From positions 1 through 62,220 of the IMG/VR virus record IMGVR_UViG_3300009609_000004: a stretch of 62,220 nucleotides of DNA, one strand, 5' to 3'. The translations under genes and the position numbers were made by a program. Shown here piece by piece: positions 1-62,220 of the stretch. Position 1 is the first letter of the stretch. Each line of letters opens with the position of its first letter. Below the pieces are notes generated by a model, which made no database searches, was not told where the DNA came from, and saw nothing but the letters and a program-made list of their open reading frames with translations. Source of the stretch: a virus.

Positions 1-72
1 CGCGTGGAAGCACTGTGGGGCTGGTCGACGCTGTACCCCGAGTGGGCTTGCCGCGAAGTGTCGAGTTCTTAA
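1..72 (+). CDS. Major capsid protein, 3' end (duplicate of 62098-62169)
   Basis: These bases are the last 24 codons, including the stop at 70-72, of the coat protein gene that starts at 60922. After circularisation this is one gene. The open frame running from base 15 in another frame is not a gene; its in-frame real start is the ATG at 126. Confidence 0.9.
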   Translation, partial: RVEALWGWSTLYPEWACREVSSS

Positions 73-123
73 CCGTCAACCGCAACCAGATTTCACCAAC
101 AAAACGAAAGGACAACAGAAAAC
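1..123. repeat. Terminal direct repeat, copy 1
   Basis: Identical to 62098-62220. An exact 123-base repeat at both ends, lying across the end of the coat gene and the spacer after it, is what a circular assembly graph leaves behind. It indicates a circular (or circularly permuted) genome rather than a biological terminal repeat. Confidence 0.93.
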
Positions 124-125
124 GT

Positions 126-1157
126 ATGCGAAAAATTCTTCACATCCTGACGTTGGCTGCGGTTCTGCTGGCGGTCCAAGCGACCGCCTTCAGCCAGACG
201 CAGCCGACTTTCACGACACTTTCGGCCGCAGTTGCGGATGAGCGCACCACGCGACTCACCGTTACAAGCGCCACCGGATTCGTTGCCAGCAATCAAGCGA
301 CTGGTCTCGACTACGGACTTTTCGTCGACAACGAATTCATGCGTATCACCGCAGTCAGTGGTACGACGATCACGGTCGAGCGCGGCCAGGCGCGCACGAA
401 TGCTACGGCTCACAAATCAGGGGCCCGTGTATTTGTCGGCCAGTTCGGATCCCAACGGCAGAGTTCAACGCAGACCGGAGGCCCGTTTATCCAGTCTCCG
501 CTGTACGGTTCCTGCACGCGAACAACCGGGACGATCCTGCCGCTGATTCAGGTCAATCCGACGACGCTCGGCGGCCAGGCGCTCTACGATTGCAACAACG
601 GGAAGTGGATCAAGGCGACTCTGTTCGATGACCAGCCTCAATCCCCGCTCGTCGGCCCGTGTAGCGTTCCTATCGGCTCGGTCGCTTACGCTTCCTTCGG
701 CACGAACACCGCCGATGTTGCCAATAAGCGCATGTCGACGTCGATTTATGTACCGGTGACCGGTATCTATACCGGTGTGCAGTTCCTTCAGGGCGGCACG
801 GCTACGACCGATAACATCACGTTCGGGCTGTTCGATGCTGGAGGTAAGCCGATTGCGAATGCGGGGGCGACAGGCGTCCTGCTGGCGACGGCCGACACGT
901 TTAAGGCGGTGCCGTTCACTGCCGGCTCGTCTGGTAACGCTCAGACGTTGACGATTGTTCCTGGTCCGGCGAACTACTTCATCAGCCTGAACGCCAACGG
1001 TTCAACGGCTGGTGCAATCCGGACCGTTGCCGTGTCGACTTTCAAGAACGTTCTATCGGCCGGAACAACCAGCGTCACGTTTGGGACGTTTGTGGCATTC
1101 ACGCCCCCGACGACGTTCACTGCCGATCTTGCTCCTATCGGCTGCTTCTACAACTAA
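126..1157 (+). CDS. Secreted virion-associated protein next to coat gene
   Basis: 343 aa. The ATG at 126 follows an AAAGGA ribosome site and opens a clear Sec signal peptide: basic Arg2-Lys3, a hydrophobic core of about 15 residues, and a probable cut after AFS near residue 23, leaving Gln at the new N-terminus. The mature part is Thr/Ala/Gly rich and predicted all-beta. It first has a domain of about 80 residues with the pattern FVDNEFMRI and TITVERGQ, then a short Cys module (YDCNNGKW), then a beta C-terminal half. It lies directly downstream of the coat gene and ends at a strong terminator, so a decoration or head-surface protein is a fair guess, but the signal peptide is unusual for one. 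Function is not assigned. Confidence 0.75.
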   Translation: MRKILHILTLAAVLLAVQATAFSQTQPTFTTLSAAVADERTTRLTVTSATGFVASNQATGLDYGLFVDNEFMRITAVSGTTITVERGQARTNATAHKSGARVFVGQFGSQRQSSTQTGGPFIQSPLYGSCTRTTGTILPLIQVNPTTLGGQALYDCNNGKWIKATLFDDQPQSPLVGPCSVPIGSVAYASFGTNTADVANKRMSTSIYVPVTGIYTGVQFLQGGTATTDNITFGLFDAGGKPIANAGATGVLLATADTFKAVPFTAGSSGNAQTLTIVPGPANYFISLNANGSTAGAIRTVAVSTFKNVLSAGTTSVTFGTFVAFTPPTTFTADLAPIGCFYN

Positions 1158-1173
1158 ACACCGCATGAAATAG

Positions 1174-1213
1174 GGTCCATAGCCGGGTCACCAGCCCGGC
1201 ATGGACCTTTTTT
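1174..1213 (+). terminator. Intrinsic terminator after the capsid block
   Basis: An outer stem GGTCCAT/ATGGACC (1174-1180 with 1201-1207) encloses a second stem GCCGGG/CCCGGC and is followed by six T residues (1208-1213). It separates the coat and 126 genes from the 1246 operon. Confidence 0.9.
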
Positions 1214-1245
1214 GCATTTCGTAAGAACAGAAAGGTCTCTCTTCA

Positions 1246-2742
1246 ATGAGAAAACTGTTACTTGCTCTACTGCTTCTGTTTATCCCAGCGATTGCAACCG
1301 CGAAGAATGCCCTCGGCGTGCTCTCTGCCTCTGCGAACTCGTGTACACCAACGACAGGCGTGGCGCTGACCCTTGATCAAAACGACAGTACCGCGACTAT
1401 TCAACTGAATGGAACATTCGTCGGAACGGTCACGTTCACCATTTCTTCGAACGGCGGCACATACACTGCGATTAAAGGGATTCCATCGACGCTCGGTTCG
1501 GCCACGTCGACGGCGACAAGTACCGGGGCGTGGATCTTCAGCGTTGCAGGATCGACGAATATCTGCGCCTACATATCCACTTACACGTCCGGGTCTGTAA
1601 TCGTCGTTATCAATTCGTCGTCGGCAATGGTCTCCGGGCTCACGAGTACGTCGCTTCCTCAGAGTCTCGACACGACGTCTTCCCCGACATTTGCCGCGCT
1701 GACTCTCAACCCAGGCGGTGCTACCGCTCTGACAGTTGAGGGTGCAACTGACGACACGGTTGAAACAATCGTCGCCTTTGCGGATCCAACATCCTCCGAC
1801 AAGACCGTGACGTTCGCCGATGCAACCGGCACGGTCATGCTCAGTACCCTTTCAACCAATGCTCCAGACGCTGCGAACAGTGTCACTGGCGCATCGAATG
1901 CCCTCGTGTTCGAGGGGGCCACGGCGGACGGCTTTGAGATTTCCGTCGCACCAGCAGACACAGGAGCGGATGTAACGATCACACTTCCTGCCGCAGCCGG
2001 AACCGTCATGCTGTCGACATTGGCAACCAACGCGCCGGACGCAGCAAACTCAGTGACCGGAGCGAGTGCGGCGCTCGTTTTCGAAGGAGCAACCGCCGAC
2101 GCATTTGAATTGAGCGTGACGGCGGCCGATCCAACGGTTGGCGACACGGTGCTGACGCTGCCCAATACCGGAGGCGTCAACGTCGCGGCAATGGTGAGCA
2201 CGCTCACAACAAACTCTCCGGATGCCGCGAATTCAGTGACAGGTGCCAGCGCCGCGCTGCTTTTCGAAGGTACCGCGGATGCCTTCGAAACCTCGCTGAC
2301 GGTCACCGATCCCACCGCAGACCGGACCGTGACAATTCCAGATTCCACCTTCACGGTCGGCCAGATCGAAGTGACCTACACCATGCTTGCGAACGGATCG
2401 CTCGCCGACCAGACGTTCTTCCTGGCCACGCGCGCTTACATCGTGACGGCAATTTCAGAAGTGCATTCAGTCGCCGGTAACGATGCGGGCGCCGTGAATC
2501 TACAGGTCACGAAAGACACTTCAACTAACGCGCCTGGGGCCGGCACGGACCTACTTACCAATAACGCCAATGCCGGATTTGACCTGAAGGGCACGGCAAA
2601 CACTGTCCAGGCGGGAACGCTCGCCGCTTCCGCCGCGACACTGACTCTTGCTGCTGGCGACCGGTTGGCCGTCGACTTCGCCGGAACCTTGGCGACTCTT
2701 GCTGGCGTGACGGTGACCGTCTCCATGCGACCAATCAACTAA
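1246..2742 (+). CDS. Secreted repeat-rich fibre-like protein
   Basis: 498 aa with a Sec signal peptide (Arg2-Lys3, a Leu-rich core, cut after ATA near residue 19). Residues 25-125 are a beta domain that is also found in the protein at 5396. Residues 161-369 are four imperfect repeats of 42-59 residues carrying NAPDAANSVTGAS, A[AL]LxFEG and T[VI]TLP, typical of trimeric beta-prism or fibre shafts. The C-terminal 120 residues are another Ala/Thr-rich beta domain. It is the first gene after a terminator and is followed at 22 bases by 2764. A tail fibre or surface fibre is likely; its export signal is the odd feature. Confidence 0.78.
   Translation: MRKLLLALLLLFIPAIATAKNALGVLSASANSCTPTTGVALTLDQNDSTATIQLNGTFVGTVTFTISSNGGTYTAIKGIPSTLGSATSTATSTGAWIFSVAGSTNICAYISTYTSGSVIVVINSSSAMVSGLTSTSLPQSLDTTSSPTFAALTLNPGGATALTVEGATDDTVETIVAFADPTSSDKTVTFADATGTVMLSTLSTNAPDAANSVTGASNALVFEGATADGFEISVAPADTGADVTITLPAAAGTVMLSTLATNAPDAANSVTGASAALVFEGATADAFELSVTAADPTVGDTVLTLPNTGGVNVAAMVSTLTTNSPDAANSVTGASAALLFEGTADAFETSLTVTDPTADRTVTIPDSTFTVGQIEVTYTMLANGSLADQTFFLATRAYIVTAISEVHSVAGNDAGAVNLQVTKDTSTNAPGAGTDLLTNNANAGFDLKGTANTVQAGTLAASAATLTLAAGDRLAVDFAGTLATLAGVTVTVSMRPIN
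1726..2352 (+). repeat. Four coding tandem repeats in the fibre-like protein
   Basis: Units begin at residues 161, 205, 262 and 323 of the 1246 protein. The last three share NxPDAANSVTGAS almost exactly while the nucleotides have diverged, so the repeat is old and kept at protein level. Confidence 0.8.
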
Positions 2743-2763
2743 ACAGAAAGGAACTTTTCACCA

Positions 2764-3339
2764 ATGGCTTTCGATTACAAAAAACACCACACCCGCGCGA
2801 TGTATGCCCCGCAGGATTATGGCAGCATCAAAAAGGGCATGTCCAAGGAAGTGAACTCGCAGGATGAAGAGATCAATGCCCGTAAAGAGGGCTACACGAG
2901 CGAGCGTTACGTCAAGTCGGAGTACCCCACTACGTTCTGGCACAAGGAAACCGGTGCGACGCGAATCGTCGGGCGGATCGAGTGGTCGGTCGAGCAGAAC
3001 GATGAGGCAGTGGCGGCGGCGGAAAGAGACGGATTCGGACGCGAGCATGTAGCCGCAGCCGAAAAGAAAGCTGATGCGCAACTACAGCACGGCGGCTCCG
3101 GACTCATGGAACTGGCGACCCTAATCGCCGACATGCGAGCGAACCAGGAGGCCATCCTGCAGATCGGTGACGCCTGTTCGCGTATGGAAATCGCAGTGAC
3201 CGAACTCGTTGCGGCGAAGATCGCTGTAGATGCTCGCCTTGCCGAACTGGAGACCGCTCCAGACGCTCTGGCACCGCTCATTAAGCGACTCGATCAGATC
3301 GAAAAAGAACTGAAAAAAGAGCACAAGAAAAACGATTAA
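2764..3339 (+). CDS. Coiled-coil protein of unknown function
   Basis: 191 aa, no signal peptide. The N-terminal 75 residues are polar and rich in Lys, Tyr and His. Residues from about 100 to the end are strongly helical with heptads and end in a Lys/Glu-rich tail (KKEHKKND). It precedes the gp4-like gene by three bases, so it may be a head-tail assembly factor, but I recognise no family. Confidence 0.7.
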   Translation: MAFDYKKHHTRAMYAPQDYGSIKKGMSKEVNSQDEEINARKEGYTSERYVKSEYPTTFWHKETGATRIVGRIEWSVEQNDEAVAAAERDGFGREHVAAAEKKADAQLQHGGSGLMELATLIADMRANQEAILQIGDACSRMEIAVTELVAAKIAVDARLAELETAPDALAPLIKRLDQIEKELKKEHKKND

Positions 3340-3342
3340 CCA

Positions 3343-4122
3343 GTGACTGTCAACGACCTCATCTTTGAGGCTGGTGTCATGGCGGGCAACTTCTCGCCAT
3401 CGCAGGGCATGCCGCCGGAAGAAGCGGCGTACGGCTTTCGCAAGCTGGCTGACCTCATCGATCTCCTTAAAACCCACAGACTCACACTCTACCGTCGCCA
3501 GCGATGCGGTCCGTTCTCGGTGACCTCCGGGCAGGGAGACATCACCGCATCCAGCCCGATTACGATCGGGACAGGGGCGACGTGGAGTACGCCGCGTCCA
3601 GTCTGGATTGATGGCGCCGGACTGATCTACACGGCCGGCAGCGTTCCTTATCCCGAACTCCCGATGCGCGTCATGACCGTCAAGGAATGGCGCGCGGAAC
3701 AGGTCAAGGGGATAACGGCGACACTCTCCTACGCGTTGATCTACGACCAGACGTTTACTGCGGACGGCTACGGGCACATCTATCTGTATCCCGTGCCGAG
3801 CGCATCGTTTCAGGTTGTTCTCTACAACGGGATTCCGGTAGCGGAGTTCCCGCTCGACGCCAACGGCAATCCAGACTTCACGACGGCGATCGCGCTGCCG
3901 CCCGGCTATCGGATGATGCTGATTTCAAATCTGGCAAAAATCATGTGCCTGGGACTGCAGACGATCTCTGCCGATCTTCGCGAGACGGCCGAGAACAGCC
4001 TTGCCGACGTGAAGACCTCGAACCTTGTTCAGCACATGGACACGCTCAGTTGTGATAGCGCGGTGCGTCAGGACGGGAATAGAAGCGGCGGGTGGAATTG
4101 GATAACGGGAAACATAGAGTAA
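3343..4122 (+). CDS. P22 gp4-like head completion / tail accessory factor
   Basis: 259 aa, GTG start. The sequence has the look of the P22 gp4 family: a helical start (VNDLIFEAGVMAG), a region holding YLYPVP after a conserved aromatic stretch, and the LPPGYRMMLISNLA segment near residue 190 followed by helices. In P22, gp4 binds under the portal and begins closing the packaged head. A gp10-like protein at 10189 supports the assignment. The start lies 3 bases after the previous stop and the stop abuts the next ATG. Confidence 0.72.
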   Translation: MTVNDLIFEAGVMAGNFSPSQGMPPEEAAYGFRKLADLIDLLKTHRLTLYRRQRCGPFSVTSGQGDITASSPITIGTGATWSTPRPVWIDGAGLIYTAGSVPYPELPMRVMTVKEWRAEQVKGITATLSYALIYDQTFTADGYGHIYLYPVPSASFQVVLYNGIPVAEFPLDANGNPDFTTAIALPPGYRMMLISNLAKIMCLGLQTISADLRETAENSLADVKTSNLVQHMDTLSCDSAVRQDGNRSGGWNWITGNIE

Positions 4123-4482
4123 ATGGGCGAACTTCATCTCGGAATCGATTCTGTTCTTTTGTTCGCGCTCGGAATCATCGGCTACTTCCTCCGTTGGGTT
4201 CACAAGAAAAACGAAGAAACTCACACGGAGAACAAGGCGGCGTTGCAGGCGATCGAGAAGCGCCTTCTTTCCGACCTTGAAATCCTCGGCGTCGTCAACG
4301 GGAAGTACGTCAGCCGGAAAGAGCAGGATCTTGTGCTGAGGGAAAGCGAGACGCAGCACAGACATCTGAGCGAGAAGATCGAAACATTATCGAAGGAAGC
4401 GGCGGGACTGCGAACCCTCTGGGATAACAGCATTGCGACGCTCCTTTCCAACATCTACGCAGCACTGGAGCGCACGCGATGA
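4123..4482 (+). CDS. Membrane-anchored coiled-coil protein, lysis cassette
   Basis: 119 aa. One hydrophobic segment at residues 8-24, then KK and a long charged helix of about 90 residues. Stop overlaps the start of the transglycosylase gene (ATGA-type overlap). By position and shape it could be an inner-membrane spanin or a single-pass holin/antiholin; no motif decides. Confidence 0.7.
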   Translation: MGELHLGIDSVLLFALGIIGYFLRWVHKKNEETHTENKAALQAIEKRLLSDLEILGVVNGKYVSRKEQDLVLRESETQHRHLSEKIETLSKEAAGLRTLWDNSIATLLSNIYAALERTR

Positions 4483-4964
4483 CGAAAGAAGAACTCGTAA
4501 AGATTGCCGTGCAGATTGCGCTGATGCGCGGTCTTGATCCGGCGCTCGTCTGTTCGATCTGCGCTCACGAATCTGCCGGCTGGAATATGTGGGCGACGCG
4601 ATACGAGCCCGCCTTCTACGCCCGATACATCGAGCCCATGAAAGACGTGCGGACATTCGGCCCGACGATCTCCCAGGCAACGGAGCGCCGCGATCGTGCG
4701 ACGTCCTTCGGGCTGATGCAGGTCATGGGCCAGGTGGCGCGCGAGTACGGATTCACGGGTGAATTCCTGAGCGAGTTACTCGATCAGCACAAAGGCATCC
4801 TGTACGGCTGCCTGAAACTGCAACGTTCGATCGATAAGAACAAGGGCAATGTTCCGGCAGGACTTCTTTCCTATAACGGTAGCGGCAACGCTCGCTACCC
4901 GGATCTGATCATGTCCCATTACAAAGACTACGCATATCTGAATTCAGCGACGAGGATACCGTGA
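4479..4964 (+). CDS. Lytic transglycosylase (SLT fold), probable endolysin
   Basis: 161 aa. It has the SLT-type lysozyme fold: a catalytic Glu31 in CAHESAGWN, then SFGLMQVMG near residue 76, and LLSYNGSGNARYP near residue 130. These enzymes cut the MurNAc-GlcNAc bond of peptidoglycan to leave anhydro-MurNAc. There is no signal peptide, so it needs the membrane protein next door for release, or acts as a virion enzyme. It lies between a one-TM and a two-TM gene with overlapping starts, a classic lysis arrangement. Confidence 0.88.
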   Translation: MTKEELVKIAVQIALMRGLDPALVCSICAHESAGWNMWATRYEPAFYARYIEPMKDVRTFGPTISQATERRDRATSFGLMQVMGQVAREYGFTGEFLSELLDQHKGILYGCLKLQRSIDKNKGNVPAGLLSYNGSGNARYPDLIMSHYKDYAYLNSATRIP

Positions 4965-5242
4965 AGCAGTTCATTGAAGATCACTTCGACAAACTCCTGC
5001 TGGGCTGCATGCTCATGTACCTCGTCCACGTTGTTCTTTTTCTTTCCATGAGGCAGACAGCGCCGGAGGTCATCTCATGGGCTCGCGAATTGACCAGCGG
5101 GTTCGCGGGCGGACTGCTGGGACTGATCACCGGAATGCGTATTCAGAACGGAGGAAGTGATGTTAAGTCTCGCCTTAGCGTTTCTAAAATCGACAATCAA
5201 AAACAGGAAAAAGGCAGCGAAGATCGAGAAGGAGTTAATTGA
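4961..5242 (+). CDS. Putative holin, two transmembrane segments
   Basis: 93 aa, GTG start overlapping the endolysin stop by four bases. Hydrophobic stretches at about residues 12-31 and 48-61 are followed by a polar tail. Size, two-segment layout and position after the transglycosylase fit a phage holin that makes the membrane hole. A second gene, 5160-5300, overlaps its last third in another frame. Confidence 0.7.
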   Translation: MKQFIEDHFDKLLLGCMLMYLVHVVLFLSMRQTAPEVISWARELTSGFAGGLLGLITGMRIQNGGSDVKSRLSVSKIDNQKQEKGSEDREGVN

Positions 5243-5300
5243 GATCCGCGATCTGATCAACGAGTACCTGGAACTCCCACGTCCCGGCAAAACAAAATGA
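5160..5300 (+). CDS. Small overlapping lysis-region gene
   Basis: 46 aa (starts MLSLALAFLK, ends LPRPGKTK). It has the best ribosome site in the neighbourhood, GGAGG at 5150-5154, five bases before its ATG, which is itself inside the putative holin gene in a different frame. A short hydrophobic start is followed by a charged amphipathic helix. Nested small ORFs at this place in lysis cassettes are often spanin or antiholin components; that role is inferred. Confidence 0.6.
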   Translation: MLSLALAFLKSTIKNRKKAAKIEKELIEIRDLINEYLELPRPGKTK

Positions 5301-5350
5301 TGTTCCCCGGCCAGTAAGCCGAACAGGTTTCCCCTCACCGCTCCCTCGGT

Positions 5351-5383
5351 AAAGCCCCCGTCGCAAGGCGGGGGTTTCTTTTT
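5351..5383 (+). terminator. Intrinsic terminator after the lysis cassette
   Basis: A 9-bp stem, AAGCCCCCG with CGGGGGTTT (one G-U pair), has an 8-base loop and runs into CTTTTT. It ends the 1246-5300 transcription unit. Confidence 0.88.
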
Positions 5384-5395
5384 GGAGTCCAAACA

Positions 5396-6394
5396 ATGAA
5401 GAAAACTCTCATCGCGGCATTAATGCTGGCGTTGCTTCCTGTCGCGCTGTTCGCGCAGCAGCCTGTCACCGGGTCGATCACGGCAACCAGTTCGAACTGC
5501 ACGTCGACGGCTTGCGTCATGTGGCAGCTCCCGCAGGGCGGCAATACGACCAACATCGGTACGGTCGCCATGCAGGTCACTGGCACATTCTCGGCCACGC
5601 TGCAGTTCGAGGCGGCGATCGATGGGAACTCGTTAACGCCGACGTTTGTCGCGATCTACGGGTTCCCCATTGGATCGAGTACGCCGGCAACGTCCACTAC
5701 CAGCACCGGTCTCTGGCAGTTCTCAACGGCGGGACTCTCGGTCATACGCGTCCGCGCTTCTGCCTATACGAGCGGCACGGCGGTCGTTTTGATGACTGCA
5801 TCGAATCCCAACTTCGGAGGTGGAGGCGGTGGTGTTGGTGGAGGTGGCGGACCGGTCACGATAGCGGACGGCGCGGACGTTGCAGAAGGCTCGACGACGG
5901 TAGATCGCTGCGCAACTACCGATACGACGACATGCACCCTGGTTGGACTGGCCAAGCAAACGAATTGGTTTCTGGAAAACTCGACAGGTCAAACCACGCT
6001 TGCAGGTTCGAACTCGGTCAATCTGGCTTACCCGACCTTGGCGAGTGGGTTTATCTCCACTGCGATGACCGGAACGACGTCGACCGTCTTTGGCGGTGGG
6101 TTGGCCGCAACTGCGAATAACTACATCTATCTGACGTCCTGCACGACATCAAACTCAAGTCTGACTGTTTCGACGGACATCTTACTTCAGGACGGAAGCG
6201 GCGGAACAACGCTCTATGTTCTGCCTGCTCCAGCTGCAGCAGTGGCGACAACTGGCGGCGGTGGAGGGACGTTTACCTTCCCAATGCCGATCAAGGTTCC
6301 AACCGCAGGCAATGCGCTCTACGCAGCCAATGTAACCTCGGGATCGTCGACGAAGATTTCCTGCTCGGGCTTCAAGTCGACAATTAGCTACTGA
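5396..6394 (+). CDS. Secreted beta-domain protein with Gly linker
   Basis: 332 aa. Signal peptide MKKTLIAALML... with a cut after LFA near residue 20, leaving Gln-Gln. Residues 24-135 repeat the domain of the 1246 protein: GSITA, a Cys, GTF..T..F, a central TSTGLWQFSTAG and ASAYTSG. A glycine linker (about residues 141-153) joins it to a second beta domain of about 180 residues. GGAG at 5384-5387 is its ribosome site. It probably forms a particle-surface or fibre component. No catalytic motif is visible. Confidence 0.75.
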   Translation: MKKTLIAALMLALLPVALFAQQPVTGSITATSSNCTSTACVMWQLPQGGNTTNIGTVAMQVTGTFSATLQFEAAIDGNSLTPTFVAIYGFPIGSSTPATSTTSTGLWQFSTAGLSVIRVRASAYTSGTAVVLMTASNPNFGGGGGGVGGGGGPVTIADGADVAEGSTTVDRCATTDTTTCTLVGLAKQTNWFLENSTGQTTLAGSNSVNLAYPTLASGFISTAMTGTTSTVFGGGLAATANNYIYLTSCTTSNSSLTVSTDILLQDGSGGTTLYVLPAPAAAVATTGGGGGTFTFPMPIKVPTAGNALYAANVTSGSSTKISCSGFKSTISY

Positions 6395-6395
6395 T

Positions 6396-7247
6396 ATGAA
6401 GAAGGCGTTTCTCTTTATCGCGATTCTCTGCCCTGCTCTGCTGTTCGCGCAGAGTCTCCCAACGACAGGTTTAACCTACCACGCGAAAGCGCAGGTTGAC
6501 ACAGACATCTGGCAAGTCAACACGGGCGGGGTGTTCTCAGACCATCCTACGGACGGTGAAGCGGTCAAGTACGCCGATGACGTTGCGCACGGTCTGTATT
6601 CACTAGGGCAGAACGGCGCAGATCCTATCTGGGATGTCTCGACGCCGCTGATGGTCCTGCCGAACCTGGCATTCGACGGGACTGATGACCAGCTTCGCAC
6701 CGAACTAAGTTCGACAGAAGGCTCAGTCAACGCCAGTAATTTTGTAACGGTCAGCGCCGCCACCATGATTTTCGCAATCTACGTGGAGGCAGTAGACACA
6801 AACAACGCTGCCACATACGACAACGATGCCATCATTTCGGAGGGTACGGGGAATTTCGGACTTGTGCTGAAAAACAACGCAGGTGCCTATACCATCTGCT
6901 ACGCAAATTTCGACGGCTCCGACGACAGCGTTTGTAAATCCATCTCGATCAACACGACGTATGTAGTGATGGCTCGGCACGAATCAGGAAATATCTACAT
7001 CTCGATTAACGGAGGGGCCGAAACCTCAGCGGCGAGTGGGAACACGTCAGGCGTCGGAGCGCCTGTATACATTGGACGCAACTACAACGCGGCTCAGTTC
7101 TACGCTGGCCGAATTGGTGAGCTTGCTCTATGGAATGTTGCGCTGACAGGTACGGACCTTTCAGACGCTATTGCCTACTTCCGGAACATTTGGACGCCTT
7201 CTAACCGCAGATGCACGATGTCTTTACTTGGGGTGGGTGGATGTTAA
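6396..7247 (+). CDS. Secreted LamG/concanavalin-like sugar-binding protein
   Basis: 283 aa, starting one base after the previous stop. Signal peptide with a cut after LFA near residue 19. The mature protein has the LamG/concanavalin A-like jelly roll signature: LAFDGTDDQL near residue 92, an FAIYVEA strand, the pattern NIYISINGGAE, and GRIGELALWNVALTGTDLSDA near the end. Such domains bind glycans or calcium on host surfaces, so a receptor-binding role is plausible. Confidence 0.78.
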   Translation: MKKAFLFIAILCPALLFAQSLPTTGLTYHAKAQVDTDIWQVNTGGVFSDHPTDGEAVKYADDVAHGLYSLGQNGADPIWDVSTPLMVLPNLAFDGTDDQLRTELSSTEGSVNASNFVTVSAATMIFAIYVEAVDTNNAATYDNDAIISEGTGNFGLVLKNNAGAYTICYANFDGSDDSVCKSISINTTYVVMARHESGNIYISINGGAETSAASGNTSGVGAPVYIGRNYNAAQFYAGRIGELALWNVALTGTDLSDAIAYFRNIWTPSNRRCTMSLLGVGGC

Positions 7248-7452
7248 CCGCTCGTACATTACCTGCTGCTCGAGAGGTGGATCAGTGAGCCGCAATTGCG
7301 TCCCTCGTTCCGATAGCAGCGCCTGTCGGAATGGAACAAGCGAGAACTCTAACTGTTTCGCATTCGTTTCAGGCAGGAACGTTCCTGCTACATCCAGTAG
7401 CCAAAGAGCCAGTCGCATCCGCATATCGGTATTAACCCGCACCCTTGATCTT
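7248..7452. other. Gap before the large tailspike gene, with palindrome
   Basis: 205 bases with no convincing gene. The frame of the next gene is open here, but its composition (Ser/Arg/Cys scatter) does not look coded. A perfect 16-base palindrome GCAGGAAC/GTTCCTGC lies at 7373-7388 and may be a protein-binding site or hairpin. Confidence 0.5.
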
Positions 7453-10188
7453 ATGTCAAGGTTCGTGGTAGCGGCTATGTTCATCCTCATTTTCTCGCTT
7501 TCCGCGCATGCCGCCTGTACCGGCTCCAGCCCAACATGGACCACTACTGTAGACAGAGCATCTGTTCAATCCTGCCTCGATTCAGCCGTTGACGGCGACA
7601 CGATCAACATCTCGGCAGGTTCGGACACCTGGACAACTGCGGTTTCGTACACAAATAAGAGGCTCAAGATACTAGGTCCAACCTGCACGCTGAATGCTGC
7701 CGGTCAGCCTACAGCCTGCCCCGTAGTCATCTCCGTCAACACTGGCAACTCGGCAATCGTCGCGACCATTTGCTCAGCCGATGACTTCATGGAAATCGGG
7801 CATTTGGAGTTCGTTCTCCTGTCAGTGTCAAACGCGGGCGTTATTGAGACCAATTGCACTGCCGCGAATGGCTACCCGGCTGAGGCGTTCCGCGTTCATC
7901 ACGTCAGGATGACTGGAAGCCCGGTCAGTGGCGGACGATGGATGCTGTTCTACGCGACCTACGGCCTCGTGGACCACGTGTATTTGTCCTCCGGAACGGT
8001 GGGCAATATCTCGATGGCGCAGGACAACACAAGCAGCACCTGCAACTCCTATCACGAGCCGTTTGCTCTCGGCGACGAATACGCGCTCTTCATCGAAGAC
8101 AGTTATCTTTACTCGACTGGCGTGAACGTTGGGAATGGCACCCAGGATCACTACATGGGTGCACGATACGTCTTCCGGATGAATACGGTTTACAACAACC
8201 ATTCCGGGCATCACGGACTGGACTCCGGCAATTGCGGCGTGCCGACGTTCGAGTATTACGGCAACACCTGGATATCCGAAAGTGGCATCCCGAGTGTTCA
8301 GTTGATCCACCCGAGAAGCGGAACCGGAATCGTGTGGGGAAACAAGGTCCAAAACAACGTCAACGCGGCGAATGGATATACGAGCCTTCTCCGGCCTATT
8401 TGTTATGCCTGCATGTCGGATTCTGAGGCGCTTGGCATCACCAATCTTGGCGACCTGGGTTTGTCCGCACGCGCCGCCCGCTACTACCCAACTGGCACGT
8501 GGGGAGCGCCGTACACGGGGACGTCCAACTATGACGACGGGCTCGGAAACTACGTCAAAAGCAACGTTCTCATCGATGGGAACCTGAACGGCAGCTATCC
8601 GCTCGGGAACATGGATTCTGGTTTAAGTCGAACAGTTACCGATATGGTGACGACGGCCGGAAGCACGACAATCACATCGACCAACGCAGACTTCGTTGCA
8701 GGTGACGTGACCGGAGTTCCCGTTACTCAAGCCGAAAACTTTGTAGCTGGGCGGTCGCTGTCCTGCACTGTCGTCAGCGGCGATCCAACGGTTGTATGTG
8801 CTGGAGGAAATTTCACCGCAGCCGATGATGGACGAGAAGTTAGTTCGCTGGATCAGTCAACAATCGTTTCGCCGAACGTGACCACGATTGATTCCATAAC
8901 GAACTCCACCACTGTGGAACTAGTCAACGCTCCAGAGACAACAGGAACGCAGGTACTAGTCTTTGCCGATCCTCGTATCGTCTCAATCTCAGATGAACAC
9001 ACGGCAGTAATGAACGTCCCGGCGACGGCAAACGGGACAGGAAAAACCCTAACCATCGGCTACAGCAATCAGCGTTACCCGCTCGCCGATCAACCAGGGT
9101 GGGGTTACTTCGCATCGGCGAATGCAGGGCTTTGGCCGACACAGACCTCCTATTCAACGGCAAACTTTGAAGGTCTGATGCCAATCTACATGGTCGGCAA
9201 TCTCTGGCAGACGGTCAACGATTCACTGGTTGTGCAGACAAGCACGAATCCGCCCGCGACGGCGGCGTTTTTCACTTCAACAGGCGGCTATCTCAAAGCA
9301 GATCGGGAGTGGTACGACCCCTATCCGAATCCAGCTGGGGCTGGCATTCAAACAAACGCGACCACGCCGTTTAACGGAACGTCGGGAACCGGCATCGGAA
9401 CGATAGAGAACATCCCAACGACATGCACGGCTGGAGTCGGTTATTGGGCAGTCAATGAAGGAACGTGGAACAGCGGCAGCTTCACCTACACGTATCCGAA
9501 CGGCGGCAGCACTTACACTCATGGCCGGTTCTATAAGTGCGTAGCTACGGATGATTGGGATCTGTTCTACACGCCCTTCGATTACCCGCACCCCCTTCAG
9601 GGCGCAGTTACTCTGACTTCAGTGTCACCCGATCAAGGTAGTCAAAACACGACGGCAGCGGTCACTCTGACCGGGACGGGATTTGACGGCGGCAACTTCG
9701 CTGTCCAAATTACCGGTTCCAACGTCACGATTAATAACATCGCTGGATCAGGCGGAACCACACGCACCGCAGACTTCGTAATTGCAGCGGGAGCGGCCAC
9801 GGGCGACCGAAGCGTTACCGTATCCACGGATGCCGGAACCAGCAACGCTGTCACATTTACCATTGTCGGGTCCAGTGCGCCAGTCTTGACGTCCTTCACC
9901 CCGACTCAGGGAGTTCAGGGCGCTTCCTACTCATTCACGGTTATTGGAACAGGGTTCGACGGTGGCTCTGGAACGTTGACGGAATCCTGCACAGGGTTGT
10001 CATTAAGCGGAATCACTGTTGTCAGTGCGACAAGGATCACGGCGACGCTGACGCTGGCGTCGGACGCTTCGTTAGCTGGCTGCGTTATCGCAGTCACAAC
10101 TACAGGCGGAACAAGCAATACTGAGGTTTTCCAGCCTCAGGCTCTTGCTCAAGCTGGTTATGGAGTAGGACGAACACGAAGAAGGTAG
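7453..10188 (+). CDS. Secreted beta-helix protein with IPT/TIG domains (tailspike-like)
   Basis: 911 aa from the ATG at 7453, chosen because it opens a signal peptide (hydrophobic core, cut after AHA). Residues from about 25 to 370 have short repeating strands with Asn/Gly turns typical of a right-handed parallel beta-helix (pectate-lyase-like), including IEDSYLYSTG and FRMNTVYNNHSGHHG. The middle is beta-rich. Two IPT/TIG Ig-like domains end the protein (SPDQGSQN..LTGTGFDGG and TPTQGVQG..IGTGFDGG). A polysaccharide-degrading or binding spike is likely. No clear ribosome site precedes the start, so an upstream start is possible. Confidence 0.75.
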   Translation: MSRFVVAAMFILIFSLSAHAACTGSSPTWTTTVDRASVQSCLDSAVDGDTINISAGSDTWTTAVSYTNKRLKILGPTCTLNAAGQPTACPVVISVNTGNSAIVATICSADDFMEIGHLEFVLLSVSNAGVIETNCTAANGYPAEAFRVHHVRMTGSPVSGGRWMLFYATYGLVDHVYLSSGTVGNISMAQDNTSSTCNSYHEPFALGDEYALFIEDSYLYSTGVNVGNGTQDHYMGARYVFRMNTVYNNHSGHHGLDSGNCGVPTFEYYGNTWISESGIPSVQLIHPRSGTGIVWGNKVQNNVNAANGYTSLLRPICYACMSDSEALGITNLGDLGLSARAARYYPTGTWGAPYTGTSNYDDGLGNYVKSNVLIDGNLNGSYPLGNMDSGLSRTVTDMVTTAGSTTITSTNADFVAGDVTGVPVTQAENFVAGRSLSCTVVSGDPTVVCAGGNFTAADDGREVSSLDQSTIVSPNVTTIDSITNSTTVELVNAPETTGTQVLVFADPRIVSISDEHTAVMNVPATANGTGKTLTIGYSNQRYPLADQPGWGYFASANAGLWPTQTSYSTANFEGLMPIYMVGNLWQTVNDSLVVQTSTNPPATAAFFTSTGGYLKADREWYDPYPNPAGAGIQTNATTPFNGTSGTGIGTIENIPTTCTAGVGYWAVNEGTWNSGSFTYTYPNGGSTYTHGRFYKCVATDDWDLFYTPFDYPHPLQGAVTLTSVSPDQGSQNTTAAVTLTGTGFDGGNFAVQITGSNVTINNIAGSGGTTRTADFVIAAGAATGDRSVTVSTDAGTSNAVTFTIVGSSAPVLTSFTPTQGVQGASYSFTVIGTGFDGGSGTLTESCTGLSLSGITVVSATRITATLTLASDASLAGCVIAVTTTGGTSNTEVFQPQALAQAGYGVGRTRRR

Positions 10189-11853
10189 ATGGACTTCCCA
10201 CAACTGATAGGCCCCTCCTATACAACCTGGTCTCCGAAAGCTGAAATCCAGAGCTGCAAGAATCTCTACCTCGAGCGGATCGAGAGCGGTGCCGGTCGCA
10301 ACCGGTACGCGATGTACATGACGTTCGGGACGGAGGTTTGGCATGGCGCGCTTGGGTCGACGAATCGCGGCTTCCTGCTCGACCCGACGAACAATCACCT
10401 CTTTGCGCTTCAGGACAGCACGGTGTACGACCTACTGAGTGACGGCACGACGAACGCGAGTTACGCCGGTGTTTCAGATGACGGGCTTATGGCCAGCATC
10501 GACGCAACCAGCAACTCGCTTTTTATTGTAAGCAAGAACATTCTCTATCGGGTATTCGGCGGCGCGCTGACGACGCCGGCAACGCCATTCACGCCGGAAG
10601 CAGTGGCTGTGATCAATGGAATTGTCGTCACACTCGCCGCAGGAACGAATCGGTTCTATTTCTCGAATGACGATGGGGCGACATGGGGCGCGCTGGATTT
10701 TCAGACGGCGGAAGCCTACCCGAACACCCTGATCAACATGGTTGTTGATCATCAAGAACTGTGGCTCTTTGGGAATCGGCGCACGCAGGTCTTCGTCGTC
10801 GGCCTCGATCCGGACGCTCCGTTTGATCCGGTTTCTTCCGGAGTGATCGAGATGGGGCTTGCGGCAAAACGCGCCGTGGTCCGGATGGATAACTCGATTT
10901 ATTGGCTCGGCCGCAACAAGGACGGCGACCACATGGTTTACCGGGCGAACGGGTATCTGCCGGTTCGTGTGAGCACGCATGCCGTCGAGAACGCCTTCCG
11001 CTCCTATTCGGAACATGAAGACGCCTTCATGCAAGCGTTCCAGTTAAACGGTCACTCGTGCTTCCGGCTGACGTTCCCATCGGCGAATAACGGCCTCGGC
11101 GCCACATGGCAGTACGACGCGAGCCTGCCACCTGAATTAGCGTGGGTCGAAGTCCCCTGGTGGAATCTGCGGCAGGGGCAATACGAGCGGAACCGTGCAA
11201 ACGGCATCGTGTCTGCGTTTGGCAAGATCCTTGTAGGCGATTACGCGAACGGGCACATCTACGAAATGAGTCCGGACTTTGCCTACGATTGGGGTTTCCC
11301 GCTGCGATGGGAGCGGCGTTGCCCACACATCACTCAGGATCGAAAGCGCATTCGGTATCAGCGGTTCGATCTGTTTATTCAGCCCGGCGTCGGCCGCGTT
11401 GCTCCGTTGTGGCTGAATTCGTGGTCCCTGGACCCTGCCACCTTCGCGTCGGATCTGGCGGCCGCTGTGTTCCTCGGCTCGGTGACCTCGGCACAGGCGG
11501 TCACGCTTCAGCGTATCTACGATTACCTGCCTTACACGCCGCTCGATACGTGGCCTTCGCCGGATGTGATGAACGCCCTCGGTTTCTATCCGTGGGGGAG
11601 TGTTTCGAGTCTTTCAAATGGAACGACATTGGGAGATCCGCCTCAGCTTGCAGCTCGGTGGTCGGACGATGGCGGGGAAACCTTCGGGGCGTACCAGTAT
11701 CGCAGCATGGGCCTCAGCGGTGAGTACAGCAAGGAATTGTCATGGCTTCGCTGCGGCATGGGATTCGATCGGGTGTGGGAGATCAGCGGCGACGCGCCTG
11801 TGAAGACTGCCATCGTGCAGGGCACGTTCGATGCTGAGGTATGCCAGAACTGA
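10189..11853 (+). CDS. P22 gp10-like packaged-DNA stabilisation / tail hub protein
   Basis: 554 aa, no signal peptide. It has the feel of the gp10 family: N-terminal NLYLERIESGAGRNRYAMY, then a seven-blade-like series of short strands (LFALQDSTVYDL, LFIVSKNILYRV, LWLFGNRRTQVF, IYWLGRNKDGDHMVYRANGY), and a C-terminal beta domain with RWSDDGGETFG. In P22, gp10 follows gp4 under the portal and carries the needle and spikes. It overlaps the next gene by 13 bases. Confidence 0.75.
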   Translation: MDFPQLIGPSYTTWSPKAEIQSCKNLYLERIESGAGRNRYAMYMTFGTEVWHGALGSTNRGFLLDPTNNHLFALQDSTVYDLLSDGTTNASYAGVSDDGLMASIDATSNSLFIVSKNILYRVFGGALTTPATPFTPEAVAVINGIVVTLAAGTNRFYFSNDDGATWGALDFQTAEAYPNTLINMVVDHQELWLFGNRRTQVFVVGLDPDAPFDPVSSGVIEMGLAAKRAVVRMDNSIYWLGRNKDGDHMVYRANGYLPVRVSTHAVENAFRSYSEHEDAFMQAFQLNGHSCFRLTFPSANNGLGATWQYDASLPPELAWVEVPWWNLRQGQYERNRANGIVSAFGKILVGDYANGHIYEMSPDFAYDWGFPLRWERRCPHITQDRKRIRYQRFDLFIQPGVGRVAPLWLNSWSLDPATFASDLAAAVFLGSVTSAQAVTLQRIYDYLPYTPLDTWPSPDVMNALGFYPWGSVSSLSNGTTLGDPPQLAARWSDDGGETFGAYQYRSMGLSGEYSKELSWLRCGMGFDRVWEISGDAPVKTAIVQGTFDAEVCQN

Positions 11854-12254
11854 TCAGCCTCGATAACCTCGAGGTCCGCACCCCTATCGTTGAATTTCCG
11901 ACCAGGCAAGGAACGCCGATTGGGTTACAACTCACGGGCCCTTGGCAGCGGCGGTTTGAAAGCCTTTGGCGGTATGTGCAGCGCAAGCGAGCCGTTCGGG
12001 AAGTTTCTACTTCTCGCAACATCGCATACAGCGAGCGCAGCGCCATCCTGCTTGCAACCGGAACGATCACGCTGACACTGCCCGCTGCTGAGATCGGTGA
12101 CACCTTCTACGTTTTCAATTACGGTTCCGGGGTCATCACGATCGCCGGAACGATCAATGGAAATGCGCTCGGATACCAACTGACGAACCAGTACCAATAC
12201 GCCGAGTTCACCAACGTCGACGGCTCCAACTGGATCGTAACGATCAACAACTAA
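11841..12254 (+). CDS. Small beta-rich tail protein
   Basis: 137 aa. A polar helical first half is followed by a repetitive beta part (TITLTLPAAEIGDTFYVFN, GVITIAG) that resembles the C-terminal cap modules of phage fibres. It overlaps the gp10-like gene. It could be a needle or adaptor subunit, but this is positional. Confidence 0.65.
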   Translation: MPELISLDNLEVRTPIVEFPTRQGTPIGLQLTGPWQRRFESLWRYVQRKRAVREVSTSRNIAYSERSAILLATGTITLTLPAAEIGDTFYVFNYGSGVITIAGTINGNALGYQLTNQYQYAEFTNVDGSNWIVTINN

Positions 12255-12263
12255 CAACATAAA

Positions 12264-13052
12264 ATGAGATTCGCTGCGCTACTCGCTGCTGTTGCGCTTG
12301 CGGTCGCACCTATTCCACAGGGCGGCCAAGCCACCGTCGTTCGCCACGGCTCAAGCCTCCCGTCTGTCTGTACAGCAAATCAGGACCTCTTTATTCGGGA
12401 CAGCGTCGGCCCCTACTGGTGCTCCGCGGCGAATACGTGGTCGCTCATCGGTGAGCCTGCGGGCCTGATCGGCATGGTCGAGACGGGAACCTGTCCGACC
12501 GGCTACACGCAAGTCACCTCGATCGATGGCCGGATGGCTCTTGCAACGCTGGCGGCACACGGCGACGTGGGGACGACGGGCGGCAGCGACAACATCACGC
12601 CCGCTGGAACGAACAGCGCCCCTGTTTTTACCGGCAATCTAGAAGACACGACAGATGTGAGTGCGGGGACGCCGGCAGGAACAAACAGCGCGGCGACGTT
12701 TACCGGAAACGGCGCGGTCCTGACGGGGACGGTTTCTCAGCCGACCTTTGCCGGCGATGCGGTTACGGCGGCAAGCACGGCGGCTACGCCCGACCTTGTT
12801 GCAGCCGATGTCACCGGAGCGGGAGTCAGTCCCGTCACAACAGCAACGGGGACGGTTTCTCAGCCGACCTTGTCGATGGACAGCTACACGCCAACTGGGA
12901 CCAACAGCGCGGCCACATTTACAGGGAATGCGCTCCCGACACATGAGCATGAAGTGACTGCGACTGGCACGAATTCGGCGCCGACATTCACCGGCACTCA
13001 GTTCGACAACCGCAGCGGATTTATGCGCGTCATATTTTGCAAGAAAGCCTGA
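12264..13052 (+). CDS. Secreted collar-type tail fibre protein
   Basis: 262 aa. Signal peptide of about 23 residues (cut near GQA). A Cys-pair module follows (SVCTANQDLFI...YWCSAANTWS), then a tail-collar-like start (GLIGMVETGTCPTGYTQV), HGDVGTTGGSD, and five copies of GTNSAxxFTG separated by TVSQPTF-type strands. It ends in FMRVIFCKKA, the ending usual for phage collar domains. Receptor contact is the usual job of such fibres. It sits between the gp10-like and tailspike genes. Confidence 0.75.
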   Translation: MRFAALLAAVALAVAPIPQGGQATVVRHGSSLPSVCTANQDLFIRDSVGPYWCSAANTWSLIGEPAGLIGMVETGTCPTGYTQVTSIDGRMALATLAAHGDVGTTGGSDNITPAGTNSAPVFTGNLEDTTDVSAGTPAGTNSAATFTGNGAVLTGTVSQPTFAGDAVTAASTAATPDLVAADVTGAGVSPVTTATGTVSQPTLSMDSYTPTGTNSAATFTGNALPTHEHEVTATGTNSAPTFTGTQFDNRSGFMRVIFCKKA

Positions 13053-13059
13053 AAGCCCT

Positions 13060-14931
13060 ATGAAAAAGATTTCCGCTCTGATCCTAATTCTCCTGTTCGT
13101 CATTGCTCCAGTCGCTGCGCAGAACACGGGCGAGCTTGCGACATGGACGATGCCGACGTTTGTGATTGCCGATGGGCACACGCCGGCGGCCCTGGGTTTT
13201 ATCTGTACGACCTCCAGCGGTGGGAGCACTCCGCTCGCGACCTACAGGGATACGGCCCTCACGCAGGCGAACCAGAATCCGATCCGGCTCAGCGCATCGG
13301 GGCAACCTGTCAACAGCGGCACTCCGGTATCGATCTATCTTCTTGCGCAGTCGTACCGGTTCACGCTGTATGCGGCGGGTACGGGCAACACTTGCAACGG
13401 GACGGCAGTCGGTACGCAACTCCGGCAGGTTGACGGGATCTACAATCTCGCTCAACTCTTCACGGAAGCCTTCGTCACAAAACTCGACGACAAAGTGTGC
13501 CACGCCGCGGCGTATACGACACTCGCGAACGCCGGAGCGAAGATCGCGGAATGCCTCTCCGTCCTTCCTTCAACGGGTGGAACAGTTGACGCGCGCGGCC
13601 TTGAAGGCGCTCAAACCGCAACTGCGAATCCGTTCGCAAGTGTGACGAAGCCGTTCGTTCTCCTACTGGGATGCGCGACGATATCGACTTCCGCGCAGTG
13701 GTCCCTTACCGGCCAGGGGCAAAGCATCGTCGGCGCTGGCCGCTGCAGTGTCCTGAAAGCCTCTGGCGCCATAGCGAGCGTACTGAAGCAAGACGGTACG
13801 GTAATCGGAGGAAACGGACTTCAGGGCGGCTATATCGGCCATCTTCGCATCGACGGCAACGGGCTCGCTACTGATGGCTGGATCGGCACGCGAATCTCTG
13901 GCGTGGTGGTTGATCAGGTATCGGTCACAAACGTCACGAGTGCCGGGTTCCGATGCGTCACCGCTTCTTTCGGATGCGTGACCGTCACGTTCAACACGCC
14001 GATTGTCAGCGTCAATTACGAAGCGTTTTCCACGGTTCCAACCTACGGAATTCGGTTCGATGATTCCGGATCTTCAAACAATACGATTATCACATCGAAG
14101 TTTGAAGGGATCACGACTGGCACAGGAATCGGGATTCTCGACGAAGGACAGGCCAACAATTATTACGGCGGAACAACTGAAGGAAACGATGTTGGAATCC
14201 GGACAGGAACGAACGGGCACCACACTTTCTATGGACTGTTTCTTGAGCTGAACACCGTCGCGGACATCCAGATTTACGGGTTTGAAAACGCGTTTATCAA
14301 CATGACCTCGACGTCGGACGTTGCGAATTCGACGCAGTTCATTGGCGCGAGTTCCTATAAGAACAGGCTACAGGATGGGTTCTATACGCGGATCACTCTG
14401 GACGTCGCGAGCGCCTACAACATTCTCGATAATGCCGATGCGACCGTCAGCCTGACGGATAACTCAGCAACAACAACGTGGCGCAATATCAATGTGGCTG
14501 GAGTGGCGCAGCAGGACCGCGGGCCTTATACGATCCTTGCGGAAACCATCACGACGCTCACAAGTACGACGGCAAGCATCACGACGGGCAATATCACGAC
14601 GGCAAACATCACGAACGCCGTGGTCTCTGACTCGGTTGTCGGGGCGGCAGGCGCTGGCCTCAGCCTGAATCTTCAACCTGGAAACAACTCCGCTGGCGAT
14701 GTGCTAATCCGGGACTATCAGAGCACCACGAGGGCTACCGTAGATCAGAACGGCTTCAAGATTGAGCCGGTCGCCTTCGCCGCTCTCGGTACGGCAACGC
14801 TTGGTCTGATCAAACCATGCTCCGACTGCACGGTGACCAGTGGCGCGGACAATACTTGCACGAATGGCGGGACCGGGGCTCTGGCGGTGGCTCTGAACGG
14901 TGTTTGGAGGTGTTTTAATGCGCAGAACTGA
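13060..14931 (+). CDS. Secreted beta-helix tailspike
   Basis: 623 aa. Signal peptide with a cut after VAA near residue 20, leaving Gln-Asn. Residues 25-125 are a compact beta domain (PLATYRDTALTQANQNPIRL, FTLYAAGTG) like the head-binding part of tailspikes. Residues about 170-480 form a pectin-lyase-like right-handed beta-helix with Gly/Asn turns. Residues about 500-540 have repeated [AS]xITTxN steps of a trimeric shaft. The end is Cys-rich (CSDCTVTSG, WRCFN). It probably binds or cleaves surface polysaccharide. The mature protein has at least 14 Cys, unusual for a cytoplasm-assembled spike. Confidence 0.78.
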   Translation: MKKISALILILLFVIAPVAAQNTGELATWTMPTFVIADGHTPAALGFICTTSSGGSTPLATYRDTALTQANQNPIRLSASGQPVNSGTPVSIYLLAQSYRFTLYAAGTGNTCNGTAVGTQLRQVDGIYNLAQLFTEAFVTKLDDKVCHAAAYTTLANAGAKIAECLSVLPSTGGTVDARGLEGAQTATANPFASVTKPFVLLLGCATISTSAQWSLTGQGQSIVGAGRCSVLKASGAIASVLKQDGTVIGGNGLQGGYIGHLRIDGNGLATDGWIGTRISGVVVDQVSVTNVTSAGFRCVTASFGCVTVTFNTPIVSVNYEAFSTVPTYGIRFDDSGSSNNTIITSKFEGITTGTGIGILDEGQANNYYGGTTEGNDVGIRTGTNGHHTFYGLFLELNTVADIQIYGFENAFINMTSTSDVANSTQFIGASSYKNRLQDGFYTRITLDVASAYNILDNADATVSLTDNSATTTWRNINVAGVAQQDRGPYTILAETITTLTSTTASITTGNITTANITNAVVSDSVVGAAGAGLSLNLQPGNNSAGDVLIRDYQSTTRATVDQNGFKIEPVAFAALGTATLGLIKPCSDCTVTSGADNTCTNGGTGALAVALNGVWRCFNAQN

Positions 14932-14940
14932 GAGGGGCCC

Positions 14941-16377
14941 ATGCCAAGCATCGGACAGGTAGCTGCCGGAGCGTCACTCCCGACGTCGGTCGGCCTGAGC
15001 CTGATGAAGGTTCCGAATCCTTATGTTGTCGCTGCGGGCGCCGCCCTTTCGCTCGTCGGCCTCGTCGATAAGATCGGGCAGGGCCGAAAGGCGGCGAACA
15101 AGTTCACGCAGAACGGCGGGCCGCAGGACATCCTGAATAAGCAACTCGCCGCGATCTCGGCAAGTGGTGCGAGCGCGCAAGAGAAGTCGCAGGCTACGGA
15201 TGTCGCATGGCGTTCATTCCTTCAGGCGGCCGATCAGTTCGCTTCTGCAAACCCGAAGCAGTCGAAGGTTGTCAAGCAGGCCATTTACGAGACTCCCGAC
15301 CTGACGAATACCGTCCAGTCTCTTCTCGGAAATAACCCTCTCGATAAGTCCTACACGGATCTCGCAGCGCCGGGAATGGCTACTGGTAACACGCGGCCAA
15401 ATCCCGGGCCGAGTGTCGGCGGGACATTGCTGCGCACGGCTGCGAATGTCGGGCTTCCGTTTGCGATGAACGCCCTTCAGGGCAATCAGCCTATCTCATC
15501 CACAGAATGGAATCCGGAGACGGGGCAATGGGAGACGATTCCGGGAACTTCTTCTGGCGGTGGGGGCGGCGGTGGAATCACACTGCCAGGCGGGAACGCG
15601 AACGCTCCCGGCGGCGGATCGCTTCTTCAGCGTCTGTTGCCGAGCCTAATCTCCGGTGGAACCTCCATCCTCGGCGGCATCTTTGGTTCAAACGCTGCGA
15701 ACCGGGCGGCGGAAACTCAGTCCGATGCCGCACTGGAAGCTGCGCGTCTTCAAACTCAGGCGGGACAGGATGCACTCAACTTCAACCGCGAGGCACTCGC
15801 GCAGCAACAGCAGAACCTGCAGCCGTGGCTGGACTCTGGCGCTGGCGCGCTGCGCTCAATCGAGGAGATGCTTGCCAATCCATTCGTAATGCCAACACAG
15901 GAAGAAGCCATGCAGGATCCGGGCATCCAGTTTCAGATGCAGCAGGGCCAGCGGGCACTTGAGGCGTACGAGCGCGCTCACGGGAAACTGCTTTCGGGGA
16001 AGGCCGTCAAGGACATCAACACTTTCGCCCAGGGCGTCGCTTCGCAGGGTTATTCGAACGTCGCGAACCGCAAACTGCAGGAACGCGAGGCCAATCTGAA
16101 TCCGCTTTTGTCGATGGCCGGGCTCGGGCAAACGTCGATGTCACAGTCCAATGCCGCGATCAGTAACGCTGCGAATCAGAACGCGAACATCGGACTGACG
16201 ACGGCCGGCAATGTCGGCAACTTCCAGACGCAGGGCGCGAACGCCCGAGCGAGCGGGTATGTGGGCAGCGCGAATTCGATGATTAACGCCGTTCAGAACA
16301 TCGGTAACAACATCATGCAGTCGCAGTCGATTGCCGACATCATGCGCCGGTTGCAGCCGAATATGGGGTTTGCATGA
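14941..16377 (+). CDS. DNA ejection protein (internal virion protein)
   Basis: 478 aa. Low-complexity Ala/Gly/Gln composition with a Gly7 linker near residue 210, then the pattern known from phage DNA-transfer proteins: AANRAAETQSDAALEAARLQ, QQQNLQPWLDSGAGALRSIEEMLANPF, DPGIQFQMQQGQRALE and KLLSGKAVKDINTFAQGVASQGYSN. P22 gp7/gp20-type proteins leave the capsid with the DNA to make a channel. It overlaps the next gene by four bases. Confidence 0.8.
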   Translation: MPSIGQVAAGASLPTSVGLSLMKVPNPYVVAAGAALSLVGLVDKIGQGRKAANKFTQNGGPQDILNKQLAAISASGASAQEKSQATDVAWRSFLQAADQFASANPKQSKVVKQAIYETPDLTNTVQSLLGNNPLDKSYTDLAAPGMATGNTRPNPGPSVGGTLLRTAANVGLPFAMNALQGNQPISSTEWNPETGQWETIPGTSSGGGGGGGITLPGGNANAPGGGSLLQRLLPSLISGGTSILGGIFGSNAANRAAETQSDAALEAARLQTQAGQDALNFNREALAQQQQNLQPWLDSGAGALRSIEEMLANPFVMPTQEEAMQDPGIQFQMQQGQRALEAYERAHGKLLSGKAVKDINTFAQGVASQGYSNVANRKLQEREANLNPLLSMAGLGQTSMSQSNAAISNAANQNANIGLTTAGNVGNFQTQGANARASGYVGSANSMINAVQNIGNNIMQSQSIADIMRRLQPNMGFA

Positions 16378-17816
16378 TCGATCCTTCGATTCCTCTCAAC
16401 GTCCGCCAGATCCAGCCGCTCAGTCCGATGGATGCGATTCAGCGCAGCATCGCGATCGCCGACATGGTTGCTGGGATGCAGGAACGGCAGCAGGTGGCCA
16501 AACAACGAAAGGAAGAGGCACCACTGCGGACGGCTCGCATCGATAAGGAGAAGCGGGAACTCGCGGACGTTTCCATGCTCGATAGCGTCCTCGACAAACA
16601 TTGGAAACTGAACGACGCGGGCGACACGATTATGGATGACGCCGCGGCGAAGCGAGAACTCCCGGGCCATCTTCATCCGATCTACGATGCGCAAAAGACG
16701 GCGTTCCTGAAGTCGAAGCGCCAGGGCATCCTTGACGAGTACAGCACTCAAAAGCAGGTCATCGACAACCTCGGCAGTGCGGCCGATAGCTTTCTTGACC
16801 TCGACGATGAGCAGCGCGCGGCGCAGTATCCAGCGTTCCTGGAGACCGTGCGTGGTGTCAATCCAGCACTCGCTCAGTCATTTCCGCCGCAGTACGACCC
16901 GACAAATGCAGCATCGAAGGTGCAGGATCTTTCCTATGAAGCCTTTCGGGTTAAAGATGCTACGTCGAAAGTGAAGTGGCATCAGGATCGTGATGACCTG
17001 CGCGTTTTCAAGATGACTCCGCAGCAAATCTGGAAAGAGGACCATCCGGAGGACGCGGACAGCGAAGCGCCAGAATGGTGGGTGAACGCGATCGAGGCAC
17101 GGAAGCGCGGACTGAAAGAGCCACCGGTGTCGATGTACAAGCCGACGAGGATCGGGACGCTGACTGGCGACAACCTGCCTGCGGATGCGACCGATGATCA
17201 GGGCAATAGCATCGCTGCGGACCTGCGGCGCGCCGAGGTATCGTTCGATCGATTCCGGGATCCGGCGACTGGCAAGTCCTACTATCAAGCCGGGAAGACG
17301 GCGGCGAAGACTTCGCGGGAAAAAGAGCACGAGCGCGTCGAACGTGCGTATGCCGTCGCGGTCGGTAAGAAGTACGAGGATCTTGACGACAGGGACCGTG
17401 TCGCGGCTGACGCTTGGTACAAGAAACTCACGCCGGCGAAGGCGACTGAATTCGATAAACGGCTCGCGTTGTACTCGCGCGATCCTGAGACCTATGCCGC
17501 CCTTTATGGCCACGGCGCAGACGACAAGCCGCTAACTCAGGCACAGAAGGCAACAATCATAAATCGCATTAATGCCGACATTTCAAAGCAGGGCCTCACT
17601 GGAGAGACGGCTGCAAATTACCGTGCTTCCCGAGTGAAGGAATTGAAAGAGGCTGGGATTGAGATTTCGGTGGCTGCCGCTACTCCCACGGCAAAACCGC
17701 AGCCTGGCGGAATGGTCGTTGTTGAACTGAAAAACGGTAAGCGCGGGAACATTCCTGCAGCGAACGTCGATAAGTTCCTGAAAGAGAATCCCGGCTCGAA
17801 GCGTGTCAAATCTTGA
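16374..17816 (+). CDS. Probable second ejection protein
   Basis: 480 aa, ATGA overlap with the previous gene. Mostly helical with many charged residues; heptads in residues 25-120, a domain around residues 180-300, and a Lys-rich end. I do not recognise the family. The place between two ejection-type proteins, and the lack of any signal peptide, suggest an internal virion protein like P22 gp20. Confidence 0.65.
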   Translation: MIDPSIPLNVRQIQPLSPMDAIQRSIAIADMVAGMQERQQVAKQRKEEAPLRTARIDKEKRELADVSMLDSVLDKHWKLNDAGDTIMDDAAAKRELPGHLHPIYDAQKTAFLKSKRQGILDEYSTQKQVIDNLGSAADSFLDLDDEQRAAQYPAFLETVRGVNPALAQSFPPQYDPTNAASKVQDLSYEAFRVKDATSKVKWHQDRDDLRVFKMTPQQIWKEDHPEDADSEAPEWWVNAIEARKRGLKEPPVSMYKPTRIGTLTGDNLPADATDDQGNSIAADLRRAEVSFDRFRDPATGKSYYQAGKTAAKTSREKEHERVERAYAVAVGKKYEDLDDRDRVAADAWYKKLTPAKATEFDKRLALYSRDPETYAALYGHGADDKPLTQAQKATIINRINADISKQGLTGETAANYRASRVKELKEAGIEISVAAATPTAKPQPGGMVVVELKNGKRGNIPAANVDKFLKENPGSKRVKS

Positions 17817-20800
17817 GCACACAAGATCCGTTCGCAAAGTACGGCGGTTCGGCAGTCGCTGAACCCGAACAAGATGATCCGTTTGCGAAGTACGGTGGCT
17901 CTGCTGTCATCGCGCCTGTAAAGGCCCCCACTCCCACTCCATTCGTCCGCACCACGAAAGTTTCCTCTGATCGTGCTGCATTCCAGCAGAAATTCGAACG
18001 TGCGCAGAACGTGCATACTACCCAGCGTCCGCCAGATCCGGACCGTTCGGCTGTAACTCCATCACTGGAAGATGCGATGGAACCCATAACGCAGAAGGCT
18101 TTCGGCTTCAGTGTTACCAACATCGCAGAAAAGCTACTCCCTGAAACTGAACCCAGGCCTCTTCGTGATGACACAGCCGTCGCCGTGGCCGAAGCCGGCG
18201 GCGTGGATCTTCCGCTTTACGATATGGCTCGCAGGGGCGCGAAGATGGCGGCTGGAATTGTCGACTTCATGCAGTCCCCCATAGGCTTAGCTGCTGCCTT
18301 GGCTGGCGTTGCCGGCCGAACGGCAGGTCAAGTCGCGGGTTCACTCCTCGGAATTCAGTTCGGTATTCAGGGGACGAATGACGTTATCGACGGCCTCGAA
18401 GACATGCGCAAGCGTGGTGTTACGCCAGAAAATGCCGAAAAATTCCTGAATGGACTGGCGATGGTCGAAGGGGTCGCGCTCGGTGGGGTCGCGCTCGGGA
18501 CGAAGCGGAAGAAGGTTAAAGCCGCGGACGTCGCGAAAGCGAACGAACTTGCAGCGACGGAAGTCGCTGACCGGGTGGCACCTTTAGCGCAACCGCGGCA
18601 GGCAGAACCGATCACCCCGAAAATCGCGTCTGAGAGGGCCGTCCCGGTGCAGGAAAACGTTGCCACGGTCACGCCAGACGCTCCGGTGGCAGTTTTAAGC
18701 GAACCGGCAGAGATCTCCCTTCGTCCCTCCTCCACTGTCCCCGAATTCCACAAAGCCCTTGGTGTCCTCCGGACTCACAAGGCAAAGGGCAAACTCGGCG
18801 ACGCGGCGGAAACTCTTACCGCTGACGACCTATTCAGTTATCTCGACGAGATGCAGGCTGTCTCGGAAGGTCACTATCCGGCGGCAATCGAGATGATCAC
18901 GGAGGCCCAGGATACCCTGATGACGTCAGGCGACAAGGTAGCGACAGCAAAACTCGCGGAACAAGCCCGCAAAGAAATGCGTGGCGAGTACGGGCGTCGA
19001 CTCGCCGCATCCGAAGCAGCGAAACACGGGATTGAGTTGCCGAAAGAGGAACCTGCTCCGGACACTGCGGTTTCCGAAGTCCGTCAAATGCTCGACGAAC
19101 AGAAGGAACTGGACGCAGTTGCCACGGAACGCGATCGGATTATTCGCGATGCTTCCGACAATGAGATGCGCGTGTGGGCCGATGATACCGACGAACTTAT
19201 CGGGGCGCGTGAGGCCGAGAAGAACGCGATGACAATGGAGTCGAATGTCGCCGGCAAGGAGATCGAAGAGGCCACCGTCGCACGCGGCAATGCGATTCGG
19301 TCGCTGGGTGCGAAGGAGAACTCTCCACTCGCTCACTTCAAGGAAAGCCCGAAGGTGCTGAGTGAGGCGATTCGTAAGGGCGACGGCGTTCTTTATGACC
19401 GGATTCGCAAGGCGTTCCGTGAATCATACGAAACAGCGCATGGTGGCAAGGCCGACGATTTCCTTGCGAGTGCCAGCGAACGCCAGAAGCAGGATCTCCT
19501 CGGTGAGACTGCGGAACCGGTTGACGCGGACGTCAGTTTCGACTTTGGCGAAAACGCGCTGAAGTCGATCGGCGAATTCGAGACGCGACAGAAACAGGCA
19601 ATCAAGGACCTGATGAGAGGCGCTGCGTCAGGGGAGACTGCCGGCGCCGGACTGCCGATCGAGATTGCCGGTCGCCTTGCCGCGATCGGTGCTGCGAAGA
19701 TTGCGAAGGGTTCGATCCGTTTTGCGCAGTGGTCGGCTGAAATGCTGCGCGATCTTGGCGACGAGGTTGCTGAACAGGTGAGGCCGTATCTCCGTGACAT
19801 CTGGAAAGACTCGCTGAATCGTACTGCAGAACTGAAGAAACTCGATGCTGACGATTACTTCAATTTCCGGCGTGCCAATATCAGCGACGGCGAAAAGCAG
19901 GCTTTGAAAGCGCAGACGATTGCGACCGTGCTCGAGACGGGGCGCGTGCCAAAGGAGCGCGAATCCTGGGCGACGATCAGGGAGCAGGCACGAAAACTCG
20001 GCGGCCCGGAACTGGTCGCTCAACTAGCCGAAGCGCGCGGTCAACAGCCGGAACTCCGCGGCGTCCGCTTGGCCGCGCGTCAGCGCATCAACACGCTCAA
20101 CCGGGAAATCACGGAACTCAGTGAAAAGGCAGCACTGGCCCGCGGTGAAGAGGGCCTCGCGATCGAGCGCGTCATCCTTGAGAAGGAAAACGATCTGCGG
20201 GGCCTTCATGACATCTGGATGCGGATGCGATCGGAAGACGGTCGCAATCTCGCCATGCACCGGATGATGTCGGATTCGACGTGGGACGCATCGTACTGGC
20301 TGGCCCGGGCGAAACGGGCGAAGGGGATTCCCGCTGGGGCCGAACTGCCGACGAAAGTACAACGCGATATCGGCGATATCCTTACCAACGGCCAAAAGGC
20401 TGCCGACAAAGTAGGCGGGGCACGGAAAGAAATTGCGCGGAAACTCGGCATTCCGGAGAACGATGTTCCGAATCTACCGGAATTGACGGGCGGACGCCCT
20501 GAGACGCTATACGGCACGCAGGAAGCGACAATCGGCAAGCGCGGCGACGCTCCGAAAGGTGAGGACGGTGTCGTTCCAGGTGAACAACTCGACCTGAATC
20601 CAGCACGCGCCGTTCCTGAACTCCCGCCCGGTCCCCCTGTGAGTACGAAGGGAATCCAACAGGACATCGCGAATTACCGGCAAGGCATGGAGGAGTTGAA
20701 GCAGCACAAGATTCGGCTCGCACGAAAGATGCGCGAGCTCGATCGAAGCGGCTGGATGGAGACCTTGATCGCATTACGAAATGTTGGGCTTCTGACTGGA

Positions 20801-22438
20801 CTGAAGACACACATGCGCAATATCGGTGGTAATGCGTCGTTTCAGATCCTTGAAGAACTCTCGCGGCTGCCGGCAGCGACCGTTGATCTCGTGATGTCGC
20901 TCAAGACCGGACAGCGCACGATGCAGGGCGCTAGTCCAAAGGCATTACTCGCGGCATTGAATGAGGCACGCACGAAGGGTATCGCCGATGCACGGGAGGT
21001 ATTCAGAACGGGAGCGACCGTCGACGAACTCGGCAAAGTTGAACTGCATCGGGAATTGAACAGCGGAATCCCGTGGCTTGACGGTTATGCACGATTCATC
21101 ACACGTACGATGGCGGCAGAGGATCGAGTGTTTAAGTCGTTCGCGTTCCGGCGGTCACTCGAAGAGCAGGCGGCGCTTACGGCAAAGAACGGCGGACCAT
21201 CGATTATCGAGACCATTCGGAATCCGCCGGACGCGATGATTCAGCAGGCCATCTACGATGCGCAGGTTGCGACGTTTAATAACCCGAACGTCTTCGCGCA
21301 AGGGGTAAAGGCCATGCAGGGTCGGATGCGCAGCGAGGGGACTCCCGGTAAGATGGCTGCCGCGGCGATCGACATTGCCGTCCCGTTCAAAAACACACCT
21401 GCAAACATCATTGCCCGAGTTTTCGATTACGCAGGCGGCGGGTTCGCGAAGGCTGGATTTCACGCAATCCGCGCGATGGTTGATGGCACCATGACTCCGG
21501 CAATGCAGCGAGCGATATCGCAAGGCGTTGGTAGAGGAATGACTGGCGCGGCACTGATCACACTCGGGTACATGCTCGGAAAGAAGGGACTCGCGACAGG
21601 TGTGCAGCCGACAGATCCAGGCGCACAGAATGTCGCACAGGCCGCAGGGAGACTGCCTGGGTCGGTGCAGGTCGCTGGCCGGTGGCATCAGGTGGCTCCG
21701 TTCTCGCCGGCCGGAAACCTCATCACGATCGGTGCGACGATCGCACGTGAATCCTCAAAGCCTCTCCGAGATGAATCCCGACGCCCGGGTAACATTGCAG
21801 CAATCGCCGCGCGGACCGCACTTGAGCAGCCGATGCTGAAAGGGTTGAGCGACACCGTTGAGGCGCTGCGCAATCCTGCGGCGACTGGCGAACGTGTCAC
21901 GAGTACGACGATCGGCAGTTTCATTCCAACGTTGCTGGCGGACTCGGCCGCCCTCTTCGATCCGTACATGCGAGATGCGCGCACCGATGGCTTCCTTGAG
22001 AGTCTGTACAAAGGGTTCCAACTTCGCACTCCAGGCTGGCGCAACGTCTTGCCTCAGCGATTCGATGTTCTCGGTGATCCAGTTCGAAATACGCCGGGCA
22101 CGTTCGTCAATCCGATGATCTCGGCGCCGGCTAAAGAACTCTCGGATCCGGCAATCCAGCGGCTCATCACGACAGAAACGGCGATTGGCTTCCCGCGACG
22201 TGATCCGGGTGAAAGCAAGGAATCTTTCTCGTTGAGGTCTCAGATTGTTGGCAGGGAAATCAAGCGGCGCGTGGGACAGATCGAATTCGATGCAGCGTCG
22301 GATATGGACCAGCGAAGGACTCAGGTGAAGCGCGCTGTTGACGCGTCGCGCGATCAGTTCGCGGATTTCTTCAGGGCGATGCGGGCACTACCGGAAGCCG
22401 AACGGATCGAGCGGCTACGCGCCAGGCTTGCACAGTGA
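17813..22438 (+). CDS. Giant internal virion / ejection protein
   Basis: 1541 aa from TTG, overlapping the previous stop (TTGA). The N-terminus carries two copies of DPFAKYGGSAV, a short motif often seen repeated at the start of large phage ejection proteins. Residues 130-200 are hydrophobic (possible membrane insertion). The middle is long charged helix. From about residue 975, NVGLLTGLKTHMRNIGGN begins a conserved-looking helical domain, with further membrane-like stretches (GMTGAALITLGYMLG). It probably enters the host with the DNA, in the place of P22 gp16. It is the last rightward gene; its end is overlapped antisense by 22371-22532. Confidence 0.75.
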   Translation: MSTQDPFAKYGGSAVAEPEQDDPFAKYGGSAVIAPVKAPTPTPFVRTTKVSSDRAAFQQKFERAQNVHTTQRPPDPDRSAVTPSLEDAMEPITQKAFGFSVTNIAEKLLPETEPRPLRDDTAVAVAEAGGVDLPLYDMARRGAKMAAGIVDFMQSPIGLAAALAGVAGRTAGQVAGSLLGIQFGIQGTNDVIDGLEDMRKRGVTPENAEKFLNGLAMVEGVALGGVALGTKRKKVKAADVAKANELAATEVADRVAPLAQPRQAEPITPKIASERAVPVQENVATVTPDAPVAVLSEPAEISLRPSSTVPEFHKALGVLRTHKAKGKLGDAAETLTADDLFSYLDEMQAVSEGHYPAAIEMITEAQDTLMTSGDKVATAKLAEQARKEMRGEYGRRLAASEAAKHGIELPKEEPAPDTAVSEVRQMLDEQKELDAVATERDRIIRDASDNEMRVWADDTDELIGAREAEKNAMTMESNVAGKEIEEATVARGNAIRSLGAKENSPLAHFKESPKVLSEAIRKGDGVLYDRIRKAFRESYETAHGGKADDFLASASERQKQDLLGETAEPVDADVSFDFGENALKSIGEFETRQKQAIKDLMRGAASGETAGAGLPIEIAGRLAAIGAAKIAKGSIRFAQWSAEMLRDLGDEVAEQVRPYLRDIWKDSLNRTAELKKLDADDYFNFRRANISDGEKQALKAQTIATVLETGRVPKERESWATIREQARKLGGPELVAQLAEARGQQPELRGVRLAARQRINTLNREITELSEKAALARGEEGLAIERVILEKENDLRGLHDIWMRMRSEDGRNLAMHRMMSDSTWDASYWLARAKRAKGIPAGAELPTKVQRDIGDILTNGQKAADKVGGARKEIARKLGIPENDVPNLPELTGGRPETLYGTQEATIGKRGDAPKGEDGVVPGEQLDLNPARAVPELPPGPPVSTKGIQQDIANYRQGMEELKQHKIRLARKMRELDRSGWMETLIALRNVGLLTGLKTHMRNIGGNASFQILEELSRLPAATVDLVMSLKTGQRTMQGASPKALLAALNEARTKGIADAREVFRTGATVDELGKVELHRELNSGIPWLDGYARFITRTMAAEDRVFKSFAFRRSLEEQAALTAKNGGPSIIETIRNPPDAMIQQAIYDAQVATFNNPNVFAQGVKAMQGRMRSEGTPGKMAAAAIDIAVPFKNTPANIIARVFDYAGGGFAKAGFHAIRAMVDGTMTPAMQRAISQGVGRGMTGAALITLGYMLGKKGLATGVQPTDPGAQNVAQAAGRLPGSVQVAGRWHQVAPFSPAGNLITIGATIARESSKPLRDESRRPGNIAAIAARTALEQPMLKGLSDTVEALRNPAATGERVTSTTIGSFIPTLLADSAALFDPYMRDARTDGFLESLYKGFQLRTPGWRNVLPQRFDVLGDPVRNTPGTFVNPMISAPAKELSDPAIQRLITTETAIGFPRRDPGESKESFSLRSQIVGREIKRRVGQIEFDAASDMDQRRTQVKRAVDASRDQFADFFRAMRALPEAERIERLRARLAQ

Positions 22439-22532
22439 GGGGCAATCTCCGCCACTTGTTCAATGTGTTTCTGCAGACCTGGGCGCGTTCGGCCGCCTCG
22501 TCGAGAGTCAGGTAATCGTGTGTTTCTTTCAC
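22371..22532 (-). CDS. Truncated excisionase-like HTH protein
   Basis: 53 aa, GTG start. Residues 7-30 match the start of the MerR-like HTH_17/excisionase fold (YLTLDEAAERAQVCRNTLNKW). The usual continuation (a wing and LxAFL) is missing; the frame instead runs on antisense into the end of the ejection gene. The first 13 bases, GTGAAAGAAACAC, recur at 23299-23311. It looks like a gene cut by a recombination joint at the end of the leftward operon. Confidence 0.5.
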   Translation of the reverse strand: MKETHDYLTLDEAAERAQVCRNTLNKWRRLPLTVQAWRVAARSVRLPVVPASP

Positions 22533-22550
22533 GTTTAAAGTCCTCAAGGT

Positions 22551-22826
22551 TTATGCCTTGCGCTGAATTGCCCTAATGAAGTCGTTCTTGGTTAAACCTT
22601 TGGCGAGTACCTGCTGAAGCAACTCACGTCTCACCTGAAGCGCATGTCGATTAATCAGGCCTAGCTGCTCCGAATCTCTTGGAATCGCTATACCGTCACG
22701 TCGTCCCGTGCATACGGTTTGATCGTAGGCTTCGCATCGTTCGTGATACTGCTGCGCCAGATCGTAGAGAAAACGGTCCTTTTCGCTGATCTCAAACGTG
22801 CCCATGAACTGCTTTCCGAAATCCAC
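22551..22826 (-). CDS. Small protein of unknown function
   Basis: 91 aa, GTG start that shares its G with the stop of the upstream gene. The ribosome site GGGAGG lies within the last codons of that gene. Mostly helical; the region VLAKGLTKNDFIRAIQRKA at the end is basic. No family recognised. Confidence 0.6.
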   Translation of the reverse strand: MDFGKQFMGTFEISEKDRFLYDLAQQYHERCEAYDQTVCTGRRDGIAIPRDSEQLGLINRHALQVRRELLQQVLAKGLTKNDFIRAIQRKA

Positions 22827-23011
22827 TATTTCCCTCCCATCGCCAACTTGAGTTTTGCGGCGAGTTCCTGCGCAAGTCGCGATTCGTCAACGGTGATTCC
22901 TCTCGGGCATATCACCTCGCCAGCAAAGGCGCTCCGCAACTCCTTCTTTTCCTCTTCGCTGAACTGTTCGCGTATCCGCTCCCAAGTGCGATCGGTGATT
23001 AAGATCGACAT
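22826..23011 (-). CDS. Small protein ending in MGGK
   Basis: 61 aa. Charged helix (ERIREQFSEEEKKELR), then EVICPRGITVDESRLAQELAAKLKLAMGGK. ATG at 23011 follows the 23015-23033 junction module. No family recognised. Confidence 0.6.
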   Translation of the reverse strand: MSILITDRTWERIREQFSEEEKKELRSAFAGEVICPRGITVDESRLAQELAAKLKLAMGGK

Positions 23012-23059
23012 TTGCTATTTCCCTCCCATCGCCACATACCCTAAAAAGGGTCAGTAGTT

Positions 23060-23275
23060 TTACGCCCCAGCGGTGTCACTTTGCGTTGAGGTTTCCGATT
23101 CGAACGCCCGATTCTCATCGTCCCAATCAATGCCGAACATCGATTGGTACGTAGCCTTCAGATTGTCGAGGTCGATCTGGTCAATCTTTATGCGAGTACT
23201 GAATTGTTCTATAACTGCGCTGCACTGCTCTTTTGTCATCATTGCCGTTTCTCCTTTTGTTCGCTTTCGGTTCAT
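23060..23275 (-). CDS. Small acidic protein
   Basis: 71 aa. ATG at 23273-23275 immediately after TAG of the mini-ORF, with GGGAGG upstream. A second possible start (MMTKEQ) lies 11 codons in. Helical with an acidic middle (FGIDWDDENRAFESE). Unknown function. Confidence 0.55.
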   Translation of the reverse strand: MNRKRTKGETAMMTKEQCSAVIEQFSTRIKIDQIDLDNLKATYQSMFGIDWDDENRAFESETSTQSDTAGA

Positions 23276-23311
23276 CTATTTCCCTCCCAACTTGAGTGGT
23301 GTTTCTTTCAC
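23276..23311 (-). CDS. 11-residue mini-ORF made of two recurring modules
   Basis: GTG AAA GAA ACA begins it, identical to the start of the gene at 22532, and CTC AAG TTG GGA GGG AAA TAG ends it, like the end of the 22826-23011 gene. It follows AAAGG. It reads as the fused first and last pieces of two genes after an internal deletion, kept perhaps only because it carries the ribosome site of the next gene. Confidence 0.35.
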   Translation of the reverse strand: MKETPLKLGGK

Positions 23312-23313
23312 CT

Positions 23314-23439
23314 TTACTCCATGCTTATCTTTCGCAGTTCGTCACGGATTTCTTTGAGTACTTCTCTAATATGGCGCATGTAGTCAGCGCAGAGTCCAAC
23401 GGAGATAGCCATTGCACTAAACACTAAGACCTCCAGCAT
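23314..23439 (-). CDS. Small single-pass membrane protein
   Basis: 41 aa (MLEVLVFSAMAISVGLCADY, then a charged helix). Starts directly after a junction module with GGGAGG. One transmembrane segment at residues 2-17. Role unknown. Confidence 0.5.
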   Translation of the reverse strand: MLEVLVFSAMAISVGLCADYMRHIREVLKEIRDELRKISME

Positions 23440-23467
23440 CTATTTCCCTCCCATCGCCACACCGTTG

Positions 23468-23878
23468 TCATCTCTCCTCCTGAATCACCCACGGATGAGG
23501 TCCAGCATGATTATTCGGGAGTCCGCATATTCTGTTCTTTTCGCTGTAGGCACCGCATTCGTTCTTCGGTGAATGCTCCCCAGTGTGGCCGTATTGTTTG
23601 CGGCAGTGCCAGATGATCCCTTCCGGTGTCCCGTCATCGACTGGAATCTCCTGCCAGCACGGCATTCCGTCGTGCTGGTCATAATTTCGAGCCTGCTGTA
23701 TACACCTTGACCCGTAATCACGAATCCAGTCCCAGTCCGGCTTCGGCGGGCAATGCTCAACCATCGCTCCGTCAACAACGATATTAGGCACAACCATAAA
23801 CCCGGCATGACAAACACCCTCATTGCGACACTCGAAGTCAATTAAGCAGCGCATACATCTATGAATATGATGTGTCAT
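23468..23878 (-). CDS. Cys/His-rich, probably zinc-binding protein
   Basis: 136 aa. About ten Cys and eleven His, with CMRC near residue 8, CGAYSEKNRICGLPNNHAGPHPW near the end, and HCRKQYGHTGEH between. The paired C..H patterns suggest two or three zinc sites. Overlaps the next upstream gene by 20 bases. No family recognised. Confidence 0.65.
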   Translation of the reverse strand: MTHHIHRCMRCLIDFECRNEGVCHAGFMVVPNIVVDGAMVEHCPPKPDWDWIRDYGSRCIQQARNYDQHDGMPCWQEIPVDDGTPEGIIWHCRKQYGHTGEHSPKNECGAYSEKNRICGLPNNHAGPHPWVIQEER

Positions 23879-24029
23879 CTCTCATCCTATCTTTTCCGCC
23901 ATTGAGCCAATGAGCGCGCTTCGCCGCCTCTTCAGGTGACGAATGGTCAGACTCGGCAATGAATCGGCCCTGAGGATCGTAATGACCAACAGTCCAAAGT
24001 CGCGGTTCCGATTGCAAGTAAACCCACAT
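23859..24029 (-). CDS. Small protein, domain of phage type
   Basis: 56 aa (starts MWVYLQSEPRLWTVGHYDPQ). The pattern W.VG.YDPxGxFxxESD..S.EEAA.R..WLNGG is a compact alpha/beta unit seen in many phage and bacterial small proteins. Its ATG overlaps the upstream stop by one base (TAATG), good evidence for translation. Confidence 0.65.
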   Translation of the reverse strand: MWVYLQSEPRLWTVGHYDPQGRFIAESDHSSPEEAAKRAHWLNGGKDRMRDDTSYS

Positions 24030-24340
24030 TATTTAGCCCTCACGTGATAGCCATGACCACTCCCGTCGAGCTTCCATTCGCGTTTGCGGTTGATTGCCAT
24101 CTTCAAGTCGATTTGATGATGCAGGTCGACGCCAAGCCGCCATGCCAGCCGGTAGAGCACGATTACGACGTCCGCCAACTCTTCGGCCGCTTTCGGATTG
24201 TTGTCGTCTACGGTCAGCGCACGGAGCAATTCGGCCATTTCTTCGTTGGCGCGCGTTGCAACGCGGATGTTTGAACCTGCCGGCCCGAAAGCGTCATTAG
24301 CCCATTCTGAGATACTTAACTGCGTTTCTCGATTACTCAT
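24029..24340 (-). CDS. MazG-like nucleotide pyrophosphohydrolase
   Basis: 103 aa. The MazG/all-alpha NTP-PPase pattern is clear: NEEMAELLRAL near residue 33, then AAEELADVVIVLYRLAWRLGVDL with the metal-binding E..D, and ending RKWxLDGSGHGYHV-like (KREWKLDGSGHGYHV). These enzymes cut dNTPs to dNMP and PPi; phages use them to adjust nucleotide pools or ppGpp. It starts right after a junction module variant. Confidence 0.87.
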   Translation of the reverse strand: MSNRETQLSISEWANDAFGPAGSNIRVATRANEEMAELLRALTVDDNNPKAAEELADVVIVLYRLAWRLGVDLHHQIDLKMAINRKREWKLDGSGHGYHVRAK

Positions 24341-24726
24341 TGTTTCCCTCCCATCGCCACATACATAGCCAGTGCTCGGGCTTCAGAAGGAGTGGAGCCG
24401 TATCTGAGAACGCTGAGGCCGTCCGGCGCGTCTTCGTAAATTAAGCAACTGACCATTGGTACGCCGTCACTTGCTGGCGAAGATTTGAATACGCTCCACA
24501 GCCACCCCTTCTCCTTGCATATTTCCTCTAACCAGGATTCAGAGATAGCGGGGTCAGATTCGACGGCAGGCAACCACACGTCTACCTCTGCCTTATTCGG
24601 CGCATCACCGACAAAGCCGCACTCCGTTCCAGGTCCAGCGCGGTGCGCGTATTGAATATTCGTCCATCCGCGCAACTCACTAACAGCGCGACGTAACTCC
24701 AATCCTCTAATGGTTGGTTCATTCAT
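24337..24726 (-). CDS. Phage ABA-sandwich-like protein ending MGGKQ
   Basis: 129 aa. It contains W[LS]VF..S.........C.IY and ends STPSEARALAMYVAMGGKQ; the SEARALA helix after a small beta sheet is typical of the phage ABA sandwich domain. Function of that family is unknown. ATGA overlaps at both ends. Confidence 0.65.
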   Translation of the reverse strand: MNEPTIRGLELRRAVSELRGWTNIQYAHRAGPGTECGFVGDAPNKAEVDVWLPAVESDPAISESWLEEICKEKGWLWSVFKSSPASDGVPMVSCLIYEDAPDGLSVLRYGSTPSEARALAMYVAMGGKQ

Positions 24727-24986
24727 GATTTCTCTTTCTGTTCTGTAGGGGTGAGGGCTTCAAGGGCGAATACTTGCACGTCACTTAGGATGTGGCTGGC
24801 ATGCTTGCCGATAGTGGACCACTCGTTGATTCGTCGCAGCGCCTCTTCCAGTTCCTTCACGCGGGCTTCACGTTGCCGATTTGCTTCATACAGACTTGCG
24901 TTTTGCCGACGTAGCTGTCCGTTGCTCTTATTGGCACTCTTAAGTTGACAATCACGACATGGACCGGGACCGCATCGATGGATCAT
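24723..24986 (-). CDS. Coiled-coil protein with N-terminal Cys pair
   Basis: 87 aa. CGPGPCRDC near the start, then a continuous coiled coil of about 40 residues (ANRQREARVKELEEALRRI). Start overlaps the upstream stop. Unknown. Confidence 0.6.
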   Translation of the reverse strand: MIHRCGPGPCRDCQLKSANKSNGQLRRQNASLYEANRQREARVKELEEALRRINEWSTIGKHASHILSDVQVFALEALTPTEQKEKS

Positions 24987-25294
24987 GCCGACTCCTTTTG
25001 TCTCGCCACCTTCAGAGCAGCGTTGACTATTGCTGTTTTGCGGTCAGCATGGCTTTCGATCACTTCGCACTCGTCGTCAATATTAGGTTCGCACGTCCAT
25101 TGACCGTTGGGGTTATGCCACAGTCCGACGTTCGACATCTTCTCTATCAGCATCGCTGACGCTGTTTCGTCGCGGTAGAAGTCGGGTGGATGACAAAGCC
25201 GACAACCGATGCCAATCTCATGGACGTGCTCGAATCCCAAAAATCGCGCCAACCTCTCGCAGTTCTCGCGCTGTTCGGGTGTTAGTTCAGTCAT
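24983..25294 (-). CDS. MTELT-type small phage protein
   Basis: 103 aa. It begins MTELTPEQRENCERLARFLG. The 14 bases around its start are nearly identical to those of the genes at 25952 and 26127. The middle (WHNPNGQWTCEPNIDDECEVIES) and the helix RKTAIVNAALKVARQ suggest a phage ABA-sandwich-like fold. Function unknown. Confidence 0.65.
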   Translation of the reverse strand: MTELTPEQRENCERLARFLGFEHVHEIGIGCRLCHPPDFYRDETASAMLIEKMSNVGLWHNPNGQWTCEPNIDDECEVIESHADRKTAIVNAALKVARQKESA

Positions 25295-25578
25295 CGACGT
25301 TCCTTACCAATGAGCTTCTCGCACAACACCACTGCTGGATCATCGCGAGTAAGCATCGGAATGGTCCGCAACGTGACCTCTCGCACTTGCCACCACTCAC
25401 GGTTGGACATATGCACCTCGTGATCATTCGAAAAGACCCGCGCAATCAACCACGAGAGATACACCGTTACACCATTCTTTCTGTTGCTGATAATGGTGCG
25501 CTGGCTGTACGGATTCCGCTCCCATTCTTCCGGATGTGCTTCGATGTTTGCGATTAGTTCCTTGATGGCTTTCTTCAT
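25291..25578 (-). CDS. Small protein of unknown function
   Basis: 95 aa, ATGA overlap with the upstream stop. Alternating alpha and beta: KELIANIEAHPEEWERNPYSQRTI, then ITVYLSWLIARVF-like strand (VTVYLSWLIARVF) and VREVTLRTI. No recognised family. Confidence 0.6.
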   Translation of the reverse strand: MKKAIKELIANIEAHPEEWERNPYSQRTIISNRKNGVTVYLSWLIARVFSNDHEVHMSNREWWQVREVTLRTIPMLTRDDPAVVLCEKLIGKERR

Positions 25579-25952
25579 AACACCCCCTCAGGTTTCGCAG
25601 GTATCAGGTTGTGCGCGAGCGCGAATGCTTCCGCGACGGCACGCTCTAGCCGTCCGTTGTACACAGCCTCGATACCAAGACCGTCGACCATTGCAAGCCC
25701 GCTCGGATCGACGTGCATGATGATTGAGAAGCCGGTATCCACTGCTGCCCTACGCATCAACATCAGCGTCATTTCTGGTTCCAGCATGTTGCGTGGAACC
25801 TCTTCGCAGTCAGCGCCACAGTCCAGTGCCGCAGCAGACATCTCGCTCGGATTGCGCGTTATTCGCCAGCACTTTGAGTCAGCGATAGAAACATCTGGCT
25901 CCAAGTAGCACGCGATCAGCCGGCTCAACTGTTCATCGGTTAGTTCAGTCAT
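25575..25952 (-). CDS. MTELT-type protein, ABA-sandwich-like
   Basis: 125 aa from the ATG at 25952, preferred over an upstream one because MTELTDEQ and its preceding bases match two other starts nearby. The C-terminal part (GRLERAVAEAFALAHNLI) is the helix typical of phage ABA-sandwich proteins. Confidence 0.65.
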   Translation of the reverse strand: MTELTDEQLSRLIACYLEPDVSIADSKCWRITRNPSEMSAAALDCGADCEEVPRNMLEPEMTLMLMRRAAVDTGFSIIMHVDPSGLAMVDGLGIEAVYNGRLERAVAEAFALAHNLIPAKPEGVL

Positions 25953-26127
25953 GGTCTGGTCCTTCTTCAATCTGGATAAGTTGAGCGTGCAGTCCAATCG
26001 CTTCGGCGACACGCTTTAGCTTCGGCGCGTGCTCTGCACAGATTCCCGCCTGGTCTTTGCCCGGCCATGTGAAGAGAAACGCGGCCTTGTTGTCACAGCC
26101 TATTTGATTGCACGTAAGTTCAGTCAT
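25945..26127 (-). CDS. Small zinc-finger-like protein
   Basis: 60 aa, start of the MTELT type. CNQIGCDNKAAFLF...CAEHAPKLKRVAE has the C-x4-C ... C-x2-H spacing of a small treble-clef zinc site. Overlaps both neighbours. Unknown role. Confidence 0.6.
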   Translation of the reverse strand: MTELTCNQIGCDNKAAFLFTWPGKDQAGICAEHAPKLKRVAEAIGLHAQLIQIEEGPDHD

Positions 26128-26387
26128 GCGGACCTCCCAGCCTTACGTTTGCTTTTTGGTTTATCCGACGTCTGAGTTGATGCCGATGTGTCGTCAAGTG
26201 CGTCCAAAACTTGCTTGGCTACGTCGTCGTACTTCATGTTGTTCATGCTGATTTTGGTGTGGATGGAATCCAGAATGGCTTGACGTGTCGCAACGAGAGC
26301 GGATCTCAGCATTGCAATCGTTTCGTGCAACCTTTGGTTTTCTTCAAATAACTTTGCAATACGCTCGTTCATTTGTTTTGAATTCAT
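26124..26387 (-). CDS. Coiled-coil protein with basic tail
   Basis: 87 aa from ATG 26387 (MNSKQMNERIAKLFEENQRL). An extended coiled coil is followed by a Lys/Arg-rich end (KPKSKRKAGRSA) that could bind nucleic acid. An open frame extends upstream but overlaps the small gene 26395-26538 and looks uncoded. Confidence 0.6.
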   Translation of the reverse strand: MNSKQMNERIAKLFEENQRLHETIAMLRSALVATRQAILDSIHTKISMNNMKYDDVAKQVLDALDDTSASTQTSDKPKSKRKAGRSA

Positions 26388-26394
26388 AGAAGTT

Positions 26395-26538
26395 TTACGC
26401 CCAAAGCGATATCGAACCGCCGATGTTTCGCGCAAATGGATGCTCGCCAGTTCCGAATGGATGCCATGTGCCAGACTCTTCGGATTTCCAGTATGGCCAG
26501 ACGTACACGCCGCCTTTGTAGTTAGGAAAGCAGAACAT
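26395..26538 (-). CDS. Small aromatic-rich protein
   Basis: 47 aa (MFCFPNYKGGVYVWPYW...). Four Trp and three Tyr, compact beta-like pattern. Its ATG lies inside the end of the upstream gene, a common coupling arrangement here. Unknown. Confidence 0.5.
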   Translation of the reverse strand: MFCFPNYKGGVYVWPYWKSEESGTWHPFGTGEHPFARNIGGSISLWA

Positions 26539-26911
26539 CGGCTTCGCCTTCCGTTAACTGCGCACGCTCCGGCACGCTGAGCAGAATCAGCGGCCGGTGG
26601 ATGCCTGCTTCGATGGCCTTCCGCGCCGTCTCTTCGGTGCACGGATTCAGCGCGTAGATGGAGCTGGGCCCGACAAGGCACGACTTCGCAGGAATAGCCG
26701 TGCGCTTCACCTTTGAACCGGCTGGGACCATGCGCCCGTCGACGTACTGCGGGCGATCCAGTTCAAACTCGCGCTCCTCAAATTCCGGACTGTCGACGCG
26801 AGACAATGAAGCCGCGCCGTAATGTTCCGTCGTGACGTATCCAATCTCGCGGCGATGGCCCATCATTTCTACAATCGCCCAACCTTCAAACCTTGATTGC
26901 TCTTGCTCCAT
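26522..26911 (-). CDS. Conserved phage protein of unknown function
   Basis: 129 aa. The pattern FEGWAIVEMMGHRREIGYV..EHYG near the start, then YALNPCTEETARKAIEAGIHRPL near residue 95, is one I associate with a phage/bacterial protein of unknown function. Single-domain alpha/beta. Confidence 0.7.
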   Translation of the reverse strand: MEQEQSRFEGWAIVEMMGHRREIGYVTTEHYGAASLSRVDSPEFEEREFELDRPQYVDGRMVPAGSKVKRTAIPAKSCLVGPSSIYALNPCTEETARKAIEAGIHRPLILLSVPERAQLTEGEADVLLS

Positions 26912-26935
26912 TATTTCGACTCCTTCACGTTCACG

Positions 26936-27355
26936 TCAGAGAGAGGATTCAGAGATGACGATCTCAACGCGTTCAGGTTCACAGTAAAACTTCCTCGCGG
27001 CCACACTGACGATCTGCGCGTCGTCGTGAAACAGGATGCCCTTGCACGCATCGAAACACGCGCGAATCAGCTTATCGACGTCTGGCTTTGTCGTCATACC
27101 GGGACGTTTCTTGACGCTCGCGGTCTTCGGCCTTGCGAAATAGAAGTCCAGCGTCACAGTCACTGGCACGTGCGCCGGAAAGGCTTCTACGTCGAGACTC
27201 GCCGCAGTGCCGGAGACCTGTTGGCGCCACGGCTTCAGTTTCGTGTTGTCGGTGGTGATGATCGCGCGCTTCCATCCTTTCGGAATGAAGGCCCGCGTTG
27301 AGCCCTGCGGTACAGGCGTGCCATGCACAACAAACCGGATCTCGCGCATCTTCAA
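26936..27355 (-). CDS. rusA: RusA-type Holliday junction resolvase
   Basis: 139 aa, the usual length. All family landmarks are present: the N-terminal strand with GTPVPQGSTRAF, a middle beta sheet (VTVTLDFYFARP), and the catalytic block TTKPDVDKLIRACFDACKGILFHDDAQIV with its Asp residues. RusA dimers cut Holliday junctions symmetrically; in phages this resolves branched DNA before packaging. An alternative start is MREIRF two codons in. Confidence 0.93.
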   Translation of the reverse strand: MKMREIRFVVHGTPVPQGSTRAFIPKGWKRAIITTDNTKLKPWRQQVSGTAASLDVEAFPAHVPVTVTLDFYFARPKTASVKKRPGMTTKPDVDKLIRACFDACKGILFHDDAQIVSVAARKFYCEPERVEIVISESSL

Positions 27356-27389
27356 TACGCCTCCGTCTTCTCGATTGCGTGTTCAGACA

Positions 27390-27759
27390 TCACACTAACG
27401 GCAGACTGCGGCCGGCCTTCTCGCTGCCGAATCGGTACTGCATCTTTACTACTTCGAGTTGCGCCTTTGCCGCGTTGCAGATTGCATTCGCCCTGCCGAC
27501 TTCGATTCTATCGGCCGCGATATCCGCCATCAGCGCAGACATACCGTGCGCGAACTCCCTCGCGTTGGTTATTCCCTTTTCGGCGATTTCGAGAAATCTT
27601 GGGGCGACTTTTTTTGGTGGCTTCGTTCTCGATGTCCAAGTGGTTCTCGTCCTGGAATACAACGAGTTTCTTTCCGCACAGATGACACTGGACTTCAACC
27701 TTTTTGCGGTTGAAGCGACGATGGATAAAACCGTTGGAGCAGCGGGTCTGCATCGTCAT
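27390..27759 (-). CDS. Zinc-finger/helical protein broken by a +1 frameshift
   Basis: Two overlapping frames look like one gene. Residues 1-50, from ATG 27759 (MTMQTRCSNGFIHRRF, with CHLCGKK), read well up to the run of seven A (27609-27615 on the plus strand, T7). After it, only the neighbouring frame looks coded (VAPRFLEIAEKGITNAREFAHGMSAL to the stop at 27390). Loss of one A would join them into about 104 residues. Either a sequence error, a true mutation or programmed slippage. The out-of-frame tails are Arg/Ser-rich and look uncoded. Confidence 0.6.
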
Positions 27760-27932
27760 GGCTGCGTCTCCATGTCGAAGATCACGCTGGCGATCGAGCC
27801 GTCACCCTTTGCGGGGACGCTGACTTGCTTTACCTTCTTATCTTTGATGAGTTCGAGCACATACCGGTCGTCGGAGGTTTCGGCCTGTAGTTCGACTCGG
27901 ATGCCGCCGTTGATCGTGGTCACGACTTTCAT
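27756..27932 (-). CDS. Small beta-rich protein
   Basis: 58 aa (starts MKVVTTINGGIRVELQAETS). Alternating strands; ATGA overlap with the next gene. Unknown. Its neighbours are replication/recombination genes. Confidence 0.6.
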   Translation of the reverse strand: MKVVTTINGGIRVELQAETSDDRYVLELIKDKKVKQVSVPAKGDGSIASVIFDMETQP

Positions 27933-27956
27933 CGTGTGGTCCCTCTGAGAAATGCG

Positions 27957-29030
27957 TCAGTCGGTGACGCGGGTTATGGAAAATGAGAACCGCCCTGCCT
28001 CGTCGACCGTGCGATACCTCTTGGCCTCTTCCTCCGGGATGTCCAGTGTTGAGTTCTTGCCCCAGCCGCACTCGATTAAGAATGCGCCGGCGATGATCTG
28101 TTTCTTGTTCCTGCCTTTGAATTCCTTCGGCGTCATCCGCTTCAGGTACTCCGCGAGGTCGTCGTGAACGTCGTCGTATTCGCCTTTGCCGGGCTTCAGG
28201 GTCTCGTGCTGCTCGATCTGAGCCAGAACCTCATCCTGGGTGATGATCGACGCGCCATCGTATGAGAGTGGAGGGTTGCAGGCACTGCCGAAGAACGAGC
28301 AAGAGCGACATTCGCTGGGATCGTCTACGAAGGGCGGCAGAAGCGCGGCCTGAACGATGGACATCGAACGATCGATGCCGATAGCCTCTGCTTTCATTAC
28401 GGCTTCACGGGCATCCTGCGCGATCTCAGCTCTTCGAAGAAAATCCTCAACGCGCTCGAGGTGGTCGAATAGACGAACCTCGATCGAGCGCGGAATACCA
28501 GGCCGGTCCAGCAGCATGAATCCAACAGGCTCGTTAGTCGCGAGCAAATAAGACAAGAGTTGCATTGCCCCTTTTCGCGTCCAGCGATTCGAGAAAAGAT
28601 CCTCAAATGTCTTCACGTTCTGGATCAGATTCGGGTGCCAGGATTTCGTTTCAACCGGCGCGGATCCTTTCTGGCCGACAAACTTCAGCCGAAAGTCCAC
28701 CTTGCCGACAATGACGACGCGGCCCTTCTTGTCGCGCAACTCGAACCGTTCCTCGGCACCGACAACATCGAACGGTGGATTGCACAGCCGGCCGACCCTG
28801 GTCATGTCTGCCTTTAAATCCCGGGCCCGATCGTTGCCGCGCCGGAAGTTCGCGAGGGTATCGACTGGAAACTGCGGCCGTGCGTCAGGCACAAGCATGT
28901 CGAGAGCCATCGATCGAGTACACGCCGACCAGGCCGAGGCGTACACATGACTGCGTGCGCCTTGCAAGGATCGGCGCTCCTCGGTCTCGATAAAGGATTC
29001 GTAGGCTTGCTGGATTGCGTCGGCGTTCAT
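27957..29030 (-). CDS. Cas4-like PD-(D/E)XK nuclease with Fe-S cysteines
   Basis: 357 aa. The nuclease core is visible: Asp112 in VGKVDFRL, Glu127-x-Lys129 in VETKSW, and the RecB-type Q157-x3-Y161 (MQLLSYLL). Four Cys, C37 and C241-x2-C244-x6-C251, match the cluster of Cas4/AddB-type exonucleases. Such enzymes trim DNA ends for recombination. It sits in an operon with RusA and a putative annealing protein, so a phage recombination module is likely. The C-terminal 100 residues are outside the fold. Confidence 0.82.
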   Translation of the reverse strand: MNADAIQQAYESFIETEERRSLQGARSHVYASAWSACTRSMALDMLVPDARPQFPVDTLANFRRGNDRARDLKADMTRVGRLCNPPFDVVGAEERFELRDKKGRVVIVGKVDFRLKFVGQKGSAPVETKSWHPNLIQNVKTFEDLFSNRWTRKGAMQLLSYLLATNEPVGFMLLDRPGIPRSIEVRLFDHLERVEDFLRRAEIAQDAREAVMKAEAIGIDRSMSIVQAALLPPFVDDPSECRSCSFFGSACNPPLSYDGASIITQDEVLAQIEQHETLKPGKGEYDDVHDDLAEYLKRMTPKEFKGRNKKQIIAGAFLIECGWGKNSTLDIPEEEAKRYRTVDEAGRFSFSITRVTD

Positions 29031-29290
29031 AACTTGTGAATATCCTTCGTGAAGAATTGAACGAGTTGGGCATCGAGGCGCTCAAGGTAGCCAACGCCTT
29101 CATCGTCACTAACTTCCGGTATCTCGAATTTGATGACATGAAAGAGGCTCGCGACACCCGCCATGAACGATTTCTTCATCTCGACGTGCTGGATCGTCGG
29201 GGCGTCAACAGGTACGCAGTTCCCCTCCCAATCGGTGTGCATTTCTTCGAGTGTTGGGAATTGGCGGCGAACAAAGTCCGGCTTGTTCAT
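29027..29290 (-). CDS. Small protein in recombination operon
   Basis: 87 aa, ATGA overlaps both neighbours. Mixed alpha/beta with an acidic middle (PEVSDDEGVGYLERLD). Unknown. Confidence 0.6.
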   Translation of the reverse strand: MNKPDFVRRQFPTLEEMHTDWEGNCVPVDAPTIQHVEMKKSFMAGVASLFHVIKFEIPEVSDDEGVGYLERLDAQLVQFFTKDIHKL

Positions 29291-29499
29291 TGGGAGCTAC
29301 CCTTCCGCTCCCAGAGCTCGCCGAGGCCCATCAACTCGCGGTACTTCTTTTTACCGGGTTCATGTCCATGCGTGCGCCGCAACAACGCACGGAGAACCTG
29401 TCTGCTTTCCATCCCGAAGAATCGAGCCCTGCGATCGTCTTCAGTTGCGTGCTTTCGGTGCTCATAAGGGACTTGCCTGCCTGCTCGTGATTTCTTCAT
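29287..29499 (-). CDS. Small basic protein
   Basis: 70 aa, 25 percent Arg/Lys, including SRQVLRALLRRTHGHEPGKKKYREL. It could bind DNA. Overlaps both neighbours by four bases. Confidence 0.58.
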   Translation of the reverse strand: MKKSRAGRQVPYEHRKHATEDDRRARFFGMESRQVLRALLRRTHGHEPGKKKYRELMGLGELWERKGSSQ

Positions 29500-30383
29500 C
29501 CATCACTCCCAGGTTCCCGCTTCGACGCCTTCTCTTTCTCCAGCCGCTCGACAAGCGCAGCGTGCGACACGAAACTGCTCGTCTTCTCGTGCGCTTTCCA
29601 GTTCGGGCAGTACCAGCCGGGCTGCTTATCCTTGCCCATCTCTTTCTTGAAAGCCATCGTGGTCGTCTTCGGCGGGTTCAGCGACAGGCACACATCGCAG
29701 ATTGGATAGTCGGCTGGGGCAATGCCATGATCGGCAGACTCAGCGCCGCGGCGCTCGCCAGATGATCCGTAGCCGAATCCCTTCGTGGCGAATTTCTCAA
29801 AGTCCTTGTTACCTGACACCGCGATCAGCTCTTCGAGGGGCACATTGTTCAGACCTGCGAGGTTCCTCACGATACGGCCTTCGCAGTTCGCCCGGGCCGC
29901 CTTCTTCACTGCCACCTCGCGCTGTATTCCGTCCGGCTTCTCCTGCGCGTAGCGCTCGGTAGAGTACCGCGTCCCTTCCATGCTCTCGACTGTGCGGCGC
30001 GTCACGCTGCAGTAACCGTCCGCGATGACCGTATAGGCGTAGCTTTGCCCGTCCTCGGAGTTCTCGCGGACAGGCGCGGTGATGTTTGTGACCTTCACGC
30101 CCCATAAATCCATCAACCGCTGACAGCCGCCGTCCTCCAGGTACGCTCGCACCTTCCCGTCGCGGTCCTTGTTCAAGATCCAATCGGATGGGTGTGTCTG
30201 CTTGATCGATGCCGCGCGCAGCGTTCGAATGATCTGCACGCGGGATTCAATGATTGCTTTCGCCTGCTCCGGCCCCAGCGCCGCAATCTCTTCAACCGTG
30301 ATCGGAACATCCGGGCGCCGCAGATCGAGAGCCTCGTCTTCCTCAACCACTTCCGGCTCATGAACGATGTCAGCTTCTGCCAT
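29496..30383 (-). CDS. Putative single-strand annealing recombinase
   Basis: 295 aa. After an acidic start, residues 45-180 hold IKQTHPSDWILNKDRDGKVRAYLEDGGCQRLMDLWGV, YAYTVIADGYCSVTRRTV and REVAVKKAARANCEGRIVRNLAG, an arrangement I associate with phage recombination proteins of the Rad52/Erf kind. The end has a zinc-like CDVC...YCPNWKAH. Position upstream of a Cas4-like exonuclease (exonuclease plus annealing protein pair) supports this. Family not confirmed. Confidence 0.6.
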   Translation of the reverse strand: MAEADIVHEPEVVEEDEALDLRRPDVPITVEEIAALGPEQAKAIIESRVQIIRTLRAASIKQTHPSDWILNKDRDGKVRAYLEDGGCQRLMDLWGVKVTNITAPVRENSEDGQSYAYTVIADGYCSVTRRTVESMEGTRYSTERYAQEKPDGIQREVAVKKAARANCEGRIVRNLAGLNNVPLEELIAVSGNKDFEKFATKGFGYGSSGERRGAESADHGIAPADYPICDVCLSLNPPKTTTMAFKKEMGKDKQPGWYCPNWKAHEKTSSFVSHAALVERLEKEKASKREPGSDG

Positions 30384-30582
30384 TGCTTCCTCCGAGTTTC
30401 TTCAGGATGTTTTCGGCAAAGGCAATTTGCCCAGCACCGAAATCTGTTGTGGGCATGGACTGCAGGACGTCAATCGTCGCGCTGCAGTAGGACTCGATTC
30501 CTGCGATTTCCTTCTGGTAGTTCCGCCGCGTGCGCTTGCGTTTTCCGGTTGTTCCGGTGAGTGTGGATTGTTGCTCAGCCAT
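30370..30582 (-). CDS. Small basic protein
   Basis: 70 aa from ATG 30582. TGKRKRTRRNYQKEIAGIESYC then a helix to LKKLGGSNGRS. Overlaps the annealing-protein start. Unknown. Confidence 0.6.
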   Translation of the reverse strand: MAEQQSTLTGTTGKRKRTRRNYQKEIAGIESYCSATIDVLQSMPTTDFGAGQIAFAENILKKLGGSNGRS

Positions 30583-30775
30583 TGGACTCCTCCTTGACGA
30601 ACTTGAGGTCGTATTTAAGGTCGCAGAGTTCGATCCATTCCTCCCTGGACATCTCGATATGTGGGCTATTACCACTCCCTGAATAAATGACAAGAGACAG
30701 CGTGTCCGGTTTCTCGGTTTCACAGACCGAAAGGTATACCCCATCTTTCGATTTGGTTTTGTAGCCTCTAAGCAC
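30575..30775 (-). CDS. Small beta-rich protein
   Basis: 66 aa from GTG 30775 inside the stop region of the upstream gene (GTGCTTAG). YLSVCETEKPDTLSLVIYSG and MSREEWIELCDLKYDL. Unknown. Confidence 0.55.
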   Translation of the reverse strand: MLRGYKTKSKDGVYLSVCETEKPDTLSLVIYSGSGNSPHIEMSREEWIELCDLKYDLKFVKEESNG

Positions 30776-31205
30776 GGTTCGCCTCCGCTTGGAATTGCTC
30801 CCCAACCATCGGCGTTTCCGCAATCGCGATGATCTCCTCGGCGTGATTCCGCTTCATGTGCCGGATGGTGTTCTGAAGCCGGATGATGTGTTCGTTGCGC
30901 TCGGTGAGAGCGTCGGCAACGTGGCCATTTGCGAGCTTGTTCCGCTCCTGCGCCTTGATGCGTTCCTGATCGCGGATGATGCAGATCATGTTGCGGACGC
31001 GGCGAAGGGCCTCCGTTCTGCCGCCATTACGGAATTGAATTCCGTCGAATAAGTGCGGGAATTCGTCAACTGGCGCGGACGTGGTGGCCTCGTTGAAGCG
31101 ATCGACAGCCGTTTTCAGGTTTTTCAGTGACGGCGGGGTTTCGCCGGTCAGGCGGCGTGCGACTTCGCGCTCGATTGATTTCTTCTTCATTTCGATTTCC
31201 TTCAT
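30768..31205 (-). CDS. Charged helical protein of unknown function
   Basis: 145 aa. AGGAGG ribosome site; the first codons contain a short direct repeat (KEIEMKK, from an ATGAAGGAAATCGAA duplication). Long helices with many charges. ATGA overlap with the gene upstream. Confidence 0.6.
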   Translation of the reverse strand: MKEIEMKKKSIEREVARRLTGETPPSLKNLKTAVDRFNEATTSAPVDEFPHLFDGIQFRNGGRTEALRRVRNMICIIRDQERIKAQERNKLANGHVADALTERNEHIIRLQNTIRHMKRNHAEEIIAIAETPMVGEQFQAEANRA

Positions 31206-31363
31206 TTCGATTTCCTCCTGCTTCTGCCTTTCTTGCGAGGGCGCCCGCCCTTCATTCCATTTCGGGCTGAAGAACGGGCTTTACGTGGAGACGTAACTGA
31301 GCCGCGGCAAGCCGGGCAAAAGCAAACAAGTTTGATGTGATGGATTGGGCAGGTTGTTCTCAT
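31202..31363 (-). CDS. First gene of the leftward operon, small basic Cys protein
   Basis: 53 aa (MRTTCPIHHIKLVCFCPACRG, then an Arg/Lys-rich tail with GRPRKKGRSRR). Its stop overlaps the next ATG (ATGA). C..H..C.C..C suggests a zinc knuckle with an AT-hook-like tail. The start is only 8 bases from the -10 box, so the message would be nearly leaderless. Confidence 0.6.
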   Translation of the reverse strand: MRTTCPIHHIKLVCFCPACRGSVTSPRKARSSARNGMKGGRPRKKGRSRRKSK

Positions 31364-31371
31364 GAACCGCG

Positions 31372-31400
31372 AGACTACCTTGCTAGGTTTCAGTTGTCAA
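31372..31400 (-). promoter_or_regulatory. Sigma70-type promoter of the leftward recombination operon
   Basis: TTGACA (31395-31400), a 17-base spacer, then TAGTCT (31372-31377) on the minus strand. The TTGACA is exact; the -10 is partial. It would drive 31363 down to 22551. A CGCTACCATG motif lies just upstream (31411-31420). Confidence 0.65.
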
Positions 31401-31435
31401 TAAAAACAAACATGGTAGCGTAAAGTATCCCACCA

Positions 31436-31654
31436 CTATATCAACTCGCGCTTCGCCTCCTTCATTCGCGTTGTCATTTCTTCGCACAGTTCTGCAGCAT
31501 CGTCTTCGATCCCCTGCAACAACACAACGAAGCCGCTGAATTCGGGTGTCCCTGGTGGAACAAGCCCCAGTAGCGCCATGATGGCCTCAAGCTCGTCGCA
31601 GAGTTTCTGAATTCGTCGTAGGTCGCTTTCGGTCAACGGAATCATTGCTTCCAT
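31436..31654 (-). CDS. Small helical protein
   Basis: 72 aa, AAGGG ribosome site. Helical with CDELEAIMALLGLV and a charged end. A perfect TATAAT is found upstream at about 31710 on the minus strand but without a matching -35. Unknown. Confidence 0.6.
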   Translation of the reverse strand: MEAMIPLTESDLRRIQKLCDELEAIMALLGLVPPGTPEFSGFVVLLQGIEDDAAELCEEMTTRMKEAKRELI

Positions 31655-31721
31655 GTCTGCCCTTCAATGCCATGACCTGAAAACAAGGCCACGGCAAACC
31701 GAAAAAATTATATGCGTCAGG

Positions 31722-32090
31722 TTAATTGATCTCGGATGCCTGTACAGAGATAACCTCGGCGCGAACCTCGACGTTTGCGATGATTCCCTGCTTCAGGATC
31801 GACTGCAGGCACGCATTGCCGTATGCCAGCGCGAAGAACGTCAGAATTGCGGCATTCTCGCGGACCTGTTCAACAGTCGCCCCCGCCTTAGTCGCCAGCA
31901 TCTCTTCGCCGATTGCGCGGAACTTGTCCTGGATATGGGCAAACGCTTCGATACGTGACGGCATGTCGAGTGCCTGGCCGATGCTTCCGCCTAACATCGT
32001 CAATAGCTGTACGGTGGCCTCCTCGATCGATCCGATATCGGCAAGCCCATTTGAAAACTGAAGTACGACGCGCGGTTTCTCGGTCATCAT
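31722..32090 (-). CDS. Unknown helical protein
   Basis: 122 aa. Helical, with FSNGLADIGSIEEATVQLLTMLGGSIGQAL and a beta end. ATGA overlap upstream. No family recognised. Confidence 0.62.
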   Translation of the reverse strand: MMTEKPRVVLQFSNGLADIGSIEEATVQLLTMLGGSIGQALDMPSRIEAFAHIQDKFRAIGEEMLATKAGATVEQVRENAAILTFFALAYGNACLQSILKQGIIANVEVRAEVISVQASEIN

Positions 32091-32293
32091 CGCGTAAGCC
32101 TTTCTGCCGTTTCGGCGGCGGACTGAATGATTGCCCGGCCGGTCTGCCGGACGATTGCCTTGATATCGGCTCCGTGCATGATCTCTGTCACGGCGGCACC
32201 GATAACCTGATTAACGTGGTTGTGGAGTTCGAAGAGTTCGTCGCAAACCTTCACGCGTTCATCGCGATCTGGCAGTGTGTTGGTTTTCAGCAC
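32087..32293 (-). CDS. Small helical protein
   Basis: 68 aa from GTG 32293, chosen because AGGAG lies seven bases upstream; the frame is open further but overlaps the zinc-type gene 32259-32459. Similar helical style to the neighbour at 31722. Unknown. Confidence 0.55.
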   Translation of the reverse strand: MLKTNTLPDRDERVKVCDELFELHNHVNQVIGAAVTEIMHGADIKAIVRQTGRAIIQSAAETAERLTR

Positions 32294-32459
32294 GGGATTG
32301 CTCCTGTTGCAGTTTGTAGAGTTCAAGGCCACAGTTCGGGCAAGTGACCATGTCCGGATCCTTCGTTGTCGCTCCAGCGTCAAAGATCGAGGATCCGCAG
32401 AGCGTCGTGAAGGATTCGGTGGTTGGGATAAAGCAGCGCGGCTTCGGTCTCTTCTTCAT
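32259..32459 (-). CDS. Small zinc-ribbon-like protein
   Basis: 66 aa. CGSS near residue 21 and CPNCGLELYKLQQEQ near residue 40 suggest a short zinc site. Overlaps its neighbours. Unknown. Confidence 0.6.
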   Translation of the reverse strand: MKKRPKPRCFIPTTESFTTLCGSSIFDAGATTKDPDMVTCPNCGLELYKLQQEQSRAENQHTARSR

Positions 32460-32746
32460 GGCTGAATAATCACAATCCGCTTAACTTCCGGAATCAGTGC
32501 GCAGATTTCCTCAAATGTCGGCGCTGCCTTTTCGTTGAGAAATTCGCGTTGCAGGGCGTCAGCATTGCCGCGCGCGAATTCGTGTGTCCATACCGGACGA
32601 TGGAGGCACTTCGAAACTGCTTCTTGGAAGTCCGCCCAATCCATACACAGACGCTCTTCGAACAGTTGAAAACTAACAATGGCTTCAGGTGGCTGATTCT
32701 TCCACCATCCGGTATTCGCTAGAGCAATAGCTTCTTCTTTTGTCAT
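32456..32746 (-). CDS. Small protein of unknown function
   Basis: 96 aa. GWWKNQPPEAIVSFQLFEERLCMDWADFQEAV then FARGNADALQREFL; the W/F-rich part resembles small phage proteins that read as one alpha/beta domain. Overlaps both neighbours. Confidence 0.6.
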   Translation of the reverse strand: MTKEEAIALANTGWWKNQPPEAIVSFQLFEERLCMDWADFQEAVSKCLHRPVWTHEFARGNADALQREFLNEKAAPTFEEICALIPEVKRIVIIQP

Positions 32747-32943
32747 CGCGTAAGCTCCCAGATAATCAGAACAATTCCGAAAACCGCGAATGCCGGCGTG
32801 AGCATCGCGACTGCACGCAGTGTTTGATGCCGAAAATGTTTGCGCAGGTACAGCCGCTCACACGTTCGGCACGGCGTTACGAGTGGCACGCGGTGATCGC
32901 AGACGGCGGCAGCGACGCGGCGGTAGTGAATGACGGCGCTCAT
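32743..32943 (-). CDS. Small single-pass membrane protein
   Basis: 66 aa. CRTCERLYLRKHF then one transmembrane segment at residues 45-62 (AVAMLTPAFAVFGIVLII). Unknown. Confidence 0.58.
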   Translation of the reverse strand: MSAVIHYRRVAAAVCDHRVPLVTPCRTCERLYLRKHFRHQTLRAVAMLTPAFAVFGIVLIIWELTR

Positions 32944-33170
32944 TTGCGCTTCCTCGCGGCCTTCTTCTCGGCGCGTTCCTTTGCGACACGTTGCTTGACG
33001 GCCAAGGAATAAATGGCCTCAATGGTGATGATCTCTTCGCGTCGGGTTTTCGACGGTCTCAGTCCGACAATGCCGCCAGGGTACAGTGTGATAACCAGCG
33101 GTCGCCGTCGTGAGCCGTCGCGGATTTCGTTGTCGGTTCGGCGGGTGATGGGCTTTGTGAGTGAGGTCAT
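32940..33170 (-). CDS. Small basic protein
   Basis: 76 aa. VITLYPGGIVGLRPSKTRREEIITIEAIYSLAVKQRVAKERAEKKAARKRK: a beta hairpin then a basic helix. Reads like a small phage DNA- or RNA-binding protein. Function unknown. Confidence 0.62.
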   Translation of the reverse strand: MTSLTKPITRRTDNEIRDGSRRRPLVITLYPGGIVGLRPSKTRREEIITIEAIYSLAVKQRVAKERAEKKAARKRK

Positions 33171-33391
33171 AGCAGCCTCCGATTCTGGCTCGCCATGTCA
33201 GCGAGAACCCACCGCGCGATCTCATTGTCAGTAAGAAACCGAATCCATGTGAACTTGACACACGGACAAGCCGTGCATTTACAAGCCGTGCATTTACCGT
33301 GGCCGATTGCGCCGGCGTGGTCGGATATTTGCCCGTCGCCAGCATGGCCACACCTGCAAAGTGATTTCGGTGCTTTTTCTTCAACGCTCAA
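33167..33391 (-). CDS. Cys-rich small protein with internal duplication
   Basis: 74 aa. CRCGH near the start, then CTACKCTACPC, produced by a 12-base tandem duplication (AAATGCACGGCT type, 33270-33298 on the plus strand). Likely zinc-binding. Confidence 0.6.
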   Translation of the reverse strand: MSVEEKAPKSLCRCGHAGDGQISDHAGAIGHGKCTACKCTACPCVKFTWIRFLTDNEIARWVLADMASQNRRLL

Positions 33392-33705
33392 AACAACCTC
33401 CGGTTAAAGAGCGGCGACATCGCCAGCCGCTCGGTGTCAAAGATTTTGCCTTCACGGAGGCTCACATCTTGGCGGCCTCCCGTGAAGGCGTGAGTAGCGG
33501 TCTCGGTCGGCTGGTCCGGAGTTATTTCAAGTCTTCGCTTGTCCTGGACCAGGCTGGCGATTTCGGCCTTGAGCGTGACCAGTTCGGCCTTCGCTAAAAT
33601 CATGGCTTCGCGGTGCTCCTCGGATTCCTTCCGCCGTTCAGCGAAGCAAACGAAACCGAAATCACTGTCAATCGCCCGCTCGATCTCCAACCGCATGTCG
33701 AGCAA
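33388..33705 (-). CDS. Coiled-coil protein, upstream end uncertain
   Basis: 105 aa from TTG 33705; ATG 33696 is also possible. The frame stays open and coded-looking for about 25 codons further up (ADEKELLADIIGSTPDGYVRD) to a stop near 33780, but no ATG, GTG or TTG start occurs there, so a rarer start or a lost 5' end is possible. Rightmost gene of the leftward block. Confidence 0.55.
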   Translation of the reverse strand: MLDMRLEIERAIDSDFGFVCFAERRKESEEHREAMILAKAELVTLKAEIASLVQDKRRLEITPDQPTETATHAFTGGRQDVSLREGKIFDTERLAMSPLFNRRLF

Positions 33706-33784
33706 AATGTCTCTTACATATCCGTCTGGCGTGCTTCCGATGATGTCCGCCAGAAGTTCCTTTTCGTCGGCTTTGGGTCAAGTG

Positions 33785-34075
33785 GCCTGCAATTGTTTTC
33801 ATGCTGCCATGTAAAGCAATCCTGCCGCCAAACACGCAAACATCTGAAAACTCAAACACTTGACCATGAAAGGCAAACATTACCATTCGGAAAGTGACGA
33901 AATTCCGCATTGGTGGCTCCACATTCTATGTGCAATCAATGCTTCATGTGATCAAATAGGCGTGTGTATTCAATTACTTGAATGAATGTTGCCGAAAAAC
34001 GGCATACGTCCTTGACGTTTTACGGCGCATGAATGGATGTGACATGGCATAGCATGGTAATGTAGACTATGCCAC
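33785..34075. promoter_or_regulatory. Divergent control region with inverted-repeat operator
   Basis: About 290 bases between the leftward block and the rightward 34076 gene. GGCATAG (34046-34052) and CTATGCC (34067-34073) form a perfect 7-bp inverted repeat with 14 bases between, ending two bases before the ATG at 34076, a likely autoregulatory site. CATGGTAATG inside it recurs inverted at 33886-33895 (CATTACCATT). No gene is convincing; the 84-residue leftward frame here looks uncoded. Confidence 0.55.
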
Positions 34076-34582
34076 ATGATACATATCGCCTTCCCCGTAG
34101 ACACAACAATGGATGAGCTTATTGATGCCGCAAGACGCGAGTGGGCGCGAGCCAATATCCAGCAAGATGAAAGTTATTTCGCCTTCGCTCAACGGATCGG
34201 CGTGTCGTACCGCACCGTGCTGCGGTGGATTGGCCGGCAAAGCACGCGGCCCAATATCGTGCGCCGGGCATTGGAGCGACGCAAACCAACCCAGCCGTTC
34301 GATATCGCCGTGCTACCAAAGCCCCTGCAGTGGTCCAATGCCGAGATCCAGACATACTACGGTCCACTCGTGTATGTCGTACTGAAAGATGGCCATGCCC
34401 AATACGTCGGATCTTCAAAGATGGGGGCCTTTCGCTTATTCAATTCACACGACCACGAAGACGTTATTCGTGCAGCCTCCGCGATCCTCTTCTACCGATG
34501 TCCCACACGCGCCGACGCTGCACGTCTCGAAGCACAACTGATCCGACAATACGAGCCACTCTTGAATATCAACAAGACGTAG
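34076..34582 (+). CDS. HTH / GIY-YIG nuclease-like fusion
   Basis: 168 aa. Residues 34-55 (FAFAQRIGVSYRTVLRWIG) are a helix-turn-helix. Residues 98-168 look like a reduced GIY-YIG domain: VYVVLKDGHAQYVGSS stands for GIY-x10-YIG, and the end DAARLEAQLIRQYEPLLN has the conserved Glu and Asn. GIY-YIG enzymes nick or cut DNA; a fused HTH would give specificity, or the domain may have lost activity and serve regulation. An inverted repeat overlaps the region just before its ATG. Confidence 0.72.
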   Translation: MIHIAFPVDTTMDELIDAARREWARANIQQDESYFAFAQRIGVSYRTVLRWIGRQSTRPNIVRRALERRKPTQPFDIAVLPKPLQWSNAEIQTYYGPLVYVVLKDGHAQYVGSSKMGAFRLFNSHDHEDVIRAASAILFYRCPTRADAARLEAQLIRQYEPLLNINKT

Positions 34583-34653
34583 CACCCCCTACCTCCCCAA
34601 CGCTAAATCGGTATACGATACCCATCCATGACAGCCATAGGGTGTATCTCGTA

Positions 34654-35187
34654 ATGCCAGTCTTGGACCGTGCGAACTGGGAAGTCTACGCACAAAACCG
34701 CGCAGCCGGCAAAAATAAGTCTGTAAGTGCTCGTAACGCTGGCTATAGCGATTCATGCGCTCACGTCCAGGCCAGCCGTCTCGAAAAGAAACCTGAAGTG
34801 ATAGCCAGGATAAGAGAGTTATCCGACAGGGCTAATAACATCGCTGTTGCGAATGTGCAGATTTCGCGTGAGTGGGTCTTATCTGAACTCGTATCACTCG
34901 AAGCGATCGCGAAGCAAAAGCAGCAGGTCTCATCCGCCACACGATGCGTTGAACTCGTCGGTAAAGAGCTCGGCATGTTCCAGGACGTCATCCCGCGCGA
35001 GATGTTCAACCTGATGATGGCTTTGATGGGTGCCACGGTGACCAGGTACGTGAGCGATCCCGCAATCCTCGAGCGAATCATCGAAGAGTGGGAGAAGATC
35101 AGCGTGGCTCAACCACGAGAACTCAAAGCCGGCATGGTGGTTGTGTCGAAGGGCGATGAACTCGTACCCGATATCCCGTCTGAATAG
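34654..35187 (+). CDS. Terminase small subunit
   Basis: 177 aa from ATG 34654. The N-terminal helix-turn-helix is that of the small terminase family: FxxNRAAGKNKSVSARNAGYSDS..HVQASRLEKKPEVIARIREL, followed by a helical oligomerisation part (WVLSELVSLEAIAKQ...TRCVELVGKELGMF). TerS rings bind the packaging site and hand DNA to TerL. It lies about 19 kb from TerL, between a regulator and a serine recombinase, which is unusual. An imperfect inverted repeat (GATACCC/GGGTGTATC) lies just upstream. Confidence 0.83.
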   Translation: MPVLDRANWEVYAQNRAAGKNKSVSARNAGYSDSCAHVQASRLEKKPEVIARIRELSDRANNIAVANVQISREWVLSELVSLEAIAKQKQQVSSATRCVELVGKELGMFQDVIPREMFNLMMALMGATVTRYVSDPAILERIIEEWEKISVAQPRELKAGMVVVSKGDELVPDIPSE

Positions 35188-35450
35188 GAAATCGTTATCC
35201 GACGCGCACGGCCTAACTCTAACCCGTGGTCGATCACTATCTATTCCACGCGCATATTGCTGACCATTTTCAGACACAATTCAAAAGCCTCAGGGAAAAA
35301 ACCGGTTTCATCGAACACCCACCCCCTCTCCCGCACTACCCATACATCCCCTCTCTTCATGTCTCCAGGGAGGGGCGGCCCAAAATCACTTAAAACCAAC
35401 TTTTAACCATCGTCTGATAATGGTATTGTTATCCAGACATGGGAGGGTTT
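35188..35450. promoter_or_regulatory. Control region before the serine recombinase
   Basis: 263 bases, no gene. AT-rich near the end, with GATAAtggtattgTTATC (35416-35433) as an inverted repeat and a TATTGT or GATAAT -10-like box; no good -35. This could be a promoter, an operator or a resolvase site. Confidence 0.45.
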
Positions 35451-36020
35451 ATGAAACGAGTAGGGTTGTACGCGAGAGTATCGACGTTGGATGGCCAGAC
35501 GACGGAAACGCAGCTGCGGGAGTTGCGAGTGTTTGCGGAGCGGAAGGGTTTCCAGGTGGTTCGCGAGTACGTTGACGAGGGTGTCAGTGGAGTGAAACAG
35601 AGTCGGCCGGCGCTGGATGAGTTGATGCGCGATGCCAGGATGGGGCTGCTCGATGTGGTCGTGGTTTGGAGATTTGATCGATTCAGCCGGTCAGTGTTGC
35701 ACCTGGTGCAGTCGCTTGAGGAGTTCCGTGCGTTGCAGGTGGATTTCGTGAGCCTGTCGGAGGCGATCGATACGTCAACACCGATGGGCCGGATGATCTT
35801 CACGATCACGGGGGCGTTTGCGGAGTTTGAGCGGAACGTGATTCGAGAGAGGGTTGTTGCTGGGATGGGCCGGGCCCGGGCTGAGGGGAAGCATTTGGGC
35901 AGACCGCGGAGGATCTTTGATCGCGATCGCGCGAAGGAGTTGAAGGCTTCAGGGATGAGCCTTCGACAGATTGCGGAGGAACTGGGGGTTGGGAAGGATA
36001 CGGTGAGGGCGGCGCTGTGA
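35451..36020 (+). CDS. Serine recombinase of the resolvase/invertase family
   Basis: 189 aa from ATG 35451, with GGAGGG four bases upstream. Catalytic Ser11 in YARVST; Arg residues in WRFDRFSRS; SLSEAIDTSTPMGRMIFTITGAFAEFERNVIRERVVAGM is the E-helix block; a C-terminal HTH (MSLRQIAEELGVGKDTVRAAL). Length and order match resolvases and invertases. It may invert or resolve a phage segment. Its stop overlaps the HNH gene. Confidence 0.92.
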   Translation: MKRVGLYARVSTLDGQTTETQLRELRVFAERKGFQVVREYVDEGVSGVKQSRPALDELMRDARMGLLDVVVVWRFDRFSRSVLHLVQSLEEFRALQVDFVSLSEAIDTSTPMGRMIFTITGAFAEFERNVIRERVVAGMGRARAEGKHLGRPRRIFDRDRAKELKASGMSLRQIAEELGVGKDTVRAAL

Positions 36021-36523
36021 CGGATCGTCTCGCAGTTGCGTTGGAATGGGCGGCCACGCTGGCTTCCGGATTAAAGCCCAGGCGTTCACACTCCGCGCTG
36101 GTTCAGGCGGACATCGATCTCGTTGACGCTATCTTCAGGTCCAGGCGATCCAGAGCGCAGGTACGTCATCAGAATCGTAGAGGTCTGAAACTCCAAAGTT
36201 CCGGTGAGTTCACACGCGAGGAGTGGCTGCACCTTGTCGAGTCTTACAGTGGTCGGTGTGCCTATTGTGGCGCTCAAGAACCGATGACAGTTGATCATGT
36301 AATTCCGTTGAGTAAAGGCGGGTCGAACGGCATCGAAAACATTCTCCCTGCATGCAGGCCATGCAACACGAGCAAAGGCACAAAATCAGTGGAAGAATTC
36401 ATCATGGGAAGAAGGGAAAGTGGGGAACTGGTGCGTGCTCACACATCACCTGTATGCAGTCCGGACAAACACGTAAAAAACAACGGGCTTATTTTAAATG
36501 CCACCGATTTCGCGGCAGGATGA
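36017..36523 (+). CDS. HNH endonuclease
   Basis: 168 aa, GTG start in a GTGA overlap. The ββα-metal motif is complete: CAYCG near residue 80, MTVDHVIPLSKGG, then NILPACRPCNTSKG with the second CxxC. Probably a free-standing mobile nuclease. The C-terminal 45 residues after EEFIMGRR look less conserved. Confidence 0.87.
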   Translation: MTDRLAVALEWAATLASGLKPRRSHSALVQADIDLVDAIFRSRRSRAQVRHQNRRGLKLQSSGEFTREEWLHLVESYSGRCAYCGAQEPMTVDHVIPLSKGGSNGIENILPACRPCNTSKGTKSVEEFIMGRRESGELVRAHTSPVCSPDKHVKNNGLILNATDFAAG

Positions 36524-36621
36524 GCGTAGGACGCGTTTTAGTAGTCCGGAAAGGGATGGGCACACTTTGGACCAGAGGGTGTTTTACACGAACGCGAAAG
36601 CGGGTTTACGGAAGCAGGGCG

Positions 36622-36960
36622 TTATTGGGCCTTTTCCGAGTTCCGTCCGGGCAGGTGTTTGCCGCCCGGCTGTAATGATGGGAACCACATCGCCGCCACC
36701 GGTTTCTGTATAGCCGGGGTTTCGCTTCGCTGGCTCCTCACGGTTATCGGAGCGGTCGTGCGCTGGTACGTCCGTTTCCCGTCAGGCAAATCCTGCTTTG
36801 CCCTATTGCGATTTAGCTTCACGGCGGGCCGCCGGTCGGTTTTTTCTGACGACACCCACGCAGAATCACTCCACATGGGGCGTTGAAGTTGCCGGATCAC
36901 CGATGGGGTTGGGGCGGCGGCACTCCTCGTAAATTCGGCCGCAACTCTATCGCGCATCAT
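36622..36960 (-). CDS. Possible basic protein, weak
   Basis: 112 aa open frame, rich in Arg, Thr and Pro (starts MMRDRVAAEFTRSAAAP). It would be the gene after 36996-37361 on the same strand. No fold is recognisable and competing plus-strand frames exist, so it may be uncoded. Confidence 0.35.
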   Translation of the reverse strand: MMRDRVAAEFTRSAAAPTPSVIRQLQRPMWSDSAWVSSEKTDRRPAVKLNRNRAKQDLPDGKRTYQRTTAPITVRSQRSETPAIQKPVAAMWFPSLQPGGKHLPGRNSEKAQ

Positions 36961-36995
36961 TGCAATTCTCAACCCTCTCTGGAACCTCGTTGAAA

Positions 36996-37361
36996 TCACG
37001 ATCGTCGATCTTTCAATGGATTGTGCTGAAACCTTGGCGTCGTCCACCACGCGCCTTTCAGCGGCTTCGGCGGCTTCCTCTCCTGCTCCTGCTGCTGCTG
37101 CTGCCGCTCGAGTTCTTGAACAACCGGCTTTGTCACGAAAATCGTTTGATAGCGGTTGCAAAACTCTCGTACTGTCTTCACCGCATCCAGGAATCGGCCG
37201 GCAAAAATCCAACCACATCGCCGCGTCGAAAGTTCTTCGTTGTCATTAGGAAGTACAAATAGAACTGGGCGTGCGAGTGTGCAGGTTAGCTTGATATCGG
37301 GATCGAAGGAAAACTCGCTGTGGTGGCAGTCGTCGCAGAGCCTTTGTATCGATATCGTCAT
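36996..37361 (-). CDS. Small Cys protein with Gln-rich helix
   Basis: 121 aa. CDDCHHSEF near the start and a further C..C (LTCTLARP...RRCGW) suggest zinc binding; then a helix ending in a run of Gln, and a Pro/Lys-rich tail with GAWWTTPRF. Unknown. Confidence 0.6.
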   Translation of the reverse strand: MTISIQRLCDDCHHSEFSFDPDIKLTCTLARPVLFVLPNDNEELSTRRCGWIFAGRFLDAVKTVREFCNRYQTIFVTKPVVQELERQQQQQEQERKPPKPLKGAWWTTPRFQHNPLKDRRS

Positions 37362-37545
37362 CGTGCTTGCATTTCTGCATATAAAACACTACCATGTCAA
37401 GTGTTTGGTTCCGTGTCGCAGCGGAACCAGAGTTCACTATCTCATCTGCATCGAACCCCGGCCCTTGAAAGCCGGGGTTTGGTGCGTCTGGACCTGTTTG
37501 CACTCCCATGTTGCGGAAACATTCCCGGCGGAACATAATGCGCGC
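37362..37545. promoter_or_regulatory. Divergent control region
   Basis: 184 bases between a leftward and a rightward gene. It contains CACTACCATG (37387-37396), a motif also seen at three other control regions, beside TTGACA on the minus strand, and a strong hairpin AACCCCGGC/GCCGGGGTT at about 37455-37480 without a T run. Confidence 0.45.
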
Positions 37546-37707
37546 ATGGGACCACATGACTTCGAAGTGATCATGGCGCTGCGTGATGCGATCGGAATTC
37601 TCGTTGTGTGCCGGCATCTTTGTCGCGATTACGAGGGCGGCGCGCTGCTTGATCGGGTGCGTCGCCGCGTTCTCCAAGGTTTACCGGTGCAGTCAAGAGT
37701 CCAATGA
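37546..37707 (+). CDS. Small helical protein
   Basis: 53 aa from ATG 37546 (MGPHDFEVIMALRDAIGILVVC). Helical with a basic stretch (DRVRRRVLQG). ATGA overlap with the HTH gene that follows. Unknown. Confidence 0.5.
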   Translation: MGPHDFEVIMALRDAIGILVVCRHLCRDYEGGALLDRVRRRVLQGLPVQSRVQ

Positions 37708-37841
37708 AGCTCTTCGTCAACGTCGCCCAGGCGGTCGCGATCGCTGGCCTCACCCCGCGGCATTTCACGCGGAAGTACGTGGATACCGGCATGCTGAAGC
37801 CGCTTCGCCCTGACTGGACCATGATCCGGTTTCGCGCTTAG
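37704..37841 (+). CDS. Small HTH protein, excisionase-like
   Basis: 45 aa (MKLFVNVAQAVAIAGLTPRHFTRKYVDTGMLKP). The pattern of a winged MerR/excisionase HTH: helix, turn, recognition helix, then LKPLRPDWTMIRF as a wing. With 37546 it makes a two-gene rightward unit inside a leftward arm. It may act as a directionality factor or regulator. Confidence 0.55.
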   Translation: MKLFVNVAQAVAIAGLTPRHFTRKYVDTGMLKPLRPDWTMIRFRA

Positions 37842-38283
37842 CTTCATGGTGATTTGCTTCGTGTACCAATGTCGCGCAGATGGATTCGGCGGTTCGGCCT
37901 TTCGTGGTTACGGTTGCAGTTCGCTTCCCGTTAGATTTAAGCGTCGCCCGCCCAGTCCACTCATTGCCGTCGTCGCTTAACGCCTCGAACTTATCGACAT
38001 AGGTTACTTCGTCGAGATTCAGTGTCACGTAATCCAACCAGCCGGCAGACTCCAGAATGTCGCGGTGTTCATCGCGGAGCCTTAAAGGATGGGAAGGAAT
38101 CAGGGCCGGACTTTTAATCGGCGGCGGCATAGGTGGCGGCTCGGCATCACTCATGTCCACAATGGCAGCACAGGCGAGCGTAAGAATACATACGATAAAC
38201 GCCCTACCGATGAAGTGGTCAGTGTCCACGATCACTCCGTACCACGGGATTTTCTTTCTGGGTGTCGGCCCAAGCGCAATCAT
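37765..38283 (-). CDS. Membrane-anchored HEXXH metallopeptidase-like protein
   Basis: 172 aa. Signal-anchor at residues 24-43. The soluble part ends with ICATLVHEANHHEAKR, an HEXXH zinc motif with a further His and Glu, as in small zincins. Preceding strands (LDYVTLNLDEVTYVDKFEAL) give a compact domain. The last 25 codons overlap antisense with the HTH gene. Periplasmic or envelope action is suggested; substrate unknown. Confidence 0.6.
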   Translation of the reverse strand: MIALGPTPRKKIPWYGVIVDTDHFIGRAFIVCILTLACAAIVDMSDAEPPPMPPPIKSPALIPSHPLRLRDEHRDILESAGWLDYVTLNLDEVTYVDKFEALSDDGNEWTGRATLKSNGKRTATVTTKGRTAESICATLVHEANHHEAKRETGSWSSQGEAASACRYPRTSA

Positions 38284-38735
38284 TTGGCCTCCTTCGTTTC
38301 AGTCGCATGTTTCGCGTCCCATTCAGCTGCGCGTCGTTCGCGTTCCTTTGCCCGTTGCGCATCTTTGATAGGCTCTAGTTCGCGCTCCTTGGCTCGCAAC
38401 AGGAGAGAGTAACGAGCACTTTCAATGGCCTCCTGTAGCGTGTTCTCCCATACGAACCCGAAGCTATCCCGGCTGTATAGCGCGAACTCATACCCATATT
38501 TGCTATAAGCCTCGCGGCCTTGTTCGAACTTGATCGGATAGCCAGTCTCTTGCTCCAGCGCGATTACCTCGGCCGGCCGCGTGTCGACTGGAGCGATAAT
38601 TCTCCCGCGATCTTCACCTGTCGGGAGTTGGATTGTTGTTGTACCCCGCTTCACTTGTCGGTTGATTCCATGTGCCAGCGTTAATAAGAAGCTGACAGCG
38701 AATATCAAAAGCAGAATTCCGTGTGTAATTTTCAT
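38280..38735 (-). CDS. Membrane-anchored protein with charged helix
   Basis: 151 aa. N-terminal hydrophobic segment (ITHGILLLIFAVSFLLTLAHG), a beta part (PAEVIALEQETGYPIKFEQG) and a long C-terminal charged helix. ATGA-type overlap with its neighbours. Unknown. Confidence 0.6.
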   Translation of the reverse strand: MKITHGILLLIFAVSFLLTLAHGINRQVKRGTTTIQLPTGEDRGRIIAPVDTRPAEVIALEQETGYPIKFEQGREAYSKYGYEFALYSRDSFGFVWENTLQEAIESARYSLLLRAKERELEPIKDAQRAKERERRAAEWDAKHATETKEAK

Positions 38736-38953
38736 CAGCTCACCCTCGCCTTCCTGTACGCCAGCACGCGTATCCGGTGCATGACGTCGCTTTCGCCTTC
38801 TTCACGCGGGAATTCTCCGAGGTAATGGAACCGGCCACTGCAGCGCGAGCACGCAGCCTGGTTGCCTTGCGTCTTGCGGTAGATCCGGTGGCGATCTTTC
38901 CCAGAACACTCGTAGAGGTGCAGGTTTGTGGGTTCGTGCTTGGTGTCGATCAT
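38735..38953 (-). CDS. Zinc-ribbon-like small protein
   Basis: 72 aa. YECSGKDRH..Y and ACSRCSGRFHYLGEFP fit a zinc ribbon with C..H and CxxC. Unknown role. Confidence 0.6.
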   Translation of the reverse strand: MIDTKHEPTNLHLYECSGKDRHRIYRKTQGNQAACSRCSGRFHYLGEFPREEGESDVMHRIRVLAYRKARVS

Positions 38954-38956
38954 GTT

Positions 38957-39526
38957 TTAGTCCCAATATGCAGCAGGGTTGCGCCAGTCCGGATACTTCT
39001 CGTCAAGCCACGCTTCGGTCTGCTCGCGGAGTGCGTATTTCGCGTCATAGTCTCCTCCGACTCCGAGTTCATGGATGCGCTGATTGCCGTCCTTGACTGC
39101 CACGACGTTGTCGCCTGAGTAGCCGGCATCGACGCTGTAACGGGTGCTAACGCTCAACGCGGCATTGCGATCGTAGAATGCGGCCTTGTAGAAGATGCTG
39201 GCCCGCTCGCGGCCCTTGTCATCGACAAGTCTTGACCACATCGAATGATCCGTCGCGATTTTCTTCCAGCCGTTCGGCAGCGACGCGTTGATAAACAGTG
39301 GATCCCCAACAACGACTTCGCCGAACTGAACACCGGCCGCTTCCAGGACGGCGCGACCATTCACACCCATACTGGACGGCAGCGTTTCAGACGCGACGAA
39401 GGTACGCTGCCCAGCCGCCTCCTGCCGCTCAATTCCTCCGGGCGTCGAAGCCGCGATAAAGTTTTCGATATTGCCATCGACGAGTGCATTGATTGCCGCT
39501 GGACTGATTCCTTCTTCTTTCTTCAT
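38957..39526 (-). CDS. Phage protein of unknown function
   Basis: 189 aa. It begins with a helix INALVDGNIENFIAASTPGGIERQEAAGQ, which I associate with a family of phage proteins, then a beta-rich part (GWKKIATDHSMWSRLVDDKGRERASIFYKAAFYDR). No enzymatic motif. Confidence 0.65.
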   Translation of the reverse strand: MKKEEGISPAAINALVDGNIENFIAASTPGGIERQEAAGQRTFVASETLPSSMGVNGRAVLEAAGVQFGEVVVGDPLFINASLPNGWKKIATDHSMWSRLVDDKGRERASIFYKAAFYDRNAALSVSTRYSVDAGYSGDNVVAVKDGNQRIHELGVGGDYDAKYALREQTEAWLDEKYPDWRNPAAYWD

Positions 39527-39737
39527 TGGATCTCCTTGTGGTTGATGTTTAAGAGTCGTTCACGCTTTGCCGGTTCACACATCTTCTAAGGCGTCCCGTC
39601 CAGGTGCTGCGGGTTCGTCCCGCCGGGCTGTTCCGCGATGATCTCTTCTCGGCAGTGGAAACAAAAATTCTTACGCTCGTATGATTCTCTTGGCTCCGAT
39701 GACTGCTGAACTCGCCTCGGCGCTGGTTTTCTTTTTT
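39527..39737. other. Gap between leftward genes
   Basis: 211 bases. One leftward frame encodes a short Cys pair (FCFHCREE) and a 19-codon frame overlaps the next ATG, but neither has a supported start. Nothing else is visible. Confidence 0.4.
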
Positions 39738-40376
39738 TCAGAACAGCCCTGTCTTCGTGACAGGCGTGTTGTGCTCGACGCGCTTACTGCAGTCCGTCTT
39801 CGTGAGATCGCAGAATCGGCATTCCTGGAAACTCGGTGCGATCGGCGCCGGCGTTGAACTGGCAATGCGGTCGATCGTGGCGATGATCATTTCGCGCTGT
39901 TTCTTCGGGAGGCAACCGATCTCGAGCCGGTCACCAACGTACTGCAGTTCTCCGCGGACCGGTCGGTCAATGCACGCTGGATGCGTCAGTGGAAGGACCA
40001 TCATGTAGATCAGAACCTGAAAATGATCACTATCGCGCTGCTTTCCGGATTTGCAGTCGACGACAACGATGTCGTCTTCCTTGACCGCCACGATATCGGG
40101 CTTCCCCTGTAGCGTGCATGATCGGCCATTGAGCGTGAATTTGTTTTGATCCTCGACTGTGACCGCGTATCCCTGCTGGCGCAACTCTTCGGCTCGATTG
40201 CGAACCATTTCGCCGTGTCTGGCTGTCCAGGCGATTAGGTCGCCGGACCGAGGCGCTTTCTCGTAGTCTTTGTAGTGCGCCTTAAACCAGGCCGACCATT
40301 CGCAACTCTGCTCGCCAGCAAGAATCTTCGTGATCCATGTGGGCCAGATGTACGGTTCGTTTCTAGGATTGGCCAT
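39738..40376 (-). CDS. Second Cas4-like PD-(D/E)XK nuclease
   Basis: 212 aa, Cas4 size. Asp94 in LQGKPDIV, Asp107-Cys-Lys109 in VVVDCKSG (Cys where Glu or Gln is usual), Q120-x3-Y124 in FQVLIYMM, and Cys25 with C186-x2-C189-x6-C196 for an iron-sulphur cluster. Probably an exonuclease acting on DNA ends. A longer relative lies at 27957. No CRISPR genes are present. Confidence 0.8.
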   Translation of the reverse strand: MANPRNEPYIWPTWITKILAGEQSCEWSAWFKAHYKDYEKAPRSGDLIAWTARHGEMVRNRAEELRQQGYAVTVEDQNKFTLNGRSCTLQGKPDIVAVKEDDIVVVDCKSGKQRDSDHFQVLIYMMVLPLTHPACIDRPVRGELQYVGDRLEIGCLPKKQREMIIATIDRIASSTPAPIAPSFQECRFCDLTKTDCSKRVEHNTPVTKTGLF

Positions 40377-40397
40377 GTTTTCTCCCTTGTTGAGTCT

Positions 40398-40604
40398 TCA
40401 TCGTTTTCCCCGCTTCCTTTCCCTCGCATACGTAAACCCGCGTTCCCACGCCTGGGCCATTGCTGCGTTGGAATAGGGAACGTTTGAGACGCCACGGCCC
40501 TTTTCGCAATCCGATCTGCCACGCTGGAATGCTGCCCGAATTTTGTCCTGCGTGACGCCCGCGTGCGCAAGAGGACCGATACGGCTGGGGTTGATTCGGT
40601 TCAT
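40398..40604 (-). CDS. Rmf/CrpP-like small protein
   Basis: 68 aa. The pattern AFQRGRSDCEKGRGVSNVPYSNAAMAQAWERGFTYARERKRGKR has the G..DC..G....PY......AW..GF layout of the ribosome modulation factor/CrpP superfamily. Rmf dimerises ribosomes. Whether this one binds ribosomes is unknown. Confidence 0.5.
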   Translation of the reverse strand: MNRINPSRIGPLAHAGVTQDKIRAAFQRGRSDCEKGRGVSNVPYSNAAMAQAWERGFTYARERKRGKR

Positions 40605-40801
40605 TGGAGGCCGTCCCGACCGAAATCATTCGATCGCCACGGATCGCTGCTCTGACCGGGCCCGGTTGGTTTATTCGCCTTCTGCCGTTCCTCTAAGGCT
40701 TGTGCGATCCTGTTGAGTTTTTCAACGACAAACACCAGGCATGCGACGATGCACACAAGTGACGTGAGTCCGAGTGCCACAGCGAGTGCGACGTTTCTCA
40801 T
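40601..40801 (-). CDS. Small single-pass membrane protein
   Basis: 66 aa. One transmembrane helix (residues 4-26), then a charged helix and a Pro/Gly/Ser tail. ATGA overlaps both sides. Unknown. Confidence 0.6.
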   Translation of the reverse strand: MRNVALAVALGLTSLVCIVACLVFVVEKLNRIAQALEERQKANKPTGPGQSSDPWRSNDFGRDGLQ

Positions 40802-41055
40802 TTGCGTTTCCTCCCATGCAGACCATCGACGAACTCGCGCCTGGAATCGAGCAGATCGACGTTGAAGTAGGTCTTGTGGTCGGTGAAATAACAGGTGCGA
40901 GTCATGGGGTCGAGTTCACCCTTCGAACTTCTCAGAACCTGAGCGCAGAATGGACGGTAATTACTGCACTGCCCACACGACTTCCCGTCCGGGATCGTCA
41001 TGCTTGCCACAAGATTGCGGGCTTGATCAGGGGTGAGGGTCACAGCTTCTGCCAC
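40798..41055 (-). CDS. Small Cys-rich protein
   Basis: 85 aa. CGQCSNYRPFC and TRTCYF make a four-Cys site likely to bind zinc. Basic end (GLHGRKRK). Unknown. Confidence 0.6.
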   Translation of the reverse strand: MAEAVTLTPDQARNLVASMTIPDGKSCGQCSNYRPFCAQVLRSSKGELDPMTRTCYFTDHKTYFNVDLLDSRREFVDGLHGRKRK

Positions 41056-41219
41056 TTACACATTCGATGCAGGACGTACCACCAGCCAACACTAGAGCGC
41101 CAAAAGTTCGCCTTATCCTCCGTAATAAAACACAGGACCATCGCTGCTCCACACATGAACAAGCAAAGCCTTTGCATGGCCCGTTCGACCTTTGTGTACG
41201 GCGGTCTAATTTGATCCAT
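41040..41219 (-). CDS. Small membrane protein
   Basis: 59 aa from ATG 41219, inside the end of the upstream gene. Hydrophobic Cys-rich segment (LCLFMCGAAMVLCFI), then W-rich WRSSVGWWYVL. Unknown. Confidence 0.5.
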   Translation of the reverse strand: MDQIRPPYTKVERAMQRLCLFMCGAAMVLCFITEDKANFWRSSVGWWYVLHRMCKWQKL

Positions 41220-41847
41220 TCGCAATCTCCTTCAGCTTCCCAATCAACTGCTTCGCCTCCGCTCTGGTAGGACCGATGAGTCCGTGCGTTTCGGAATGGC
41301 GACGGTGACACTGCAGAAACCCTTTGCGAGTGAAGTCGAACTCACTCCCGGCCGGCAGCGTTGCAATTCTCTGAAGCCCCCCAACGTTCTCAATCGCAAA
41401 TTGCGTACGCGCGTCGAACGGCTTCGGTCGAATGAGATAGCCGCCGTTGTACGGCTCCTGAGTCGTGTTCGCCTTCCATCGCTCTGAAAGGCGCACGTCG
41501 AGTCCGATAAACAACGGCTCAATTTGTGTTTCGTTGCGCCAGAACGCATTGAGCACCCATCGCACAAGGTTCCACGCCTTCTCGGCTTCGTACTGGTCGA
41601 TCGCGTCTTCGTGGCCAGTGATCAAAGAGCGAATCTCCCCCGGGACCGGGAAGTGCTTCCCAGTGCGATGCCACTCTTCGAACGCCGCGGCGAGGGCCGA
41701 TACTGGAACGTCCATCAGTGCCTCAAGAAAACTGTCATTGATCGTGTGCAGGTCTTCTGCCTTCCGGTCGTACTTCGGGAAGATGTCGTGAAAGCGTGCC
41801 GTCCATGGGCCAATAATCGCGATACGGAGTTCTTCGTCGGTTGGCAT
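41206..41847 (-). CDS. Possible replication (helicase-loader-like) protein
   Basis: 213 aa. N-terminal helical domain with FPKYD.KAEDLHTINDSFLEALMDVPVSALAAAFEEWHRTGKHFPVPGEI, the look of phage helicase-loader or replisome-organiser N-domains. The rest (AWNLVRWVLNAFW; GFLQCHRRHSETHGL) is unfamiliar. If correct it would recruit the host helicase. No DnaB, primase or polymerase is encoded. Confidence 0.45.
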   Translation of the reverse strand: MPTDEELRIAIIGPWTARFHDIFPKYDRKAEDLHTINDSFLEALMDVPVSALAAAFEEWHRTGKHFPVPGEIRSLITGHEDAIDQYEAEKAWNLVRWVLNAFWRNETQIEPLFIGLDVRLSERWKANTTQEPYNGGYLIRPKPFDARTQFAIENVGGLQRIATLPAGSEFDFTRKGFLQCHRRHSETHGLIGPTRAEAKQLIGKLKEIANGSN

Positions 41848-41987
41848 TATTTTGGTGACCGTTTTCGCAGTGGCGTTCGCTTTCCTTGTTTCAGAAGTTC
41901 GGCCTCCAGCCTCTTCACCAGCGCCCAGAGGGATGCGATCTCAATGCGTTGACTCTCGATGATTTCGTTCAGTCGCTTAGTGGTCAT
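41847..41987 (-). CDS. Small coiled-coil protein
   Basis: 46 aa (MTTKRLNEIIESQRIEIASL then a basic end). TAATG overlap with the next gene and GAGGT upstream support it. Unknown. Confidence 0.55.
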   Translation of the reverse strand: MTTKRLNEIIESQRIEIASLWALVKRLEAELLKQGKRTPLRKRSPK

Positions 41988-42014
41988 TTGGTTACCTCTT
42001 CGTGGTGGTCGGAC

Positions 42015-43287
42015 TCATATCAGCCCTGCCTTTCTCGCGAGAGTAACGAACGCAAGCGCAGCGCACAGCGGGACCACTGCGTTTCCATAGCTTCTGAGCT
42101 GATCGACGCGGTGATGTCCGCCCAATTGGGATGAAATCCCATCAGCCATCCAACGAAGTTCGGGTTGAGTTTCTTCTTCTTGCCGGTCGTCTGTCGGACC
42201 GCATCCGTCAGCTTCGTCCCCGAATGCCTGCCGCTCTCTGTTGAGTAGGACATCGCGGCGCTCGATGCTGCGTCCTGACTCGTCGCCGTCGGCCACAGCG
42301 GGCGCGAGTTCCGGCCATCGTTCGATGATTTCTCGCCATGCTTCACGGTTTGGTCCCGGTGGAAAGGTTGGAAGATGTGCGTAACGAAGTTCGGGAGCTG
42401 ATCCAGATGTTTCCTGCCCCCCCCCTGTTTCCGTTACGTGCAGGGTTGAGTTGTCGCCCTTGTAATCCCGGTTCGCTGGCGTCGGCCACTGCCCGGCCTC
42501 CCGGTTCAGGTTCCGTCCCTGCGTGCTCTTGTCGTCTACCCCCGGCCGGCGTCCGTCGTGAGCGTTCGGCGTGCTCCAGAATTCCGCCGCGTTCTCCAGT
42601 CCGACTTGCGCCTTGCCGTTCGGTGTCTGACCTTTCGTCGCTACGTATTTCGGGTCGAGCTTCCGGCCTCCGTTCGGAACGTTGAGAGTCGGCCAATCGT
42701 CCACCTGGTGCGACAGGTAAATCTGATCGTGATTCTTCGTGCGATTGCCCAGCTTGGATGGGCGATGGTCGCGATTCTGCGGAGTACGCCAAGATGAACA
42801 CTCGCTCTCGTCGATGGCTCGCGCCGACTTCAGACGCTGAAAACACGCCCCATTCCGCATCGAACCCCATCGCGGAAAGGTCTCCGAGTACTCGTCCCAT
42901 GTTTGCGTTAGTAAGGAGCCCTGGCACGTTCTCCACGAACACGAATCTTGGTCGAGCCTCGCGAATGGCTCTTGCGAACTCAAACCAGAGTCCACTGCGG
43001 TTGCCTTCTTGAATTCCAGCGCGCTTGCCGGCAACAGAGAGGTCTTGGCAAGGGAAGCCTCCGATAATCCCATCGACTCCGCGCCAATCTTCAAAGTTGA
43101 TGGCGCTAACGTCAGAAAAGATAGGAGCGTCATCAAGCGCCCCTTCTTTAATCCGTTTCGCCAGAACTGCGGCTGCATAGATTTCCCTCTCCACGTACAG
43201 AACGCAGCGAGCATCGGCGGCAAGGTGGAGTCCGAGATCAAGCCCCGCGACACCTGTGAAGAGAGAGATGTAGGTAAGTGGAACCAC
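42015..43287 (-). CDS. C5 cytosine DNA methyltransferase, interrupted at a G9 tract
   Basis: From GTG 43287. The first frame holds SAM-binding motif I (YISLFTGVAGLDLGLHLA), the catalytic motif IV GFPCQDLSVAGKRAG, motif VI FVENVPGLL and motif VIII VGASHRRERVFIL, then a long Arg/Ser/Gly-rich target region, and would stop at 42343. The closing motifs IX-X (VDQLRSYGNAVVPLCAALAF) are in the next frame, ending at 42015. The switch falls in nine G residues (42417-42425 on the plus strand, C9). With eight G the two parts join to about 424 residues. It would methylate cytosine to protect phage DNA, or be switched by slippage. Confidence 0.82.
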
Positions 43288-43289
43288 AC
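42020..43289 (-). CDS. Second long frame overlapping the methyltransferase
   Basis: The +1 frame of the methyltransferase is open from GTG 43289 through the G9 tract. It reads FARLDQDSCSWRTCQGSLL, YSETFPRWGSMRNGACF, SSWRTPQNRD, then WPTP-type repeats, and, after the same one-base loss at G9, LNPNFVGWLMGFHPNWADI in the third frame (to 42020). I recognise these phrases from annotated phage proteins. It may be a real overprinted gene or only a shadow with conserved look because the methyltransferase motifs are conserved. Confidence 0.35.
42417..42425 (-). repeat. G9 homopolymer inside the methyltransferase gene
   Basis: Nine C on the plus strand. It lies exactly where the reading frame of the methyltransferase changes. 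Tracts of this length slip readily in replication and are used for phase variation in some bacteria; they are also error-prone in sequencing. Confidence 0.9.
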
Positions 43290-43291
43290 CG

Positions 43292-43666
43292 CTACGCCTT
43301 CCCCAATTTATTTCGCATCCAATCCTTCGCCACATCGACCGACGTCTTCTCGACTCGCCCGCATTCATCCGCCCAACGATCGATCCGTGCGCAGAATATC
43401 GAGAGCGGCGGCTGCTTCTTTTCAAAGCTGTCTCGACGCTTGAGGTAGCAGAGCCAGTACTGCTTCAACTGCTCGATGCCGTATTCGTCGGGGTACGACT
43501 TCGTAGCCTTCAGCATGTCGCGCACGGCTCCGATGTCACGCGGCCGGATGATCAGCGGACTGCCTGTCCCTTCCCGGTAGGTCGTCGCAGCGAAGTCGAG
43601 GAACGGCTGGTGCCGAGGATCCGCCGGCTCGCGCTGCTGCTTAATGCCTGGGAAGAGGGTGGTCAT
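43292..43666 (-). CDS. Unknown protein upstream of the methyltransferase
   Basis: 124 aa from ATG 43666 (ATGA overlap). IRPRDIGAVRDMLKATKSYPDEYGIEQLKQYWLCYLKRRDSFEKKQPPLSIFCARIDRW: helical; the layout resembles N-domains of phage replication or helicase-loading proteins. Not assigned. Confidence 0.6.
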   Translation of the reverse strand: MTTLFPGIKQQREPADPRHQPFLDFAATTYREGTGSPLIIRPRDIGAVRDMLKATKSYPDEYGIEQLKQYWLCYLKRRDSFEKKQPPLSIFCARIDRWADECGRVEKTSVDVAKDWMRNKLGKA

Positions 43667-43989
43667 GCGCGCTTCCCTCGCTTGAACTGATCCCGCGCCG
43701 CACAGTCCGCCCAATGCGGTTGCCATCGGCCGTCATCCATGCGCGACAGCGGCATCGGCTTTCCGTTCGGGGTCGTGGCAAATACGATCATCGTTGGACA
43801 GCCCTTACAGCGGACCCACTGCTTGCCAGACGTGTAGCCCTGCTCGCGTAACTGCTCCCCGGTTTTCGGCCATTGCTGTTTCCGCATACGCTTCCTCTGC
43901 CCGCAGACGATTGCGACGGTTCCGTCTGGAAGTTGGACCTTACTGCAGGTCACTGCTTGATTTCTGGGAACGTAGCCACGGTCCGCCAT
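43663..43989 (-). CDS. Zinc-binding protein
   Basis: 108 aa. CGQRKRMRKQQW, then WVRCKGCPTMIVF...HWADCAARDQF: CxxC followed by H-x3-C as in small treble-clef or CHC2-like fingers. DNA binding is possible. Confidence 0.62.
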   Translation of the reverse strand: MADRGYVPRNQAVTCSKVQLPDGTVAIVCGQRKRMRKQQWPKTGEQLREQGYTSGKQWVRCKGCPTMIVFATTPNGKPMPLSRMDDGRWQPHWADCAARDQFKRGKRA

Positions 43990-44297
43990 GTCTTGTTATC
44001 TGAACTGCATTGCAATTGGAACGGTCGCTGTCCTTTGAAGACGCGTATCCATCCGCATCCATCAAGCACCGGAGCGCCCCTTTTCGTCGTAGCTTGAACG
44101 GATGCAGTCGTCACTTCGTGAAGCTGCGCGGCGAGCCGCTGTCCTTCCAGTTGAAGTGCGTTATTCATGTCTTTCAGCATCTCGACGTGCCTGTCTTGGA
44201 CTGGCTGCGAGGTCTCGACGAACTGGTATTCGTACACGCTGCGAGTGATCAGCCAGCCGAACAGAAGTCCGAGGGCGGCGCACATGACCGTTTTCAT
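43950..44297 (-). CDS. Membrane-anchored protein
   Basis: 115 aa. N-terminal transmembrane segment (AALGLLFGWLITRSV), a coiled region, and a C-terminal beta part with CGWIRVFKGQRPFQLQC...WRTVATFP. Overlaps both neighbours. Unknown. Confidence 0.6.
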   Translation of the reverse strand: MKTVMCAALGLLFGWLITRSVYEYQFVETSQPVQDRHVEMLKDMNNALQLEGQRLAAQLHEVTTASVQATTKRGAPVLDGCGWIRVFKGQRPFQLQCSSDNKTWRTVATFPEIKQ

Positions 44298-45244
44298 GAC
44301 CGCTCCGATGTCGCAAGCAACGAACCTTGAAGCTGTGTGAGCAGGTCCTGTAGGGCGCCGGGGCTATGCGGCATCAATATCGTGTTCGACTTTCCTGTCG
44401 CGCCGATCTCCTTCAGCGTGTCGAAATACTGCGTCAGAAGGACCATCGACATCACTTCCTTGGCCTCGACGCCTGTTGTTTTCTCGAATGCCTGGACCGA
44501 TTCCTGAAGTCCGGCAACAATCGCTTTTCGCTGATTTGCGATACCTTCGCCCTGGAGTTTCTTCGACTCGGCTTCAGCCTCTGCGGCCTTAATCGCGAGA
44601 ATCTTACTCGCCTCACCGCGCGCCTCTGCTGCGATGCGTTCGCGCTGCGACGCAACAATGTCGTTCATTGCAGCCTTGACTCGCCCCTCAGGCTCGACGT
44701 CGGTAACGAGCGCGCCAATAATCTCGTAGCCGAAGTCCCCCATGTCCTGCGACAGTTCCCCCTTTACCTGATTCGCGATCTCGTTTTTCTTTTCGAACGC
44801 CTCGTCGATCAGCATGTGAGGAACCTGCGATCGAACAACGTCGAACACGTAGGCCGATATCTGCGCCTTGGGGTCGTCGAGTTTGTAGAACGCTTTCTCA
44901 GCGTCTATTACCTGATACTGAATCGCGAGGTAGACTTTGACGAACGTGTTGTCCTTCGTCTTCGTTTCCACTTCCAGATCGAGTTGCTGTATCCGCATAT
45001 CCATCGGCTCATCGCGATCACCGTCATCGTCAATGTGGCCGGCCGCGGCGATTTGATCGATGAACGGCACTTTGAAGTTGAGTCCTGGATCGGCAACGCG
45101 AAGGAATCGGCCGAACCGCTGCACGATCTTGCGTGTTCCGGTATCGACGGTGAAGAGAGCGGATGCGAGCGCCGACGCAGCGACACCAGCGAGAAAAACT
45201 GCGACTGCGATAAAGATGATCGTTTCGGTAGTGAGTTCGGGCAT
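44294..45244 (-). CDS. SPFH/band 7 (stomatin-like) membrane protein
   Basis: 316 aa. One transmembrane helix at residues 8-30, then the band 7 core: VDTGTRKIVQRFGRFLRVADPGLNFKVPF, VETKTKDNTFVKVYLAIQYQV, ISAYVFDVVRSQVPHMLIDEAFEKKNEIANQV and DFGYEIIGALVTDVEP, and a coiled coil rich in Ala/Glu (ERIAAEARGEASKILAIKAAEAEAESKKLQGEG). The N-terminus faces out or the domain is on either side depending on topology. Host SPFH proteins build membrane scaffolds and control FtsH-type proteases. In a phage it could affect lysis, exclusion or membrane stability. All key parts are intact. Confidence 0.92.
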   Translation of the reverse strand: MPELTTETIIFIAVAVFLAGVAASALASALFTVDTGTRKIVQRFGRFLRVADPGLNFKVPFIDQIAAAGHIDDDGDRDEPMDMRIQQLDLEVETKTKDNTFVKVYLAIQYQVIDAEKAFYKLDDPKAQISAYVFDVVRSQVPHMLIDEAFEKKNEIANQVKGELSQDMGDFGYEIIGALVTDVEPEGRVKAAMNDIVASQRERIAAEARGEASKILAIKAAEAEAESKKLQGEGIANQRKAIVAGLQESVQAFEKTTGVEAKEVMSMVLLTQYFDTLKEIGATGKSNTILMPHSPGALQDLLTQLQGSLLATSERS

Positions 45245-45246
45245 GG

Positions 45247-45624
45247 TTAATCGGGCCTCCGTCTATTTGGGTAGTCTCGAAATTCGCTAGCGCACAAGAT
45301 CGCGTCCATCGCCTTCGCGCGGATTCTTTCGTACTTCGGATCGGCTTCCGTGAGGTTTGCTGCGATGGTCAGCGCGTTTTCCGCCCACCCCTTCACGAAT
45401 CGGTCCGCCGTGTCATCTTGAGCTCGCAGCACAAAGATCGGCTCGTCATCTGCGGCTTTCACGATGCAGGGTGAGTCCGTGGTGTTGTTCCTGAGAACGT
45501 GGGTCGCCTCGTCGAGCGCGACGGTAAATCGATCGCCGCCGCCTTCAGGGCAAAGCGACTCCAGAATTGAAACGAGTTTCTTGATCTTGTCCTGAAACTC
45601 GAGCGTGCGTTTTGTGTGGCTCAT
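45247..45624 (-). CDS. Unknown protein next to SPFH gene
   Basis: 125 aa. Helical start (EFQDKIKKLVSILESLCPEGG), a middle with FTVALDEATHVLRNN, and KYERIRAKAMDAILCASEFRDYPNRRRPD at the end. Stop two bases before the SPFH start. Possibly co-functional; not recognised. Confidence 0.6.
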   Translation of the reverse strand: MSHTKRTLEFQDKIKKLVSILESLCPEGGGDRFTVALDEATHVLRNNTTDSPCIVKAADDEPIFVLRAQDDTADRFVKGWAENALTIAANLTEADPKYERIRAKAMDAILCASEFRDYPNRRRPD

Positions 45625-45711
45625 ACCGTCTCCCCTAATTTCTTCTGTAGGTGGTGGATCATCGCGATCACGACCACTGGCAGGTGGTTGATTTCGTACT
45701 GGTCGATCGTC

Positions 45712-46818
45712 TTACGTCTCGATTGCCGGCGCGTACTCGCGCTCGGTCATCCCAAATGTCCATGCGACTGCCTGTCTCGCGGTTTTCATATCTGGAGGAA
45801 CGCGGAGCGCGTATTTCTTGAATGTTCCGTCCGGTTCTTCCGTCGAATTCACGACGTGAACAACCACCAGCGGCTCATCCTCGGGAAGTTCCTTGCGATA
45901 GAGCGCGCCGGTTTCGTCGGAGTGGATCAGCTTGGCGCCGCTCTCGAGGATGTACCGCTCGTACCCCATGCGCTCGATCATCACGCGTCGGACTTCGGCG
46001 TTTTGTTCGGACTCGATGCGTTCGGCCGTAATGGATTCGGGTTGCTCGATCACATCTTGGGGTACGCGGACACCGTGCCAGTAGTAGACCGCCCAGCCAT
46101 CTCGGAATGCGACGGCTGGCCCGTTGGGATTGTGGAGCCGCGTGCGTTCGTCTTTGTGAATTGCGGATGGCCGTTCCGACATGAATACGATTCCTTCGAA
46201 TGGCCACCACCAGAACGCAGAGTCCGCCAAGTCGGCCCATTGATCAAGCAACGCCGCTTTCGCCGGATCGTATGGCATGTGCATCTGCAGGTATCGATGG
46301 GGGAATACGTAAAAGGAAATCCAGTACGCTTCAAGTGAGCCCCAGAAGTAGTCGCTAAAATATTGAAGGCCGTTGTCCCGGAGGTTGTCCCCGAGGTTGG
46401 CCCCGAGGTTGTCCCCGAGGTTGTCCCGGAGGTTGGCCCCGAGGTTGGCCCCGAGGTTGGCCCAGAGGTTGTCCCCGAGGTTGGCCCCGAGGTTGGCCCA
46501 GAGGTTGTCCCCGAGGTTGGCCCAGAGGTTGGCCCGGAGAGAATTACTTGCTTTCTCAGAAACCGGCTGCTGTTTTTTAGCAGCCGGCGAACGTAGCAAT
46601 AAGTTCATCGCGAGCTGCGACACCATGACGCCGTCAGACCACCAAAAATACGGCGCTGGGCGGCCGATCTGACGATAAAAATCCGTGATCGTCGCCTCCG
46701 CACTCGTGCGACTAGCTGGCTCCGTCGATAGGCCGCGTTGCAGCCATTCGCTACGAAACGCCACCAGTTGCCGTTCCTGGTCGGGTGACAACGAGTCGAT
46801 TTTCTTGACCTGTCGCAT
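45712..46818 (-). CDS. DUF6745 family protein with NL repeats
   Basis: 368 aa from ATG 46818 (MRQVKKIDSLSPDQ). After a helical N-domain comes a run of four-residue units of the type xANL/GDNL from a 12-base tandem repeat, then the conserved DUF6745 half: LHNPNGPAVAFRDGWAVYYWHGVRVP, EVRRVMIERMGYERYI, and TARQAVAWTFGMTEREYAPAIET at the end. The family is widespread but its function is unknown. The gene upstream (46832) is its regular partner. Confidence 0.8.
   Translation of the reverse strand: MRQVKKIDSLSPDQERQLVAFRSEWLQRGLSTEPASRTSAEATITDFYRQIGRPAPYFWWSDGVMVSQLAMNLLLRSPAAKKQQPVSEKASNSLRANLWANLGDNLWANLGANLGDNLWANLGANLGANLRDNLGDNLGANLGDNLRDNGLQYFSDYFWGSLEAYWISFYVFPHRYLQMHMPYDPAKAALLDQWADLADSAFWWWPFEGIVFMSERPSAIHKDERTRLHNPNGPAVAFRDGWAVYYWHGVRVPQDVIEQPESITAERIESEQNAEVRRVMIERMGYERYILESGAKLIHSDETGALYRKELPEDEPLVVVHVVNSTEEPDGTFKKYALRVPPDMKTARQAVAWTFGMTEREYAPAIET
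46372..46539. repeat. Fourteen 12-base tandem repeats coding NL units
   Basis: Units gttg[tg]cccc/cc[ag]gag on the plus strand, 168 bases exactly, in frame, so copy-number change keeps the DUF6745 gene intact. Only four positions vary, which points to recent expansion or gene conversion. Confidence 0.92.
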
Positions 46819-46831
46819 GGGATGCCTCCGC

Positions 46832-47143
46832 TTAGTCGGCCACGTTGCGAATTTCTTCCGGCGAATACTCGCGTTGAATAACCCGCTCGTAGTTGCCAGG
46901 CGCCAGGGTGACCGTCGCGTGCTCCTCGTGGTTAAGGTCGGCAGGCTCTTTAACAGCGAGGTACATCGTGCCGTCACCCTTCACGAAGACATCGACGTTA
47001 TCGAGATCGTGAATCGCATGCGCGTGTCCGGTAACTTCGCCATAAGCGAGCACGATTCGCTCTTTCTGTTCAGTTAGTTTTGCATCGACCGGAATCGCAT
47101 CGATGCGCTTCAGTAGCACATCACCTTGTCTGTACATTTCCAT
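46832..47143 (-). CDS. Partner protein of DUF6745
   Basis: 103 aa. MEMYRQGDVLLKRIDAIP, LAYGEVTGHAHAI, MYLAVKEPADLNHEEHATVTLAPGNYERVIQREYSPEEIRNVAD: this phrase set is the one usually found just upstream of DUF6745 genes. Beta-barrel-like. Function unknown; the constant pairing implies joint action. Stop is 13 bases before the DUF6745 start. Confidence 0.75.
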   Translation of the reverse strand: MEMYRQGDVLLKRIDAIPVDAKLTEQKERIVLAYGEVTGHAHAIHDLDNVDVFVKGDGTMYLAVKEPADLNHEEHATVTLAPGNYERVIQREYSPEEIRNVAD

Positions 47144-47282
47144 TTCGTGTTCTCCTTTTCAGTTTCTATTCGGTACAACGCTTCGCGTTCGGATAAAGAA
47201 ATTTTTTCTGGGTATGCCTCTTGGGATACCCACAACCAACTGACATCCCAAACATCAACGCATCGAATCCCGCGTCAACCTC

Positions 47283-47432
47283 TTACCCTTGAGGAACGCA
47301 GCTTGACCCAGGCGCCCGGCACGTAATTCCGGGACACGTAGGCTCCCATACTGTTGAAAGGCCCTTTGCGCTGAAAATTTCGGGAGTGCTGACAGGAAGT
47401 ACGTTCTGGATTGGGACAATGCCGCGTTTCAT
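47283..47432 (-). CDS. Possible small protein
   Basis: 49 aa; ATGA overlap with the zinc-ribbon gene upstream. Hydrophobic/Pro-rich with four Cys near the end (CPGITCRAPGSSC). Support is the overlap only. Confidence 0.4.
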   Translation of the reverse strand: MKRGIVPIQNVLPVSTPEIFSAKGLSTVWEPTCPGITCRAPGSSCVPQG

Positions 47433-47632
47433 TGTGCTGCCTCTTCCTGAACCGGCAGCTCCGGCGATCGCGGACAAGCATCGTCGGATGGCGTCTTATA
47501 CCGAACAAGGCGACCGCCGCAGAGTGAGCATCGTTTTCTGCCTTTCGGAAGCCATACGAACTTACGCTGGCATCCAAGGCATTTACCGATGATCCAGAGA
47601 CCGCTTGATGTTTGTTCGGTTGCAAGCACCAT
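47429..47632 (-). CDS. Zinc-ribbon protein
   Basis: 67 aa from ATG 47632. CLGCQRKFVWLPKGRKRCSLCGGRLV is a clear four-Cys zinc ribbon (C-x2-C ... C-x2-C). Possibly transcription-related. The 131 bases between it and 47764 hold no supported gene. Confidence 0.6.
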   Translation of the reverse strand: MVLATEQTSSGLWIIGKCLGCQRKFVWLPKGRKRCSLCGGRLVRYKTPSDDACPRSPELPVQEEAAQ

Positions 47633-47763
47633 ATGATTTCGTTGCCGGCTTCGACACCACAGCGGCCGGCGCACTGCGGATTAGGGTGAGTTACCCTTGG
47701 CGTCTACCGACGGCACCCGCCGCCGGATCTTCTGTTACGTCCCATCACCCCGTTACGCCGCCT

Positions 47764-48366
47764 TCATTGCGCTCGGCCTTGTCCGTACTGAGGTAAACCT
47801 GTTCGGGACTGGATGAATTTCTGGGTTTCTGCCTCTACTTGCAATGCGCCAGCGTGAGAGGCTACACGTCGACGCAATGTGTTTTCTTTTAAGATGCCGT
47901 TCTTGCAAATCCGGCACGCCTTATGGCGGCCATTCCAATGGGTGCAATCTCGCGGGAAGTCGTTCAGGTCCTTAACGGTTTTGCAGCTGTAGCAGCGCGC
48001 CTCCGTATCGGGATTGATTCCGCGGGCGATCCAGTTCATGCGTGCGTGGATGAGCGCGTGATACGAAGCGTTCTCGCAGATGACAAGATTGCGATTGGCG
48101 TTGTTGGCTTTATTGCGATCGTGATGATGGACGACGGCACCGGTGGGCAGTGCATGGCCGAGAGCGCGCTCTGCGATTGCTATGTGCTCCTGCTTTGTTT
48201 TGGGATGAAAACTCCCGATTACTGGTGTCCTGTAATTAGGGTCCACAAGCGTGATGTATCCGGACCGCAAGGCGTACACTTTGGGCAGTTGAATCTCTTC
48301 GTAGCCGCAAGACTCGCAGCAAATCCCGTCAAATCCGGACTCGTCACATCGTGGACACTGTTTCAA
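47764..48366 (-). CDS. HNH homing-type endonuclease with zinc finger
   Basis: 200 aa. N-terminal CPRCDESGFDGICCESCG zinc site. HNH core VVHHHDRNKANNANRNLVICENASYHALIHAR is that of phage homing nucleases (HNH_3 type), followed by CYSCKTVKDLNDFPRD...CRICKN, a second zinc site. Driven by the promoter at 48462-48491. Free-standing. Confidence 0.88.
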   Translation of the reverse strand: MKQCPRCDESGFDGICCESCGYEEIQLPKVYALRSGYITLVDPNYRTPVIGSFHPKTKQEHIAIAERALGHALPTGAVVHHHDRNKANNANRNLVICENASYHALIHARMNWIARGINPDTEARCYSCKTVKDLNDFPRDCTHWNGRHKACRICKNGILKENTLRRRVASHAGALQVEAETQKFIQSRTGLPQYGQGRAQ

Positions 48367-48461
48367 TTATCCCTGCCCGTACCTGCCCAAAAGGAAAACG
48401 GTGGTTGGCAACCGGGCAGGAGGCTGTCCTCGCATTGGAAGCAAGTGAGCCAACCGCGGAG

Positions 48462-48491
48462 ATTATTTTCACGGGTTCATGGAATTGTCAA
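48462..48491 (-). promoter_or_regulatory. Sigma70-type promoter, leftward
   Basis: TTGACA (48486-48491), an 18-base spacer and AATAAT (48462-48467) on the minus strand. It faces the HNH gene and the DUF6745 region. A pseudo-palindrome GGTTGGCAACC (48403-48413) and a CCTGCCC/GGGCAGG inverted repeat follow it, which may control it. Confidence 0.65.
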
Positions 48492-48517
48492 GAATAACTT
48501 TCATGGATAGGCAAACT

Positions 48518-48757
48518 TTACCGTCCACAGATTTCAGCAATGGCATCGTTCACCATGCGATCGATGTCCTCGATCGACACCTGCCGCATGTTCATGAATT
48601 GCTCAAGGTCTGAGAGCTTGATACAGATTCGCGCGCCGACGCGGACGTGTGGAAGTTTGCCGGAGGCGCACTGGTTGTAGAGTGCCACCCGGCTCAAACT
48701 TGTCAGCTTGGATGCGTCCTTGACGCTGATGTATCGGTCCTGCTCTATCGCCGCCAT
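48518..48757 (-). CDS. Excisionase-like HTH protein
   Basis: 79 aa from ATG 48757. YISVKDASKLTSLSRVALYNQCASGKLPHVRVGARICIKLSDLEQFM is a complete MerR-like HTH_17 fold with wing. Such proteins act as excisionases or regulators. It is cotranscribed with the XRE gene (stop two bases from its start), as expected for a recombination directionality factor. Confidence 0.72.
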   Translation of the reverse strand: MAAIEQDRYISVKDASKLTSLSRVALYNQCASGKLPHVRVGARICIKLSDLEQFMNMRQVSIEDIDRMVNDAIAEICGR

Positions 48758-48758
48758 G

Positions 48759-48983
48759 TTATTCAATCTTGCGGAGAAGTTTCGAAAGTGTCGTCCGGTA
48801 GACCCTGACAAGTTTCGCGAGCGGCGCAAGTCCTGGATTCGGGATCTTGCCGTGCTCCATCAGCAGAATGTTGTTCCGGTGAATACCTGAGAGTTCGCTG
48901 GCTTTCCTGAGAGACAGTCCGTATTTTTCCCGAGCCGCCCTCAGTAGTTTTCCCAATTTGGTTATTTGCAGTTCGGTTGACAT
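48759..48983 (-). CDS. XRE-family regulator (Cro-like)
   Basis: 74 aa. LGKLLRAAREKYGLSLRKASELSGIHRNNILLMEHGKIPNPGLAPLAKLVRVY is a single XRE HTH. It is divergent from the 49124 repressor, and the operator 48983-49002 overlaps its start codon and -10. By arrangement this is the Cro-like or early leftward regulator. Confidence 0.8.
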   Translation of the reverse strand: MSTELQITKLGKLLRAAREKYGLSLRKASELSGIHRNNILLMEHGKIPNPGLAPLAKLVRVYRTTLSKLLRKIE

Positions 48984-49100
48984 GGCACTGTGTATAGTGC
49001 CACAACTTGCGCTTGAGTCAAGAGACTCGCGGCAGTTTTTAAGTTGACAGAAGTTTGACTGTTGTACAGTCTGAATGTAATGGCATCGTTTGTTGTGCCA
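48983..49100. promoter_or_regulatory. Lysogeny switch: two operators and divergent promoters
   Basis: TGGCA-N10-TGCCA occurs at 48983-49002 (extended to TGGCACT/AGTGCCA) and again at 49081-49100. A third inverted repeat GACTGT/ACAGTC is at 49057-49071. Leftward: AGTCAA (49016-49021, TTGACT) with TATACA at 48991-48996, under operator 1. Rightward: TTGACT 49055-49060, 17 bases, TAATGG 49078-49083, at operator 2. Each operator would block one promoter. Confidence 0.7.
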
Positions 49101-49123
49101 CTCAACTTAAGAGGGAGCAGTTA

Positions 49124-49483
49124 ATGGATATCGGAAGAAGGCTCAATTTGTTGGTTAAGCAATCCGATGCAAGGACGTATCGTGGTTTCGCCAGGAAGGC
49201 AAAACTCTCACGACCGTCGCTGATGGCGATTATTGAGGACAGGTCGAGTCCAACGCTTGACACTTTGGAAAAGATTTTAAAGGCGGCAGGCTCGAGCTTC
49301 TCGGAGTTTTTCAAGAGTCCAGTTGTGCGCTCGTATCACGATCCGGAGCACCAGGAACTTCACGAGATGCTTCAGGAACTATTGGTGAGCGGTGGCAACG
49401 GGGCGATTATGGCGCGAGAAACGATACGCGCTGCTTATGACCGGCACGTGCGGCATATCGGGAGGAGTGCTGTTACAGCGTAG
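49124..49483 (+). CDS. XRE-family repressor, probable lysogeny regulator
   Basis: 119 aa from ATG 49124 with GAGGGA upstream. DARTYRGFARKAKLSRPSLMAIIEDRSSPTLDTLEKILKAAG is the HTH; the C-terminal 50 residues are helical (HQELHEMLQELLVSGG...). No peptidase-type self-cleavage domain is present, so induction would not be LexA-like. Divergent from 48759. Confidence 0.77.
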   Translation: MDIGRRLNLLVKQSDARTYRGFARKAKLSRPSLMAIIEDRSSPTLDTLEKILKAAGSSFSEFFKSPVVRSYHDPEHQELHEMLQELLVSGGNGAIMARETIRAAYDRHVRHIGRSAVTA

Positions 49484-49635
49484 GCGGTGCCGTTGTCGTT
49501 GCTTCTGCAATGGGGGAAGAGGCCCTTTCCTGTGAATCTACATCAGCGGCTTGATTTCATTTTGTATTCCGGGCAGTGGGAAAGAATTGTCGCTGTCCGG
49601 GAAGTCCTTATCAACTTATCCAATGCGGTAACCGA

Positions 49636-50799
49636 GTGGGAGTCAAAGTCCGGGAAAAAGAAACGGGCTCGGGTGTCTGGTGGGTTTTCATCGCTCACAA
49701 AGGTAAACGCCGGTCCAAGCGAATCGGTTCGCGTGATGCGGCTGAGCGCGTCAAAGCCGTCATTGAAGCCCAGATAAAACTCGGCCAGTTTAGCGTTCAC
49801 CCGAAGCGCCGCAGCGTCACGCTTCAGAAGTATTACGACACGACGTATCAGGATTATCTCGACACGGCTGTGAAACCCAGCACGGCGTACTCGTATGTTC
49901 TGACGTTCAAGAACTACATTCTGCCGGAACTAGGGCACTTCGTGTTGAGTGATATCACGCGCGGCGTGCTGAAGGGTTTCATTGCTGGACTTGTCCGCCG
50001 GAAGCTGGCGCGAAATACGATCGCGAGCATCATGCATGCGGCGAGCGGCCTGTTGCAGAATGCCGTCGACGATGAAGTGTTGTCGGCAAATCCTGTGCGC
50101 CGGATGCGGCGGTTCTACAGGAACGCGCCAGGGGTTGCCGATATTGAGCCATTGACGACTCAGGAGGTCGAGCGCCTGCTCACCGTAACGCGGGAGAAGC
50201 TCGCGCACTTCTACCCTGTACTTCTCTGCGCGCTCCATGCGGGCCTCCGGATCGGGGAGTTGCGCGGACTCCGATGGGCTGACGTCGACTTCAATGGACG
50301 GTTCCTGCTTATCCGTCACAACGTCTGGCGTCGTGTTGCCGGGACAACGAAGGGCGGCCGTGCGGCTCGTGTCGATCTGTCCGACGCGCTGCTGCTTGAG
50401 CTGAAAACATGGAAGGCGAAGCGGCGAGAGGCGAATCTTGCGGCCGGCCGGGGTGAGTTGACGCTGGAGGATACTGTTTTCCTCGTTCCAGATTCAAAAG
50501 ATCGTGGGCGGCGGAAGGCGGATCGCGGCGGAAGGATGGGCGCCGCCTATATTCGAAACCTGTTCAAGCGGGCACTGCAGGCGGCCGGGATTCGCGACGT
50601 GAAGTTTCACAACCTGCGCCACACGTTCGTCACGCAGCTTTTGATGGCAGGGCATAGTCCGGTCTACGTTTCACAGCAGGCGCGCCACAAGAGCATTCAG
50701 ACAACAATCGGGACGTACTCGCATTGGATCCCGGGCCACGGTCGGGAGGCGATGAATACGCTGCCGTCGGACGTCAAGAAGGGAAACGATGCCATGTAG
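49636..50799 (+). CDS. int: Tyrosine integrase
   Basis: 387 aa from GTG 49636, chosen because GVKVREKETGSGVWWVFI is the usual N-terminus; the frame is open to 49576. Arm-binding start, core-binding SAM-like domain (residues about 60-150) and catalytic domain with R (HAGLRIGELRGLRW), HNLRHTFVTQLL (H-x2-R), H (QARHKSIQTTIGTYSHW) and the nucleophile Tyr in TYSHW. Integrates by site-specific recombination; the attP is probably just downstream. Confidence 0.94.
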   Translation: MGVKVREKETGSGVWWVFIAHKGKRRSKRIGSRDAAERVKAVIEAQIKLGQFSVHPKRRSVTLQKYYDTTYQDYLDTAVKPSTAYSYVLTFKNYILPELGHFVLSDITRGVLKGFIAGLVRRKLARNTIASIMHAASGLLQNAVDDEVLSANPVRRMRRFYRNAPGVADIEPLTTQEVERLLTVTREKLAHFYPVLLCALHAGLRIGELRGLRWADVDFNGRFLLIRHNVWRRVAGTTKGGRAARVDLSDALLLELKTWKAKRREANLAAGRGELTLEDTVFLVPDSKDRGRRKADRGGRMGAAYIRNLFKRALQAAGIRDVKFHNLRHTFVTQLLMAGHSPVYVSQQARHKSIQTTIGTYSHWIPGHGREAMNTLPSDVKKGNDAM

Positions 50800-51012
50800 C
50801 CCGTTTCATAGGGTGCAGATAGGGTGCAGAGCGCGTTTTTGCCGAAGGTGTAGAATCAGCAACTTCTCTAGCGAATGAGAATAAAAAGAACTCGCTAAGT
50901 CGCTGATTCCTTGAAAACACAGATGGACAGGCAAATCAAAGTCATCTGCGCGGTGAACTGGAGGGGCCGGTAAATCAGTAGCTTACGCGACCCCATTTTG
51001 CGTGAGTGCAGA
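50800..51012. other. Candidate attP region
   Basis: 213 bases, no gene. Two copies of ATAGGGTGCAGA (50808-50819 and 50819-50830) and similar GTGCAGA/AGGTGCA copies near 51006-51021 look like integrase arm sites. Between them an imperfect inverted repeat, CAGCAACTT...AGCGAATGAG against AGCGAGTTC...CAGCGACTT reading back (about 50862-50915), could be the core. The core base pairs cannot be fixed without a host junction. Confidence 0.45.
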
Positions 51013-51720
51013 TCAGGTGCATGGGTCTTGCGAAGCAGGCGGTAGCGCGAGTCGTTCAAATCCTGTCGTGACCGCCCGCTGATAGTACCGAATTTTTCGC
51101 ACCTGAATCCCTACCGCGCCGTTGACGTGCGGTCCGCACCATGCCGACTGATCCATGCCGAGATATTCCGCCTTCGCATCGCAGACGCCGCAGAATATTT
51201 CCTTCCCGCTTTCCACTTCCGCATCGCTCAGGATGATCGGCTTCTTGTCGTCAGTGTCGAACAATTCCTGCTGCGCTTCAACGAGTGTGATGAAGGCAGT
51301 TTTCTTGTAGTACTTCCGCACGAGGTCGAGTGAGTGTGCGTCGAGCGGCAGAACCACTTTCCAGATCAACGACCAGTCGGGCTTGTCGGCGAAGAGCTTG
51401 TCGCAGAAGACTTCCGTAATGCGGCAGCCGGGAACCATTTGACCGGCACCATCAGCGCCTTCGTCTGAATGCGGATAGAGTTCCAGGTTGTGAATTCCGA
51501 GTTCGCCGAGGTTGAGCACGGTCTTGCCTAGCTCGGAAACCGGAAGGTGGTTCGTGCCTTCGCGTCGGAATAGCTGCTTCGCAACGCGCTCGTCGACCTC
51601 GTAGAGCAGGTCGTAGCTGACAGGTGTGATGTAAAACGAGCATTGCAGCGTGGCCTTGTCGGCTTCTCCTGAAAACTTACAACTCTGAAGATAATTCTCA
51701 ACTTTATGACTGGAATACAT
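51013..51720 (-). CDS. Conserved-looking phage protein of unknown function
   Basis: 235 aa, AAAGGAG ribosome site. A beta-rich N-half (ATLQCSFYITPVSYDLLYEVDERVAKQLFRREGTNHLPVSELG) and a zinc-like FCGVCDAKAEYL...AWCGPH near residue 175. It is alone on the minus strand between attP and the late arm, a place where cargo genes are common. Confidence 0.65.
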   Translation of the reverse strand: MYSSHKVENYLQSCKFSGEADKATLQCSFYITPVSYDLLYEVDERVAKQLFRREGTNHLPVSELGKTVLNLGELGIHNLELYPHSDEGADGAGQMVPGCRITEVFCDKLFADKPDWSLIWKVVLPLDAHSLDLVRKYYKKTAFITLVEAQQELFDTDDKKPIILSDAEVESGKEIFCGVCDAKAEYLGMDQSAWCGPHVNGAVGIQVRKIRYYQRAVTTGFERLALPPASQDPCT

Positions 51721-51762
51721 CGGAACGGCTCCTTTCGGATGGGTGGTTACTAAAAACGATCA

Positions 51763-51796
51763 TTGACAGGTAAACAGGTCCGGTGCATTATGCACG
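51763..51796 (+). promoter_or_regulatory. Sigma70-type promoter with palindrome over the -10
   Basis: TTGACA (51763-51768), a 17-base spacer, CATTAT (51786-51791). GTGCATTATGCAC (51784-51796) is an almost perfect palindrome covering the -10, likely bound by the HTH protein that follows. The start ATG lies 10 bases after the -10, so the message is nearly leaderless. Confidence 0.65.
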
Positions 51797-51800
51797 GGTA

Positions 51801-52037
51801 ATGAGTTCAATGCAACGTAGAACGCTTAAGGAAGCCGAAAGTCAAATCCGAGACGCGAGGCGGTATCGTGCGCTGCGAAAGTCACTGGGCACTCAGGGTG
51901 TCGTCGCTGCTCAACTCGGTATCGCAATGAACACAATTTCGCGCCGGGAGCTTGGGCTTCAGCGGATCGACAAGGAAGCGTTCTTAGCACTTAGGTATCT
52001 GTTGTCTTTATCGAAATCCACCACGAAAGGCGACTAG
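51801..52037 (+). CDS. Small XRE-like HTH regulator
   Basis: 78 aa from ATG 51801. RDARRYRALRKSLGTQGVVAAQLGIAMNTISRRELGLQRIDKEAFLALRYL is an HTH of the XRE/CopG-size group. First gene of the rightward late arm; the palindrome over its promoter suggests autoregulation. No supported gene follows until 52294. Confidence 0.68.
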   Translation: MSSMQRRTLKEAESQIRDARRYRALRKSLGTQGVVAAQLGIAMNTISRRELGLQRIDKEAFLALRYLLSLSKSTTKGD

Positions 52038-52293
52038 GGTGAAGAGGGTACAGTCTGGTGAGGTAGAGGGCATGGTTGATCGGACAGCCCCCGGGGTTAC
52101 CGATCTGGCTATCGCGGCGATCTCGACTAGTTCAAGTAGCGATAGGACAAAAACTGCGACCGGGGCTCTCACTGTCAGCCGAGGCCACTTCGTTTCACCT
52201 GGAAGCCGCATGATGAGATCGGGAGCAATCCTACCGATCAGGGCGGGCGTCGATGCGTCGAGTGTGCGGCGCCCGTTACGGAATTATTAAATT

Positions 52294-52347
52294 ATGAAAG
52301 TCATCGCACTCACCCCCGAAGAGACCGAGGAGTTGAAGAAACTCTAA
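52294..52347 (+). CDS. 17-residue mini-protein
   Basis: MKVIALTPEETEELKKL. TAATG overlap with the next ORF. It may be a leader peptide for translational coupling or a remnant. No ribosome site is clear. Confidence 0.35.
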   Translation: MKVIALTPEETEELKKL

Positions 52348-52478
52348 TGGGCTACAACGACGGTCTCGGCTGTGTTGCTGAAGACGAAGACGACGAATAC
52401 TGCGAGTGTGGCGGTCGTAACGGGATTCACTTTGCAGGCTGTCCGCATCTGGACCCAACACCGGAGGACGATCAGTGA
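52347..52478 (+). CDS. Small acidic Cys protein
   Basis: 43 aa (MGYNDGLGCVAEDEDDEYCE, then CGGRNGIHFAGCPH). A C-x-C and C..H pattern suggests zinc binding. GTGA overlap with the next gene. Confidence 0.55.
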   Translation: MGYNDGLGCVAEDEDDEYCECGGRNGIHFAGCPHLDPTPEDDQ

Positions 52479-52720
52479 CCGACAAGCAGGGCAATGAACT
52501 CGCCATCGGCGATACGGTTGATGTGCCTGTCGATGGCATTATGAGCGCGGTCGTCTCTCAGATTCAGGAGGGCGGACTTGTCGGTCCTGATGGAAAGCCG
52601 CAGCCTGCCTTACTTGTGCTGACGATCCCGATCCCGATGCGTCTTGCGCCGGGCCAGCCTGCGCCAGTCTACTTGACACGCAAGGCCGAGAAGCCGCAGC
52701 AAAAGGAGAAAGTGCATTGA
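52475..52720 (+). CDS. Small SH3-like barrel protein
   Basis: 81 aa, GTG start. GNELAIGDTVDVPVDGIMSAVVSQIQEGGLVGPDG fits a KOW/SH3-like beta barrel, then a Lys-rich tail. Overlaps the GroES-like gene by four bases. Unknown function. Confidence 0.6.
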   Translation: MTDKQGNELAIGDTVDVPVDGIMSAVVSQIQEGGLVGPDGKPQPALLVLTIPIPMRLAPGQPAPVYLTRKAEKPQQKEKVH

Positions 52721-53091
52721 AAGCGAAACTGGAAGTGAAGCAACCGAAAGTGAAAGCGAAGATTCGCGCTGGCACGGACTACTGGTGCCCGATAGTGAAA
52801 GCGAAGATTCGCGCTGGCACGGACTTCTACTGGTGCGTTCCACTGAGGGAGCGCGTCGTCAACGGGATCATCGTGCCTGACAACGCGATGGATGAGACGA
52901 ATCCGCTCGAAGGAATCATTGTGGCGGTTGGAAGTGGCCTGCGCGAGGGCGGTGTTATCACGCCGCTGGAGTTTAAGGTCGGCGATCACGTCCGGTTTCC
53001 GAAGCACGCTGGGACTGTTGTGCATCTTCGCGAGACGGAAGAAACGTTCTTCGTTTTGAGAGAGAACCAGGTTTTCGGGGCGATTGAGTGA
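52717..53091 (+). CDS. GroES-like co-chaperonin
   Basis: 124 aa. The Cpn10 fold is clear after residue 40: VPLRERVVNGIIVPDNAMDETNPLEGIIVAVGSGL, LEFKVGDHVRFPKHAGTVVHL and FFVLRENQVFGAIE. The mobile loop part (VVNGIIVPDNAM) is short. Residues 11-41 are a duplicated VKAKIRAGTDxxWC unit. GroES-like proteins cap GroEL; phages such as T4 encode their own for coat folding. Position just before the terminase and head genes fits head assembly. Confidence 0.85.
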   Translation: MKAKLEVKQPKVKAKIRAGTDYWCPIVKAKIRAGTDFYWCVPLRERVVNGIIVPDNAMDETNPLEGIIVAVGSGLREGGVITPLEFKVGDHVRFPKHAGTVVHLRETEETFFVLRENQVFGAIE

Positions 53092-53094
53092 GTC

Positions 53095-53280
53095 ATGCGA
53101 CGCTTTGGCCGATCGGCGCGCCGTCGTAAGGATTCATGTGTCGGCAAGTTGCGCTATCGTTCTCTCGCTGAAGCCGGACTGGAAATCGAGCGCGCGAAGA
53201 CATACCGCGGTGAAACGCTACGAGCCTACGAATGCCTTAAGTGCGGCAAGATTCATCTGACTTCAATGGCACGTCCGTAG
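53095..53280 (+). CDS. Small basic zinc-finger-like protein
   Basis: 61 aa. Arg-rich start (RRFGRSARRRKDSC), a helix, then YECLKCGKIHL with C-x2-C and His. Looks like small phage proteins of unknown role. Confidence 0.6.
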   Translation: MRRFGRSARRRKDSCVGKLRYRSLAEAGLEIERAKTYRGETLRAYECLKCGKIHLTSMARP

Positions 53281-53474
53281 CCTGCCTTCTTTGCCTACCT
53301 TGGCAGTGTATTCTTGACAGCCAGCATAAACTGATTGCAGCACAGCCTGTAGTGGTTGAGCCATTGGCCCGACCCCTTCGGTCGGGTAAAGCGATCAGGT
53401 AACTGAACGCGGGGGAAGGGGGGACTATTACCCGAATCTCCCGCAAACCCACCTACCTTTCAGGAATTTCACAT
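53281..53474. promoter_or_regulatory. Spacer with hairpin before the packaging genes
   Basis: 194 bases. TTGACA at about 53314 has no good -10. CCCGACC/GGTCGGG (about 53378-53397) is a strong hairpin without a T run. A Pro/Gly-free G-rich stretch (53411-53423) follows. No gene seen. Confidence 0.45.
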
Positions 53475-53753
53475 TTGGCAAAAAAGCGGTTTTTGCGACC
53501 CCTCATACCAGTTGAGGGCGGCACGTACATGCTTCTTGCACGAGCGAATGTACTCGTGAATGCCGGTCGCGCGCGCATCGTGAACGGCCGAGTTCGGATA
53601 TTGAAAGTATTCAACCCGACTGATGCTGGGTACGAGCGAGCGCGCGGATTCGTCCGCGTGGGCGGGAGTTTAAGTTTCGATCCTGATATGGGGGGAGGTC
53701 CGCAAGTTATGCAGTTCCATCGCGGCAACAAGGGGCGGCGCGGGGCAGCTTGA
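53475..53753 (+). CDS. Small protein before TerL
   Basis: 92 aa, TTG start with CAGGAA upstream. A basic beginning (AKKRFLRPL), two strands (TYMLLARANVLV) and a Gly-rich tail. TTGA overlap with the TerL gene. Unknown. Confidence 0.6.
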   Translation: MAKKRFLRPLIPVEGGTYMLLARANVLVNAGRARIVNGRVRILKVFNPTDAGYERARGFVRVGGSLSFDPDMGGGPQVMQFHRGNKGRRGAA

Positions 53754-54700
53754 ATCCTCCGGTAACCGGTCGCGCTCCAATCGGGGCCGCCGCTGCGATC
53801 GAAGCGATCCGCCGGCGCAGCTCAATTCGGGTTCACGGTGAAACGCCTGCGCTGAGGCTGCTCGGCATCGAGGATAAGTTTGCGGCGCGAGTCCAGTGGC
53901 GCGAGCAAGTCGGCAAGCCTGTAGTCGATTCGGAACTGAGCACGCTTGACGGCGTACGCAACGATATTGCCAGGCGCTCGAAAAACGAACTGCAGAACGC
54001 TCGCGATGAGTTCCGTAGGCGGAACAAGATCGCGACGTACTTCCCGGACGAGGGGCCGTTTCGGAGAGAGTTGTATCCGAAGCACATGGAGGTGATTCGG
54101 TACACAAAAGAAGATGACGAGATTCTCTTCATGGCGGCGAATAAGGTCGGCAAGACGGATCTCGGTGGCTATTGCGTAGCGCGGTGGGCAATGGGCCGGT
54201 ATCCGGATTGGTGGCCAGGGCGCGTGTTCGATGGCCCGATTACTGCATGGGTCGTCAACAAGACCGCGAAGGATACACGGGACATCAATGAAGCGGTCCT
54301 ATTGGGGCCACCAGGGAACGACGCCGACCGCGGAACTGGCATGCTGCCGGCGCATCTTATTCAGCGATGTACCCCAAAGCCGGGCACGCCGCACGCGTTC
54401 GAGTTCATCAACGTTGAGCACGTGAGTGGCGGCACATCGTACATCGTTAGTAAGTCGTATGACCAAGGGCGAGAAGCATTCCAGGGTCGCAATCTACCAG
54501 TTTGCTGGAATGACGAGGAGGTACCCAAGGACATCTACGACGAAGAGATGCTGCGCATTATGGTTTGCGGCGGCCTCATCTTGTCGACGTTCACCCCGAT
54601 TCACGGTCTGACGGATATGACGACGTGGTTCATGGAAGCAGCCGGTTTCAGTCTCGACGCCTTGCGTCATTCACAGGAGAATGCGGACGATGTGGAGTAA
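53750..54700 (+). CDS. Terminase large subunit, ATPase half
   Basis: 316 aa, TTG start in a TTGA overlap. Walker A AANKVGKT (129-136), Walker B LPVCWNDEE (249-257) and coupling motif STFTP (279-283) make a complete packaging ATPase. The chain stops at 54698-54700, just where other TerL proteins continue into the nuclease domain. An endonuclease gene follows and the nuclease half is at 55298, all in one frame. Confidence 0.88.
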   Translation: MNPPVTGRAPIGAAAAIEAIRRRSSIRVHGETPALRLLGIEDKFAARVQWREQVGKPVVDSELSTLDGVRNDIARRSKNELQNARDEFRRRNKIATYFPDEGPFRRELYPKHMEVIRYTKEDDEILFMAANKVGKTDLGGYCVARWAMGRYPDWWPGRVFDGPITAWVVNKTAKDTRDINEAVLLGPPGNDADRGTGMLPAHLIQRCTPKPGTPHAFEFINVEHVSGGTSYIVSKSYDQGREAFQGRNLPVCWNDEEVPKDIYDEEMLRIMVCGGLILSTFTPIHGLTDMTTWFMEAAGFSLDALRHSQENADDVE

Positions 54701-54709
54701 AATAATGCC

Positions 54710-55288
54710 ATGTCACGTATACCCTCCACTCGACGTGGTCCGGTTGCAGCCTATGGTGGCGTGCTCCGTTTATCGGAAAAGCTCTGTCGTAAGTGTGAGA
54801 CGACCAAGCCGATTGCTGATTTTAGGATTAGCAAATACACGACACTGTCAGGCAAACAAAGCCTTCGGGTTTCCACTCATTGCCGTGAATGCAATCGAAT
54901 CAATAAGCGTGGTTATCACTGGAAAAACAGGGCTAAGTTTGTTGCTAAAGCAAAGGCGTGGGCTGCTGCCAACCCCGAGATATGGAACGCCAGAAATCGG
55001 CGGATTCAGCTCAAGAAGCGACTAAAGAAGTTCGGGCTAACGCTCCAAGATTATGATCGCCTCGTTACTGAGCAGGACGGAAAATGCGCAGTCTGCAAGC
55101 AGCCGCCGCCGCGGCACCAGTGCCGTAAGTACGACTATCTTCCTGACCTGTTGTCTATTGATCACGACCATCAAACGAATCGGGTACGCGGCTTACTGTG
55201 CCGTCGCTGCAATCTTGCTCTCGGAAATATTTCGGAGAGTCCCGAAACCGCAGCCGGACTACTGGAATACATTCACTCGAAATGCTGA
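54710..55288 (+). CDS. Endonuclease VII-like HNH nuclease inserted in TerL
   Basis: 192 aa. LCRKCETTKPIADFRISK then HCRECNR form a zinc pair; the core CAVCKQPP...LLSIDHDHQTNRVRGLLCRRCNLALGNISES is the recombination endonuclease VII/HNH fold with DHDH and CxxC. It lies exactly between the ATPase and nuclease halves of TerL with only 9 bases on each side, so there is no room for a group I intron core. A homing endonuclease that splits its target gene fits best. Confidence 0.87.
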   Translation: MSRIPSTRRGPVAAYGGVLRLSEKLCRKCETTKPIADFRISKYTTLSGKQSLRVSTHCRECNRINKRGYHWKNRAKFVAKAKAWAAANPEIWNARNRRIQLKKRLKKFGLTLQDYDRLVTEQDGKCAVCKQPPPRHQCRKYDYLPDLLSIDHDHQTNRVRGLLCRRCNLALGNISESPETAAGLLEYIHSKC

Positions 55289-55297
55289 GAGCCTTCC

Positions 55298-56068
55298 GTG
55301 AAGAGGCTCGTTTTTTGTGACTGGTCCTCCGTCCCGCATTTAACGGAAGCGATGAAGGCCAAGCAGTTGGCCGACATGGATCCGCACCTGCGCGATGCCA
55401 GAACCCGCGGCATTCCGTTCCTCGGTTCCGGTGCCGTCTATCCGGTAGCAACGGAAGTTATCGAGATCAAGCCGTTCGCCATTCCGGATCACTGGCCGCG
55501 CGCATTCGGTCTTGATGTTGGCTGGAATCGAACGGCCGCAATCTGGGGCGCGCTCGATCGAGACAGCGACATTCTGTACCTCTACGACGAGCATTACGTT
55601 GCGCAGGAGACTCCGCAGGTACACGTGCAGGCGATCCTCGGGTACGCCGGGAAGAGCAATCTTCGGGCGAAGTGGATACCAGGCGTGATCGATCCGGCTT
55701 CAAAGGGCCGCACGCAGACCGACGGCGAGAAACTGCTCGAGACCTATCGCAATCTTGGGCTCGACGTGGAGACGGCGGTCAATGCGATCAATGCCGGGGT
55801 TCACGAAGTTTGGCTGCGACTGAGTTCTGGGCGACTGAAAGTGTTCTCGACGCTACAGTTTTTCTTCAAGGAGTACCTGCTGTATCGGCGTGATGAGAAC
55901 GGAAAGATCATCGAGAGCAAATCGCGGCCGAACCATTTGATGGATGCGGCTCGGTATCTCGTGATGTCGGGGATTCAGAACATGAAAGCTGTTCCGTATC
56001 GAAGCAATGAAATTCCAGATTGGGGCGATCCGCAGTTGGTGTCCTCGCAGGGATGGATGTCTTCGTGA
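55298..56068 (+). CDS. Terminase large subunit, nuclease half
   Basis: 256 aa, GTG start. RLVFCDWSSVPHLTEAMK is the normal TerL continuation after the ATPase. RNase H-like acidic residues: Asp73 (FGLDVGWN), Asp132 (GVIDPAS) and Asp216 (HLMDAARYLVM). It cuts the concatemer. GTG (55298-55300) occurs also at 54692-54694, so a 606-base insertion with a 3-base repeat is possible. Translated apart unless joined by RNA or protein splicing, for which no evidence is seen. Confidence 0.87.
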   Translation: MKRLVFCDWSSVPHLTEAMKAKQLADMDPHLRDARTRGIPFLGSGAVYPVATEVIEIKPFAIPDHWPRAFGLDVGWNRTAAIWGALDRDSDILYLYDEHYVAQETPQVHVQAILGYAGKSNLRAKWIPGVIDPASKGRTQTDGEKLLETYRNLGLDVETAVNAINAGVHEVWLRLSSGRLKVFSTLQFFFKEYLLYRRDENGKIIESKSRPNHLMDAARYLVMSGIQNMKAVPYRSNEIPDWGDPQLVSSQGWMSS

Positions 56069-56433
56069 GGGTGCTCATGGCGGCGCTGTTGATACTCGCG
56101 GGATTCATTGCAGGTGTCGTGTTGGTCGAAGCGCAGGACCATGCCGTGCCTGATCTGACGGTGCGAGAGATCGTCGAAGTTCTCGCCGAGTTTGACGTCA
56201 AGCATGCGGATCAACAGCCGTTCTTTAAGCCGGCGTACGGAGTCACGGACTTTTCGAGCACTCCTCCGACGATCTGGCTTTTCAACGTTGGCGATACCAC
56301 TCTTCGCCGGATGACAGTAATCCATGAGTTGATCCACGTGCGCTGCCGCAAGGCTGTTGTTGACTGCCCGGAGGAGTACGTCGGGGCTGAAGAGATGCGG
56401 CAGTATCAGAAGCTATTCGGGGTTGCGCAGTGA
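56065..56433 (+). CDS. Membrane-anchored HEXXH metallopeptidase-like protein
   Basis: 122 aa from GTG 56065 (GTGA overlap). Signal-anchor at residues 3-23 (VLMAALLILAGFIAGVVLV). MTVIHELIHVRC is an HEXXH zinc motif; EEYVGAEEMRQY may supply the third ligand. Similar overall plan to the 37765 protein. Likely active outside the inner membrane; target unknown. Confidence 0.65.
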   Translation: MRVLMAALLILAGFIAGVVLVEAQDHAVPDLTVREIVEVLAEFDVKHADQQPFFKPAYGVTDFSSTPPTIWLFNVGDTTLRRMTVIHELIHVRCRKAVVDCPEEYVGAEEMRQYQKLFGVAQ

Positions 56434-56672
56434 GCGAAATCAATCTTGGCGATGAGGTTAAAGACATTATCACCGGGTTTGAAGGCGTCGTTATTGCACG
56501 GCAGGAAGGTTTATTCGAAACGACGTCCTGCAAGGTTCAGCAGCGTGGCGTGAACGATGACCATCGGCCCTTCGAGCCGATCTGGTTTGAAGAATCCAGG
56601 CTGGAGCGGCAGTGTAAATCAGCTGTGGTTCCAAAGGAGGAACTGGATGAAGCCGGCAAGAGCCAAGGCTGA
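56430..56672 (+). CDS. Small SH3-like phage protein
   Basis: 80 aa, GTG start. LGDEVKDIITGFEGVVIARQEGLFETTSCKVQ and PIWFEESRLE: a KOW/SH3-like barrel common in phage genomes. Overlaps both neighbours. Confidence 0.65.
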   Translation: MSEINLGDEVKDIITGFEGVVIARQEGLFETTSCKVQQRGVNDDHRPFEPIWFEESRLERQCKSAVVPKEELDEAGKSQG

Positions 56673-56850
56673 AAAAGAACGCCTCGCCGAAGTGAAGTTT
56701 CGCAAGCTGATACGGCGAGTCCCGGACAACGCGACCTTCGTGAGCATTCTCCTCGGATTTGACGACAAGCCGTTTCGTGCGGACTTCTACCGGCGCGCAG
56801 TTCCTTATCTGAAGTTTGAGCCTATCCCTTTGGAGGCAGTCAATGGTTGA
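56647..56850 (+). CDS. Small helical protein
   Basis: 67 aa from ATG 56647, with AAGGAGG six bases upstream. Basic helix, then FVSILLGFDDKPFRADFYRR. Unknown. Confidence 0.62.
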   Translation: MKPARAKAEKERLAEVKFRKLIRRVPDNATFVSILLGFDDKPFRADFYRRAVPYLKFEPIPLEAVNG

Positions 56851-57190
56851 GATTGGATACGGTGGCCGCGGAACGCATGCGGTCCTGAAGCAGCCGTCGA
56901 AGCCAAACCTGAAGTCATTCGATCTGACGAACATCAGCATTCGGGAAATCGAGAACGCCTGCATTGTCGAGTGCCGGTACAAGATGAAGGCGTCAGTTGA
57001 AGAGAAACTGAAGTCGCAGTCGAAGGAGAAATATGTCGATTACGACCTGAAGAACACGAGCGAGGAGCACTCGTTTCCGACACGTGAAGAGGCTGCGCAA
57101 TTCATCACGGCACGCCTGTTGGGCAAGGACTACAAGACGCCGGAAAAGGTCGACGCCGCGCCAAAGACAAAAGTGACGACGAGGGCTTGA
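56843..57190 (+). CDS. Small protein before the portal
   Basis: 115 aa from ATG 56843, GGAGG upstream. Beta start, helix-rich middle (KMKASVEEKLKSQSKEKYVDYDLK), Lys/Thr-rich end. Unknown; position suggests a head factor. Confidence 0.6.
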   Translation: MVEIGYGGRGTHAVLKQPSKPNLKSFDLTNISIREIENACIVECRYKMKASVEEKLKSQSKEKYVDYDLKNTSEEHSFPTREEAAQFITARLLGKDYKTPEKVDAAPKTKVTTRA

Positions 57191-57193
57191 GTT

Positions 57194-57370
57194 ATGCCGA
57201 TGGCTGGTTCCCTCGGTAATCGCATCCGCGAGTTCCATCACGGAAAGACGTACGCCCGAACGAAGGCGAAGCACGGCGCCGCTGTTGCAAATAAGCAGGC
57301 CGTCGCTGCCGCGCATGAAAGTATGCGGACAATAGGTTCGATGCACCGGAGCATGAAGAAGAAAAAGTAG
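57194..57370 (+). CDS. Small basic protein
   Basis: 58 aa (MPMAGSLGNRIREFHHGKTY, ending MKKKK). Stop abuts the portal ATG. Basic, helical; may bind DNA. Unknown. Confidence 0.6.
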   Translation: MPMAGSLGNRIREFHHGKTYARTKAKHGAAVANKQAVAAAHESMRTIGSMHRSMKKKK

Positions 57371-59665
57371 ATGGGCCGCCGCGTAATCCCGGAATCTCCT
57401 GAGGCAAAATTTAAACGTAAAGCAAGGGTCACCACCGCAGCTACGAATCTTACGCGTACCGAGATCGACATCGTTCCGGATGATCCGACGCAGCCGACCA
57501 GGGAAGGCAACGTTAGGGAGTTCCTCGATCAGGCACTACAGCGGTTCAAGATCGCAGCCGACGCGGAGTTCTACAACCGGACTGAGGGCCTGCAGGATGC
57601 GCTCATGGTCGACGGCGAGCGCCAGTGGGACGAAGATGTACGCTGCCGGCGCAAGCGCAAGAAGCGCCCGTGCCTGACGCTCAATCGGTTTATTCCGATG
57701 ATTGCTCACGTGGCAAACGAGCATCGGATGTCGAAGGTCGGGATCGATATCAAGCCGGTCGGTGGCGGTGCGGACGTGCAATCTGCAGAGATCCGGCAGG
57801 GCCTCATTCGCCATATCGAAGTCATTTCCTGTGCCGACACCGTATACGACACGGCCTTTGAGCGAATGATCGAAAAGGGCTGGTCGTGGTTCCGTGTGGT
57901 GACGGATTGGGAGTCCGATACATCGTTCCATCAGGTCGTTCGCATTGAGGGCTTCACAAACGATTTCGCAGTGTACTCGGATCCGAGCGCGGAAGATCCG
58001 ACGCGTAAGGACATGAAGTTCGGCTTCATCGTGCGAGATGTCCCTCGCGGTGAATACCTGACTCAGTATCCGAAGTCAAAGGCGGCCGGGCTTACATCGT
58101 TCGCGAGCATCGGCGATGACAAGATGGGTTGGCTAACGCCGGACTCGGTTCGCATTTGCGAGTACTACTACATGGACGAGGAGCCGGCAATCGCGGTGCG
58201 ACTCGCAGACGGCGAAGGCGTGTGGCGCGATGAAATCGAAGAGCGCGACGGACTCTGGTACAACGCGCTGCAGTTGAAAGCGATGGACGAGGGGCTTCTT
58301 CAGCCGGAGATGGTGCTTCCGATTCCAGTCGATCAGGACAGGGACGGGAACCTGATCACGCGCGAAAGCGTTCGAATGCGTCCCAAGTGGGCAAAGATCA
58401 ACGCGGTCGAGATCCTCGATGGCGACCAGGGTAGCGATTTCACGAAGAGCACGGCCGGCCGAGACATCCCGGGCAAGTTTATTCCGCTGATTCACGTTGC
58501 GGGTCGTGAGCGCGTCGTTGAAGGACAGCGGCGGCTTTCCGGTATGGTTCGCAACAACAGGGACGCACAGCGGATCTACAACTACATGGCGTCCGGATTC
58601 GTTGAGATGGTGGCTCTCGCGCCGAAGTCGCCTTTCATTGCAGCCATCGGTCAAATTGAAGAATTTAAGCCGCTATGGGATTCGCTCAATGAAGAGAACT
58701 GGCCGTACCTGCCATACAAGCCGAAGGATGTCAGTGGTCAACTTGTACCGCCGCCGATTCGCCAGGATAACCGAATAGCGGAATCGGCTATCGGATACCT
58801 GCAGGGACTGCGCGAGTTCGACAACATCATCAAGATCGGCTTCAACATTTTTGATCCGTCGCTCGGAGTGCCAAAGGCGGATCAGTCTGGCCGGGCTGTT
58901 GCGGCGCTCCAGGCACGAAGCGATTCAGCGAACTACAACTGGCTAGACAACATGAATCGAGCGCGTGTGCATGCGGGCGAAGTGATTCTCCACATGCTGC
59001 CAGTCGTCTACGACGCGGCGCGCATCGTCACGATTGTTCGTCCTGACAACGAACGGCAGGAGATCGCGATCAACCAGGAGTTCCCGGATCCTAAGACCGG
59101 CAAAGCTGTCAATTACGATATGTCAGTCGGTAAGTACTCGGTCACGGTGTCGATTGGCCAATACGCTTCGAAGCGCGAAAAGGCTGTTGCGGCGCTCACG
59201 GATATTGCAAAGAACGTTCCTCAGGTGGCTATCGCTCTGCTGCCGATGATTCTCGAAAACATGGATGCGCCGATGGCAGAAGAGGCCGCGGCGATCGTGA
59301 AGCGTCTTCAGCCGCCGGAGTTGCAGGAGCCGGGTTCTCCGGAAGCTATGCAGGCGCAGTTCGCCTCGCTCATGCAGCAGCATCAGTTGCTGATTCAGGC
59401 GCTCGAACGTGCGAACCGACTCATTGAAACCGACGTTCTCGATAGCGAGACGAAGAAGGAAGTCGCGTCGATTCAGGCGCGCGCACAGATGGCCGTCGCA
59501 ATGGCGAAGCTTGGCAGCGCGGATGGAATCGCACGATTGAATGCAGAGTACAAATCGATCCAGGCCGATGCCGATCGTATCCACGATCAGATCGTGGGCG
59601 CGCTGGACCGGAAGCATGAAAAGGAAGTCGTGCAGATGAAGCCTGCTCCGACCTCCAAGAAATAG
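57371..59665 (+). CDS. P22-like portal protein
   Basis: 764 aa, the size of P22 gp1 (725). FLDQALQRFKIAADAEFYNRTEGLQDALMVDGERQWD is the usual start; the crown and wing regions (WEPI-type KFIPLIHVAGRERVVEGQRRLSG, YLPYKPKDVSGQ) and a long C-terminal helix (EAMQAQFASLMQQHQLLIQALERANRLIETDV) match the barrel. Dodecameric channel for DNA entry. It follows TerL after five small genes and precedes tRNA and scaffold. Confidence 0.88.
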   Translation: MGRRVIPESPEAKFKRKARVTTAATNLTRTEIDIVPDDPTQPTREGNVREFLDQALQRFKIAADAEFYNRTEGLQDALMVDGERQWDEDVRCRRKRKKRPCLTLNRFIPMIAHVANEHRMSKVGIDIKPVGGGADVQSAEIRQGLIRHIEVISCADTVYDTAFERMIEKGWSWFRVVTDWESDTSFHQVVRIEGFTNDFAVYSDPSAEDPTRKDMKFGFIVRDVPRGEYLTQYPKSKAAGLTSFASIGDDKMGWLTPDSVRICEYYYMDEEPAIAVRLADGEGVWRDEIEERDGLWYNALQLKAMDEGLLQPEMVLPIPVDQDRDGNLITRESVRMRPKWAKINAVEILDGDQGSDFTKSTAGRDIPGKFIPLIHVAGRERVVEGQRRLSGMVRNNRDAQRIYNYMASGFVEMVALAPKSPFIAAIGQIEEFKPLWDSLNEENWPYLPYKPKDVSGQLVPPPIRQDNRIAESAIGYLQGLREFDNIIKIGFNIFDPSLGVPKADQSGRAVAALQARSDSANYNWLDNMNRARVHAGEVILHMLPVVYDAARIVTIVRPDNERQEIAINQEFPDPKTGKAVNYDMSVGKYSVTVSIGQYASKREKAVAALTDIAKNVPQVAIALLPMILENMDAPMAEEAAAIVKRLQPPELQEPGSPEAMQAQFASLMQQHQLLIQALERANRLIETDVLDSETKKEVASIQARAQMAVAMAKLGSADGIARLNAEYKSIQADADRIHDQIVGALDRKHEKEVVQMKPAPTSKK

Positions 59666-59681
59666 TTTCAGTTACAACTTA

Positions 59682-59755
59682 GCCCTCGTAGCTCAGGTGG
59701 AAAGAGCAGTCGGCTTCTAACCGACAGGCCGCAGGTTCGAATCCTGCCAAGGGCT
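59682..59755 (+). tRNA. tRNA-Arg (TCT)
   Basis: Cloverleaf: acceptor GCCCTCG/CAAGGGC with one C-A mismatch, D arm with GCTC/GAGC, anticodon stem GTCGG/CCGAC with loop CTTCTAA (anticodon TCT), T arm GCAGG-TTCGAAT-CCTGC. It reads AGA codons. No CCA is encoded. A 7-bp hairpin CGCGGAG/CTCCGCG at 59758-59773 follows. It lies in a late operon, between portal and scaffold. Confidence 0.93.
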
Positions 59756-59835
59756 CTCGCGGAGTTCTCCGCGTTATCGGCCACCGCTTGTGCCGTCAAA
59801 CAGGCGAACCCATCCCACATTCAGGAGTGAATTGA

Positions 59836-60873
59836 ATGTCCATTGAAATCGAGACCAGTACAGACACGCCCGAACAAGTCAAGGAAGCACTCGGCAAAGC
59901 CGTCGAGATCGACGAATCGGACGTACCACCAGAAGAGAAGCCGCCCGCGAAAACACCTCCCAAAGAGGAGTCGGGCGAACCCAGCACGGAAGAGGAATCC
60001 GAAGAAAAAGAGGAACAAAAAGGCGACGAGGAAGAGGACGAGGAACCCGAAGAAAAAGCGGCAGCGAAACCCAAAAAGCCAGCACCAGACATGGTGCCAC
60101 GCGCGCGGCTGAACGAGGAAATCCGAAAGCGTAAGGACGCGGAGGCGAAAGTTGCTGACCGTTCGAAGGCTGACGAGGAACCGGAGCCGCAAAAGGACGA
60201 GCGACCGCAGACATTTTCGGGAAAGCCTGAGCCGAAGCTTGAAGACTTCACGAAGAACATCGACCCGTACGACAACAAGGCGATGTCTGAAGCGACGGCC
60301 GAATTCACAAAGGGCTACCAGTCGTGGTCTCGCGAAGAGGCCAGGGCTGAAGCCACCTACGACCGCAGACAGCATGAAGCAGAAGCGGAACGTCAGGAAA
60401 AGATCGGTCCGTTCCTTGAACGAGTCAAGGCAACGACCGAGCGGCATCCGGATTATGACAACGTTGTACCAACGTCGAAGATTCAGATTTCCGGGCTCAT
60501 GGAGGAATTTATCTATGAGTCGGAGATTGGTCCGGACCTCCTCTATTACCTCGTTGAGCATTCCGACGAGACAAAAGCAATTCGCGGCATGAAGGCGCGA
60601 AGTCAGTCGAAGGCGATGCTCGATCTCGAAGCCAAGGTGCACGGCGAAATCGAAGCCGCATCTGGCGACGAAGGCACAGTTCCTCCCAAGAAAACGGTGA
60701 CTCCTCCTGCAAAGAAAACAAGCTCAGCCCCACCGCCAGCGACGCGATTGAAATCGACCGGCCCGGAACCGAAAACCGAGCAGCAGCTTGCCGGAACCCA
60801 GGACAAGACCGGAGTCGATATCGAGTTCAAGCCGGAATACGAGAAAGCGGTAAAGGCAAGGCGATCCACGTAA
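59836..60873 (+). CDS. Scaffolding protein
   Basis: 345 aa. The first 100 residues are extremely Glu/Lys/Pro-rich (EEESEEKEEQKGDEEEDEEPEE), then helices (PDMVPRARLNEEIRKRKDAEAKV) and a Lys-rich end. This composition and the place between portal and coat are those of podovirus scaffolds (P22 gp8). It would guide coat assembly and leave before packaging. Confidence 0.75.
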   Translation: MSIEIETSTDTPEQVKEALGKAVEIDESDVPPEEKPPAKTPPKEESGEPSTEEESEEKEEQKGDEEEDEEPEEKAAAKPKKPAPDMVPRARLNEEIRKRKDAEAKVADRSKADEEPEPQKDERPQTFSGKPEPKLEDFTKNIDPYDNKAMSEATAEFTKGYQSWSREEARAEATYDRRQHEAEAERQEKIGPFLERVKATTERHPDYDNVVPTSKIQISGLMEEFIYESEIGPDLLYYLVEHSDETKAIRGMKARSQSKAMLDLEAKVHGEIEAASGDEGTVPPKKTVTPPAKKTSSAPPPATRLKSTGPEPKTEQQLAGTQDKTGVDIEFKPEYEKAVKARRST

Positions 60874-60878
60874 ATATG

Positions 60879-60907
60879 CTCAACGATCCCATCAGTTGGG
60901 AGTTGAG
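60879..60907 (+). promoter_or_regulatory. RNA hairpin at the coat gene ribosome site
   Basis: CTCAAC-GA-TCCCA / TGGGA-GTTGAG with a TCAGT loop and a 2-base bulge, ending two bases before GGAGG (60909-60913). It could control coat translation or protect the message end. Confidence 0.6.
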
Positions 60908-60921
60908 CGGAGGATACCCAT

Positions 60922-62169
60922 TTGTCCAATCAATTCCTGACGACCAGCGAGGTGCTTCAGCGGTCCTTGCCGGTTCTTCGAAACAACCTGACGTTTTCGA
61001 GATACTGCAATTCCCAATATTCAGACCAGTTCGCCCGTGAAGGCGCGAAAGTCGGGACTGTAGTTACAGCCCGTAAACCCCCCAAATATCGCGGCCGGTA
61101 TGGCAACGCGATCGACGTTGAAGACATTCAAGAGACGCCGGTGCCTGTCGTTTGCGACAAGCTCTTCGGTGTCGATCTTGAGTACGACGACGTTGCCCTA
61201 ACCCTCACGATGGACAACTTCCAGGACCGGTACATCGATGGAGTCATGGCGCGGATTGCCAATGAAATCGATTACACCGGCATGCAGTTGTACAAGGACG
61301 TCTACAACTTTGTCGGCGTTCCGAATGCCGTTCCTTCTTCGCGTACCACATATCTCAGCGCCGGCGTGTTGCTCGACAACACGGCCACTCCTCGTCGAGG
61401 AAAGGGTTCGCGATCGAACGTCATCAGCCCCCAGATGCAGGCGACTCTCGCCGACAACCAGGCGACGCTGTTCAATCGTCAGTCTACGATTGCCGAGCAG
61501 AACGACACGGGCGAGATGGGCTATGCGCTCGGGTTCCAGTTCGCGATGGATCAGAACACCCCGGCGCACACCATTGGCGCTCTCGGCAGTACGCCTCTCG
61601 TTAATGGTGCAGGCCAGACCGGCTCGAGCATCCTTTGCGACGGCGCCGGCGGCACGGTGAGCGGTTACCTGAAGCAGGGCGATTGCATCACGTTCGATGC
61701 CGTGTATGGCATCGTTCCGAACACGGCGACGAAGACTGGCGGCGGTGTCTCTACTGGAGCGCTTCAGCAGTTCGTCGTGACGCAGGATATCGATGCGACG
61801 TCCGGCGATTTCACTGTCCTGATCTCGCCGCCGATCATCACGACCGGCGCCTTCCAGACCGTTACGAATTCTCCGGCAGACAACGCGGCGATTCTCATCT
61901 TCGGTCACGCGTCTTCGTACGCAAACCTGGTCTGCAAGCAGGGTCTGGCCTTCAATCAGAACGCATTCACCCGCGTCATGGTTGATCTGCCGGTTCCAGG
62001 CGGCGTCGACATGGGAGGCAGAATCAAAGACAGGGAGTCGGGCCTCGCATTCCGACTTGTGCGTGCTTACGACGTGCGTGGAAACAGCCGGCCTACCCGC
62101 GTGGAAGCACTGTGGGGCTGGTCGACGCTGTACCCCGAGTGGGCTTGCCGCGAAGTGTCGAGTTCTTAA
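60922..62169 (+). CDS. Major capsid protein, P22 gp5-like
   Basis: 415 aa, TTG start 9 bases after GGAGG. TSEVLQRSLPVLRNNLTFSRYCNSQYSDQFAREGAKVGTVVTARKPPKYRGRYGNAIDVEDI is the N-arm of P22-type coat proteins; VPVVCDKLFGVDLEYDDVALTLTMDNFQDRYIDGVMARIANEID is the E-loop and spine helix. Middle insertion of about 120 Gly/Thr-rich residues may be the I-domain. Ends MGGRIKDRESGLAFRLVRAYD..., usual for the family. Forms the icosahedral shell. Confidence 0.87.
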   Translation: MSNQFLTTSEVLQRSLPVLRNNLTFSRYCNSQYSDQFAREGAKVGTVVTARKPPKYRGRYGNAIDVEDIQETPVPVVCDKLFGVDLEYDDVALTLTMDNFQDRYIDGVMARIANEIDYTGMQLYKDVYNFVGVPNAVPSSRTTYLSAGVLLDNTATPRRGKGSRSNVISPQMQATLADNQATLFNRQSTIAEQNDTGEMGYALGFQFAMDQNTPAHTIGALGSTPLVNGAGQTGSSILCDGAGGTVSGYLKQGDCITFDAVYGIVPNTATKTGGGVSTGALQQFVVTQDIDATSGDFTVLISPPIITTGAFQTVTNSPADNAAILIFGHASSYANLVCKQGLAFNQNAFTRVMVDLPVPGGVDMGGRIKDRESGLAFRLVRAYDVRGNSRPTRVEALWGWSTLYPEWACREVSSS

Positions 62170-62220
62170 CCGTCAACCGCAACCAGATTTCACCAACAAA
62201 ACGAAAGGACAACAGAAAAC
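62098..62220. repeat. Terminal direct repeat, copy 2
   Basis: Identical to bases 1-123. Holds the last codons of the coat gene, its stop (62167-62169) and the ribosome site region for the gene at 126. Confidence 0.93.

Follow-up and report, generated by a model that had tools for sequence, protein, structure and literature searches.

Sec signal peptides on virion-type proteins of a P22-like soil podovirus and the possible completion of its particles at lysis

Introduction

The spikes of tailed phages are normally assembled in the cytoplasm, and the tailspikes of P22 are both made and attached there. The phage IMGVR_UViG_3300009609_000004, a P22-like podovirus from soil with a closed 62-kb genome, raises the question of why a set of proteins from its late block should open with what appear to be Sec signal peptides, and of where such proteins would meet the particle. 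In the sections below, we discuss the evidence for export of these proteins, their relation to the virion, and the alternative roles that they might play; throughout, the window denotes the whole stretch of 62,220 nucleotides that was analyzed, and the proteins are named by the first position of their genes.

Genome context and identification of the signals

The coat (PHROG 283), portal (PHROG 156), and Hc3/gp10 (PHROG 578) proteins were all matched, in the same order as in relatives, and an ejection protein was matched to PHROG 598. The genome also encodes an integrase, so the phage is probably temperate. Shine-Dalgarno motifs accompany 44% of the starts in the window, compared with 9% of random sites, which speaks against a host from the Bacteroidota. 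Scans of genome contigs with head closure and portal found neither host nor prophage, and a search for the integrase in plasmids gave remote matches only, none of them pointing to a host.

Signals were called by a rule that combines a charged n-region, an uncharged hydrophobic h-region, and the -3/-1 rule, and which recognized 8/8 E. coli signals used as controls. The original prediction had assigned Sec signals to seven proteins; all are open reading frames from the starts given below, and all were called (scores 4.0-6.0), each having the charged n-region, hydrophobic core, and small residues at -3 and -1 of Sec/signal peptidase I substrates. The protein at 7453 was scored from the ATG at 7453, as the automatic whole-locus scan had missed it because its reading frame opens far upstream. 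Of 16 further proteins from the late and packaging genes, 15 were not called, the exception being 53750, with a score far below the threshold; the adaptor, head-closure, coat, portal, scaffold, and ejection proteins are uncalled, as had been anticipated for the gp4-, gp10-, coat-, and ejection-type neighbors. At the whole-locus threshold, 7/17 late-module genes carry a signal, compared with 9/259 genes across 22 distant P22-like loci (Fisher p = 7e-6). A lipobox, with its Cys at +1, is absent from all the predicted sites (0/7), and in 4/7 window proteins (126, 5396, 6396, and 13060, the expected four) the residue at +1 is Gln; AxA sites followed by Gln are also frequent in Granulicella. The features are as follows, L001 being one of two related loci (L001 and L002).

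126..194, + strand: Sec signal peptide of the coat-adjacent protein (MRKILHILTLAAVLLAVQATAFS, then Q), rule call
195..1157, + strand: mature coat-adjacent protein, 320 aa, 4 Cys, with an N-terminal domain common to phage tail proteins (PHROG 1101)
1174..1213, + strand: terminator-like hairpin and T-run after the coat-adjacent gene, read from the sequence and absent from the hairpin-scan list
1246..1302, + strand: Sec signal peptide of 1246 (MRKLLLALLLLFIPAIATA, then K); the L001 counterpart also has a signal
1303..2742, + strand: mature 1246 protein (479 aa, 2 Cys), which has a homologue of its N-terminal module in L001:722-1999
2764..4122, + strand: two signal-less proteins, 2764-3339 of unknown type and 3343-4122 an SU10-type adaptor in the gp4 position
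4123..5242, + strand: lysis-like cassette of a membrane protein, a transglycosylase-like endolysin without signal, and a membrane protein, with a putative role in lysis read from the sequence
5352..5385, + strand: terminator-like hairpin upstream of the second exported block (hairpin scan)
5396..5455, + strand: Sec signal peptide of 5396 (MKKTLIAALMLALLPVALFA, then Q), rule call
5456..6394, + strand: mature 5396 protein, 312 aa, 6 Cys, 44% identity to the signal-bearing L001:4373-5263
6396..6449, + strand: Sec signal peptide of 6396 (MKKAFLFIAILCPALLFA, then Q), rule call
6450..7247, + strand: mature 6396 protein, LamG-like (Laminin_G_3, PF13385), 4 Cys
7453..7512, + strand: Sec signal peptide of 7453 (MSRFVVAAMFILIFSLSAHA, then A), rule call
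7513..10188, + strand: mature 7453 protein, 891 aa, 16 Cys, sub-threshold TIG domain
10189..11853, + strand: head-closure protein Hc3 (P22 gp10-like), without signal (family match, rule caller)
11841..12254, + strand: small tail or fiber protein adjoining gp10, without signal or Cys
12264..12332, + strand: Sec-like signal peptide of 12264, the weakest of the seven (MRFAALLAAVALAVAPIPQGGQA, then T), rule call
12333..13052, + strand: mature 12264 protein, collar/fiber-like, 4 Cys
13060..13119, + strand: Sec signal peptide of the spike (MKKISALILILLFVIAPVAA, then Q), rule call
13120..13443, + strand: N-terminal domain of the spike, with homologues in phage spikes that lack a signal (PHROG 26190)
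13444..14931, + strand: remainder of the spike; 12 Cys in the whole mature protein
14941..22438, + strand: ejection/internal virion proteins, without signal and without Cys
57371..62169, + strand: P22-type portal, scaffold, and coat genes, without signal

The LamG-like assignment of 6396 was borne out (E 3e-10). The signal of 12264 has one charge and the site GQA before Thr, and no family was matched for this protein.

Conservation of the signals and the cysteine evidence

Homologues of the coat-adjacent protein occur in about a dozen P22-like lineages, with coat PHROG 283 directly upstream in 7/7 tested, and nearly all have a signal followed by Gln at +1; their leaders diverge, yet this Gln persists. 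The mature Cys number is even in all 14 listed signal-bearing homologues, and the single homologue without a signal (L044) has zero Cys. The family matches the JC1 tail fibers gp56 and gp57 weakly, both of which lack a signal, and an AlphaFold model of the window protein (pLDDT 39.5) was too poor for use.

Across the wider block, signals are retained in both L001 and L002. In L001 they stand at matching positions, in two cases on non-similar proteins: the gene at the 6396 position has no detectable similarity but carries a signal nonetheless, and the protein at the 7453 position is unrelated and signal-bearing; at the 12264 position, no counterpart with a signal was seen in L001. The set of signals, kept as it is at matching positions in related genomes, is not a product of chance.

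The mature proteins 126, 1246, 5396, 6396, 7453, 12264, and 13060 contain 4, 2, 6, 4, 16, 4, and 12 Cys, respectively, all even numbers; for 13060, at least 14 had been claimed. Mature exported proteins have 1.60 Cys per 100 aa compared with 0.41 in their neighbors, a 3.9-fold difference (p about 1e-16), and even counts are found in 17/21 exported proteins (p = 0.007), a sample that takes in the L002 protein 2344-5382, whose start was placed roughly, and a parity statistic that overstates significance because homologues are not independent. The original interpretation is thus borne out in part: export, which it proposed, draws strong support from the conservation of the signals and, independently, from the cysteines.

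The spike and membership of the virion

The spikes of the window, L001, and L002 bear signals, unlike the usual P22-like spikes. The L002 spike matches PHROG 26190, a match common to PBR31 and MW202483, and a profile of the clade's spike N-terminal domain, aligned from window and locus sequences only, matched signal-less spikes with hhalign E-values of 2e-9 and 5e-11; a comparison in which the target was already inside the alignment was left out as circular. Homologues without leaders begin directly at the domain, the signal-less group in one comparison consisting of three proteins. Cys 49 (13204-13206) and Cys 112 (13393-13395) are invariant in the clade, specific to it, and missing from the signal-less relatives. 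A PDB profile search with the domain returned nothing useful, and its AlphaFold model (pLDDT 42.3) was too poor for use.

A beta-helix spike fold had been proposed for both 7453 and 13060. The former shows just a sub-threshold TIG domain and does not bear this out, and for the latter the fold has support only by way of an L001 relative, which has weak pectate-lyase-like and tail-spike matches. The domain ties 13060, and only 13060, to spike N-termini, which supports its place in the virion, whereas membership of 126, 1246, 5396, 6396, 7453, and 12264 is plausible from position and resemblance. Since no convincing spike was found among the signal-less proteins of the window, a spiked particle would need the exported ones.

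Comparison with known systems

The phage resembles P22-like podoviruses (Lederbergvirus and relatives) in its coat, portal, Hc3/gp10, and ejection proteins and in a similar gene order, and phages such as PBR31 have the same N-terminal domain on their signal-less spikes; it differs in placing Sec signals and paired Cys on peripheral proteins. Filamentous phage coat proteins are virion proteins with Sec signals that are assembled in the membrane of a living cell, whereas the phage studied here is tailed and its head is cytoplasmic. Llp of T5 is a receptor-masking lipoprotein, exported during infection, that acts on the surface receptor; it is likewise an exported phage protein, but the cut sites predicted here are not lipoboxes, and several of the proteins are large and fiber-like.

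Further parallels are Burkholderia Bcep781 gp49, BcepC6B gp19, and Xanthomonas PBR31 orf035, annotated as tail fiber or structural proteins and bearing a Sec leader; gp49 has 14 mature Cys and would be left with an N-terminal Gln. The only remark found on a signal in these cultivated-phage fibers is that of the Bcep781 depositors, who marked the tail fiber in their GenBank record as having a "possible signal peptide domain". These phages differ in that one signal-bearing protein, not a set, was seen in each, and BcepC6B and PBR31 retain a separate signal-less spike. In Porphyromonas gingivalis phages, genes of unknown function encode Q-rule signal peptides (PMC10367356), so that there, too, a Sec signal on a phage protein leaves Gln, but the host belongs to the Bacteroidota and the proteins were taken for possible modifiers of the outer membrane and not for parts of the virion (PMC10367356). 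Our literature search found no described system of the present kind, and the earlier statement that none is known is roughly right, but these precedents, scattered as they are, qualify it.

Proposed mechanism and alternative explanations

The explanation that we favor, and consider probable with some reserve, is export by Sec, disulfide formation, and attachment at lysis to DNA-filled particles built in the cytoplasm. Adhesion and decoration proteins of the phage periphery would be translated with a Sec signal at the amino terminus, and host signal peptidase I would cleave them as they cross the inner membrane; folding and disulfide formation would follow in the periplasm, where the proteins would be kept ready, while the cytoplasm would build a DNA-filled core of coat, portal, adaptor, Hc3, small tail protein, and ejection proteins. 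The holin and the signal-less endolysin would then open the cell, and the cores would meet ready spikes, which would dock through their N-terminal head-binding-type domain. The signals, their conservation, the paired cysteines, and the shared spike domain are present in the sequence; the late timing, cleavage, disulfides, and docking at lysis are what we infer from them. Tailspikes of P22, for their part, can join completed heads in vitro.

The original prediction had left envelope decoration and a block to superinfection open beside the joining of particles after lysis; of these we favor joining, which we place at lysis. Its most serious competitor, which we hold to be unlikely though far from negligible, is that the proteins are exported late and never join the phage, instead acting in a manner comparable to Llp: they would bind, mask, or cut receptors and surface glycans of the dying cell and of the debris it leaves, which would spare progeny from being trapped and keep other phages out. 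LamG and fiber-like modules suit the binding of glycans or receptors, an exported protein of the same module in Acetobacter phage phiAX1 is annotated as a glucanotransferase, and the lone signal-bearing fibers of PBR31 and BcepC6B, standing beside separate signal-less spikes, need not be structural. Such a role, however, would leave the mature spike with a useless head-binding-type domain at its N-terminus, would deprive the window of any convincing spike, and sits poorly with the location of the coat-adjacent gene, which comes after that for the coat in diverse lineages.

Conservation of position also bears on whether these are passenger genes, that is, morons encoding adhesins or glycan-binding proteins that the host secretes, of use to the lysogen and not to phage particles. 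The integrase and probable temperate lifestyle accord with this, as does the occurrence of LamG and TIG modules in cell proteins, but the genes lie within the late head-tail block in an order conserved in related genomes, one family holds a fixed position adjoining the coat gene, and their domains recur in the tail proteins and spikes of phages, which makes the idea very improbable. We give marginally less credence still to the leaders being uncleaved hydrophobic N-termini that serve as membrane anchors or lie inside the particle: cleavage is so far predicted from sequence, and a few genes have other possible starts, but each short hydrophobic stretch precedes a signal-peptidase-like site, leaderless homologues begin right at the domain, the Gln after the site is kept in nearly all coat-adjacent homologues despite divergent leaders, and Cys enrichment with even counts is expected only outside the cytoplasm.

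Implications

Beyond this genome, we put at somewhat better than even the chance that tailed phages of a broad group finish their particles outside the cytoplasm, the periplasm serving as a store for a set of Sec-exported adhesins and capsid-associated proteins with disulfide bonds, which would be added to the DNA-filled particles no earlier than lysis. If so, the assembly of tailed phages would not always be completed in the cytoplasm, the use of disulfide-rich adhesins by some phages would be explained, spikes could be mixed between co-infecting phages, and a signal combined with paired Cys would provide a sequence mark for the receptor-binding proteins of uncultivated phages.

Genome Organization and Gene Content

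The first 123 bases of the virus record are identical to its last 123, and the window therefore closes as a circle of about 62.1 kb. The phage is a P22-like podovirus and is probably temperate, with the following features.

57371-62169: P22-type portal, scaffold, and coat
3343: SU10-type adaptor
4123-5242: lysis-like cassette without signals, between the two exported blocks
10189: head-closure Hc3/gp10-like protein
14941: ejection protein
17813: internal virion protein
49576: integrase

The large terminase is apparently split into two genes, both in the window (53750-56068) and in the related genome L001 (locus L005, 11941-13676, minus strand); the halves are separated in the window by an endonuclease VII-type gene (54710-55288), with 55298-56068 matching the C-terminal part of the enzyme, and overlap by stop and start in L001's genome, which also carries a second, diverged coat-like gene (L005:14113-15315, minus strand). 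Near the terminase, 56065-56433 encodes a small protein with an export-like leader, and its L001-genome counterpart (L005:11525-11956, minus strand) contains HELIH, a possible zinc-protease motif. The window also encodes an SPFH/Band_7 protein (44294-45244, minus strand; PF01145, E 2e-30) and a DUF6745 protein (45712-46977, minus strand; tandem 12-base repeats inside the gene at 46324-46563), and its non-late region contains three spaced copies (22811-23461) of a possibly regulatory motif around CTATTTCCCTCCCATCGCCA.

Export Signals and Cysteine Content

Signals were called, and gene starts set, by our own rules, the caller accepting 8/8 E. coli control signals. The original prediction had placed Sec signals on seven virion-type proteins, starting at 126, 1246, 5396, 6396, 7453, 12264, and 13060, and none on their core neighbors; the caller accepted all seven, 12264 being the weakest, and made no call on adaptor, head-closure, ejection, coat, portal, or scaffold proteins. 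Signals occur on 7 of 17 late-module genes, versus 9 of 259 in 22 distant P22-like loci, and we consider the seven proteins very probably exported. Two details of that prediction need amending: 13060 has 12 cysteines rather than at least 14, and a beta-helix in 7453 is not established.

Cysteine content is evidence independent of the leader and, at the sequence level, fits folding in an oxidizing compartment. Although many of the homologues compared are kin rather than independent, cysteines per 100 residues reach 1.60 in 21 signal-bearing mature proteins of the window clade versus 0.41 in 22 signal-less neighbors (p about 1e-16), and mature counts are even in 17 of the 21 (p = 0.007), as in 7/7 named window proteins.

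Conservation and Wider Distribution

The 51-kb L001 record shares the window's gene order (identity 81% for coat, 68% for portal, 57% for Hc3) and carries signals on its counterparts of 126, 1246, 5396, and 13060, as well as on a second spike copy. Its proteins at the 6396 and 7453 positions also bear signals despite undetectable similarity to the window proteins, so that signals track a gene's place and role and not only one protein family; the related locus L002 likewise has several signal-bearing proteins.

A scan with the coat-adjacent 126 family gave 17 loci, four of which (L050, L054, L055, L056) appear to duplicate others, and 7/7 loci tested have a P22-type coat gene immediately upstream. 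Nearly all homologues carry a signal with Gln directly after it (L042, L043, L045-L049, L051-L053, L057, L025), the leaders of L052, missed by the caller, and L046, scored low, being plain by eye. The 14 signal-bearing homologues listed have 2, 4, 6, or 8 mature cysteines, an even parity that, given their relatedness, does not amount to 14 independent tests. The exception is L044, where the protein at this position begins directly at the domain, without a signal, and has no cysteine; two other proteins further downstream in its late module have signals.

Two tail fibres, orf035 of Xanthomonas PBR31 and gp19 of Burkholderia BcepC6B, likewise carry conserved signals, and a scan with them gave at least 22 distinct signal-bearing fibres of one N-domain type versus 2 without. 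With four N-domain types pooled, at least two cysteines occur in 35/41 signal-bearing versus 0/3 signal-less proteins (Fisher p = 0.006, small sample). A signal also opens gp49 of the Burkholderia myovirus Bcep781, leaving Gln after the cut and a mature protein with 14 cysteines; the depositors remarked on a "possible signal peptide domain". In Acetobacter phage phiAX1, the interval from coat to gp10 contains two proteins with signals; at L012:18074-19999 of this phage, the annotated start (18179) skips an in-frame export signal from 18074. We found no published description of such a system among the open-access papers searched, the nearest report being of Q-rule signals on function-unknown genes of Porphyromonas gingivalis phages (PMC10367356).

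Host

Scans of genome contigs with head closure and portal found no host. Shine-Dalgarno motifs precede 44% of window starts versus 9% of random sites, a frequency of the kind that argues against a Bacteroidota host. Within 300 kb of a Granulicella (Acidobacteriota) plasmid, AxA|Q occurs in 15 of the 28 signals called by rule, and our guess, consistent with this, is an acidobacterial host. The many predicted signals leaving +1 Gln on this plasmid, pACIX901 (L058-L063), constitute a Q-rule-like bias outside Bacteroidota.

Proposed Assembly at Lysis

Directly after the signal of the 13060 spike lies a domain of about 110 residues that also begins the signal-less spike of PBR31 and a collar protein of MW202483 (E 2e-9 and 5e-11 with the clade profile); PHROG 26190 matches both proteins and, through L002, the window clade. 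Cys 49 and Cys 112 are invariant in the window clade, and the signal-less relatives lack both. Judged from sequence, this shared domain is the strongest argument that an exported protein may be destined to sit on a particle.

In the main rival explanation, the exported proteins act on the dying cell and its debris, where they mask or destroy receptors. PBR31 and BcepC6B each have a separate spike without a signal, which leaves room for this explanation in those phages; in the window phage, the head-binding-type domain on the 13060 spike counts against it, as does the absence of any convincing spike without a signal, and for these two reasons we favor a meeting of particle and adhesins at lysis. 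Most likely, cytoplasmic assembly of the core particle would run alongside export of the adhesins and their processing and oxidation in the periplasm, and particle and adhesins would come together at lysis, where docking seems to us somewhat probable.
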